From positions 1-35,694 of the forward strand of contig JAFXZO010000097.1 in assembly GCA_017541205.1 (NCBI GenBank): a stretch of 35,694 nt of DNA, given 5' to 3'. The stretch's first letter is position 1, and each line of letters opens with the position of its first letter. Made by a program: the position numbers and the translations under genes. The DNA is from Clostridia bacterium (GTDB lineage Bacteria > Bacillota > Clostridia > Christensenellales > Aristaeellaceae). The notes under the pieces were generated by a model. It ran no database searches, had not been told where the DNA came from, and was given only the letters and a program-made list of their open reading frames with translations. Below are positions 1 to 35,694 of the stretch, piece after piece.

Positions 1-624
1 CATGCCCTTCTTCATTTCGCCGCCGTACCAGGTGTTCAGGATCACCTGCTCCCGGCTGGTCACGTTGAAGGCCACCACGGTTTCGCTGTTCAGGCCCAGC
101 GCTTTGTAGTTTTCGCACTTGGCCTTGGCAGCGGTGTACACGATGAAGTCGGGCTTGAAATCAGCCTCTTCTTCCGCCGTGGGCTTAATGAACATGTTGC
201 GCACGAAATGCGCCTGCCAGGCCACTTCCATGATGAAGCGCACGGCCATGCGGGTATCCTTGTTGGCGCCGCAGAAAGCGTCCACCACATAGAGCTTCTT
301 GCCGCTGAGCTGCTTCTTGGCCAGATCCTTTACGGTTTCCCTGGTCTTTTCGTCCATGGGATGGTTGTCGTTCTTATACTCGGCAGTGGTCCACCACACG
401 GTGTCCTTGCTGTTTTCGTCCATGACGATGTATTTATCCTTGGGGGAACGGCCGGTATAAATGCCGGTCATTACGTTCACGGCGCCCAGTTCGCTTTCCT
501 GGCCCTTATCATAGCCTTCCAGGGAAGGATCCATTTCGTCCTTATAAAGCAGTTCATAGCCGGGATTGTAGATGATTTCTTTGGTGTCGGTAATGCCGTA
601 CTTGGTCAAATCGATTTTTGCCAT
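1..624 (-). CDS. pckA: Phosphoenolpyruvate carboxykinase (ATP), N-terminal part
   Basis: Partial gene: the first 208 codons are present and the rest lies beyond the left edge. ATP-dependent PEP carboxykinase interconverts oxaloacetate plus ATP with PEP, CO2 and ADP in the cytoplasm; in anaerobes it often runs in the carboxylating, ATP-forming direction. The reading starts [11 protein letters not shown] and contains the family's N-terminal motif [14 protein letters not shown] (about residues 54-67), followed by a VDAFCGAN segment and [17 protein letters not shown]. The ATG at 622-624 is preceded by AAGGGG/AGGAAG purine-rich sequence. The nucleotide-binding and metal-binding motifs of the C-terminal half cannot be seen here. 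The call rests on the long collinear match to the ATP-type (not GTP-type) family. Confidence 0.95.
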
Positions 625-700
625 CTTCCTGAACCCCTTTTCTATCAATTTGATGATGAATCATTGGTTGGCAGAGGCAAACCCAACCTCTACCAAATAC

Positions 701-730
701 ATTATATCACAACCATTTGGGCCTGGTCAA
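701..730 (-). promoter_or_regulatory. Promoter for pckA
   Basis: On the minus strand TTGACC (725-730) and TATAAT (701-706) are separated by 18 bases, about 80 bases upstream of the pckA start. This is a good housekeeping sigma-factor promoter. The roughly 220-base gap between pckA and the mgtC-like gene holds nothing else that I can name. Confidence 0.75.
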
Positions 731-844
731 TGTTCAAAACGTTTGCTTCCCGGCCATATTCGGAATGTTTATTATATTTTTTTGCATTTCAATCAAGCTG
801 CGATTTCAGGAAACCGCGGCCAGAACGATAAGCATGACAGATGC

Positions 845-2293
845 CTATAACACAACGATGGAAATCACGCCGGGCATGAGCCGGATCAATTTGAGCAGTT
901 CCCCCTGATTCATGCTCCCGCGGAGGGTGATATTGACGGTATAGCGCGCATCGGCGTCTTCATCCTCCATATCTTCCAAGGAATGGATGCGCAGCGAGCT
1001 GATGGCCATGTGCTTATTCTTGCAAAGGCGCAGCACGTTATCCAGGGACGTTTTTTCGTCGTAGGCAAGCTCCACGGTGAACGCCGGATGATGCTCAATG
1101 TGCTCGCCAAGCCGGGCAAACCACGTTTCCGCCAGCAGCACCAGCACGCACCCGATCAGGGCGATTTCATAATACCCGCTGCCCAGGGCTAACCCGATGA
1201 TACCGGTCGTCCAGAGCCCCGCGGCGGTGGTGAGGCCCTTGATGGAGAGCTTTTTGGTGATCACGATGGTGCCCGCGCCAATGAAGCCCAGCCCGGAAAT
1301 CACCTGGCCGCTGATACGGGAAATATCGGAGGGCACCTCAAGCCCCAAATAGAGGTACAGCCCCGTCAGGGACGCGACGGCGGCGCCTAAGCATACCAGG
1401 ATATGGGCGCGTAACCCGGCGGGCCGGTTCTTGGCGGATCTCTCCAGCCCGATCAGGGCGCCGCAGAGGCAGGAAAGCACCATTTTGAGCACGATGGCCG
1501 GCAGGCCGAGGGCGCGAACGCCGTCGAAAATCGAAAGCATTTTTTCGCTCCTCCCCGTTACGAAATCAGTTCCTGTACGGAATGGACGCATTTGAGCTCG
1601 GCCAGCGAGGAAAGCATGCTGGAGTGGGAATGGTTTTCCTTGCTCAGCTTCAGGATAAAAATCGCGTTGGGGTATTTTCCCCCCTTTGCGTTCCGTGCGC
1701 TCGATATCGATGTCAAAGATATGCGCGTGTTCCTTTTCCATTAGCTCGGTGATGGTGGCGATATCCTCAACCGAATGGAATTCCACGTTCAGGGTGATAT
1801 TGCGAAGCCTGCGCTTGAAGGCGCCTTCCAGCGGAGCCATCAGGTTGAGGACCAGCACGATCATGAGCAGGGCCAGCAGCACCACTTCATAAAACCCGAG
1901 CCCCGCAGCCGCGCCGATGCATACGGTAGCAAACAGCCCCGTCGCGGTGGTCAGGCCGTTCACCTGCTGATGCGCCGCCTTCACGATGATGCCGGCGCCT
2001 AAGAAGCCGATACCGGTGATGACCTGCGCCGCCATGCGCGAGCCGTCAAACTTGAGGCTCACCCGCGCCGCCGTATCCGCCCACGCGCCCGTCAGCATTT
2101 TGTACTGGTAAAGGGCAAGCAGCGTGCTCATTGCCGCACCGATGCTGATGAGCATGTAGGTGCGGAAGCCTGCGGGACGTTCGCGTTTGGAACGGCCGTA
2201 GCCGATCAGCCCGCCGGCGGCAAGCGCCAAAAACAGGCGCAGCGCCATGCTGCCCAGGCTGAAATCCCTCAGGTAAGCAACCGCGTTCTCCAT
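845..2293 (-). CDS. Tandem MgtC/SapB-family membrane proteins read as one ORF through a one-base shift
   Basis: One open frame encodes two successive MgtC/SapB units. Each has a hydrophobic half of about four membrane segments, with the family motif G(L)IGxxR/ERSxxxRPAGxRxxxL and (I)xGxGFLGAG / ISGLGFIGAG, then a soluble ACT-like tail of about 80 residues. MgtC proteins are inner-membrane proteins linked to Mg limitation or stress; the role here is unknown. The joining segment (about residues 199-250) is unlike the family. Deleting one G from the G6 run at 1679-1684 restores a natural tail for unit 1 (KYPNAIFILKLSKENHSH...) ending at a TAA at 1558-1560. The TAA is followed at once by a GGGGAGGAG site and the ATG (1540) of unit 2. 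So this was probably two genes, 2293-1558 and 1540-845. ATG 2293 is used; a TTG at 2305 is also in frame, and the best SD (AAAGGA) points to an out-of-frame ATG at 2312. Confidence 0.8.
   Translation of the reverse strand: MENAVAYLRDFSLGSMALRLFLALAAGGLIGYGRSKRERPAGFRTYMLISIGAAMSTLLALYQYKMLTGAWADTAARVSLKFDGSRMAAQVITGIGFLGAGIIVKAAHQQVNGLTTATGLFATVCIGAAAGLGFYEVVLLALLMIVLVLNLMAPLEGAFKRRLRNITLNVEFHSVEDIATITELMEKEHAHIFDIDIERTERKGGKIPQRDFYPEAEQGKPFPLQHAFLAGRAQMRPFRTGTDFVTGRSEKMLSIFDGVRALGLPAIVLKMVLSCLCGALIGLERSAKNRPAGLRAHILVCLGAAVASLTGLYLYLGLEVPSDISRISGQVISGLGFIGAGTIVITKKLSIKGLTTAAGLWTTGIIGLALGSGYYEIALIGCVLVLLAETWFARLGEHIEHHPAFTVELAYDEKTSLDNVLRLCKNKHMAISSLRIHSLEDMEDEDADARYTVNITLRGSMNQGELLKLIRLMPGVISIVVL
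1548..1556 (-). promoter_or_regulatory. Internal ribosome binding site of the second mgtC-like unit
   Basis: GGGGAGGAG on the minus strand lies seven bases before ATG 1538-1540 and one base after the TAA (1558-1560) that would end the first unit in its restored frame. It is the main sequence evidence that unit 2 (845-1540, 231 residues) is translated on its own. Confidence 0.7.
1679..1684 (-). other. G6 homopolymer where the two mgtC reading frames are joined
   Basis: The minus strand reads CGC AAA GGG GGG AAA ATA. With five Gs the frame becomes AAA GGG GGA AAA TAC and continues as a plausible MgtC tail to a stop. Six Gs bypass that stop and fuse the two units. The site could be a sequencing or assembly error, a slippage-prone phase-variable tract, or a genuine mutation. 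Confidence 0.65.
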
Positions 2294-2373
2294 ACTCGGC
2301 CCCAACTCTCATAACAAGAATCCTTTCAAATTATATCAGAAAGCGGCAAAATTGGTAAAGTTTCGCGCAATTC

Positions 2374-2412
2374 AAAAAACGGAGGAAACCAGTATTTTCC
2401 ATGGTTTCCTCC
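2374..2412 (-). terminator. Rho-independent terminator after proC
   Basis: GGAGGAAACC (2381-2390) pairs perfectly with GGTTTCCTCC (2403-2412), with a 12-base loop. On the minus strand the stem is followed by GTTTTTTGAA. It lies just downstream of the proC stop. Confidence 0.85.
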
Positions 2413-2429
2413 GCTTATGCCCCCATGGC

Positions 2430-3230
2430 TTATTTTGCCAGGCTCTTTGATTTTTGAACCGCCGCGTCCACAGCCTCCATGACGGCGGAACGGAAGGCCC
2501 TCTTTTCCAGGGCGGCAACGCCTTCGATGGTCGTTCCCGCCGGGGACGTGACCATATCCTTGAGCGCGCCGGGATGCAGGCCGGTTTCCAGGGCGAGCTT
2601 ACCGCTGCCCATCAATACCTGCGCGGCGAAGCGCTGCGCCATGGCGCGCGGAAGGCCCGCGCGAACGCCCGCGTCCGCCAGCGCTTCCAGGAACAGGAAT
2701 ACGAACGCCGGAGAGGATCCGCTGACCCCCGTGACCGCGTCCATCAGGTTTTCCCTCACTTCCTCGGCAAGCCCCATGCAGGAAAGGAGGCGAAAGGCGA
2801 ATTGCCATTCCTCCTTCGTCACTTTATCGTTTCGGCAGACGGCGAGCACGCCTTCGCCCACCATCGCGGGGGTGTTCGGCATGATGCGGATGATATGGAG
2901 ATCTTGGTTTTTCAGGGCGTCGCCCAGCATTTTCAGCGAATACCCCGCCACGATCGAGAGCAGCAGCGTATTTTTCCCGATCGCGGAGCTGATCTGCGCG
3001 GCTACTTCTGGCAAAAACTGCGGCTTGACCGCCAGCAGAAGGCAGCCTGACTTCGCCGCTTCGCAGTTATCCGAGGTCGTTTGGATGCCCGTATCCGCTT
3101 CGAGCTTTTTTCGCTGCGCTTCGCTGATATCGGCGGCCAGGATCTCTTCCGGCTGCAAAATGCCCGCTTTCACGATCATGCGGATCATAGCGCCGCCCAT
3201 GTTGCCGCAGCCGATCACACCTAATTTCAT
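2430..3230 (-). CDS. proC: Pyrroline-5-carboxylate reductase
   Basis: Final step of proline synthesis: NAD(P)H-dependent reduction of 1-pyrroline-5-carboxylate to L-proline, in the cytoplasm. The 266-residue protein has the usual length. It begins MKLGVIGCGNMGGAM, the N-terminal Rossmann nucleotide-binding turn, and carries IMPNTPAMVGEG, LLAVKPQ, the dimerisation-domain segment VTGVSGSSPAFVFLFLEALADAG and a C-terminal SPAGTTIEG motif, all typical of ProC. The frame stays open for 19 more codons upstream, but the family N-terminus and an AAAGGA site about ten bases ahead place the start at ATG 3228-3230. It is a single-gene unit with its own terminator, divergent from the isomerase-like gene. 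Confidence 0.96.
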   Translation of the reverse strand: MKLGVIGCGNMGGAMIRMIVKAGILQPEEILAADISEAQRKKLEADTGIQTTSDNCEAAKSGCLLLAVKPQFLPEVAAQISSAIGKNTLLLSIVAGYSLKMLGDALKNQDLHIIRIMPNTPAMVGEGVLAVCRNDKVTKEEWQFAFRLLSCMGLAEEVRENLMDAVTGVSGSSPAFVFLFLEALADAGVRAGLPRAMAQRFAAQVLMGSGKLALETGLHPGALKDMVTSPAGTTIEGVAALEKRAFRSAVMEAVDAAVQKSKSLAK

Positions 3231-3345
3231 CTTGGTCACGCGTCCTTTCAACAGTATTCTGTTTATTATAGCGCCATCATTCCGCATCGCACAAGGGATC
3301 GGCCTGTATTTCCGCTGTACGGCTTATCGATCGGGAAATTCCCGC

Positions 3346-3375
3346 TTGTCTTCCATGCGCCGTATGGTATATAAT
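3346..3375 (+). promoter_or_regulatory. Promoter of the isomerase-like gene
   Basis: TTGTCT (3346-3351) and TATAAT (3370-3375) with an 18-base spacer lie about 40 bases before the start codon at 3415. Confidence 0.7.
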
Positions 3376-3414
3376 AGCGGCAGAGAAAACAGCCGTATCG
3401 TCAAGGAGGTTCAA

Positions 3415-4263
3415 ATGAGCAGATTTTCTATCGGTATTATTCTGGATTCCTTCCGAAAGCCCTTTCCGGAAGCCCTGAAGCTGACGAAGGAATTAGGGGC
3501 GCAGGGCATTCAGGTCTACGCGACAAGCGGCGAGATGTCCCCGGAAAACCTGACGGGCCAAAAGCGCAGGGATTTCCTGAACATGGTCAAGGACAACGGC
3601 CTGGTCATTTCCGCGCTGTGCGGCGATCTGGGCCGCGGCTTTGCGCGCAGGGAGGAGAACCCGGAGCTGATCCGGCGCTCCAAGCTGATCGTCGATTTGG
3701 CGAAGGAATTGGAAACGAACATCGTGACCACGCACATCGGCGTGGTGCCCAGCGATCCCCACAGCCCCTATTACGCCGTTATGCAGGATGCCTGCGGCGA
3801 GCTGGCCGCGTACGCGGACCGGATGGAAGCGAGATTCGCCGTGGAAACGGGGCCTGAGCTCTCCAAGACCCTGCGTTCCTTCCTGGACGGATTGCATTCC
3901 AAGGGCGTATCCGTCAATCTGGACCCCGCGAACCTGGTCATGGTGGCCGGGGATGATCCCGTGGAGGCCGTGCACAACCTGGGGCCTTACATCGTGCATA
4001 CCCATGCCAAGGACGGCGTCATGTGCAGAAAGACCAACCCGGAAGCGATCTACGCCGAAACCATGCATGGCAATAACCAGACGGAGGACGGCCCCGCCTA
4101 TCTGGAGCTGCCGCTCGGCCAGGGCAAGGTGCCGTGGGACAGGTATCTAAACGCGCTGGAGGAGGAAGGCTTCCACGGCTTCCTGACCATCGAGCGCGAG
4201 GTCGGCGAAAATCCCGCCGCCGATATCGCATTGGCCATCGATTTCCTGAAGGCCCGCATTTGA
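3415..4263 (+). CDS. Sugar phosphate isomerase/epimerase-like TIM-barrel protein
   Basis: 282 residues, of the AP-endonuclease-2-like TIM-barrel (xylose isomerase-like) superfamily, which includes sugar and inosose epimerases and isomerases using a divalent metal. Segments that look like barrel-strand metal ligands are TTHIGVVP, FAVETGPE, VNLDPANLVM, IVHTHAKDGV and FLTIERE. Start: ATG 3415 follows AAGGAGGT (3403-3410) at ideal spacing; the long open frame upstream overlaps the promoter and is not coding. It is monocistronic and ends only 4 bases from the convergent end of trmD, with no terminator between. The substrate cannot be told from sequence; a D-tagatose/xylulose-type epimerase or a hydroxypyruvate isomerase-like role are possible. 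Confidence 0.85.
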   Translation: MSRFSIGIILDSFRKPFPEALKLTKELGAQGIQVYATSGEMSPENLTGQKRRDFLNMVKDNGLVISALCGDLGRGFARREENPELIRRSKLIVDLAKELETNIVTTHIGVVPSDPHSPYYAVMQDACGELAAYADRMEARFAVETGPELSKTLRSFLDGLHSKGVSVNLDPANLVMVAGDDPVEAVHNLGPYIVHTHAKDGVMCRKTNPEAIYAETMHGNNQTEDGPAYLELPLGQGKVPWDRYLNALEEEGFHGFLTIEREVGENPAADIALAIDFLKARI

Positions 4264-4267
4264 CGCG

Positions 4268-5035
4268 TTATTTCAGGAACGCTTCGTATTCCTTCTTTTC
4301 CTTGTCCGTCAGCGCCGCCCGCTTCAAAAGCTCCGGGCGGCGCTTGATCGTTTCTTCGATCGCCTTGGTTCTGCGCCAGGCGGTAATTTTGGCGTGGTCG
4401 CCGTTCAAGAGCACGTCCGGGACGGCCATGCCCTCGAATTCCCGGGGCCGCGTATACTGGGGATATTCCAGCAGCCCTGCATCCGAAAAGCTCTCGTCCT
4501 TGGAGCTTTCCTCGCTTCCGAGCACGCCCGGGATCAGACGGGCGACGCAGTCCGCGATCATCATGGCCCCCAGCTCCCCGCCCGTAAGCACATAGTCCCC
4601 CACCGACACTTCCAAATCGATGTACTTATCCAGCGCCCGCTGGTCCACGCCCTCATAATGGCCGCAGAGCAGGATCAGGTGTTCCTCCCGCGCCAGCTCC
4701 TGGGCCAGCTTCTGTGTGAAGGGAACGCCGCGGGGCGACAGATATACGCGTTTGACGGGGACGCTTTCATGCGGCTCCAGGTTCGACAGGCAGGGCACTT
4801 TCCGCCTTTCGCAGACAGCCTTCATGCAGTCCGCGATGGGCTGGACCATCATGAGCATGCCGGCCCCGCCGCCGAAGGGATAATCGTCCGTATTCTTATG
4901 CTTGGAAAGGGAATACGGGCGGATATCCTCCGTTTCGATCTCGATCAGCCCCGCCTGCCGTGCACGGCCCAGAATGCTGGCGTTCAGCACGCTTTCAAAC
5001 ATTTCGGGGAAGATCGTCAGAATATCAATCGTCAT
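4268..5035 (-). CDS. trmD: tRNA (guanine-N1)-methyltransferase
   Basis: Transfers a methyl group from S-adenosylmethionine to N1 of G37 in tRNAs, which prevents frameshifting; it acts as a SPOUT (knotted) homodimer. The 255-residue protein begins MTIDILTIFPEMF and shows the family blocks DDYPFGGGAGM, LLCGHYEGVDQR and VGDYVLTGGE(L)GAM, which form the cofactor-binding trefoil knot, then RPREFEGMAVPDVLLNGDH. Start: the frame opens five codons earlier, but ATG 5033-5035 has AGAGGTG just before it and gives the standard N-terminus. The start lies inside the upstream acetyltransferase gene (11-base overlap), so the two are probably translationally coupled. It is the last gene of the ylxM-ffh operon; rplS, the usual next gene, is absent here. 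Confidence 0.97.
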   Translation of the reverse strand: MTIDILTIFPEMFESVLNASILGRARQAGLIEIETEDIRPYSLSKHKNTDDYPFGGGAGMLMMVQPIADCMKAVCERRKVPCLSNLEPHESVPVKRVYLSPRGVPFTQKLAQELAREEHLILLCGHYEGVDQRALDKYIDLEVSVGDYVLTGGELGAMMIADCVARLIPGVLGSEESSKDESFSDAGLLEYPQYTRPREFEGMAVPDVLLNGDHAKITAWRRTKAIEETIKRRPELLKRAALTDKEKKEYEAFLK

Positions 5036-5657
5036 GAAGCACCTCTTCATCGGCTGCGGGCGTCAGCTCCTCAAGCGCCGGATGGTCCGTCAGCCGTTTG
5101 ACGATGCGCCAGCCGTCCCGGCAGCGCACATAGTTTTTTTCGATGGGCCTGAATCCAAGATCGAGATAGACTTTGCAGGCTACCCATGTGGTTGTCTGGG
5201 TGGGGATCTTGGCGTGGGTACAGCCCAGCTGCTTCATGATTTGCAGCACATGGGAAACCAGAGGCTTGGAAAGGCCCCTCCCCTGCCATTCGCGCTTGAC
5301 GGCAACCCAATGCAGCCAGCCGTCTCCGCTCCAATCGATGCCGCGAATATCGAAATATGCCGTCGCGGTGGCGATCTTTTCGCCCGCTTCGTTTTCGATA
5401 AACACCATGCGCGCGGGCAGCAGCGCGGTATGGCCGGCAAAATACCTTTCCCAGACCTCCACGCCCTGCGCGTAAGAATCAAGCTCCCTGGCGCTCATTT
5501 CGACTGCGATCCACACGTCCCGGTCTCCGTCTGCGTAATTCGCGTAATGAAAGCCTGCCGGCAGCGGAATCTCCTTTTGATCGCTCAGTTCGCCGCGCAG
5601 CATCAGCTCATAATACCGAATGCGGGCGTCATGATTGTCCAATACAGGCAATGCCAT
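5025..5657 (-). CDS. GNAT-family N-acetyltransferase set between rimM and trmD
   Basis: 210 residues. The central region VAVKREWQGRGLSKPLVSHV (about residues 118-137) matches motif A of GNAT acetyltransferases, with the acetyl-CoA-binding R/Q-x-x-G-x-G/A turn (QGRGL). It is followed by the usual YLDLGFRP near the C-terminus. The substrate is unknown. It starts three bases after the rimM stop, with a GGGAG site inside rimM, and overlaps the trmD start by 11 bases, so it is firmly in the operon. rimM and trmD are normally adjacent, so this is an insertion into a conserved pair. Confidence 0.85.
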   Translation of the reverse strand: MALPVLDNHDARIRYYELMLRGELSDQKEIPLPAGFHYANYADGDRDVWIAVEMSARELDSYAQGVEVWERYFAGHTALLPARMVFIENEAGEKIATATAYFDIRGIDWSGDGWLHWVAVKREWQGRGLSKPLVSHVLQIMKQLGCTHAKIPTQTTTWVACKVYLDLGFRPIEKNYVRCRDGWRIVKRLTDHPALEELTPAADEEVLHDD

Positions 5658-5660
5658 TTC

Positions 5661-6188
5661 TTACTCCCATTCGCAAACCGCCACTTCCGGCAGCCGTTTT
5701 TCATCGATCGTGATGACGCCGTTTTGCGCGTCCACGGCGGGGATCACATGCTTGAGCGCGGGCAGCAGCATATCGCCCTTGGGGGTCTTGATCACGTACA
5801 CGTCGTTGCCGCCGGGCTGCAGCACATCTTTGACGACGCCGATCTCCCTGCCCCTAAGGTCCACGGCCCTGCACCCGATCAGATCGCAGATAAACGTTTC
5901 ATCCTCGCCAAGCGCGACCGCGTGCGCCCGATCCACATACAGGACCGTATCCCGCTGCTTTTCCGCTTCGTCCCGGTCCTTTACGCCGTTTAAGCGCAGG
6001 TATACCCCGTCGTCCCGAACGCTGATTTCATCCACGGGCGTTTTTTGGAAGGCGTCTCCCTTTTTGATATATACAAATTCCAAATCGAGGAAACGATTTG
6101 GATCGTCCGTTTCGGGCTTCACCTTGACCAGCCCCTTGATGCCCTGCGGACGCAGCACCTGACCGATCATCAAAAAATCTGAAAGCAT
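5661..6188 (-). CDS. rimM: 16S rRNA processing protein RimM
   Basis: Assembly factor for the head of the 30S subunit; it binds ribosomal protein S19 and helps mature 16S rRNA. The 175 residues have the typical two-barrel layout: an N-terminal RimM domain (MIGQVLRPQGIKGLVKVKPETDDPNRF) and a C-terminal PRC-barrel (DLIGCRAVDLRGREIGVVKDV...NDVYVI...LLPALKHVI). The start is ATG 6186-6188. A hairpin with a short U-run lies between khpA and rimM and may lower read-through into rimM. Confidence 0.96.
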   Translation of the reverse strand: MLSDFLMIGQVLRPQGIKGLVKVKPETDDPNRFLDLEFVYIKKGDAFQKTPVDEISVRDDGVYLRLNGVKDRDEAEKQRDTVLYVDRAHAVALGEDETFICDLIGCRAVDLRGREIGVVKDVLQPGGNDVYVIKTPKGDMLLPALKHVIPAVDAQNGVITIDEKRLPEVAVCEWE

Positions 6189-6216
6189 CGTAAAAACCTC
6201 AACGATAGTATCCTAT

Positions 6217-6248
6217 GAGAAAAGGGCGGCAGGATTTCCGCCGCCCTT
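6217..6248 (-). terminator. Terminator or attenuator between khpA and rimM
   Basis: AAGGGCGGC (6222-6230) pairs perfectly with GCCGCCCTT (6240-6248). On the minus strand the stem is followed by TTTTCTCAT, a short U-tract. It lies inside the operon just after the khpA stop, so it probably acts as a partial terminator that sets different levels of rpsP-khpA and rimM-trmD mRNA. Confidence 0.7.
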
Positions 6249-6256
6249 CATTGGCA

Positions 6257-6484
6257 TCACTGAATCTCAACAAACACCGGCTTGGCATTCTTATCCGTGG
6301 CGGCCTTGACCACCGTACGGATCGCCTTGGCGATTCGCCCCTGCTTGCCGATGACCTTGCCCATATCATCCGGGGCCACGCTCAGCTCCAGAATAATGGC
6401 TTCCGGCCCTTCGGTCTCCATCACTTGAACCGCGTCCGGCTGGTCAACCAGCGATTTTGCCAGGAAAAGGACAAGTTCCCGCAT
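6257..6484 (-). CDS. khpA: KH-domain RNA-binding protein (YlqC/KhpA family)
   Basis: A 75-residue single KH-domain protein. The segment VAPDDMGKVIGKQGRIAKAI contains the KH GxxG loop in the form IGKQGR. In Bacillota this protein pairs with KhpB (Jag/EloR) and binds RNA; it affects cell elongation and division and some RNA regulation. Its place between rpsP and rimM is the conserved one (ylqC in Bacillus). The start ATG 6482-6484 follows AAAGGAAA on the coding strand. Confidence 0.93.
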   Translation of the reverse strand: MRELVLFLAKSLVDQPDAVQVMETEGPEAIILELSVAPDDMGKVIGKQGRIAKAIRTVVKAATDKNAKPVFVEIQ

Positions 6485-6519
6485 GGATTTTCCTTTCTTT
6501 CTGACGGCGGATCAGGCGA

Positions 6520-6768
6520 TCAGCCTTCGATTGCGCCGGACTTTTTGAGCAGCACCCGCACGGTGTCGGTGGGCTGAGCGCCATCCTTCATCCACTGCTG
6601 GGCCTTTTCGTTGTCCACCTTGATTTCGGCGGGCTGCTTCATGGGATCGTAGTAGCCGATTTCTTCGATGAAACGGCCATCGCGGGCATTGCGGCCGTCA
6701 GCGACCACGATGCGGTAGAAGGGGTGCTTTTTCATGCCCATTCTCTTGAGACGGATTTTAACAGCCAT
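6520..6768 (-). CDS. rpsP: 30S ribosomal protein S16
   Basis: 82 residues, full length for bacterial S16, with the standard beginning [24 protein letters not shown] and the [12 protein letters not shown] block. It binds 16S rRNA early in 30S assembly. The start ATG 6766-6768 follows GGGAGGAA. It lies between ffh and khpA, the usual Bacillota order. Confidence 0.98.
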
Positions 6769-6846
6769 GGTAATGTTCCTCCCTGAAATGATTGTAATGT
6801 ATGGTAATCATATGGATATGATAACCTGCGGATCGGAAAAGCGGCG

Positions 6847-8190
6847 TTACTGGAAATTGCCCCCCATGTTCTTCATGGCGCGCATCATGCCGCGTTTGTT
6901 GCCCATCATCTGCTTCATCATTTTCTGCATCTGCTCAAACTGGCGGATGAGGGCGTTCACATCCTGCACGGTGACCCCCGCGCCGGCGGCGATGCGCTTG
7001 CGGCGGGAAGCGTTGAGGATGGCGGGGTTCTTGCGTTCTTTTAAGGTCATGGAGCAGATGATGGCTTCGGGCTTCTTCAAGGCGTTATCGTCCACTTCCA
7101 CGTTTTTGAGCTTGCTGCCGATGCCGGGCAGCATGCCCAGCACGTTTTGCAGCGGGCCCATTTTCTTGATCTGGCGCATCTGATCCAGGAATTCGTTCAG
7201 GTCAAAGTCCGCGGGGTTCTTTTTTCCCTTGGCCGCGGCTTTTTCGGCGGCCTCGGCTTCCGCCGTGGCGGCGGCCTTTTCGATCAGGGTCAGGATATCG
7301 CCCATCCCCAGGATGCGGGATGCCATGCGTTCCGGATGGAAGGGCTCGATATCGCCCAGCTTTTCGCCCGTGCCGGCAAACTTGATGGGCTTGCCCGTCA
7401 CCGCGCGGACGGAGAGCGCCGCGCCGCCGCGGGTATCGCTGTCCAGCTTGGTCACGATCACGCCGTCGATGGAGAGCTTTTCATCGAAGGATTTGGCGAC
7501 GTTCACGGCGTCCTGGCCGGTCATGGCGTCCACGACCAGAAGGATTTCCTGAGGCCGGACGGCGGCTTTGACGTCTTCCAGCTCCTGCATCAGGGCTTCG
7601 TCGATATGCAGGCGGCCGGCGGTATCGATGATGAGCACGTCCTGTCCATAGTATCGGGCGTATTCCACCGCTTCCCTGGCGGTTTTGACGGGGCTCTGGG
7701 TGCCCTTCTCAAACACGGGCACGCCGACCTGCTCGCCCACCACCTGCAGCTGTTTGATAGCGGCGGGGCGGTAAATATCGCAGGCGGCCAGCAGGGGCTT
7801 TTTGCCCTGCTTGGTCAGGTATCCGGCCAGTTTGGCCGCCATGGTGGTTTTACCGGCGCCCTGCAGGCCGCAGAGCATATAGATCGTGGGAACCGAGGGC
7901 GACCAGGTGAGCCTTGCGTTGGTGCCGCCCATGAGCGCGGTCAGCTCTTCATTGACGATCTTGATGACCTGCTGGCCCGCGTTCAGATTGGCCAGGATCT
8001 CCGCGCCGATGCAGCGATCCGTGACTTTTTTGATGAAATCCTTGACGACCAGGTAGTTGACGTCGGCTTCGAGCAGGGCCATGCGCACCTCGCGCATCGC
8101 ATCCTTGATGTTTTGCTCGCTCAATTTGCCTTTGCCCGTCAGCTTCTTAAAAGCGGATTGCAGTTTTTCGGAAAGCCCTTCAAAGGCCAT
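6847..8190 (-). CDS. ffh: Signal recognition particle GTPase Ffh
   Basis: Protein part of the signal recognition particle; with 4.5S RNA it binds nascent signal peptides and hands ribosomes to FtsY at the membrane. 447 residues, normal length. An N-domain starts MAFEGLSEKLQSAFKKL. The G-domain has GLQGAGKTT (P-loop, about residue 108), DTAGR and TKLD. The methionine-rich M-domain at the C-terminus (about 300-447) carries MTLKERKNPAILNASRRKRIA and ends in a run rich in Met, Lys and Gly. The start ATG 8188-8190 has AGGAGGAA ahead of it, five bases after the ylxM stop, which indicates coupling. Confidence 0.98.
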   Translation of the reverse strand: MAFEGLSEKLQSAFKKLTGKGKLSEQNIKDAMREVRMALLEADVNYLVVKDFIKKVTDRCIGAEILANLNAGQQVIKIVNEELTALMGGTNARLTWSPSVPTIYMLCGLQGAGKTTMAAKLAGYLTKQGKKPLLAACDIYRPAAIKQLQVVGEQVGVPVFEKGTQSPVKTAREAVEYARYYGQDVLIIDTAGRLHIDEALMQELEDVKAAVRPQEILLVVDAMTGQDAVNVAKSFDEKLSIDGVIVTKLDSDTRGGAALSVRAVTGKPIKFAGTGEKLGDIEPFHPERMASRILGMGDILTLIEKAAATAEAEAAEKAAAKGKKNPADFDLNEFLDQMRQIKKMGPLQNVLGMLPGIGSKLKNVEVDDNALKKPEAIICSMTLKERKNPAILNASRRKRIAAGAGVTVQDVNALIRQFEQMQKMMKQMMGNKRGMMRAMKNMGGNFQ

Positions 8191-8195
8191 GATGA

Positions 8196-8564
8196 TTATT
8201 CCTCCTGGTTCAGCAGCTTTTCGATCAGGGATCGGGCGGCGTTCAGATGCGTTTGGCTTTCCTGATCCGTTTGGACCCGGTCAAGCTCCTTTTGGCATGC
8301 CGTCAGCCCGTCTTCGATCCTTCTGAAAAAGCGCAGCATGCGGATCTTTTCTTCCAGCGTTTCCAATTGCTTTTCCGTCCGGCTCAAGGTGTCGAACACG
8401 CTTTGGCGGGATACGGAGAACTGCTGCGCGATCTCCGTCAGGGAGTAATCCTCCTCCCAATGCAGCCGGGCCATTTCCCGCTGGTTGTCCGTCAGCATTT
8501 CGCCGTAAAAAGAAAGCAGCCAGCACAGCATCACTTTCTTTTCCATGGCGGCCGCGCCGTTCAT
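8196..8564 (-). CDS. ylxM: YlxM/UPF0122 helix-turn-helix protein
   Basis: 122 residues. The segment LTDNQREMARLHWEEDYSLTEIAQQFSVSRQSVFDTLSRTEKQLE is a sigma-region-4-like helix-turn-helix, as in the YlxM (p13) family that accompanies ffh in Bacillota. The family has been linked to the signal recognition particle, and DNA binding is predicted from the fold. Start: ATG 8562-8564 has GGAGGG ten bases ahead; an inner ATG at 8544-8546 gives the core MEKKVMLCWLLSFY. It is first in the operon. Its promoter region holds two matching inverted repeats, so self-regulation is plausible but not shown. Confidence 0.92.
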   Translation of the reverse strand: MNGAAAMEKKVMLCWLLSFYGEMLTDNQREMARLHWEEDYSLTEIAQQFSVSRQSVFDTLSRTEKQLETLEEKIRMLRFFRRIEDGLTACQKELDRVQTDQESQTHLNAARSLIEKLLNQEE

Positions 8565-8581
8565 GCTTATCGCGCCCTCCC

Positions 8582-8601
8582 GTCAAGTGATTTTGCTTGA
8601 C
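8582..8601. promoter_or_regulatory. Operator-like inverted repeat, downstream copy
   Basis: GTCAAG-N8-CTTGAC, a perfect 6-bp inverted repeat near the expected start of transcription of the ylxM-ffh operon. Its centre is 51 bp from that of the second copy, close to five helical turns, so both would face the same side of the DNA. Confidence 0.55.
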
Positions 8602-8609
8602 ACGGGGAT

Positions 8610-8637
8610 ATTATACACGTTTTCCGTCCCTTGTCAA
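8610..8637 (-). promoter_or_regulatory. Promoter of the ylxM-ffh-rpsP-khpA-rimM-trmD operon
   Basis: On the minus strand TTGACA (8632-8637) and TATAAT (8610-8615) with a 16-base spacer. The -35 box lies within one operator-like inverted repeat. The SRAP gene upstream ends only 31 bases away with no terminator between, so read-through from the azlC operon is possible. Confidence 0.85.
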
Positions 8638-8654
8638 GCGTTTTTCCTTGACAA
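8631..8654. promoter_or_regulatory. Operator-like inverted repeat over the -35 box
   Basis: TTGTCAAG-N8-CTTGACAA, a perfect 8-bp inverted repeat with the same core and the same 8-base spacer as the copy at 8582-8601. It covers the -35 element, so a bound protein would block the promoter. Confidence 0.55.
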
Positions 8655-8668
8655 AAGAAAAAGATTTT

Positions 8669-9349
8669 TCACGCGGCTCTGTGCGTCATATCCGTTTCGC
8701 AGGAAAGCAGCGCGGTCTGGGGATCGCAGGAGCGGTCGAGCCAGAGCGCTTTATGCGCTTCCGAAAAAATAACGGGCATCCGGTCATGGATGAAAGCGAT
8801 GTCCTCCGCGGCTGTCCTTGTCAGAATGGAAAGGGCGGGCAGCGGACTGTCCTTTTCATAGCGGTAAATGCCGGCCAGGTACATGATGCCGGGCGCTTTG
8901 GGGCGGATCGCGTATTTGATTTTCACGGCCTGTTGGCTCTTTTTCTGCTTGTCCGACGCCGTTTTCAGCGTTTGAAAGCTCATTTCATCGTCCAGGATAT
9001 CCGTCTGGCCCCTCCGCGTTTCCCATTCAAAATACCAGCTGCACGGGATCAGGCAGCGCCTGTCCAGCATGGACGCGCGGAACATGGGCTTTTCCAGCGC
9101 CGTTTCGCTCCGGGTGTTGATGATGAGTCCGCGTCCTTGGGGGCGCTTGAATCCCCAAAGCATCGGGAACGCGCCGATCCGGCCGCTTTTCCCGACAGCC
9201 AGCGCGGCCACGGCGCTGGCTGGGAACACCTCGCCCATCGCGACGCCGCCCTCCCCCGTCAACGCCGCTTTCCTCCTGTCCGCTTCCCGGATCATCCGGG
9301 CAAGCAGCTCATTTTCGCTTTCGCCCACCACGAAGAACCGCCCGCACAT
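8669..9349 (-). CDS. SOS response-associated peptidase (SRAP, YedK/HMCES family)
   Basis: This family forms a covalent thiazolidine link to abasic sites in single-stranded DNA and so protects them. The 226-residue protein has the invariant Cys2 (MCGRF), exposed after Met removal, the NTRSET block with Asn78, the active-site Glu108 in WYFEW and His188 in IHDRMPVI, all in the expected order. The start ATG 9347-9349 follows GGGAGGAT inside azlD; the gap to azlD is three bases. It is co-transcribed with azlCD, with no evident functional link. Confidence 0.95.
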   Translation of the reverse strand: MCGRFFVVGESENELLARMIREADRRKAALTGEGGVAMGEVFPASAVAALAVGKSGRIGAFPMLWGFKRPQGRGLIINTRSETALEKPMFRASMLDRRCLIPCSWYFEWETRRGQTDILDDEMSFQTLKTASDKQKKSQQAVKIKYAIRPKAPGIMYLAGIYRYEKDSPLPALSILTRTAAEDIAFIHDRMPVIFSEAHKALWLDRSCDPQTALLSCETDMTHRAA

Positions 9350-9352
9350 GCC

Positions 9353-9667
9353 TTATCCTCCCACCAGCACAAGCTCCAGCACAAACACCACCGCGCAGGA
9401 GCAGAGCGATACGAAAATCAGCCCTTTTTCTTTATAGGAAAGAAACATTGCCGTAACGAACCCCGCCAGGCCGGACCAGGGCGTGGACGTGGCGGACAGG
9501 ATGTCCGGAAACGTCATCACGGACAGGGTCACAAACGGCACATAATACAAAAAGGATTTGAGGAACCGGCTTTTGATCTCGCCCCGGATCAGGGTGAGCG
9601 GCAGCATACGGATCAAATAGGTGACGACAGCCATCACGATGATGTAAACATACACGTTTCCGCTCAT
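9353..9667 (-). CDS. azlD: AzlD-family branched-chain amino acid export subunit
   Basis: 104 residues with about four hydrophobic segments; the N-terminus (YIIVMAVVTYLIRMLPL) has the AzlD hallmark (T/N)YxxRxxP. AzlD is the small partner of AzlC in a two-part exporter for branched-chain amino acids and analogues. Its ATG (9665-9667) overlaps the azlC stop by four bases (ATGA), which indicates translational coupling. The frame stays open far upstream inside azlC, but the overlap, the SD (GGGGAGGAA) and the family N-terminus fix this start. Confidence 0.93.
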   Translation of the reverse strand: MSGNVYVYIIVMAVVTYLIRMLPLTLIRGEIKSRFLKSFLYYVPFVTLSVMTFPDILSATSTPWSGLAGFVTAMFLSYKEKGLIFVSLCSCAVVFVLELVLVGG

Positions 9668-10374
9668 TTTTCTTCCTCCCCGATGGGCCTTAGACGGGCT
9701 GCCGCCGCAGCGATCGCCACCGTTAAAAGGATCACCCGATAGCCGGCGGGAATATTCATCAGATACGGCGCGTAGGCGACGATCACGCTGGACGCCATGG
9801 AAATCAGAATGATCCAGAACAGCACCTTGTTTTTCTTTGCCGGAGGCACGATAATGGCGCAAAACATCGCGTAGAGCGCAACGCCAAGGGCGCTCAGGAC
9901 CCTGGCGGGCAGGATATTGCCCGCGATCGCCCCAAGCAGCGTGCCAAGCGTCCAGCCCGGGATCGCGACCGCCATCTGCCCATAGGAATAAAACGGAGAC
10001 AGCGCGCCCTTTACGGAGACCGACAGGGCGAATACCTCGTCCGTCACCCCAAAGGCCATGAGGAAGCGATGCAAGAAGGATTTTTCCCGGTCCACCTTCT
10101 GGCTCAGGCTCGCGCTCATCAGGCAATAGCGCAGGTTGATGATCGCCTGGCTGAGCGCCATTTCGATATAGCTGCCCGAGGCGGCGATGATATCCAAAGA
10201 GGCGAACTGCCCGGCGCTGGTCAGGTTCAGCGCGGACATCATGACCGCCTGTCCCACCGTCAGCCCCGCCATAATCGCCTGGATGCCGAAAGAAAAGGAT
10301 ACCGCCAGATACCCAAGCCCGATCGGGATGCCGTCATGGCACCCCTGAACAAACTTTTTTACGTTCTGGTTCAT
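9664..10374 (-). CDS. azlC: AzlC-family branched-chain amino acid export permease
   Basis: 236 residues with several membrane segments. It shows the AzlC blocks GIPIGLGYLAVSFSFG, LTSAGQFASLDI, ALSQAIINLRYCLMSASLSQK and AFGVTDEVFALS. It is the large subunit of an AzlCD exporter in the cytoplasmic membrane. Start: the frame opens 42 codons earlier through the promoter, but ATG 10372-10374 follows CGGAGGTGG and gives the usual N-terminus. It heads the azlC-azlD-SRAP operon. Confidence 0.95.
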   Translation of the reverse strand: MNQNVKKFVQGCHDGIPIGLGYLAVSFSFGIQAIMAGLTVGQAVMMSALNLTSAGQFASLDIIAASGSYIEMALSQAIINLRYCLMSASLSQKVDREKSFLHRFLMAFGVTDEVFALSVSVKGALSPFYSYGQMAVAIPGWTLGTLLGAIAGNILPARVLSALGVALYAMFCAIIVPPAKKNKVLFWIILISMASSVIVAYAPYLMNIPAGYRVILLTVAIAAAAARLRPIGEEEK

Positions 10375-10414
10375 GATTCCCCACCTCCGGCAAAAAAACG
10401 CCAAAAAATTGCTC

Positions 10415-10438
10415 AAACGCAAATTATTATATGCGTTT
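10415..10438. promoter_or_regulatory. Operator-like inverted repeat on the azlC promoter
   Basis: AAACGCA-N10-TGCGTTT, a perfect 7-bp inverted repeat centred on the -10 box of the azlC promoter. It is a likely repressor site; the protein that binds it is not in view. Confidence 0.55.
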
Positions 10439-10454
10439 TGCCGTGGCATGTCAA
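10426..10454 (-). promoter_or_regulatory. Promoter of azlC-azlD-SRAP
   Basis: On the minus strand TTGACA (10449-10454) and TATAAT (10426-10431) with a 17-base spacer, a consensus promoter about 50 bases before the azlC start. Confidence 0.85.
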
Positions 10455-10518
10455 TTCGGGAACGGGCCGACGGAGGCGAGCGGCTGTATTCCTTTCGCAT
10501 TTATTTGCGGAAAGGACA

Positions 10519-10569
10519 AAGAACCAAATCTTGTCGCCAAACGGTATATTTTCAGCCTCTTTGGTTCTT
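10519..10569. promoter_or_regulatory. Long-spaced inverted repeat upstream of uxaC
   Basis: AAGAACCAAA (10519-10528) and TTTGGTTCTT (10560-10569) are perfect complements, with centres 41 bp apart (about four helical turns). The right arm touches the -35 box of the uxa promoter. This could be a pair of half-sites for a hexuronate-responsive repressor, perhaps acting by DNA looping. Confidence 0.45.
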
Positions 10570-10596
10570 GACTTTCTATTTTATACGTCTTATACT
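10568..10596 (+). promoter_or_regulatory. Promoter of the uxaC-uxaB-uxaA operon
   Basis: TTGACT (10568-10573) and TATACT (10591-10596) with a 17-base spacer, about 34 bases before the uxaC start. Confidence 0.8.
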
Positions 10597-10629
10597 TGAA
10601 ACTGGAAGAAACGAGGAGGTTGGTTTGTT

Positions 10630-12030
10630 ATGCGCTCCTTTCTGGATGATGATTTCCTTCTGACAACGCCGACCGCGAAAACGCTGTTTCATGAAGCGGC
10701 AAAGGGCATGCCCATCATTGATTATCACTGCCATCTGTCCCCCCGTGAAATCGCGCAAAACATCAAATTTGAAAACCTGACCCGCCTGATGCTGGGCGGC
10801 GATCATTACAAATGGCGCGCCATGCTCAGCTTCGGCGTGGATGAAAGCCTGATCCGCGGAGACGGCGATCCAAGGGAAAAATTCATCGCCTTCGCGGACG
10901 CTCTTTCCCGCGCCATCGGAAACCCGCTTTACCATTGGACGCACCTGGAGCTGCAAAGAGTATTCGGCATCGATACGCCGCTCAATCGGCAATCAGCCGG
11001 CGAAATCTATGATATCGCGTCCGAAATGCTGCAAGGCGAGGATTTCCGTGCGCAGCGCCTGATCGACCGCTTCAACGTGGATTACCTCTGCACCACCGAC
11101 GATCCGACCGACGATCTTTCCTTCCACCAGACCATCGCCGCATCCATGTCCATGAAAGCCCGGGTATATCCGGCCTTCCGTCCGGATAAGGCCCTGAACA
11201 TCGAGCGCCCCGGATTCGTGGATTACATCCAGCAGCTGGCCCGGGTGGCGGGCATGGAGATCCATTCGACCGTTGACGTGCTGACCGCGCTGGAACGCCG
11301 CGTGGAATATTTCCATGCCTGCGGCGCGAGGATTTCCGACCACGCGCTGGATACGGTGTGCTACGGCGAGCCCTCCTTCAAGCAGGCGGACAAAGCCTTC
11401 CACGCCGCCCTGGACGGGGGCGAAATGAAGCAAAAGCACATCGACAGCTACCGCACGGTGGTGCTGGCGGGCCTTGGCGCCATGTACGCGCAGCGCGGGT
11501 GGACGCAGCAATACCACATCGGCGCAATGCGCAACAACAACACCGCCATGTTCCGCCGTTACGGGCCGGACGTTGGATTTGATTCCATTCAGGATCAGCC
11601 CATCGCCTATAACCTGAGCCGCCTGATGGACCTTCAGGACGCGCAGGGGCAGCTTCCCAAAACCATCCTTTATTCCCTGAACCCCGCCTCCAATCATGTG
11701 ATCGGCACGATGCTTGGCAATTTCCAGCAGTCCGGCGTCAAAGGCAAGATCCAGATGGGCAGCGCCTGGTGGTTCCTGGACCAGAGGGACGGCATGCGCG
11801 AGCAATTGAAGACGCTGGGGAACCTGGGCGTGCTGGGCACCTTTGTCGGCATGCTGACCGACAGCCGTTCCTTCATCAGCTATCCCCGGCACGAATACTT
11901 CCGCCGCATCCTGTGCGATCTGATCGGCCAATGGGTGGAAAACGGCGAATACCCGAACGATACGCAATTCCTGATCGATCTGGTCAAGGATATCTGCTAC
12001 CGCAACGCAAAAAAATACTTTGGCATTTAA
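10630..12030 (+). CDS. uxaC: Glucuronate/galacturonate isomerase
   Basis: Cytoplasmic uronate isomerase of the amidohydrolase superfamily: D-galacturonate to D-tagaturonate, and D-glucuronate to D-fructuronate. 466 residues, the family's usual length. The N-terminal IIDYHCHLSP (His33, His35) is the metal-binding HxH of the barrel. Other family blocks are FNVDYLCTTDDPTD, QYHIGAMRNNN, SLNPASNHVIGTMLGNFQ, KIQMGSAWWFLDQRDGM and GMLTDSRSFISYPRHEYFRRI. The start ATG 10630 follows GAGGAGGT. As first gene of uxaC-uxaB-uxaA it opens the breakdown of pectin-derived galacturonate. The two downstream genes favour galacturonate over glucuronate as the main substrate. Confidence 0.97.
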   Translation: MRSFLDDDFLLTTPTAKTLFHEAAKGMPIIDYHCHLSPREIAQNIKFENLTRLMLGGDHYKWRAMLSFGVDESLIRGDGDPREKFIAFADALSRAIGNPLYHWTHLELQRVFGIDTPLNRQSAGEIYDIASEMLQGEDFRAQRLIDRFNVDYLCTTDDPTDDLSFHQTIAASMSMKARVYPAFRPDKALNIERPGFVDYIQQLARVAGMEIHSTVDVLTALERRVEYFHACGARISDHALDTVCYGEPSFKQADKAFHAALDGGEMKQKHIDSYRTVVLAGLGAMYAQRGWTQQYHIGAMRNNNTAMFRRYGPDVGFDSIQDQPIAYNLSRLMDLQDAQGQLPKTILYSLNPASNHVIGTMLGNFQQSGVKGKIQMGSAWWFLDQRDGMREQLKTLGNLGVLGTFVGMLTDSRSFISYPRHEYFRRILCDLIGQWVENGEYPNDTQFLIDLVKDICYRNAKKYFGI

Positions 12031-12103
12031 GCTGTCAAATGAAATCGCAGGCTCCGCCTCCCATCCGGCGGCGGCCTGAGCGAAAAGAAAGGAAGATGCC
12101 CTT

Positions 12104-13552
12104 ATGGACCGTTTGAATCAGTCTTTGGCGCCCCAGGTTAAACGTCCCCAAAATATCCGCGTGATGCAGTTCGGCGAAGGCGGGTTTCTGCGCGCCTTTG
12201 TGGATGAAATGCTGGACAACCTCAACACCCAATGCGGCTGCGACCTGGGCGTTGCCATCGTGCAGCCTCTTGACAAAGGAATGTGCAAGCTGCTGAGCGA
12301 GCAGGATTGCCTGTATACCGTGATGCTGCGCGGCAGGGAAGAAAACGGCGACGTGAAAAAGGTCAAGGTGGTCGGCGCGGTATTAAAGACCGTGGAGCCC
12401 TACGCGGATTTCCAAAGCTACCTGGATCTGGCCAAAATCGATACCCTGCGCTTCATCGTCAGCAATACGACCGAGGCCGGCATCGTCTATACCGGCAAAG
12501 ACGGCTATGACGATCGTCCCCAGGCCTCCTATCCCGGCAAGCTGACGCGCTTTTTGCATGAACGCTTCCTGCTCAAAAAGCCCGGCTTTATCATCCTTCC
12601 CTGCGAGCTGATCGACGACAATGGATATCATCTCAAAGACGCGGTGCTCAAAACCGCCGCTCAATGGAACCTGGGCGATGATTTCATCGCATGGCTCAAG
12701 AACGACAATATTTTCTGCTCCACCCTGGTGGACCGGATCGTGACCGGCTTCCCCCGCAAGGAGCTGCCCGGGCTGTTTGAGGAGCTCGGCTACGAGGATC
12801 AGCAGCTGGACACTGCCGAGCCCTTCGGCCTTTGGGTGATCGAAGGCCCCAAGCAGGTCCAAACGGAACTGCCGCTTGACCGGGCAAACCCCGTCATCTT
12901 TACCGACAACGTGAAGCCCTATAAGCTGCGCAAGGTCCGCATGCTCAACGGCGCGCATACCACCATGGTGCTCGGCGCGTATCTGGCGGGCCTGGACACC
13001 GTGGGCGAATGCATGGCGGACAAGGACGTGCGGCCCTTCCTGGAGCGCGCGCTCTATGACGAGATCATGCCAAACGTTCCCCTGCCCGAACAGGTCGTTC
13101 GAGAATTCGCGCAGGCTGTCCTGCTCCGCTTTGAAAACCCCTTTAACCGGCATGAGCTTTTGTCCATCGCCCTCAACTCCGTCAGCAAGTGGACGGCCCG
13201 CGTGCTGCCCACCCTGAAGGATTATCAGAAATCCAAAGGCGCGATCCCTTCTTGCCTCGCTTTCGGCCTTTCGTCCCTGATCTGCTTCTATACCGGGATC
13301 AAGGCGAACGAAGCCGGCGAATACGCCGGCCTGCGCGGCGGCAATCCGTACCCGGTCAAGGACGACGCGCACGTGCTTTCCTTCTTTGCGAGCCAGAGCA
13401 CGCCGAACGCGCATGCCGCGCTCTCCAATACGGCCCTCTGGGGCGAGGATCTGACGCTGATCCCCGGCCTGGAAGAAAAAGTGACGGAACAGCTGGAAGA
13501 TATCAAAGCCATCGGTATCCGCGCCGCGATGCGCAAAACGTGGGAGAAATAA
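12104..13552 (+). CDS. uxaB: Tagaturonate reductase (altronate oxidoreductase)
   Basis: NADH-dependent reduction of tagaturonate to altronate, second step of the pathway. 482 residues of the mannitol dehydrogenase family. The N-terminal nucleotide-binding region contains VMQFGEGGFLRAFVDEM, then FIVSNTTEAGIVY. The C-terminal domain carries KVRMLNGAHTTMVLGAYLAG, whose Lys and His-containing block is the catalytic signature of the family. Fructuronate reductase (UxuB) is the main alternative; the neighbouring altronate dehydratase supports UxaB. The start follows AAAGGAAG with a 73-base gap after uxaC. Confidence 0.95.
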   Translation: MDRLNQSLAPQVKRPQNIRVMQFGEGGFLRAFVDEMLDNLNTQCGCDLGVAIVQPLDKGMCKLLSEQDCLYTVMLRGREENGDVKKVKVVGAVLKTVEPYADFQSYLDLAKIDTLRFIVSNTTEAGIVYTGKDGYDDRPQASYPGKLTRFLHERFLLKKPGFIILPCELIDDNGYHLKDAVLKTAAQWNLGDDFIAWLKNDNIFCSTLVDRIVTGFPRKELPGLFEELGYEDQQLDTAEPFGLWVIEGPKQVQTELPLDRANPVIFTDNVKPYKLRKVRMLNGAHTTMVLGAYLAGLDTVGECMADKDVRPFLERALYDEIMPNVPLPEQVVREFAQAVLLRFENPFNRHELLSIALNSVSKWTARVLPTLKDYQKSKGAIPSCLAFGLSSLICFYTGIKANEAGEYAGLRGGNPYPVKDDAHVLSFFASQSTPNAHAALSNTALWGEDLTLIPGLEEKVTEQLEDIKAIGIRAAMRKTWEK

Positions 13553-13555
13553 TCC

Positions 13556-14980
13556 ATGAGCGATTATATCAAGCTTCATGCGCTGGACAACGTGGGCGTT
13601 TTGATCGCTCCCCGGGAAGGCATCCCCGCCGGGCACAAGATCGCTTTGCGGCCCATCGCCAAGGGAGAAAAGGTCATCAAATACGGCTGTCCCATCGGCA
13701 CGGCCCAATCCGATATCCGGGAAGGGGAATGGATCCATTCCCATAACCTGAAAACAGCGCTGAGCGGCGAAAAAAATTACGTCTTCGCGCCGGAGCCCAT
13801 TCATCAGGCAGCCCCCTTCGAGGGCGCCTTCCTTGGCTATGCGCGGGATGATGGCCGCGTCGGCGTCCGCAACGAAATCTGGGTGCTGCCCCTGGTCGGA
13901 TGCGTGAACCATACCGCGCAGCGCATCGCCTGCGAAGGCAGCAAGCTGGGCCCTGGCCCCGTATACGCCTTTACGCATCCCTACGGGTGCAGTCAGTTGG
14001 GCGAGGATCACGCCCGCACCAGAGACTTGCTGTGCGCCCTTGCGCGTCACCCCAACGCCGGCGGCGTGCTCATCTTGGCCCTCGGCTGCGAAAACAACAC
14101 CGTTGATGCGTTCAGAGAGCATCTTGGCCCGGTCGATGAAAAACGGGTCAAATTCCTCACCTGCCAGGACTGGGAGGACGAGGAAGCCGAAGCGCTCAGG
14201 CTGGTCGCGGAATTGCAGGAAGAATTGAAGCGCGACCAGCGCACGCCCCAGCCTGTATCCAAGCTGGTGATCGGCCTCAAATGCGGCGGCAGCGACGGCT
14301 TTTCCGGCATCACGGCCAACCCGCTGCTCGGCGCGGTCAGCGACGGCGTCTGCGCCGCGGGCGGCACAGCGCTGCTGACCGAGGTGCCCGAAATGTTCGG
14401 CGCGGAAGAATTGCTCATGGCCCGGTGCAAGGATGAAACCGTGTTCCAAAAAACCTGCGATCTGGTGAACGGGTTCAAAAAGTATTACCAGGATAACCAT
14501 ATGCCCGTCTACGAGAATCCGTCCCCCGGAAACAAGGCCGGCGGCATCACCACGCTGGAAGAAAAATCCCTTGGCTGCACGCAGAAAGGCGGCCTGGGCG
14601 AAGTGCAGGACGTGCTGCAATACACGCAGCCCGTCGTTCACAAGGGCCTGAACCTTGTTTGGGGCCCCGGCAACGATATCTGCGCCGTTACCAGCCTGAC
14701 CGCCTCCGGCGCGCAGATGATCCTCTTCACCACCGGGCGCGGCACCCCGCTTGGCGGCCCCGCGCCTACGCTGAAGGTCGCCACCAACGCGGCGCTTGCG
14801 GAAAAAAAGCACAGCTGGATCGATTTTAACGCGGGGCGGCTGCTCCAGGGCACAACCATGGACGAAGCGGCGAAAGAGCTGTTCCAACTGGTATTGGATA
14901 CCGCCAGCGGCAGGGAAACCGCCGCCGAACGCCGCGGCTACCGCGAAATCGCGATCTTCAAAAGCGGTGTGACTTTATAA
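13556..14980 (+). CDS. uxaA: Altronate dehydratase
   Basis: Dehydrates D-altronate to 2-keto-3-deoxygluconate, third step of galacturonate breakdown. 474 residues in the typical two-part layout: an N-terminal SAF domain (about 1-90) and a large C-terminal UxaA domain (GYARDDGRVGVRNEIWVLP, THPYGCSQLGEDH, LGCENNTVD, GLKCGGSDGFSGITANP, VPEMFGAEELL, FTTGRGTPLGGP). Cysteines in the PYGCSQ, LGCENN and LKCGGSD blocks are the likely iron-binding ligands of the family. It starts three bases after the uxaB stop and ends the operon before a strong terminator. Kinase and aldolase genes for the KDG product are not in the window. Confidence 0.97.
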   Translation: MSDYIKLHALDNVGVLIAPREGIPAGHKIALRPIAKGEKVIKYGCPIGTAQSDIREGEWIHSHNLKTALSGEKNYVFAPEPIHQAAPFEGAFLGYARDDGRVGVRNEIWVLPLVGCVNHTAQRIACEGSKLGPGPVYAFTHPYGCSQLGEDHARTRDLLCALARHPNAGGVLILALGCENNTVDAFREHLGPVDEKRVKFLTCQDWEDEEAEALRLVAELQEELKRDQRTPQPVSKLVIGLKCGGSDGFSGITANPLLGAVSDGVCAAGGTALLTEVPEMFGAEELLMARCKDETVFQKTCDLVNGFKKYYQDNHMPVYENPSPGNKAGGITTLEEKSLGCTQKGGLGEVQDVLQYTQPVVHKGLNLVWGPGNDICAVTSLTASGAQMILFTTGRGTPLGGPAPTLKVATNAALAEKKHSWIDFNAGRLLQGTTMDEAAKELFQLVLDTASGRETAAERRGYREIAIFKSGVTL

Positions 14981-15007
14981 AGGATGGATGAATGATTCCG
15001 CCTCATC

Positions 15008-15050
15008 GGGGAGCCAACGCATCAGGAAAGCGAAGGCTCCCCTATTTTTT
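15008..15050 (+). terminator. Rho-independent terminator of the uxa operon
   Basis: GGGGAGCC (15008-15015) pairs with GGCTCCCC (15035-15042), followed by TATTTTTT. It lies 28 bases after the uxaA stop. Confidence 0.88.
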
Positions 15051-15124
15051 CTGCACGCTTCTCTTCCCTCTGTGAAAAACGCAAGAAAAATATCAAAAAT
15101 CGATGATAAAATTTGAAATTTTTC

Positions 15125-15153
15125 TTGACAAACGATGGGAAATCCCGTATACT
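15125..15153 (+). promoter_or_regulatory. Promoter of rplM-rpsI
   Basis: TTGACA (15125-15130) and TATACT (15148-15153) with a 17-base spacer. An A/T-rich stretch at about 15070-15124 just upstream resembles an UP element, as expected for a ribosomal protein promoter. Confidence 0.88.
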
Positions 15154-15159
15154 ATTCGA

Positions 15160-15253
15160 CGCATCAATAGACTCCGCTAGCCCCGGGTGCTATTGTTCGA
15201 TCGCCTGAATGTGCGACCATCACAGGAAGGCAAACACAAAGTTATCCAGTTTC
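15160..15253 (+). ncRNA. Structured 5' leader of rplM (L13-leader-like)
   Basis: About 95 bases between promoter and RBS can fold. CAATAG (15165-15170) pairs with CTATTG (15190-15195) around a G/C-rich internal segment (CCGCTAGCCCCGGG), and TCGC (15201-15204) can pair with GCGA (15213-15216). Bacillota rplM genes often have an autoregulatory leader (the L13 leader family). I propose that this is one, but cannot run a covariance model; the assignment rests on position and foldability. Confidence 0.55.
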
Positions 15254-15268
15254 AAGGAGGAAATTCAC

Positions 15269-15703
15269 TTGAATACCTTTATGGCAAACGCGCAAAACGT
15301 TGAGCGCAAGTGGTATGTCGTTGATGCAGACGGCATGGTGCTTGGTCGTCTCGCCAGCCAGGTAGCCAATATCCTGCGCGGCAAGAACAAGCCCATCTAT
15401 ACCCCCCACGTGGATACCGGTGATCACGTCATCATCATCAATGCTTCCAAGATCGTTCTGACCGGCAAAAAGCTGGACCAGAAGGTTTATTACCATCATT
15501 CCGGCTATGCCGGCGGCCTCAAGGAGACCAAATACCGCAAGCTGATTGCTGAAAAGCCCGAATTTGCCGTACGTCATGCCATCGTTGGCATGCTGCCCAA
15601 GGGCCCCTTGGGCCGTCAGATGGCCACCAAGCTGCGCATCTACGCCGGCCCCGAACATGAGCAGGCCGCGCAGAAGCCCGAAGTGCTGGAACTCATCAAG
15701 TAA
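15269..15703 (+). CDS. rplM: 50S ribosomal protein L13
   Basis: 144 residues, full length. The N-terminus [20 protein letters not shown] is standard for Bacillota L13 and fixes the start at TTG 15269, eight bases after AAGGAGG (15254-15260). The ATG four codons later has no well-placed site, and the longer open frame from 15209 runs through the leader. Further family blocks are [23 protein letters not shown] and [17 protein letters not shown]13 binds 23S rRNA early in 50S assembly. The rplM-rpsI pair is conserved. Confidence 0.97.
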
Positions 15704-15726
15704 GCTGAGCGGAAGGAGCAACAACC

Positions 15727-16113
15727 ATGGCTAATGATTTCAATGCTGTTGGCCGCAGGAAGTCCGCGGTCGCCCGTGTGCGTCTCGTGCCCGGGGAAGG
15801 CAAAATTTTGGTAAATAAACGCGATATCGACGATTATTTCGGCTTGGAAACGCTGAAAATGACCGTCCGTCAGCCCCTCACCCTGGTCAATATCGGCAGC
15901 TTCGACGTGCTGGTGAACGTGCACGGCGGCGGCCTGACCGGCCAGGCGGGCGCTATCCGTCACGGCGTAAGCCGCGCCCTGTGCAAGGTAAACCCCGAAT
16001 TGCGGGCTGCCCTCAAGAAGGCCGGCTTCCTCACCCGCGATCCCCGTATGAATGAACGCAAAAAGTACGGCCTTAAGGCTGCACGTCGCGCTCCGCAGTT
16101 CAGCAAGCGCTGA
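15727..16113 (+). CDS. rpsI: 30S ribosomal protein S9
   Basis: 128 residues. Blocks [41 protein letters not shown], and the basic C-terminal tail [17 protein letters not shown], which reaches the decoding centre of the ribosome. The start follows GGAAGGAG. The 3' end of rpsI is a known integration site for mobile elements in Bacillota, which fits the relaxase remnant found downstream. Confidence 0.98.
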
Positions 16114-16131
16114 TCTCGAGTCGAAATCATC

Positions 16132-16168
16132 AAAAAACCCTGGAATCTCAACGGTTTCAGGGTTTTTT
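16132..16168 (+). terminator. Terminator after rpsI
   Basis: AAAAAACCCTG (16132-16142) pairs with CAGGGTTTTTT (16158-16168), about 20 bases after the rpsI stop. A-run and T-run flank the stem, so it can work in both directions. Confidence 0.85.
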
Positions 16169-16224
16169 CATGTCCGGAAATCTTTGATGGTTTTTCATGG
16201 CGTTCCATGGTTTTCGACCGATTT

Positions 16225-16246
16225 TTTATAGTTAACGAGGGGCTAA
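16225..16246 (+). repeat. Direct repeat copy 1 (TTTATAGTTAAC ... GGGCTAA)
   Basis: TTTATAGTTAAC followed by GAGG and GGCTAA. The second copy starts 39 bases later. These could be integrase or excisionase binding sites left by an element inserted at rpsI. Confidence 0.55.
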
Positions 16247-16263
16247 CCGCCGTTTTTCGGGCC

Positions 16264-16286
16264 TTTATAGTTAACAAATGGGCTAA
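16264..16286 (+). repeat. Direct repeat copy 2 (TTTATAGTTAAC ... GGGCTAA)
   Basis: The identical 12-base core, then AAAT and GGGCTAA. The 12-base core and the GGCTAA box are both kept, with nearly the same distance between them as in copy 1. Confidence 0.55.
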
Positions 16287-16523
16287 ATGAGGGAGAGCAA
16301 AAAGTGCGTTTTCCGTGGATTGAAGGGCGTCATGTCTCCTCCCCGAAAAGCGGTTTTATCCCCCTTTCCATGCCTCTATCCAGACTACGATTTGAAATTG
16401 GTCCGTTTGGCCGAATCTGACCGAACCAGACATTTCTAATCAGGCTTTATCCTAATCTAAGGTGCTCAGCAGACAGTTCTTCCTGCCGGGCATCTTTTTT
16501 TCCAGAAGACAACCTCCATACAT

Positions 16524-16561
16524 AGCCCGGTTACTGTTCTGAACGGTAATCGGGCTTTTTT
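16524..16561 (+). terminator. Terminator-like hairpin upstream of the Cys-rich gene
   Basis: AGCCCGGTTAC (16524-16534) pairs with GTAATCGGGCT (16546-16556) with one mismatch, followed by TTTTTT. It probably ended a transcript of a now lost upstream gene, or acts as a leader attenuator for the gene at 16610. Confidence 0.75.
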
Positions 16562-16609
16562 CATTTCTGCAGGCTCTGCAGAACCATCATGAAAAAGGAG
16601 GATTAGTCG

Positions 16610-16861
16610 ATGGAAAAAGAAACTATCATGATCGACGGCGTGCGTTATTATGCTGACCGTCCTTGCTGCTGCAGGGGCTGTTACTTTTGGAAGAACAGGA
16701 AAACGGGCTGCGTTCTCAAAAAGGAGAACTGCTACTATCTGGCGGAAGCACCTAAACGGAAGTCTCCCTGCGAAGGCTGCTGCTATGGCCCATGTGTCAG
16801 CTTCTGCATGAAAAAGATCCTTGGATATAAGGGTGAGGAGGTGCCTGCCAGTGTGCGATAG
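16610..16861 (+). CDS. Cysteine-rich small protein of a mobile element
   Basis: 83 residues, not assigned to a named family. It has more than ten cysteines in pairs and CxxC groups (CCCRGC, CEGCC, YGPC), so metal binding (zinc or Fe-S) is plausible. The start ATG 16610 follows AAAGGAGGA. It overlaps the GTG start of the relaxase-like gene by 11 bases. Small Cys-rich proteins often accompany relaxases in Bacillota conjugative or mobilisable elements; that context is the only clue to function. Confidence 0.75.
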   Translation: MEKETIMIDGVRYYADRPCCCRGCYFWKNRKTGCVLKKENCYYLAEAPKRKSPCEGCCYGPCVSFCMKKILGYKGEEVPASVR

Positions 16862-17792
16862 AAATGAAACGTTGAACCGGTGCAGGAAGCTGCTGGATAA
16901 GGAATGGCTGGGAGATATAAGGACGCCGACCCAGCGGGACGGATTGCGCGCCGCCATAGAAGCGGCCTTGGCGCAGCGTCCGAAAGACATAGACGCGCTG
17001 CTCTCCCTTTTGCAATCGGCAGGCTGGGAGGTCAAGCGCGGAAAGCATATCGCTCTGCGTGAGCCGGGGCAATCCCGTTTCAAACGGCTGGATTCTCTGG
17101 GCGTCGGCTTTACCCAGGACGATCTGGCGGCAAAGCTGTCCGCAGACAGAGGCCGCGTCAGAAAACCCAATCGGGGAAAAACGCAGCATCAGCCGCAGGC
17201 GGTCAATCTGATCGTGGATATTCAATCCCGGATGCGGCAAGGAAAAGGTCCCGGCTATGAACGGTGGGCCAGGAAATATAACCTGAAAGAGATGGCCCGG
17301 ACGCTGACATTCCTGCGGGAGCACGATCTGTTGGATATGGAAAAGCTGGAAAAACATACGGAGGCAGCCAGCGAAAAGGCCAACGCCGCGTTCAGGCAGA
17401 TTCAGCAAATCGAGGCCCGGATGAAAGAGATCAGCCAGCTAAAGGCCCACATCATCCAATACTCCAAGACCAGGGAGGTCTATGCGCAATACAAGAAATC
17501 CAACTGGTCGCCCAAATTCGCCGCGGCGCATGAGCAGGAAATCGCGCTGCACAAGGCGGCGAAAAAAGCCTTTGACGCCCTGGGCGTGAAGAAGCTGCCG
17601 AAGGTTTCCGACCTGAACGCGGAGTACGCCAAATTGCAGCGGGAGAAGGATGCCCTGTACCCGGATTACAAAAAGGCCCGCACCGAAATGCGGGAACTTT
17701 TGACGGCGCGGGAAAACGTACGCCGGTATCTGGAAATGGACGGGCAGCCGACAAACCGCGCAGAGCAAAACCGGAAAAAAATCCAATCGTGA
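16851..17792 (+). CDS. C-terminal part of a mobilisation relaxase, catalytic domain missing
   Basis: 313 residues. The N-terminal region (RTPTQRDGLRAAIEAAL, DIDALLSLLQSAGWEVKRGKHIALREPGQ, RFKRLDSLG..FTQDDL) matches the segment that follows the HUH nuclease in relaxases of Bacillota conjugative transposons. The rest (about 130-310) is a charged, helical, coiled-coil-like tail. The His triad and catalytic Tyr of a relaxase are absent, so it cannot nick DNA. Start: GTG 16851 sits eight bases after GAGGAGGTG within the preceding gene. The orderly start suggests that the shortened gene is still translated, or that a fused junction mimics one. No integrase, coupling protein or transfer genes follow, so the element is a remnant. 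Confidence 0.75.
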   Translation: MCDRNETLNRCRKLLDKEWLGDIRTPTQRDGLRAAIEAALAQRPKDIDALLSLLQSAGWEVKRGKHIALREPGQSRFKRLDSLGVGFTQDDLAAKLSADRGRVRKPNRGKTQHQPQAVNLIVDIQSRMRQGKGPGYERWARKYNLKEMARTLTFLREHDLLDMEKLEKHTEAASEKANAAFRQIQQIEARMKEISQLKAHIIQYSKTREVYAQYKKSNWSPKFAAAHEQEIALHKAAKKAFDALGVKKLPKVSDLNAEYAKLQREKDALYPDYKKARTEMRELLTARENVRRYLEMDGQPTNRAEQNRKKIQS

Positions 17793-17809
17793 AAACTACG
17801 GAGGTGCTT

Positions 17810-17947
17810 ATGGAAGTGTTTCGCAGAAACGCGCAGCCGCATATCGCAGATATGCGTAAAGGTGGGGCTTGGGGATGCGTCCCCAACAAGCAGATTTGTG
17901 TCTGGGGCCCCAGACGCATTGCTTGCTATAATATGTTTGACCGGTAA
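17810..17947 (+). CDS. Short open frame after the relaxase fragment
   Basis: 45 codons starting MEVFRRNAQPHIADMRKGG, with ACGGAGGTG seven bases before ATG 17810 and a TAA at 17945. It contains strong palindromes: TTGGGGA-N4-TCCCCAA (17869-17886) and GTCTGGGGCCCCAGAC (17900-17915). The frame may be a real small gene of the mobile element or a start region that survived decay. Product unknown. Confidence 0.4.
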   Translation: MEVFRRNAQPHIADMRKGGAWGCVPNKQICVWGPRRIACYNMFDR

Positions 17948-18076
17948 ATAGAGTGTCTAATGGGGAATAGCCTTTTGCAGGATTTTTCCAAACAGGAGAG
18001 AATGTATAATACCGCAAACTGAACGTATTTCTCTGATACGAACGGTGGTAAGAACGATGACGGAAGGGAGGGAAAC

Positions 18077-19360
18077 ATGGCTTTGAGTTTAGATTTCAAT
18101 ACATTAACCGTGCTTTTTCCTGTGTTCCTTTTGCTGTTCGGGTTGGGGTTCACCGTTGTGATCGATCCGTATATCCGTCGTGAGCACCGGCGCATCATGT
18201 TCATGATCGTTGTGCTGAGCTTCAGCCTCGCTGTACAAAATATATTGGAAAACGAATTTTTCGTCAGCCGGTCCAATCTGGCTTTGAAGAATCTCTTGAG
18301 CGCCTACGGCTATTCCGTGCGGCCCGTCATCCTGATCCTGTTTTTGCAGATCATTCATCCGAACGGGAAGAAATGGCTTTATTGGACGCTAGCGGGGATC
18401 AACGCCGCGCTTTACTTTAGCTCCCCATTTACCAAGCTCTGTTTTGAGATAAGAGCAAACGATTACGTTTTCCTGCGCGGCCCGCTGTGGTTCGTTTGCC
18501 TCATTTTCAGCGCGGCGCTGCTGATCGAATTGCTGACAAGGACGATCCTGCTCTATCGTGAAACCGGAAAACGTGAACGCTTGATCCCCATTGCGATCGT
18601 CCTGGCTATCCTGGCGTCCGTTGCTTTTGATATGAACGTGGGAGCGGTTCCGCAGCCGATTTCTTTCCTGACCATCGCCATCGTAGTGAGCAGCGTGTTC
18701 TATTATATCTGGCTGCATCTGCAATTTGTTCGGGAGCATGAGCGCGACCTGATGGCCGCCCAGCGCATCCAGATCATGATGACGCAGATCCAGCCGCATT
18801 TCCTGTTCAACGCCCTGAACACCATTCGGGCGCTCTATGCGGAAGACCCGCCTCTGGCGGACAGGACGCTGGAGGATTTCAGCGCGTATCTAAGGCAGAA
18901 CCTGGAATCCCTGAGCCAAACGGACCTGATCCCCATATCCAAGGAATTGGAGCACACCCGGCTGTACGCGGAAATCGAAATGCTCCGTTTCCCCAACGTT
19001 CATATGGAATACAAGATCGAAGACACGCAATTTTCGGTTCCGGCGCTGACGGTGCAGCCGCTGGTGGAAAACGCCATCCGTCACGGCGTGCGCGGGCGGA
19101 AGGAGGGGTTTGTGGCCGTATCCACTGCCCGGGAAGCGGGAATCCACCGGATCACGGTGGAGGATAACGGCGTCGGCTTTGATCCCAAAGAGCTGGACGC
19201 ATCGGAAAGAGCGCACATCGGCCTCCAAAACGTACAGAGCCGGATCGAACAGATGTGCGGCGGCAAAATGACGGTGCAAAGCGAAGTCGGGAAAGGCGTT
19301 ACCGTGACGCTGCTGTTCCCGGACGGCGACGTCCAGGGCAAAAAGGAGAAGCGGATATGA
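18077..19360 (+). CDS. Multi-membrane-span sensor histidine kinase (LytS/YesM-type kinase core)
   Basis: 427 residues. The first 215 hold about six to seven hydrophobic spans with no large extracellular domain. Then come the His_kinase (LytS/YesM) phospho-acceptor motif MTQIQPHFLFNALNTIRAL with His241, the N-box VQPLVENAIRHG (Asn332), the G1 box VEDNGVGFD and the G2 region HIGLQNV of the HATPase domain. The stimulus is unknown; a many-span sensor without an outer domain resembles kinases that sense peptides or membrane-soluble signals. The start ATG 18077 follows GGAAGGGAGG. Its stop overlaps the response regulator start (ATGA), so they form a two-component pair. A TATAAT at 18005-18010 has no clear -35. 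Confidence 0.92.
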   Translation: MALSLDFNTLTVLFPVFLLLFGLGFTVVIDPYIRREHRRIMFMIVVLSFSLAVQNILENEFFVSRSNLALKNLLSAYGYSVRPVILILFLQIIHPNGKKWLYWTLAGINAALYFSSPFTKLCFEIRANDYVFLRGPLWFVCLIFSAALLIELLTRTILLYRETGKRERLIPIAIVLAILASVAFDMNVGAVPQPISFLTIAIVVSSVFYYIWLHLQFVREHERDLMAAQRIQIMMTQIQPHFLFNALNTIRALYAEDPPLADRTLEDFSAYLRQNLESLSQTDLIPISKELEHTRLYAEIEMLRFPNVHMEYKIEDTQFSVPALTVQPLVENAIRHGVRGRKEGFVAVSTAREAGIHRITVEDNGVGFDPKELDASERAHIGLQNVQSRIEQMCGGKMTVQSEVGKGVTVTLLFPDGDVQGKKEKRI

Positions 19361-20157
19361 AAATCATCTGTGTGGACGACGAGTCCCGCGCCGTGAAATA
19401 TACCCTCAGTCAATGCGAGCAGCTGCCGGAAATCAGCGAAGCGCAAGGCTTTACCGACGCCTTGGAAGCGCTAGATTGGCTCCGGGATCATCCGGCAGAC
19501 CTGGCGATATTGGATATCAACATGCCGCAGATCGACGGCATCGCCATGGCTGCGCAAATTAAGCAGCTGCAACCCCAAACCGCCATCCTGTTTCTGACCG
19601 CCTATAAGGAGTACGCATTCGATGCCTACGCCGTGCGTCCCACGGGGTATCTGCTCAAACCCGTTTCACAGGAGAAACTCGCTGCCGAGGTTCGGTATGC
19701 CTGCGGTGAAAAGAAAGCCCCGACGCCCGCGCACATTCGTGTCAAAACCTTCGGGTATTTCGACGTCTATGTGGACAATAAGCCCATCGGCTTCAAGCTG
19801 GCCAAGAGCAAGGAGATCCTGGCGTATCTGGTAGACAAGCAGGGCTCCGGGGTCACGCGGGCGGAGCTGTTCGCCGCCGTGTGGGAGGATGGCATGTACG
19901 ACCGCGGGATGCAGAAGCAGCTGGACGTATATATCCGCTCTCTCCGGGAATCCCTGCGGGAATACGGCGCAGAGGAGATCCTGGAAATGGAAAAGGGCAC
20001 CCTGCGCGTCAGGCCGGAAACCTTCGTCTGTGACGCTTACCAATTCTTCGCCGGTGACAGCGACGCCATCAATGCCTATCGCGGGGAGTATATGAGCGCC
20101 TATTCCTGGGCCAGCATGACGGAGAGCATCCTTTCCTGGAAAACCAGCGAAAAGTAA
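19357..20157 (+). CDS. Response regulator with winged-helix (SARP/OmpR-like) output domain
   Basis: 266 residues. The receiver domain (1-118) has acidic Asp7/Asp8, phospho-acceptor Asp53 in LAILDINMP, Thr81 and Lys101. The output domain (about 126-215) is a winged helix of the OmpR/transcriptional-activator type (IRVKTFGYFDVYVDNKPI, then KEILAYLVDKQGSGVTRAELFAAVW, RSLRESL). A short tail (INAYRGEYMSAYSWA) resembles the start of a BTAD domain. It is unusual to find this, not LytTR or AraC, with a LytS-type kinase core. The start ATG 19357 overlaps the kinase stop. Such domains bind direct repeats about 11 bp apart; repeats of that kind stand before the radical SAM gene. Confidence 0.92.
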   Translation: MKIICVDDESRAVKYTLSQCEQLPEISEAQGFTDALEALDWLRDHPADLAILDINMPQIDGIAMAAQIKQLQPQTAILFLTAYKEYAFDAYAVRPTGYLLKPVSQEKLAAEVRYACGEKKAPTPAHIRVKTFGYFDVYVDNKPIGFKLAKSKEILAYLVDKQGSGVTRAELFAAVWEDGMYDRGMQKQLDVYIRSLRESLREYGAEEILEMEKGTLRVRPETFVCDAYQFFAGDSDAINAYRGEYMSAYSWASMTESILSWKTSEK

Positions 20158-20183
20158 GTCTTCAAAAAAGCGAGGGTAAGGGC

Positions 20184-21080
20184 ATGAGAAAAAAGCTCAT
20201 TTGTCTATTCATGGTTTTCGCGCTGTGCGCCTCTTTCGGCATTGTCCATGCCGAAGAACAGTTTCGCGTCAGCTATCTGGGACCGGAGGGCACCTACACG
20301 CAGGAAGCCGCGCAGTTCTTTTTTTCTGACGGAGGGATGCTGATCCCAAGGGAGACGGTGAGCCTCGCCGTTTCAGACGTGCTGTCCGGCGAAGCAGATT
20401 ACGCCGTCATTCCGCAGGAAAACACCGTGGGCGGGCCTGTCGTCAACTACCTGGATGCGCTCATCTCCGCAGAGGGCGTCTATGTGGTGGGCGAGGTCGT
20501 GATCCCCATCAGTCAAACGCTGATGGGCGTGCCCGGCGCTGCGCTGGAGGATATCCGCACCGTCTGTTCCCACGCTCAGGGGCTTACCCAAAGCGCGCAG
20601 TGGCGTGAGATCTATTTACCGAATGCCTCGGCCATGGAAATGTCCAGCACGGCCGCGGCGGCAAGCTACGTCGCGCAGCGGCAGGACAAAACCATCGCCG
20701 CCGTTGCGGCTCCCGGCGCTTCCGCCCTGTATGGCCTGGAGGTGCTGGCGGAGAATGTGCAGATCACAGACGCAAACAAAACGCGGTTCTATGTGCTCTC
20801 CGGGGCCCCGCTGCGTGAGGAAGGGCTGACAAGGGCAGTGTTCGTCGTTACCTGCGCGGGCAGCGAGATCGACGACGTCATCGTCGCAACGCATGATGCG
20901 GGGCTGGAACTGGTAGCCCTACATGACCGCCCTGAGGGGAGCGTCCTGGGAACATATCACTTTGTGATGGAGTGCGAGAACCCGGATGGCGTGAACGACG
21001 CTCAGATCGCCGCTGTGAGCAGCACGGATGGCGTGCGCTTCCTCGGGTGCTTCAACCCAATGGAGAAAAATGCGGAATGA
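20184..21080 (+). CDS. Exported prephenate dehydratase-like protein (PDT plus ACT-like domain)
   Basis: 298 residues. Residues 1-23 form a Sec signal peptide (MRKKL, hydrophobic core, VHA before EE). The mature part matches prephenate dehydratase: YLGPEGTYTQEAA (30-43), YAVIPQENTVGGPV (73-86), SHAQGLTQ (129-136, equivalent to HPQALAQC) and the catalytic NKTRFYVL with Thr200-Arg201-Phe202. An ACT-like region (about 213-290) follows, with HDRP in place of the regulatory ESRP. Cytosolic PheA makes phenylpyruvate from prephenate; here the export signal and altered ESRP suggest a ligand-binding or extracellular role, and activity is uncertain. It lies 26 bases after the regulator in the same operon and ends before a terminator. 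Confidence 0.85.
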   Translation: MRKKLICLFMVFALCASFGIVHAEEQFRVSYLGPEGTYTQEAAQFFFSDGGMLIPRETVSLAVSDVLSGEADYAVIPQENTVGGPVVNYLDALISAEGVYVVGEVVIPISQTLMGVPGAALEDIRTVCSHAQGLTQSAQWREIYLPNASAMEMSSTAAAASYVAQRQDKTIAAVAAPGASALYGLEVLAENVQITDANKTRFYVLSGAPLREEGLTRAVFVVTCAGSEIDDVIVATHDAGLELVALHDRPEGSVLGTYHFVMECENPDGVNDAQIAAVSSTDGVRFLGCFNPMEKNAE

Positions 21081-21147
21081 ACAGCAAACAGGCCGATCAC
21101 CGCATATGATTGCACAGAGATACATATAAATGTAAAAAATTGAACAC

Positions 21148-21190
21148 AAAACCGCTTTTTCCCATAGAAACTTGGAAAAAGGCGGTTTTT
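21148..21190 (+). terminator. Terminator of the kinase-regulator-dehydratase operon
   Basis: AACCGCTTTTTCC (near 21149-21161) pairs, with one bulge, with GGAAAAAGGCGGTT (21174-21187), followed by TTT. It separates this operon from the RiPP cluster promoter. Confidence 0.8.
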
Positions 21191-21224
21191 CTTTGGACAT
21201 CCTTTGGACAGCGCTTGCTACAAT
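21191..21224 (+). promoter_or_regulatory. Direct-repeat activator site and promoter before the radical SAM gene
   Basis: CTTTGGACA occurs at 21191-21199 and again at 21202-21210, an exact 11-bp period. A TACAAT -10 box (21219-21224) follows after 8 bases. No -35 box stands at the normal distance, and the second repeat lies about where it should be. This is the layout of promoters activated by winged-helix regulators of the PhoB or SARP kind, and the response regulator at 19357 is the natural candidate. Confidence 0.6.
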
Positions 21225-21263
21225 ATGATTAACAAATTTGCTCGTGCGGCGAAAGGAGGGAGC

Positions 21264-22727
21264 ATGTACTACCGATTGAAGGAGCCCTGGGCGTTTCGCG
21301 GCTGGAAAAAGCTGCCCTTTGCCGTCTGCGCCATGGCGGGCGAAAAGAAGCATGAGGAACCGTTCCTGATGGAAAAGGCGCCTTTTCTGGAGCTGCTGTG
21401 CTGCAACGGCGAGGAAGACGTGGACGTTTCCTCCTTCAGCGAAGCGGGACGGAAGATCATCGAAGAAATGACGGAGCACGGCATCATGGAGCAGTCGGAA
21501 AGCCCCATGCGGCCTCTTTCTTCCTTTCAGCGTTACCGTGTCTATCCAAGCAGGCGCTTAAAATCCGTGCATTGGAGCATCACGGGGAAATGCAATTTCA
21601 ACTGCCGCCATTGCCTGGTTTCCGCGCCAAGCGCCCATCATCCCCAGCTGCCGCTTGCCGATTGCCTTCATATTGTGGAGGAAATCGCAAAATGCGGAGT
21701 CAAGCGAGTGGACGTGACCGGAGGCGAACCGCTGGTCCGAAAGGATTTTGAAGAGATCGTAAAGGCGCTTTCCGGCTATGGCATCGACATCGGCGTGCTG
21801 TTCACCAACGCCTCCCTGCTGACAAAGGACACGCTGGATATGCTGGAAAAGCATCGCCAGCATCCCACCTTCCAGCTCAGCTTTGACGGCCTGGGGCATC
21901 ACGACTGGCTGCGGGGCGTGCCGGGGGCGGAAAAGCAGGCGGACGATGCGCTCCGTTTGCTCAAAGAACGCGGGTATACCGTAAACGCCGCCATGTGCAT
22001 CCACCGGGAAAACCGAGACAGCCTGCGGGCCACGGCGAATTACCTGGCGGGATTGAACGTGCAAAACCTGCGAGTCAACGCGCCGCAAAGCCTGGGCCTG
22101 TGGAAGCAGTACGCGGATCAGTATGCGCTGACGGAGGACGAGGTTTGGGCGGCGTACAGAGATTTTATCCCGCGTTACTTTGAGGACGGCATGCCCATCG
22201 GGGTGGAGCTGGACGGCTATTTTCGCTGCGAAAAAGGAAAAACCGATTATAAAGTCGCCTATGTGCATAACGCGAAGGAAGGCGCGGACTGGACGAAGCA
22301 TCCCTACTGCGAAAGCGTGCGCTATCACGTATATATCGGGCCGGAAGGGCGGCTGGCCCCCTGTATGGGCTTTTCCAACACGGCGCTGAAGGAGAAGTTC
22401 CCCAGCGTCCTGGAGCATCCCCTGGGCGAATTGACCCTGGACAGCTTCTACCACGACGTGGTGGGAACCAGGGTCAGCGATCTGCTGGCGAAAAACCCGG
22501 CCTGTGCTACCTGCGAATACCTGCCCAAATGCTGCGGCGGTTGCATGGTGGAGGGCATCACCGACGAGGGCGACTATCTGGTGCCGGACGGGCGGTGCTG
22601 CTATTTCCACAGGCACATCGGCGAGGAAGCAGTGCGGGCCGTGGCGGACGCGGCGATTCAAAAATACTGCGGCGACAGCCGTTTGTATGATATCAGCAAC
22701 GAGAAGAGAAAGGGGCCATCACCATGA
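21264..22727 (+). CDS. Radical SAM/SPASM peptide-modifying enzyme
   Basis: 487 residues. About 1-90 may be a PqqD-like recognition domain for the leader peptide. The radical SAM motif CNFNC pattern is GKCNFNCRHC with Cys110, Cys114 and Cys117 (CxxxCxxC) for the 4Fe-4S/SAM cluster, followed by VTGGEPLVRKDF. The C-terminal SPASM region has PCMGFSNT, then CATCEYLPKCCGGC and a late RCCYF, enough cysteines for auxiliary clusters. Enzymes of this kind install thioether or carbon-carbon links in RiPP precursors. Start: ATG 21264 follows AAAGGAGGG; the longer frame from 21204 covers the promoter. The last four bases overlap precursor A1 (ATGA), so enzyme and substrate are translationally coupled. The exact linkage cannot be told from sequence. 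Confidence 0.93.
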   Translation: MYYRLKEPWAFRGWKKLPFAVCAMAGEKKHEEPFLMEKAPFLELLCCNGEEDVDVSSFSEAGRKIIEEMTEHGIMEQSESPMRPLSSFQRYRVYPSRRLKSVHWSITGKCNFNCRHCLVSAPSAHHPQLPLADCLHIVEEIAKCGVKRVDVTGGEPLVRKDFEEIVKALSGYGIDIGVLFTNASLLTKDTLDMLEKHRQHPTFQLSFDGLGHHDWLRGVPGAEKQADDALRLLKERGYTVNAAMCIHRENRDSLRATANYLAGLNVQNLRVNAPQSLGLWKQYADQYALTEDEVWAAYRDFIPRYFEDGMPIGVELDGYFRCEKGKTDYKVAYVHNAKEGADWTKHPYCESVRYHVYIGPEGRLAPCMGFSNTALKEKFPSVLEHPLGELTLDSFYHDVVGTRVSDLLAKNPACATCEYLPKCCGGCMVEGITDEGDYLVPDGRCCYFHRHIGEEAVRAVADAAIQKYCGDSRLYDISNEKRKGPSP

Positions 22728-23164
22728 CGGAAAACGTAAGGAATTTTGAAAAAGACCTGCGGGGGAGTAAGGAACTGCAGAAAAAGCTGGTTGAAGAACT
22801 GAAAAAGATCACGGAGGAAAAGAGCGCGGAAGGCGACGCGGAGGCCATGGCCAAGGCCGCCCAGGCCCTGGGCTATGATTTCACCGTGGCGGACATGGAA
22901 AAAGCCAACGCCGAAGCCCAGGAGCTGGACGTGGAAGAAATGGAGCAGGCCGCCGGCGGCGTGTGCTTTGCGGATTACGACTGCTACACCGCCTGGAACC
23001 ACGATACGCCGGATCAGAAAGGAACCGCCTGCTTCAGCGATTATGAGTGCATGACCGCCTATCATGAAAGCTTCGCTGTCGACGCCCTGTATGGCACGTT
23101 TGTGAAACCTGTGGAAGATATTTACGATGCTTTGAAAAATCTGATCGATTCATTCAAGTCGTAA
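22724..23164 (+). CDS. Nif11-leader RiPP precursor A1
   Basis: 146 residues. Residues 1-79 form a Nif11-type leader: charged helices, the hallmark LGYDFTVADMEKA and a final ELDVEEMEQAAGG, where a C39 peptidase should cut after Gly79. The 67-residue core begins VCFADYDCYTAWNHD and repeats itself after 22 residues as CFSDYECMTAYHE. All four cysteines (81, 87, 103, 109) are in these two C-x5-C units, and the leader has none. A helical tail (VEDIYDALKNLIDSF) with no Cys ends it. Start: ATG 22724 overlaps the radical SAM stop, with AAAGGGG ahead. It is the likely substrate of the radical SAM enzyme and the C39 transporter at 31569. Confidence 0.88.
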   Translation: MTENVRNFEKDLRGSKELQKKLVEELKKITEEKSAEGDAEAMAKAAQALGYDFTVADMEKANAEAQELDVEEMEQAAGGVCFADYDCYTAWNHDTPDQKGTACFSDYECMTAYHESFAVDALYGTFVKPVEDIYDALKNLIDSFKS

Positions 23165-23203
23165 CCGCCTGAAGCACACATTAATCGAAAGGAGCGCTTT
23201 CTC

Positions 23204-23674
23204 ATGACGGAAAACGTGAGGAAATTTGAAAAGGCGCTGCGGGAGAGCAAGGAGATGCAGGCCAGACTGGCGCAGGAACTGAAAAAGATCGCCGAGGAAA
23301 AGAGCGCGTTAAACGACACGGAGGCCATGGCCGCGGCCGCCCGGGCCCTGGGCTATGATTTCACCGTGGCGGACATGGAGAAAGCCAACGCCGAAGCCCA
23401 GGAATTAGACCCTGAAGAAATGGAGCTGGCCGCCGGGGGCTGGTGCTTTGCGGATTACGACTGTTACACCGCCTGGAACCACGATACCCCCGATCAGCAA
23501 GGGTCCGCCTGTTTCAGCGATTATGAATGTATCACTCTGTTCCATGATTCCAAAGTGGATGATCTCATCGATTATGTGGATGATTTCCTCAATGATGATA
23601 AAACGAAGAAAATGAAAAAAGATGGGAAAGGGCTGATTGATTACATCATCAAAAAGCTGCCCTTTGATATTTGA
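23204..23674 (+). CDS. Nif11-leader RiPP precursor A2
   Basis: 156 residues, a tandem paralogue of A1. The leader (1-79) is nearly the same length and ends ELDPEEMELAAGG. The core begins WCFADYDCYTAWNHD, and the second unit is CFSDYECITLFHD; Cys positions 81, 87, 103 and 109 equal those of A1. After the second unit the proteins diverge completely: A2 has a longer acidic then basic tail (DDLIDYVDDFLNDDKTKKM...YIIKKL). Start: ATG 23204 follows AAAGGAG. The duplication shows which parts are under constraint: leader and Cys units, not the tail. Confidence 0.88.
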   Translation: MTENVRKFEKALRESKEMQARLAQELKKIAEEKSALNDTEAMAAAARALGYDFTVADMEKANAEAQELDPEEMELAAGGWCFADYDCYTAWNHDTPDQQGSACFSDYECITLFHDSKVDDLIDYVDDFLNDDKTKKMKKDGKGLIDYIIKKLPFDI

Positions 23675-23712
23675 TGAAAACCCCATTGATTCTGCGAAAG
23701 GACAAGGACTGC

Positions 23713-24000
23713 ATGCAAATGACAAACAGCAAAAAACAAATCGAGCTTGAGCCGGAAGAAATGGCATCCTTGAGCGGCGGTCAAGCGCTGGGGATCTACC
23801 GGCCGGGCTTTCGCCATAAAAAAGAGTCGCTGCGTTTTTTCAAAACCTGCGTCGGCAACGAAGCCTATACCAAGGCCATGAACAGCGAAGCGGGACGCAC
23901 CCACCACTACGTCGTGGCAAGAACGCTGCTGAATCAAACGGATTGGGAAAAATTCGTGTGGATCGAAGAACACGGCTCTTTGGACGGTTTTCCGGGATAA
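23713..24000 (+). CDS. Short double-glycine-leader peptide A3
   Basis: 95 residues from ATG 23713 (a second ATG at 23719 is equally possible; each has a purine-rich site ten bases ahead). The first 23 residues end IELEPEEMASLSGG, a short GG leader like the end of the A1/A2 leaders but without the Nif11 helices. The presumed mature part is 72 residues, basic then mixed (QALGIYRPGFRHKKESL...), with a single Cys. No CFxDY unit is present, so the radical SAM enzyme may not act on it. It may be an unmodified bacteriocin-like peptide, or an accessory or immunity-related peptide exported by the same C39 transporter. No family recognised. Confidence 0.7.
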   Translation: MQMTNSKKQIELEPEEMASLSGGQALGIYRPGFRHKKESLRFFKTCVGNEAYTKAMNSEAGRTHHYVVARTLLNQTDWEKFVWIEEHGSLDGFPG

Positions 24001-24074
24001 GGATGATCCGTTGCATCAAAAAATATTGAATTCATCATGACCTTACGGCTTTGAAAAAACAGGAGGATAGAAAA

Positions 24075-24719
24075 ATGACGAAAAGATTGATTTCCCTGGC
24101 GCTCGTTGCCATACTGGCGGCAATGCTCATTCCCTCTCTGGCTTTCGCCGATTACTATGGTACTCAGTGGGTCTATACAGATAACGGCAAAAGCCTGAAC
24201 GTACGCAGCGCCCCGAACACCGGGGACAATATCATCGGTTCTCTGGCCTATGCCGCGGAGGTAACGGTTGTCAAGATGTACGATAACGGATGGGCGCAGA
24301 TCCTGTGGGAGCAGAACCAGTACGGCGAATTCGGCGTGGCCTATGTGCAAAGGCGGTTCCTGGTGAATCATAAGCCCACCTCCAAGCCCACCCCCGTGCA
24401 GCCATCGGCCACCACCGCCCCGGCTTCCGGCGGCTCCGCCGACAGCACGAATTACACGAAAGTATTTTCCGACATGAATTCGGAATTCAGGAGCGCCAAA
24501 AAGGTGGACGCCCCCTACACCGTGGTGGCCCGTCCCTCCCGCGCATCCGGCTGGGTGAATCTGCGCTGGGCCCCCAGCACCGAGGCGGAACGCATCGCCA
24601 CCTGCAGCCAAGGTAAGGAACTCACCGTGCTGGCGGAACTGAAAAACTGGTATCAGGTGCAGGACCCCGTCACCGGCATGATCGGCTTCATCAGCCGTCA
24701 GTATGTGACGAAGAAGTGA
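24075..24719 (+). CDS. Exported protein with two bacterial SH3 domains
   Basis: 214 residues. A Sec signal peptide (1-24, cleavage after LAFA) precedes a first SH3_3-type domain (about 30-95: KSLNVRSAPNTGDNIIGSLAYAAEVTVVKM...WAQI) and a Pro/Thr-rich linker (KPTSKPTPVQPSATTAPAS). A second SH3-like domain (about 150-212: GWVNLRWAPSTEAERIATCSQGKELTVLAEL..WYQV) follows. Such domains bind peptidoglycan or wall polymers. The start ATG 24075 follows CAGGAGG. Its second SH3 domain and flanks (RPSRASGWVNLRWAPS) closely match those of the protein at 28090 (RASRASGWVNFRVGPG). The role in the RiPP cluster is unknown; wall-bound immunity or assembly are possibilities. Confidence 0.85.
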   Translation: MTKRLISLALVAILAAMLIPSLAFADYYGTQWVYTDNGKSLNVRSAPNTGDNIIGSLAYAAEVTVVKMYDNGWAQILWEQNQYGEFGVAYVQRRFLVNHKPTSKPTPVQPSATTAPASGGSADSTNYTKVFSDMNSEFRSAKKVDAPYTVVARPSRASGWVNLRWAPSTEAERIATCSQGKELTVLAELKNWYQVQDPVTGMIGFISRQYVTKK

Positions 24720-24776
24720 GCCTGACGGCCATTGAATCAATGATAGTGAATAAATCATAAAGAGAGGAAGACGACC

Positions 24777-26051
24777 ATGAAAAAAGCGCTTGCGATCCTG
24801 CTTTGCCTGGCGATGCTGCTGGGCTGCGCCGCCGCACAGGCAGAAGCTCCCGAAAAACTGTATCTGGCCACCGTGAATATGAACGGTGCGTTCAATCTGC
24901 AGTGCTCCCTGCCGGAAGGCTATGAATTTCAAGAAATCGAATCCACCGACGCCACCTATATCGCCGTTTTCAAGATGGATGAAAACCGCCCCATGCTGAC
25001 CCTGTCCATCGCCTACAACGAGCTGTATTCTGATGTGACGCGGATGAACGACCTGGATGCGGAGGCCCTGGCCCTGATCGAAGATTCCTTCCGGCAAGAG
25101 GACGAAGTGGACATCAGCTATACGGAAACGGCCTACGGGACCAAAGTGATGATGGTCAAGGAAATCAAGGACACCGTGGACTATATGGAATTTTACTCTG
25201 TCTTCCTGGGCTATGAAATCGAAGTTGTGGCGGTCAGCCTGAACAGCGAAGAGGGCCTTACGGACGACCAGATCAAAATGGTCATCGATTTCCTGAGCAA
25301 TCTGGACTTTGTGGAAGCTGAAAACGACGTCTATCCTCAGCCCGAAGGCGGAAAAAAGTTTGAAAGCGATTGGGCTATTGTCGGCGGGCTGGCGGAAATC
25401 ATCTACGAAGAAGAAGGCTACCGGGTCACGCTGACCATCAATAACCAGGACGGCACAGGCGCGCTTTGGCAGTATTCCTGCTACTACGTGGAAGACACGG
25501 ATTCCCTTCTTTCCGTTTCCTCCAGCCGAACCAACTTCACCATTAATCCGAATAACGGCGAAACAGTATACGGTGACGTCGCATACGAAGGGATCGACGA
25601 AGAAGGCATGGAAACAACATTCAGCATTGACGATCACGGCTGCCTCATCTGGAAGGACGGCCATGACGACGCTGGCGCGGGCCTGGAATTTGTCAATATC
25701 GGTCGATTCGATGGTGTATGGCGGAATGAGGAGGAAGAAGTGGAGGTCGAGTTCATGTGGAACGGCCTGACCGAAGATGAAATGTTCTACACCGTATATA
25801 TCACCCGCGGCAAGACCGATGGGGATCATTATACGAATTTCCTGATGAACGGCACCTATGATCCTGCCACCGGCAGGCTGAGTGCGTATGGCACCTGCCT
25901 GCTGTTCACCAGGAACGCCGCCGGAGAATATGATTCCAGCGAAGACAGTGAGACCTACGACGCATTCTTCTCTTTGATGGAAGACGGCAGGCTGCTCTTT
26001 GAAACGGCCAACGGCATCGAGTTGGAATACGACCTCATGGGGCATCAATGA
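24777..26051 (+). CDS. Exported (probable lipoprotein) modular protein
   Basis: 424 residues, no named family recognised. The N-terminus MKKALAILLCLAMLLGC contains a lipobox-like LLGC (Cys17), though AQA-EA could also be cut by signal peptidase I. Module B (about 28-183: FNLQCSLPEGYEFQ, TRMNDLDAEAL, SYTETAYGTKV, DDQIKMVIDFLSNLDFVE) recurs at the C-terminus of the 28090 protein. Module C (about 195-310: IIYEEEGYRVTLTIN, LWQYSCYYVEDTDSLLSVS, FSIDDHGCLIWKDGHDDAGAGLEFV) recurs in the 26097 protein. A further beta-rich repeat-like part follows (310-424). Very acidic overall. The start ATG 24777 follows AGAGAGGAAG. The function is unknown; the outer surface is the likely place of action. Confidence 0.82.
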   Translation: MKKALAILLCLAMLLGCAAAQAEAPEKLYLATVNMNGAFNLQCSLPEGYEFQEIESTDATYIAVFKMDENRPMLTLSIAYNELYSDVTRMNDLDAEALALIEDSFRQEDEVDISYTETAYGTKVMMVKEIKDTVDYMEFYSVFLGYEIEVVAVSLNSEEGLTDDQIKMVIDFLSNLDFVEAENDVYPQPEGGKKFESDWAIVGGLAEIIYEEEGYRVTLTINNQDGTGALWQYSCYYVEDTDSLLSVSSSRTNFTINPNNGETVYGDVAYEGIDEEGMETTFSIDDHGCLIWKDGHDDAGAGLEFVNIGRFDGVWRNEEEEVEVEFMWNGLTEDEMFYTVYITRGKTDGDHYTNFLMNGTYDPATGRLSAYGTCLLFTRNAAGEYDSSEDSETYDAFFSLMEDGRLLFETANGIELEYDLMGHQ

Positions 26052-26096
26052 GCATAGAAGTGTATCCATCCAGTCACATCAAAGGAGACAGAAACC

Positions 26097-28031
26097 ATGA
26101 GCATCATGAAAAAGATTTTTGCAATGATCCTGATTGCGGCGCTGTGCCTGAGCGGGACGGTGCTGGCGGAGGAAGCGCCCGCCGTCACTGCTGCGGACTA
26201 TCTGGGAGAATGGGTGGATCTGGACGGCGCCTGCAACATTGATATTACGGAACATACCGATGGAGAGACGATTGACGGCTATGTCGCCAACGTCGAGATG
26301 CCCATCATTGAAAAAGATGGACTGTGTTACGTCGTTTGGTCTTACGCCTGTGTCTGGGATGACGAGACGCAGACCATGAAGAGCACCGCCCGTTTCGTAG
26401 GCAAGGGTGATTACGATCCGGACAGCGAAGAGGAAATCACGGATTCCAGTCTGGACTACACCGCCGCGACATTCCGCTTTGACGAAGAAGGGCGGCTTGC
26501 CTGGAGCGACGAAAACGAAACCGCTGACGACGGGCTGCTCTTTGTGCGGCCCATCGGCTGGGGCGAGAGCGTGTACGCGAGCTTCCGGGGCGAGTGGGTG
26601 GAGTGTGAGACCCATTTCACCCAAATGACCATTGAAGAGAACCCTGTGGAAGGTTTGGACGTTGAGATCGTATCCCCGCTGACCCACGGCGCGTATATCT
26701 TCAAGAGCACGGTTCAGTACGACGCGGATGAGCGCTGCTTTACCTACGACAAGGGCAAATTCTGGGACGTGCCCATCACCGAAGAAGAGAATCCCGAGCT
26801 GGGCGAAGAGAAGATCGCCGGAACCAGCGGCATATTCGCCTTCGTCTGGGAAGAGGATCGCCTGGTCCTGACCTGGACGGACGACAGCCAGCCGGACAGG
26901 GAAGTGCGGTTTGAGCGTGCGGAAACCGACGCCGAGCCTGCCGGAGCTGCGGCCTTTGAGGGCGTTTGGCAGTGCGACCGGGCAACCATCGCCATGTATT
27001 GGGAAGAAGAGGGCTTCAAGGTGCTGATCACCTGGGGAAGCAGCGCCTGGGAGCACTCGGAATGGGAATACAGCTGCTATTACCACGAAGAAAACAATAC
27101 GGTGGTATCCGTGCCCTTCGGCATCCGCACGGAATATGTGTACGGCGATAACGGCGAACTCGTATCCGCCACCGAAGCGTATAACGACGGGGAAGCCGTC
27201 TTTTCTCTGGACGAGGAAGGAAAGCTGATCTGGCTGGATGAGAAGGAAAACGCGGGCGACGGGATGCGGTTTGAGAAAATCCCCGAAGAGCCTGCCGATC
27301 TTACCTTCGCCACCATCGGGGACGCGATGAATGCGGAAGGCTATACCGGTATTGCTGGCGGCGATGATGAACACTATGTGGCGGTGGTTGAACTGGACGG
27401 CGCGTATCTCCGCGTGGTGGCCAAGGTGGACGACGAAGCCCGCAGGCTGGGCGACGCCACCCTGGATTATGTGGATGCCGACACGCTTGAAGCCGCGTTT
27501 GCGGCATATAACGCCTATATCGAAACGCTGCCCATCGCCTATGAAGAGGAGATCACCGCCCAGCCCCTGACCCAGGAGGAATTGGACGCGCTGGCGGGCA
27601 AAACCCTGCTGGAATTGGAGGAAGCGGGCTATGAATCCAGCTCTTCCCATATGGGAGAAGACGACGCAGCCATTTATACCGTAAGCTATGGCCTGTTTGA
27701 ATATGATCTGCTGCTGAACGGAACCTATACCGAATACATGGAGCACAATGACAGCGGCTATATCGGCGATCTGACGGTCAAGAGCGCCGCCTTGGCCGGC
27801 ATTTCCCGTAATGCGGTGGAGATGCGCTATCACGCGGACGGCACTTACGATGAAGAAAACGATTCTTGGGCTGAATTCAATGGAATCATGGAGATGATCA
27901 CCAACGCCTTGTCCAGCGAAAACCCGGAAGAAGCTATTCAAGCGCTGATCGAAGCCATGCCTGAACAGGCTGAAGAGATCCAGGCGTTCGCGGAAATCAT
28001 TTCCGCCATGACCGAACAGAGCGAAGAATGA
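26097..28031 (+). CDS. Large exported acidic repeat-module protein
   Basis: 644 residues with a signal peptide (1-24, cleavage after TVLA). It consists of beta-rich, lipocalin-like modules. The first (about 35-150) has GYVANVEMPI, YVVWSYACVWDDE and FRFDEEGRLAWSDENETADDGLLFV. A middle one follows (160-280). A module C copy (about 285-405) carries MYWEEEGFKVLITW, WEYSCYYHEENNTVVSVP and FSLDEEGKLIWLDEKENAGDGMRFE. The C-terminal region (410-644) has two unrelated-looking parts and a Glu-rich helical end. No catalytic motif seen. Start: ATG 26097 is eight bases after AAAGGAGA; ATG 26106 gives MKKIF. It is in line with the neighbours, with 45-60 base gaps, so probably co-transcribed. Confidence 0.8.
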   Translation: MSIMKKIFAMILIAALCLSGTVLAEEAPAVTAADYLGEWVDLDGACNIDITEHTDGETIDGYVANVEMPIIEKDGLCYVVWSYACVWDDETQTMKSTARFVGKGDYDPDSEEEITDSSLDYTAATFRFDEEGRLAWSDENETADDGLLFVRPIGWGESVYASFRGEWVECETHFTQMTIEENPVEGLDVEIVSPLTHGAYIFKSTVQYDADERCFTYDKGKFWDVPITEEENPELGEEKIAGTSGIFAFVWEEDRLVLTWTDDSQPDREVRFERAETDAEPAGAAAFEGVWQCDRATIAMYWEEEGFKVLITWGSSAWEHSEWEYSCYYHEENNTVVSVPFGIRTEYVYGDNGELVSATEAYNDGEAVFSLDEEGKLIWLDEKENAGDGMRFEKIPEEPADLTFATIGDAMNAEGYTGIAGGDDEHYVAVVELDGAYLRVVAKVDDEARRLGDATLDYVDADTLEAAFAAYNAYIETLPIAYEEEITAQPLTQEELDALAGKTLLELEEAGYESSSSHMGEDDAAIYTVSYGLFEYDLLLNGTYTEYMEHNDSGYIGDLTVKSAALAGISRNAVEMRYHADGTYDEENDSWAEFNGIMEMITNALSSENPEEAIQALIEAMPEQAEEIQAFAEIISAMTEQSEE

Positions 28032-28089
28032 TAGAAGCAGTATAAACAAACCGTATGCAAGCGGCAAATGAAAAAGGAGGAACAACCCC

Positions 28090-29241
28090 ATGAAAAAGCA
28101 AATCATCGCATTCCTGTTCGCGGCCGTTCTGCTGCTGACGGCCCTCCCTGCGGTATTGGCGGAGGAGGAAGGGCCGGAGGGCAAACCCATGACGATTGAG
28201 GAAATGATGGGACTCAATCCGGCTGAATGGCCCAAGACCATGTATGTATATACCGAAAACAGAGGCAAGCTGAACGTGCGCAGCGAGCCCAAATCCGGCG
28301 ACAACGTGATCGATCAGCTGGAATACGGCACGGAAGTGATCGTAGAGAGCCCGGTGATCATCAATCCTGAATGGAGCTGCATTCGGAGTAAAAAAGCCAA
28401 GGATGGCATCGCCTACGTCATGACGCGCTATCTCAAAAACAGCAGACCCAGCGATGCGGATAAAGTCGCCGAAGAAAAAGCCAACAAGGAAGAATTGAAC
28501 CGACAGATCAAAAGCGAACGTGCGTTGGAGCAGCCCCTTCTGCTTGCTGTTCGCGCTTCACGCGCTTCCGGCTGGGTCAACTTCCGCGTAGGCCCCGGCG
28601 TGGCGGCGGACCGCATCGCCTCCCTGCCGGACGGCCGGGAACTGAAAGCTATCGGTGAAACGGATAAGTGGTATCAGGCCATCGATTCCGAAACCGGCAA
28701 GACCGGCTATATCAGCAAGAATTACGTCACCGTGCTGGGCGCCGTGAAGGAAGAGCCTGCCAAGGAACAGATGGGCAAGTTGATCGTGAACGGTGAATTC
28801 GCCCTGCAATGCCAGCTGCCCGAAGGCTATTCTATGCAGCTCATCAACACCCTGGGCACCAAGATCAGCGCGTTCATCACCAGTGAAGATCCGGAAAAGC
28901 CCATTTTGCAGCTTTCCATTGCCTTTGACGAACTTTTCGCTGACGTGGATCGCATGAACGACCTGTCCGAGGAAGCGCTCAGGGGGCTGGAGGAGAGCTT
29001 CGCCGAAATGAACGAAGTGGAAATTTCCTATACGGAAACCGCCTACGGCACCAAGCTGCTCATCGCCCGGGAAGTGGGCGACGATACGGATTTCGTGGAT
29101 ATCCTGTCCGTGTATAAGGGCTATTCCATCGAATTCGTCATGACCCCCAATCCCGAAGCCAAGGATCAGACGCTCACCGACGCGCAGATCCAGATGTGCA
29201 TCGATTTCCTGAGCGAAGTGGATTTCGTGGAAGTGAAATAA
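28090..29241 (+). CDS. Exported SH3-SH3-module B protein
   Basis: 383 residues: signal peptide (1-24), SH3 domain (about 55-117: GKLNVRSEPKSGDNVIDQLEYGTEVIV), charged linker helix (118-152), second SH3 (about 155-215: GWVNFRVGPGVAADRIASLPDGRELKAI..WYQAI) and module B (about 228-383: FALQCQLPEGYSMQ, DRMNDLSEEAL, SYTETAYGTKL, DAQIQMCIDFLSEVDFVE). The first part is a paralogue of the 24075 protein and the last part of module B of the 24777 protein, so it looks like a fusion of domains found in its neighbours. The start ATG 28090 follows AAAGGAGGA. The SH3 domains suggest wall attachment; the purpose of module B is unknown. Confidence 0.83.
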   Translation: MKKQIIAFLFAAVLLLTALPAVLAEEEGPEGKPMTIEEMMGLNPAEWPKTMYVYTENRGKLNVRSEPKSGDNVIDQLEYGTEVIVESPVIINPEWSCIRSKKAKDGIAYVMTRYLKNSRPSDADKVAEEKANKEELNRQIKSERALEQPLLLAVRASRASGWVNFRVGPGVAADRIASLPDGRELKAIGETDKWYQAIDSETGKTGYISKNYVTVLGAVKEEPAKEQMGKLIVNGEFALQCQLPEGYSMQLINTLGTKISAFITSEDPEKPILQLSIAFDELFADVDRMNDLSEEALRGLEESFAEMNEVEISYTETAYGTKLLIAREVGDDTDFVDILSVYKGYSIEFVMTPNPEAKDQTLTDAQIQMCIDFLSEVDFVEVK

Positions 29242-29250
29242 CCACGTTTC

Positions 29251-29290
29251 AATATGCTTGCAGTGCCGAAAAGCGCGCTGCAAGCATATT
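29251..29290. terminator. Strong hairpin between exported-protein genes
   Basis: AATATGCTTGCAG (29251-29263) is perfectly complementary to CTGCAAGCATATT (29278-29290). No long T-run follows (GTTCATC), so it may be a weak terminator, an mRNA-stabilising stem at the 3' end of the upstream gene, or a site that sets the level of the M15 peptidase gene. Confidence 0.55.
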
Positions 29291-29329
29291 GTTCATCAGA
29301 CGGACAAGGCGGAGAGGAGATGTGTTCCG

Positions 29330-30034
29330 GTGAAAAAATTGATCCCCATCCTGCTGGCGGCTTCGCTGCTTTGCATCGTATGCTGTTCCATCGCCGAAGA
29401 AACGGCGCAGCCCGAATCGGATTCCGGCTTCTGGATCTCCGAGATCACGGACGAGATCTTTGAAAGGATTCAGGGAAAATCCTTTAAGGACGATTGCACG
29501 CTGCCCCGGGAAGACCTAAGGTATCTGCACGTGCTCCATGTGGGGCTGGACGGAGAAACCCACGAGGGCGAGATGATCGTCAATTACCACATCGCCGAGG
29601 ATGTACTGGATATCCTCCGGCAGCTTTATGAAGCAAAGTATCCCATTGAAAAGATCCGCTTGGTGGATGAATATGACGCGGACGACGAGCTTTCCATGGA
29701 GGACAACAACTCCTCCTCCTTCAATTTCCGCTTCATTTCCCACACCACCCGCGTGTCCAAACACGGCCTGGGCCTGGCGGTGGATATCAACACCCTGTAC
29801 AACCCCTACACCAAGATCGTGGACGGCGTGCGCATCGTGGAACCCGTCACCGGCGAGCCTTACCTGGATCGGGACGCGGATTTCCCCTGTAAAATCGATC
29901 ATGAAGACTTGTGCTATAAGCTCTTTACCGAGCACGGCTTCGAGTGGGGCGGCGACTGGGAGGACCGGAAGGACTACCAGCATTTTGAGATTCCCACCGA
30001 CGTGATCTCGGAATGGTATCCCGACAATCAATAA
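29330..30034 (+). CDS. Exported M15-family D,D-/L,D-peptidase (VanY/CwlK-like)
   Basis: 234 residues from GTG 29330, nine bases after GGAGAGGAGA. Signal peptide (about 1-22, SIA before EE). The catalytic domain has the M15 zinc motif HGLGLAVD (His145, Asp152) and DYQHFE (His218, with Asp215 as candidate catalytic acid). Family members cut D-Ala or stem-peptide bonds of peptidoglycan outside the membrane. The frame is open upstream through the hairpin, but no SD stands there. In the cluster it could remodel the wall to let the exported peptides through, confer immunity, or be a passenger. Confidence 0.85.
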   Translation: MKKLIPILLAASLLCIVCCSIAEETAQPESDSGFWISEITDEIFERIQGKSFKDDCTLPREDLRYLHVLHVGLDGETHEGEMIVNYHIAEDVLDILRQLYEAKYPIEKIRLVDEYDADDELSMEDNNSSSFNFRFISHTTRVSKHGLGLAVDINTLYNPYTKIVDGVRIVEPVTGEPYLDRDADFPCKIDHEDLCYKLFTEHGFEWGGDWEDRKDYQHFEIPTDVISEWYPDNQ

Positions 30035-30056
30035 TCAATTCTGAGGAGGCAATACC

Positions 30057-30698
30057 ATGAAAAAACTGATTTCTTTCCTTTGTGCGCTGCTGCTGGTCTG
30101 CTGTGCTTCGGCCGCTGTCGCCGAGCCATATGTGTCTAACCTTTACGCGCCGAAAACGCCGGAAACGCTCAAAACGCTGTTGGGCGGCAAAAGTTTTTAC
30201 GTCCGCGTCAACGGCATAGAAGTAAGCGGCGAGGACGAGGACGCCCGTTTCAGGATCACGCTCACCGTCTGTGAAAGGGATCGGTTCGATGCGGCGGTGA
30301 TCGAGAATCTGGCGGTGCATGATATCCTCCAGTTCGGAAACGGCGACGCCGCGATGGTCCTGGAAGTGATCCCCGATGAATCCGGCGTCACGGTCAAGGG
30401 CGGCGAAAATGTCTATTCCTTCTATAAGGAAGAAGACGGAAGCTATACCGTCACCACGGATGGGGAGTATCCCTTCTGGACGGAAGTTTTCTCTGTCACC
30501 GTTCCGCTGGAAAAAGACGTCCGCTTCCTGGACTGGAGCGATCCGGAAAACCAGGGTGAGCCTGTGCAGCTGGGATTTGACGCTCTCCGCGATCTGTTGC
30601 AGGGGGATACAAACTTTTCCCCGTACAATACGTGCGTCACCTTTGATGAGAACGGAAAGATGGTTGAATTCCTTTACAATTATTCTCCCTGGAATTGA
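30057..30698 (+). CDS. Exported protein of unknown function
   Basis: 213 residues with a signal peptide (1-22, cleavage after AAVA). The rest is beta-rich, with acidic patches, and no named domain recognised (ARFRITLTVCERDRFDAA, DAAMVLEVIPDESGVTV, FDALRDLLQGDTN). A lipobox-like LLVCC is also present in the signal region, so lipidation is possible. The start ATG 30057 follows TGAGGAGG, 23 bases after the M15 peptidase gene, so they are co-transcribed. Confidence 0.78.
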   Translation: MKKLISFLCALLLVCCASAAVAEPYVSNLYAPKTPETLKTLLGGKSFYVRVNGIEVSGEDEDARFRITLTVCERDRFDAAVIENLAVHDILQFGNGDAAMVLEVIPDESGVTVKGGENVYSFYKEEDGSYTVTTDGEYPFWTEVFSVTVPLEKDVRFLDWSDPENQGEPVQLGFDALRDLLQGDTNFSPYNTCVTFDENGKMVEFLYNYSPWN

Positions 30699-30753
30699 GA
30701 TATGCTGAACATAGACATCATGGATACCGTTCTGCGAAAGGAGGAACATAACC

Positions 30754-31014
30754 GTGAGTGACAAGCAGGAACTGAACATGGATGATATGGGCCAGGCAGC
30801 CGGAGGCTGGGAGTTTCACGCCGAGGGGAAACACCTCACATAGCTCAACGGGTATGATATCAAATGCCCGTATTGCGGGAACGCCAGCGCGGATGTCGTG
30901 AAGAAGAGCGCAGCGAGTCCCAGCGAAGTATTATTCAAATGCGAAAACTGCCAGAAGACTTTTTTTCTCCGCTGGGACAGGCTCTACAACAAGGTGATCG
31001 TCGTTAAGCGTTGA
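30754..31014 (+). pseudogene. Double-glycine-leader peptide A4 with in-frame TAG
   Basis: GTG 30754 follows AAAGGAGG by ten bases. The frame gives MSDKQELNMDDMGQAAGG, whose ELNMDDMGQAAGG matches the ends of the A1/A2 leaders. WEFHAEGKHLT then leads to TAG at 30841-30843. The same frame continues without another stop for 56 codons to TGA 31012-31014 and encodes a zinc-ribbon-like part (CPYCG ... CENC, ending in KVIVVKR). If the TAG is a mutation or error, this was an 86-residue peptide with a zinc ribbon core. If real, the product is an 11-residue peptide after leader removal. It lies just before the transport genes. Confidence 0.6.
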
Positions 31015-31082
31015 CTGATCTCCCTGGTGATCGATATTTCAGACGAGATTCAGTATCACTTGCGGAAGGAAAGAAATCTGTT

Positions 31083-31553
31083 ATGGAAAAAAGTCTTTTC
31101 CGAAAAAAGAGCATGGAACGCATTTCCTCCCCGGAGGAACTGCACGACTATATGCGCGTCACCAGCCCCCGGCTCTGGATGATCCTGGGCGCCATTGTGG
31201 CGCTGCTGGCGGGGTTCATCGTGTACGCCTCCACCGCCACCATGGAAAACACCATGACTATCCAGGTGCAGATATCCCAATACGGACTCCAGGAAAACGG
31301 CACCGGAGAGAGGGAATACATAACGGGTATCCAAGCCTATCTGCCCGGTTCCATGAAGGATCAGGTACAAACTGGCATGATGGTGCGAATTGGGAAAGAG
31401 GAGACGACGGTCAACTACATCGGTGTGCGTGAGGATGGCATGATCTTTTTAACGATCGATCCTATCGAGGATTACCTCCCACTCCCGGAAGGCGTTTACG
31501 ACGCGGAGCTGGTGCTTGAATCCACCACGCCCATCAGCTTCCTTTGGAATTGA
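31083..31553 (+). CDS. Short HlyD-like NHLM secretion protein
   Basis: 156 residues. The N-terminus (LFRKKSMERISSPEELHDYMRVTSPRLW) is the hallmark of the HlyD-family partner of NHLM-type peptide exporters. One membrane helix (about 31-50) follows, then an outer beta-rich domain. The usual long coiled-coil/lipoyl hairpin of adaptor proteins is missing, which fits a Gram-positive cell with no outer membrane. ATG 31083 gives the family N-terminus; the longer frame from 31011 overlaps peptide A4. It lies 15 bases before the C39 transporter gene. Confidence 0.82.
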   Translation: MEKSLFRKKSMERISSPEELHDYMRVTSPRLWMILGAIVALLAGFIVYASTATMENTMTIQVQISQYGLQENGTGEREYITGIQAYLPGSMKDQVQTGMMVRIGKEETTVNYIGVREDGMIFLTIDPIEDYLPLPEGVYDAELVLESTTPISFLWN

Positions 31554-31568
31554 TGAAAGTAGCAAAAC

Positions 31569-33749
31569 ATGGCTGAAAAGAAAGTGAAGCAGCCCGTCAA
31601 AAGCGGCGTGGCGAAGGTGCCGGTGATCATGCAGATGGAAGCGCTGGAGTGCGGCGCGGCCAGCCTTGCCATGGTGCTGGCATATTATCAAAAATGGATC
31701 CCCCTGGAGCAGGTGCGCCTGGACTGCGGCGTAAGCCGGGACGGCTCCAACATGAAAAACGTGTATCTGGCGGCCCAGCATTACGCGCTGGAGGTGCACG
31801 GCTACCGCATGGAAGTCGAAACCCTGAAAAAGGACGTGGCCTTCCCCTGCATCATCCATTGGAATTTCAATCATTTCGTGGTGCTGGACGGCTTCAAGGC
31901 CAACAAGGCGGTCATTAACGACCCGGCCCGGGGCGTGGTGCAGATCCCCATGGAGCAGTTTGACGAAGCCTTTACAGGGCTGGTGCTGACCTTCAGGCCA
32001 GGCGAAGGCTTTTCTCCCTCCGGCAAGCGTAAGAGTACCCTGGCCTTCGCCCGGAAACGGCTCAAGGGCGCATCTCCCGCCGTGGCCTTCATCGTGCTGA
32101 CCTCCATGATCTCCTATCTGTTCGGCGTGATCAATCCCGTCATGTCCCGCATTTTTTTTGACCGGCTGCTGACCGGCCAGGCTCCGGATTGGCTGTATCC
32201 CTTCATTACGGCCATGATTCTGCTTTCGGCGTTTCAGCTGATCGTGCAGTGGGCCCAGGCCGTGTACAGCCTCAAAATCAACGGTAAAATGGCCATCGAG
32301 GGCAACGCCTCTTTCCTTTGGAAGGTGCTGCGGCTGCCCATGGAGTTTTTCTCCCAGCGCATGACCGGCGATATTTTGCAGCGGCAGGGCACCAACGCAA
32401 CGATTGCGGGCACGCTGGTGAATACCGTTGCCCCGCTGGCCCTGAATACGGTGATGATGGTGTTTTATCTGGTGGTCATGCTGCGGTACAGCGCGGTGAT
32501 GACGCTGATCGGCATTGCGTCCCTGGCGCTGAACCTGGCCGTGGCCCGGTATCTGTCCAATAAACGAGTGAATCTGACCCGGGTGCAGATGCGGGACGCG
32601 GGCAAGCTGGCCTCCGCCACGCTGGCGGGCATCAGCATGACGGAAACCATCAAATCCTCCGGGGCGGAGGGCGGCTTCTTCCGCAAATGGAGCGGCTATC
32701 AGGCATCGGTGAACACCCAAATGGTGAAGTTTGCCACCCTGAACGCCCGGATCGGCCTGATCCCGCAGTTCATCAGTACCGCCAGCAATTATCTGGTGCT
32801 GTTCCTGGGTATAAATCTTGCCATGACCGGCAGCTTCACCGTGGGTATGATCGTCACCTTCCAGGGACTGCTTTCCTCCTTTATGGGCCCAGCCATGACG
32901 TTGGTGAGCGCAGGCCAGACCATCCAGGAAATGCGCACGGAAATGGAACGGGTGGAGGACGTGATGGAAAGCCCTGACGACCCTGCTCTGCAATACGGCG
33001 CGGACTGTGAAGGGGAGAATTACGCCAAGCTCAAAGGCGAGGTGGAATTAAAGCACGTCACCTTCGGTTATTCGAGGCTCGGCAATCCCACGGTTTCCGA
33101 TTTTTCCATGCACATAAAGCCCGGCAGCCGCATTGCCATTGTTGGGGCCAGCGGCTGCGGAAAATCCACCGTCAGCAAGCTGATCACGGGCCTCTATCAG
33201 CCCTGGGAGGGTGAAATCCTCTTTGATGGAAAGCCCATTTCCCAAATTCCCCGGAATATTTTTACAGGCAGCGTTGCTATGGTGGATCAGGACATCGTGC
33301 TCTTTGAGGACACCATCGCCAATAATATCCGCATGTGGGATGAATCCATCGCCGATTTTGAGGTGATCCTGGCGGCCCGGGATGCACAAATTCATGAGGA
33401 TATTTTGCAGCGTCCCGGCGGGTATCAGGGAAAGCTCATCGAGAACGGCAGGGATTTATCCGGCGGTCAGCGGCAGCGGCTGGAAATCGCCCGGGTGCTG
33501 GCCCAGGACCCCTCCGTCATCATCCTGGACGAGGCTACCAGCGCCCTGGACGCCAAGACGGAATATGAATTGGTGAAAGCCGTCAAAGATCGGGGTATCT
33601 CCTGCATCGTGGTGGCCCATCGGCTTTCCACCATCCGGGACTGCGACGAAATCATCGTGCTGGACAAGGGCAGAATCGTGGAGCGCGGCACCCATGAGGA
33701 GCTATATGCCAAGGGCGGCGCTTACGCAGACCTTGTTACAAATGAATAG
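31569..33749 (+). CDS. C39 peptidase-containing ABC transporter (NHLM type)
   Basis: 726 residues, membrane-bound exporter that cuts GG leaders and exports the peptide. The peptidase C39 domain (about 15-145) has Gln22 and catalytic Cys28 ([16 protein letters not shown]), His102 ([11 protein letters not shown]) and Asp118 (INDPARG). A six-span ABC membrane domain (about 165-455) follows. The ATPase domain has GASGCGKST (about 526), Q-loop region, [23 protein letters not shown] and the H-loop VAHRLST. The layout fits the NHLM bacteriocin-system transporter. A homodimer, or a heterodimer with the product of the next gene, is possible. All active-site residues are intact, so it should be functional. 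Confidence 0.95.
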
Positions 33750-33758
33750 AAAGGACGA

Positions 33759-33847
33759 ACCTCTGACGACCGCCAGTGGCGGAAACATCGTCAGAGGTGA
33801 GATCAATCGAAACAAGCGATCTCCGCAGTGCGGAGTCGCGCCGATTG
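33759..33847 (+). promoter_or_regulatory. Two nested hairpins between the transporter genes
   Basis: Hairpin 1: ACCTCTGACGA (33759-33769) with TCGTCAGAGGT (33788-33798), enclosing CCGCC-AGT-GGCGG. Hairpin 2: CAATCG (33804-33809) with CGATTG (33842-33847), enclosing GCGA, one bulged T, and CTCCGC-AGT-GCGGAG-TCGC. Both have an AGT apical loop. There is no T-run, so it is not an ordinary terminator. It fills most of the 118-base gap and may stabilise, process or pause the mRNA. Confidence 0.65.
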
Positions 33848-33867
33848 AGATTGCGGAGGTCTTCTGT

Positions 33868-35694
33868 ATGGGTTGGTTTACGGAACAGATCAAACAGCGC
33901 ACAGAAAACGACCAGAACGTATTGGAAGACTCCTTCTTCCGCATGGCAAGCGTGGTCATGGACAAATGGGACGCAGAACGCCTTGCGGACAGCCGCCTGA
34001 TCGCCCGGGAGGCCATGGACGACATTCTGAAATTCTATCATCATAAGCCCGTCGATATCCCGGAAAGCATCCAGGACGTAAAGGACCAGCTGGAATATGT
34101 GCTGCGGCGCACGGGACTGATGATCCGGGACGTGGAACTGGAGGACGGCTGGCAAAACGACGCTTACGGCCCCATGCTGGGTTATATGAAGGAAACAGGC
34201 GCTGCGGTGGCCCTGCTGCCGGGGACGGTCTATGGGTATTATTACAAGGACCCGGCTACGGGAAAGAAAACGAGGATCACCCGAAAAAACGCGAAGCTGT
34301 TTTCCCGGGACGCTCTGTGCTTCTATCAGCCCCTGCCCATGAAAAAGTTAGGCATTCCCGATCTTCTCCTGTACATGAAAAACAGCGTCACCCGCGGCGA
34401 TCTGCTTTTGATCGTACTGGCGACGCTGGCCGCGACTTTGGTTTGGATGATCGAGCCCCGGGTATACAGCCTGGTGACGGGCAAGATATTGCAAAACCAC
34501 AGCATGAACCTGATGGCGGGGCTTGGGGTGTTTCTGCTGACCAGCGCCTTTGCCGCCCAGCTGATCTCTTTGGTGCGGAGCCTTTTGATGCAGCGGATCA
34601 ACACCAAAACCTCCCAGGCGGTGGAAGCGTCGGTGATGATGCGCATATTGTCCCTGCCAGTGAGCTTCTTTAGGCGATATTCCTCCGGCGAGTTGCAAAG
34701 CCGGGCGGGCAGCGTCAATTCCCTGTGCGGCATGATCCTGAATAACATCTTGTCCATTGGCCTTGGCAGCCTCATGTCCCTGCTCTATGTGGCGCAGATT
34801 TTCAGCTTTGCTCCGGCGCTGGTGTGGCCGTCGCTGCTGATCATACTGGCCACGGTGGCCATGAGCCTGGCGGCTTCCTTTGCGCAGATCGGCATCGCCA
34901 GAAAGCGGATGAAGCTGAGCGCGGAGGAAAACGGCATGAGCTATGCCATCCTGAACGGCGTCCAGAAAATCCGCCTCTCCGGGTCGGAAAAGCGGGTGTT
35001 CGCCCGGTGGGGGCGGCTATACGCTCAAGGCGCGAGACTGGACTATAACCCGCCCATGTTCCTCAAAATCAATGGGGTCATCACCGCGGCGATTTCCCTG
35101 ATCGGCACCATCGTGCTGTATTATTTGGCGGTTCAGACAGGCGTGGGAGTCAGCCAGTATTACGCCTTCACGGCGGCCTACGGGCGGGTCATGGGCGCGT
35201 TTTCCGCACTGGCCGGCATCGCCATTTCCGTAGCCTCCATCCGGCCGGTGCTGGAAATGGCGGAACCCATCCTGAAAGCGGAGCCCGAGGTCAGCGCCGA
35301 TAAGCTGCCCGTGGACCGGGTGACCGGGCGTATCGAAATGAGCCACGTTTCCTTCCGCTACGAGGAAAACACGCCCTATGTGCTGAACGATCTGTCCCTG
35401 AGTATAAAGGCCGGGGAATACGTCGCCATCGTGGGGCGTACCGGCTGCGGCAAATCCACCCTGGTGCGGCTGCTGCTGGGCTTTGAAAAGCCGGAAAAAG
35501 GCGCTGTTTTCTACGATCAAAACGACCTGAACAATATCGATCCGCGCTCCCTTCGCAGGCACATCGGCGTGGTGATCCAGAACGGGCAGCTGTTCCAGGG
35601 CGACATTTTCTCCAATATCACCATCTCCGCGCCCGACCTGACGCGGGACGAAGCCTGGGCCGCGGCGGAAACGGCGGGCATCGCCCAGGATATA
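33868..35694 (+). CDS. Second NHLM-type ABC transporter, C-terminus beyond the window
   Basis: 609 codons visible, no stop before the window end. The N-terminus [30 protein letters not shown] is that of the NHLM ATP-binding partner protein. The first 165 residues form a soluble domain with no peptidase motif. A six-span membrane domain (about 170-460) follows, then an ATPase domain with GRTGCGKST (about residues 525-533) and the Q-loop VIQNGQLF. Signature and Walker B lie outside. Start: ATG 33868 follows GCGGAGGT by seven bases; the frame is open upstream to ATG 33742, but that part encodes the two hairpins. It probably pairs with the C39 transporter or handles a second export step. Confidence 0.93.

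Follow-up and report, generated by a model that had tools for sequence, protein, structure and literature searches.

A probable Nif11/NHLM-type radical SAM RiPP operon with a repeated Cys-x3-aromatic core motif

Nif11/NHLP precursors with NHLM transporters (TIGR03798, TIGR03796, TIGR03797) are the closest described relatives of the locus presented here, and share with it the leader family, the GG site and the combination of a C39-ABC transporter with a second ABC transporter. One such cluster, from the actinobacterium Eggerthella lenta, contains Nif11 precursors together with radical SAM proteins and a peptidase transporter (accessible part of PMC4289311). In contrast to the known Nif11/NHLM systems, our locus carries a core motif for which we found no description, an HlyD protein shortened to about 160 aa and a maturase that stays below the cut-off of every NCBIfam model among the best 25 of 65 matches. 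Ranthipeptides (freyrasin/PapB with CX3D; NxxcA) also use a radical SAM enzyme, and PapB has several units per core with Cys and target four residues apart, the same spacing as in our Cx3-aromatic units (accessible part of PMC9413430); the locus differs in its aromatic target position and its precursors. A SCIFF precursor (TIGR03973) is the rule for the ranthipeptide class in the accessible part of PMC13289728, whereas this model matched neither of our two precursors at E 0.1. Triceptides are alike in having an aromatic residue followed by a conserved i+2 residue, which in our case is a Cys, with a flanking Cys pair. The maturases SuiB (streptide) and SkfB (sactipeptide) likewise combine an N-terminal domain with radical SAM and SPASM parts and align structurally over most of our model, but they share only 16-20% identity with our enzyme and act on other substrates.

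The window, i.e. the whole 35,694-bp contig, holds an operon-like run of genes at 21264-35694, all on the plus strand, which ends at the contig end and comprises a radical SAM/SPASM enzyme, the Nif11 precursors A1 and A2, six exported proteins with one GG peptide before them and a second, broken one behind, and then a short HlyD-like protein, a C39-ABC and a second ABC transporter. The first-pass annotation had called this a Nif11/NHLM-type RiPP cluster with a radical SAM enzyme, which domain searches, alignments and synteny support; new to it are the motif that the enzyme would target, signs that the exported module arose separately, a sixth exported protein and the break in the second GG peptide. 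Judged from sequence, the best explanation, in which we have fairly good confidence, is a Nif11/NHLM radical-SAM RiPP operon whose enzyme would cross-link each Cys-x3-aromatic unit, most likely in a ranthionine-like manner. Upstream of the run lie, also on the plus strand, a histidine kinase (18077-19360; PF06580 and PF02518 over cut-off) and a response regulator (19357-20157; PF00072 and PF00486 over cut-off). This two-component system (18077-20157) is probably part of the same unit, and its counterparts are found near the radical SAM gene in the related loci L018 and L019 and, in L075, beside the exported genes. The exported prephenate-dehydratase-like protein that follows (20184-21080, plus strand; PF00800, 176.5 bits) has no counterpart between response regulator and radical SAM gene in L018/L019. 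Promoter (11 vs 8.6) and terminator (24 vs 19.9) scans were at chance level and are uninformative on the operon limits; Rfam and tRNA scans gave no match. A lanthipeptide or azole cluster was discarded, as Pfam scans of 19 window proteins, a subset of the window frames, showed no such enzyme.

The maturase (21264-22727, plus strand; 487 aa) matches the radical SAM family PF04055 with 72.6 bits (cut-off 29.5), and its CX3CX2C motif and seven SPASM cysteines are invariant in 20 of 20 aligned enzymes, while the Pfam SPASM model itself reaches 17.3 bits, below its cut-off of 21.5. In line with the earlier remark that the core repeat and the exported set match no recognised product, neither a characterised product nor, among the best 25 of 65 NCBIfam matches, a named maturase was matched. 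The top NCBIfam match among the best 25 of 65 is ScmE (TIGR04250; profile 3-346/358), whose cut-off is missed by far (109.4 of 400 bits), so that a SynChlorMet ScmE identity was rejected. The second, with the same scope, is the sactipeptide maturase model StsB (91 bits, cut-off 625), and the best PDB sequence match is SkfB (2.5e-14). The AF2 model (pLDDT 90.7) appears nearest to radical SAM peptide-modifying enzymes including SuiB, SkfB, anSME and ChlB, although the presence or absence of a family among structure matches is no proof of membership. SuiB and SkfB structures align over model residues 3-448 and 8-432, respectively; with SuiB aligned from residue 3, the predicted N-terminal domain resembles that of SuiB. 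No leader-binding RRE domain is among the Pfam matches of the enzyme, and plasmid records gave no match to the maturase at E 1e-20.

Precursor A1 (22724-23164, plus strand) starts 4 bp inside the end of the radical SAM gene and consists of a 79-aa Nif11 leader ending in GG and a 67-aa core; A2 (23204-23674, plus strand) has a leader of the same length and ending and a 77-aa core with a different C-terminal tail. At least two substrates had been proposed, and indeed both exceed the PF07862 cut-off of 23.8 (24.1 and 24.5 bits) and are the only matches to this family in the 3.0-Mb genome at E 0.001; TIGR03798 (cut-off 32.3) is passed by A2 (34.4) and missed by A1 (28.1). Both leaders end in AAGG, the predicted cleavage site, and the core then opens with a Cys unit. 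Each core contains two units, all on the plus strand: CFADYDC (22964-22984) and CFSDYEC (23030-23050) in A1, and again CFADYDC (23444-23464) and CFSDYEC (23510-23530) in A2. The unit region of A2 has a dN/dS of 0.02-0.03, and that of A1, with 0.33, is no lower than the A1 leader (0.14-0.16). Phage records gave no match to A1 at E 1e-3. As for the extra GG peptides of the first-pass annotation, the one at 23713-24000 (plus strand) is a short GG-leader peptide without the core motif, 72-73% identical in L018, L019 and L022 (dN/dS 0.14 vs L018), but the second, GG2 (30754-31014, plus strand), is interrupted in the three-frame translation by an in-frame stop at 30841-30843, while it is intact in L019 and L073.

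The units follow the pattern C-hydrophobic-x-[D]-[Y/W]-x-C. Related cores were picked by a strict leader pattern (only 7 cores), then a looser one and finally a leader-only HMM, whose 203 matches came down to 54 different cores, of which 28 have E < 1e-15; 141 matches repeated cores already kept and 8 were dropped, one by length and seven for lack of GG/GA near the leader end, namely the strong L086 with two motifs and six leader-only pieces without motif. This E-value cut was set after a gap had been seen among the kept cores (1.2e-16 to 7.2e-10), and the dropped leader-only pieces fall inside the gap. The motif is present in all 28 strong cores and in at least two copies in 27 of them, in a sample that is not independent, since each of the 12 rows behind the leader HMM has the motif and the loci were gathered by similarity to the window system. 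In a set of 23 non-redundant cores, Cx5C accounts for 108 of 115 Cys, and Y, W, H or F occupies position 5 in 53 of 55 Cx5C pairs (background 22%); shuffles yield 1.7 such pairs, and none of 10,000 reaches 53. Position 11 is aromatic or His in 31 of 54 units, and His is found at position 13 in 27 of 51 and at position 12 in 14 of 54. The second Cys is conserved as strongly as the first, which a single link from Cys to residue 5 leaves unexplained; two G957 cores, seen as cores alone without their enzyme, have lost it and kept Cx3Y. Remoter members show D or N at position 5 (CWSNDAC, CVVSDEC, CFASNEC). XYG is present in 3 of 28 cores, A1 of the window among them, without a common position, and a spliceotide (PlpX) was therefore set aside.

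In the tree, 10 of the 11 enzymes of clade 1, that of the window included, have motif-bearing precursors at their locus; for the eleventh (L045, 45% identity) there is no precursor within 6 kb upstream and no precursor-HMM match in the genome. Of the nine remoter enzymes in the tree, seven have other cores and two have no core that we found. The motif does occur with two further remoter enzymes, once in L128 (38% enzyme) and once or twice in each of five L115/L136 cores (36% enzyme). A 37% enzyme, that of L125, goes with cores lacking the motif; from its position we take this locus to be possibly the Eggerthella lenta Nif11 cluster. No description of the motif was recognised in the accessible parts of the open-access literature (including PMC8326336, PMC9576775, PMC8241843 and PMC3132745), subscription papers being outside this scope, and within that literature the motif may be new.

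For export, the run contains an HlyD-like protein (31083-31553, plus strand; about 160 aa), which, as first proposed, is short and matches TIGR03794 over the first 36 model positions only (20.8 of 156.2 bits). Since short HlyD-like proteins also stand directly upstream of the first ABC gene in L019, L020, L023, L031, L127 and L134, it is probably a conserved short form, and the idea of an HlyD remnant was abandoned. The C39-ABC transporter ABC1, an NHLM peptidase/permease/ATPase (31569-33749, plus strand; PF03412; TIGR03796, 921.9 bits, cut-off 853.3), is intact as annotated, whereas the second, NHLM ABC2 (33868-35694, plus strand), is present but cut by the contig end (TIGR03797, profile 21-571/686, 487.6 of 709.4 bits); its counterparts in L073 and L080 are 735-aa open frames. 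In L026, where both enzyme and precursor are present, the 9.5 kb downstream contain no NHLM export gene. In the likely course of events, the N-terminal domain of the enzyme would hold the leader and its radical SAM core would modify every Cx5C unit. ABC1 would cleave behind GG with its C39 domain, and export of the mature peptides, and of the unmodified GG peptide with them, would probably fall to ABC1/ABC2 and the short HlyD protein.

The proteins encoded between precursors and transporter, all on the plus strand, carry putative signal peptides judged by eye and number six instead of the five reported first: the SH3-repeat protein SH3a (24051-24719; PF08239), X1 (24777-26051) and the repeat protein X2 (26097-28031), both without Pfam match at E 0.1, the SH3 and X1-like fusion protein SH3b (28090-29241; PF08239), an M15_4 peptidase-like protein of the D-Ala-D-Ala carboxypeptidase family (29258-30034; PF13539, 80.5 bits) and X3 (30057-30698; no Pfam or NCBIfam match at E 0.1). 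X1, whose AF2 model is poor (pLDDT 57.5), shares its N-domain with SH3b and its C-domain with X2, and X2 has matches in 16 of 60 genomes including its own. SH3b is 81% identical in L075, and the matched part of the M15_4-like protein 92-94% in L019/L073. The set had been described as shuffled, in agreement with its recurrence in L018/L019 in another order and fusion state. These proteins may act on the cell wall. That they are integral to peptide function (immunity, wall anchoring or delivery) is possible, if somewhat doubtful: in the window and L019 the one-directional set separates the precursors from the transporter, in L018 it follows the precursors, and parts of the block are nearly the same from genus to genus, with 96.8% over 4.3 kb plus shorter pieces in L018/L019 and 98.5% over 6.0 kb in L073/L080, the latter being weak evidence for transfer on its own, since L073 (8.8 kb) and other small MAG contigs are possibly misbinned. 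Against this, the clade 1 loci L020, L023, L127 and L134 have no exported-set genes between precursor and HlyD/ABC1, and L075, from the same genus, has the two-component system and four exported-set genes, its examined 20 kb lack any RiPP gene, and its genome (83% complete) does not match the enzyme at E 1e-40. Besides, dS from the window is 0.50-0.62 for the radical SAM gene, A1, A2, ABC1 and ABC2 and 0.84-1.45 for histidine kinase, response regulator, GG peptide, SH3a, X1, X2, M15 and HlyD; as codon bias can lower dS and some exported genes are also lower against the same-genus L074/L075 (X1 0.63, SH3b 0.71), a mosaic origin is suggestive only. Taken as sequence evidence, the exported set resembles a module of its own, linked to the two-component system, that merged into the operon.

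Concerning the chemistry, the radical SAM enzyme probably ties rings into the repeated Cys-aromatic sequence, and our preferred reading is a new rSAM-RiPP family, most likely with a Cys(i)-residue(i+4) bond. We consider the chances about balanced that the modification is a ranthionine-like thioether linking the first Cys with the residue four positions on, with the hydrogen taken from the beta carbon of that residue. The acceptor would be Y/W/H/F here and D/N/H in some cores of remoter enzymes; the interchange of Y, W, H and F argues against phenol-specific chemistry. Each core would carry two thioethers, or perhaps four, should the second Cys form a bond with position 11 as well. This denser version, an undescribed class with tandem Cys-x3-aromatic thioethers at Tyr/Trp/His/Phe beta carbons, two per Cx5C (C1-position 5, C7-position 11), and a related branch using the same spacing on Asp/Asn/His, is tentative and on balance rather unlikely; if true, one enzyme family would span aromatic and acidic acceptors. 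Three-residue cyclophane enzymes join an aromatic residue i to i+2, including Tyr- and His-containing motifs (accessible part of PMC11002830). A triceptide-like C-C bond from the position-5 ring to the beta carbon of Cys7, with the Cys thiols free or in a C1-C7 disulfide, would fit the 53 of 55 pairs and the invariant Cys7 at i+2, but it is unlikely, as D and N in remoter systems have no ring, Cys1 is left unexplained and no 3-CyFE model was recognised among the best 25 of 65 NCBIfam matches. No triceptide is known to use Cys as the acceptor. Sactipeptide-like hairpins, in which the thiols bond to alpha carbons, be it within the hydrophobic stretch past Cys7 or at other sites, are suggested by the SkfB and StsB matches of the enzyme and yet seem quite improbable to us, given that a sactionine requires no aromatic residue and that the residues past Cys7 vary, while position 5 within the Cys pair is nearly invariant. 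About as improbable is a peptide without enzymatic cross-link, with C1-C7 disulfides or a metal site involving His at C7+5/+6 and an enzyme making another change, e.g. epimerisation, to which the His at positions 12 and 13 and the zinc ribbon-like appearance of other GG peptides in the wider family would be suited. For the preferred thioether reading, links at aromatic beta carbons would lengthen the list of known radical thioether acceptors. In any case, gut bacteria from two phyla pair this orphan radical SAM family with a precisely defined, repeated substrate motif, which makes the chemistry of the family testable by a single co-expression experiment.

A putative role in antagonism or signalling in the gut is likely. 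Relatives were found in Clostridia, Lachnospiraceae and Coriobacteriia, for the most part from the guts of ruminants, and 5 of 200 genomes of the bacterial family, including that of the window, have a precursor match. This sparse spread together with near-identical stretches across genera suggests that the trait is mobile and serves competition or signalling; the contigs of L018 and L019 measure 29 and 58 kb, respectively.

The two Nif11-leader precursors of the window, A1 (22724-23164) and A2 (23204-23674), both have a 79-residue leader with AAGG at its end and share the core units CFADYDC and CFSDYEC, followed by C-terminal tails that differ. These units follow the pattern C-x3-[YWFH]-x-C, with the first cysteine at position 1 (Cys1) and the second at position 7 (Cys7). 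As the core must not select the sample in a test of this motif, we made an HMM from only the leader portion of 12 precursors and searched it against all loci collected. Its 203 matches comprised 141 repeats of kept cores and eight discarded ones, leaving 54 distinct cores that split by E-value into 28 strong (≤1.2e-16) and 26 weak (≥7.2e-10) members, a cut placed only after the list had been inspected. The motif is present in all 28 strong cores, and two or more times in 27 of them, in a sample where every HMM row carries it and the loci were gathered by likeness to the window system. Only five weak cores contain it, and these come from a single genome, G1190 (enzyme identity 36%). A different pattern, CxC...G, occurs in 14 of the 26. 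After removal of cores at least 70% alike, 108 of the 115 cysteines in the remaining 23 cores sit in Cx5C pairs, and position 5 is aromatic or His in 53 of these 55 pairs (40 Y, 8 W, 4 H, 1 F; the exceptions are D and E). Shuffled cores gave a mean of 1.7 such pairs, and 53 were reached in none of 10000 shuffles; an earlier count of 37/38 came from 16 cores chosen because each had one or more copies of the motif.

The motif goes with an enzyme clade without being confined to it. A tree of 20 enzymes places the radical SAM/SPASM maturase of the window (21264-22727) inside a clade of 11 (support 100/99), ten of which have motif precursors at the locus; for the eleventh (L045, 45% identity), no precursor was found in the 6 kb upstream, nor by HMM in its genome. 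Seven of the nine enzymes outside the clade have other core types nearby: glycine-rich CxC cores (L046, L029), another core in L029, zinc-ribbon-like cores (L048, L049, L031) or, in the second system of L020, a core with CWFDDRC. For the other two (L047 and the second enzyme of L024) no core was identified nearby. Beyond the tree, loci L128 and L136 (36-38% enzymes) have cores in which the motif occurs a single time or next to units carrying D/N/H at position 5, and a pattern search detected no precursor at the remoter loci L129-L132 and L135.

Regarding the modification itself, the radical SAM enzyme would form a thioether from Cys1 to residue 5, a bond to which we give about even odds. Position 5 is interchangeably Y, W, H or F, and in L042 a single precursor has both Y and W there, which argues against a phenol-requiring chemistry. 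Besides this interchange, the thioether is favoured by D or N at position 5 in remoter members (CWSNDAC, CVVSDEC, CFASNEC), by retention of Cx3Y after loss of the second cysteine in two cores of genome G957 (CLMSYYG, CIISYHG) and by the spacing, which equals that of PapB, an enzyme that makes S-to-beta-carbon links to Asp with Cys and target four residues apart (PMC9413430). A Cys-Asn link is also known at a different spacing, Cys23 to Asn20 (PMC8326336). Against this bond speaks that Cys7 is conserved as strongly as Cys1. A second link, from Cys7 to position 11, may account for this conservation, as may a cyclophane that joins residue 5 and Cys7; position 11 has an aromatic residue or His in 31 of 54 units.

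All genes described, from 18077 to the window end, lie on the forward strand of this 35694-bp contig, which the window covers entirely and which belongs to a 3.0-Mb genome in 121 contigs. According to domain searches, the run opens at 18077 with a histidine kinase and a response regulator, followed by an exported prephenate-dehydratase-like protein (20184-21080) with a signal-peptide-like start, which is absent between regulator and enzyme in the related loci L018 and L019. Such a secretion-type start is odd for this domain, a cytosolic enzyme fold in secreted form. Next is the radical SAM enzyme, with a four-base overlap between its stop and the A1 start. After the two precursors follow a GG-leader peptide, six exported proteins (24051-30698), a second GG peptide (30754-31014), a short HlyD-like protein and a pair of NHLM ABC transporters, of which the downstream one is truncated at the contig end. 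The second GG peptide has two CxxC pairs and an in-frame stop at 30841, and is uninterrupted in L019 and L073. A further NHLM ABC1 (61% identical) lies elsewhere in the same genome (G000:C31:889-3054), with no Nif11 match nearby in a PF07862 search.

The exported genes differ in order and fusions between the window and L018/L019, and X1, X2 and SH3b of this set have modules in common. At four clade loci (L020, L023, L127, L134), enzyme, precursor and export genes are present with the exported set missing between them. Conversely, L075, in genome G942 of the same genus as the window, holds kinase, regulator and four exported proteins side by side, with no RiPP gene recognised within 20 kb; G942 (83% complete) has no enzyme match at E 1e-40 and one NHLM ABC1 relative (64%), away from L075. 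Compared with L018/L019/L080, the window shows a synonymous divergence of 0.50-0.62 for the enzyme, A1, A2, ABC1 and ABC2, 0.84-1.29 for the kinase, regulator, GG peptide, SH3a, X2, M15 and HlyD, and 1.45 for X1. RiPP genes and exported set may thus be two merged modules, a cautious reading, since codon bias could produce a similar divergence pattern.

A pattern scan across an 84,980-species collection gave 26 candidate stretches, resolved into 17 loci, 13 of which have enzymes at least 59% identical to that of the window (two from one MAG). Their record titles name Clostridia, Lachnospiraceae and Coriobacteriia, mostly from ruminant guts, where we take RUG to denote rumen genomes. Precursor matches occur in five of 200 genomes of the window's family, its own included. 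Enzyme matches at E ≤1e-90, which include other enzyme clades, were found in 6/396 genomes of the order and 2/391 of the class (own genome counted in each), and in 12/296 of the class of G952 (itself counted), the genome of a Coriobacteriaceae-titled locus. L018 and L019, from different genera (g27 and g48), have a common stretch that is 96.8% identical over 4.3 kb and starts close to the kinase start.

The leader and transporter families are already known, and a 2014 paper noted radical SAM proteins adjoining Nif11 precursors in anaerobes (PMC4289311). In the open-access literature searched, we found no description of the motif or of the enzyme family.

Several related loci deserve mention in their own right. 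Nif11 precursors with repeated CxC...GGGG units, another orphan core type, occur in L046 (6868-11925, about eight), L029 (9594-9998) and L053, adjoining related radical SAM enzymes (35-38%) in the first two. In L136 (6912-10664) of G1190, with its 36% enzyme, C-x3-aromatic-x-C is followed by Cx5C with D/N/H at the fifth position and then by another Cx5C, so that aromatic and acidic position-5 residues stand within a single peptide. In L008 and L028 of genome G055, the clade enzyme is broken across two frames and the precursor match contains a stop, reflecting either a decayed copy or an assembly error. Finally, L048 (12193-14475) and L042 (13577-14532) have clusters of numerous short GG-leader peptides, lacking Cx5C units, close to NHLM transporters, which suggests that one NHLM exporter may serve many unmodified peptides.
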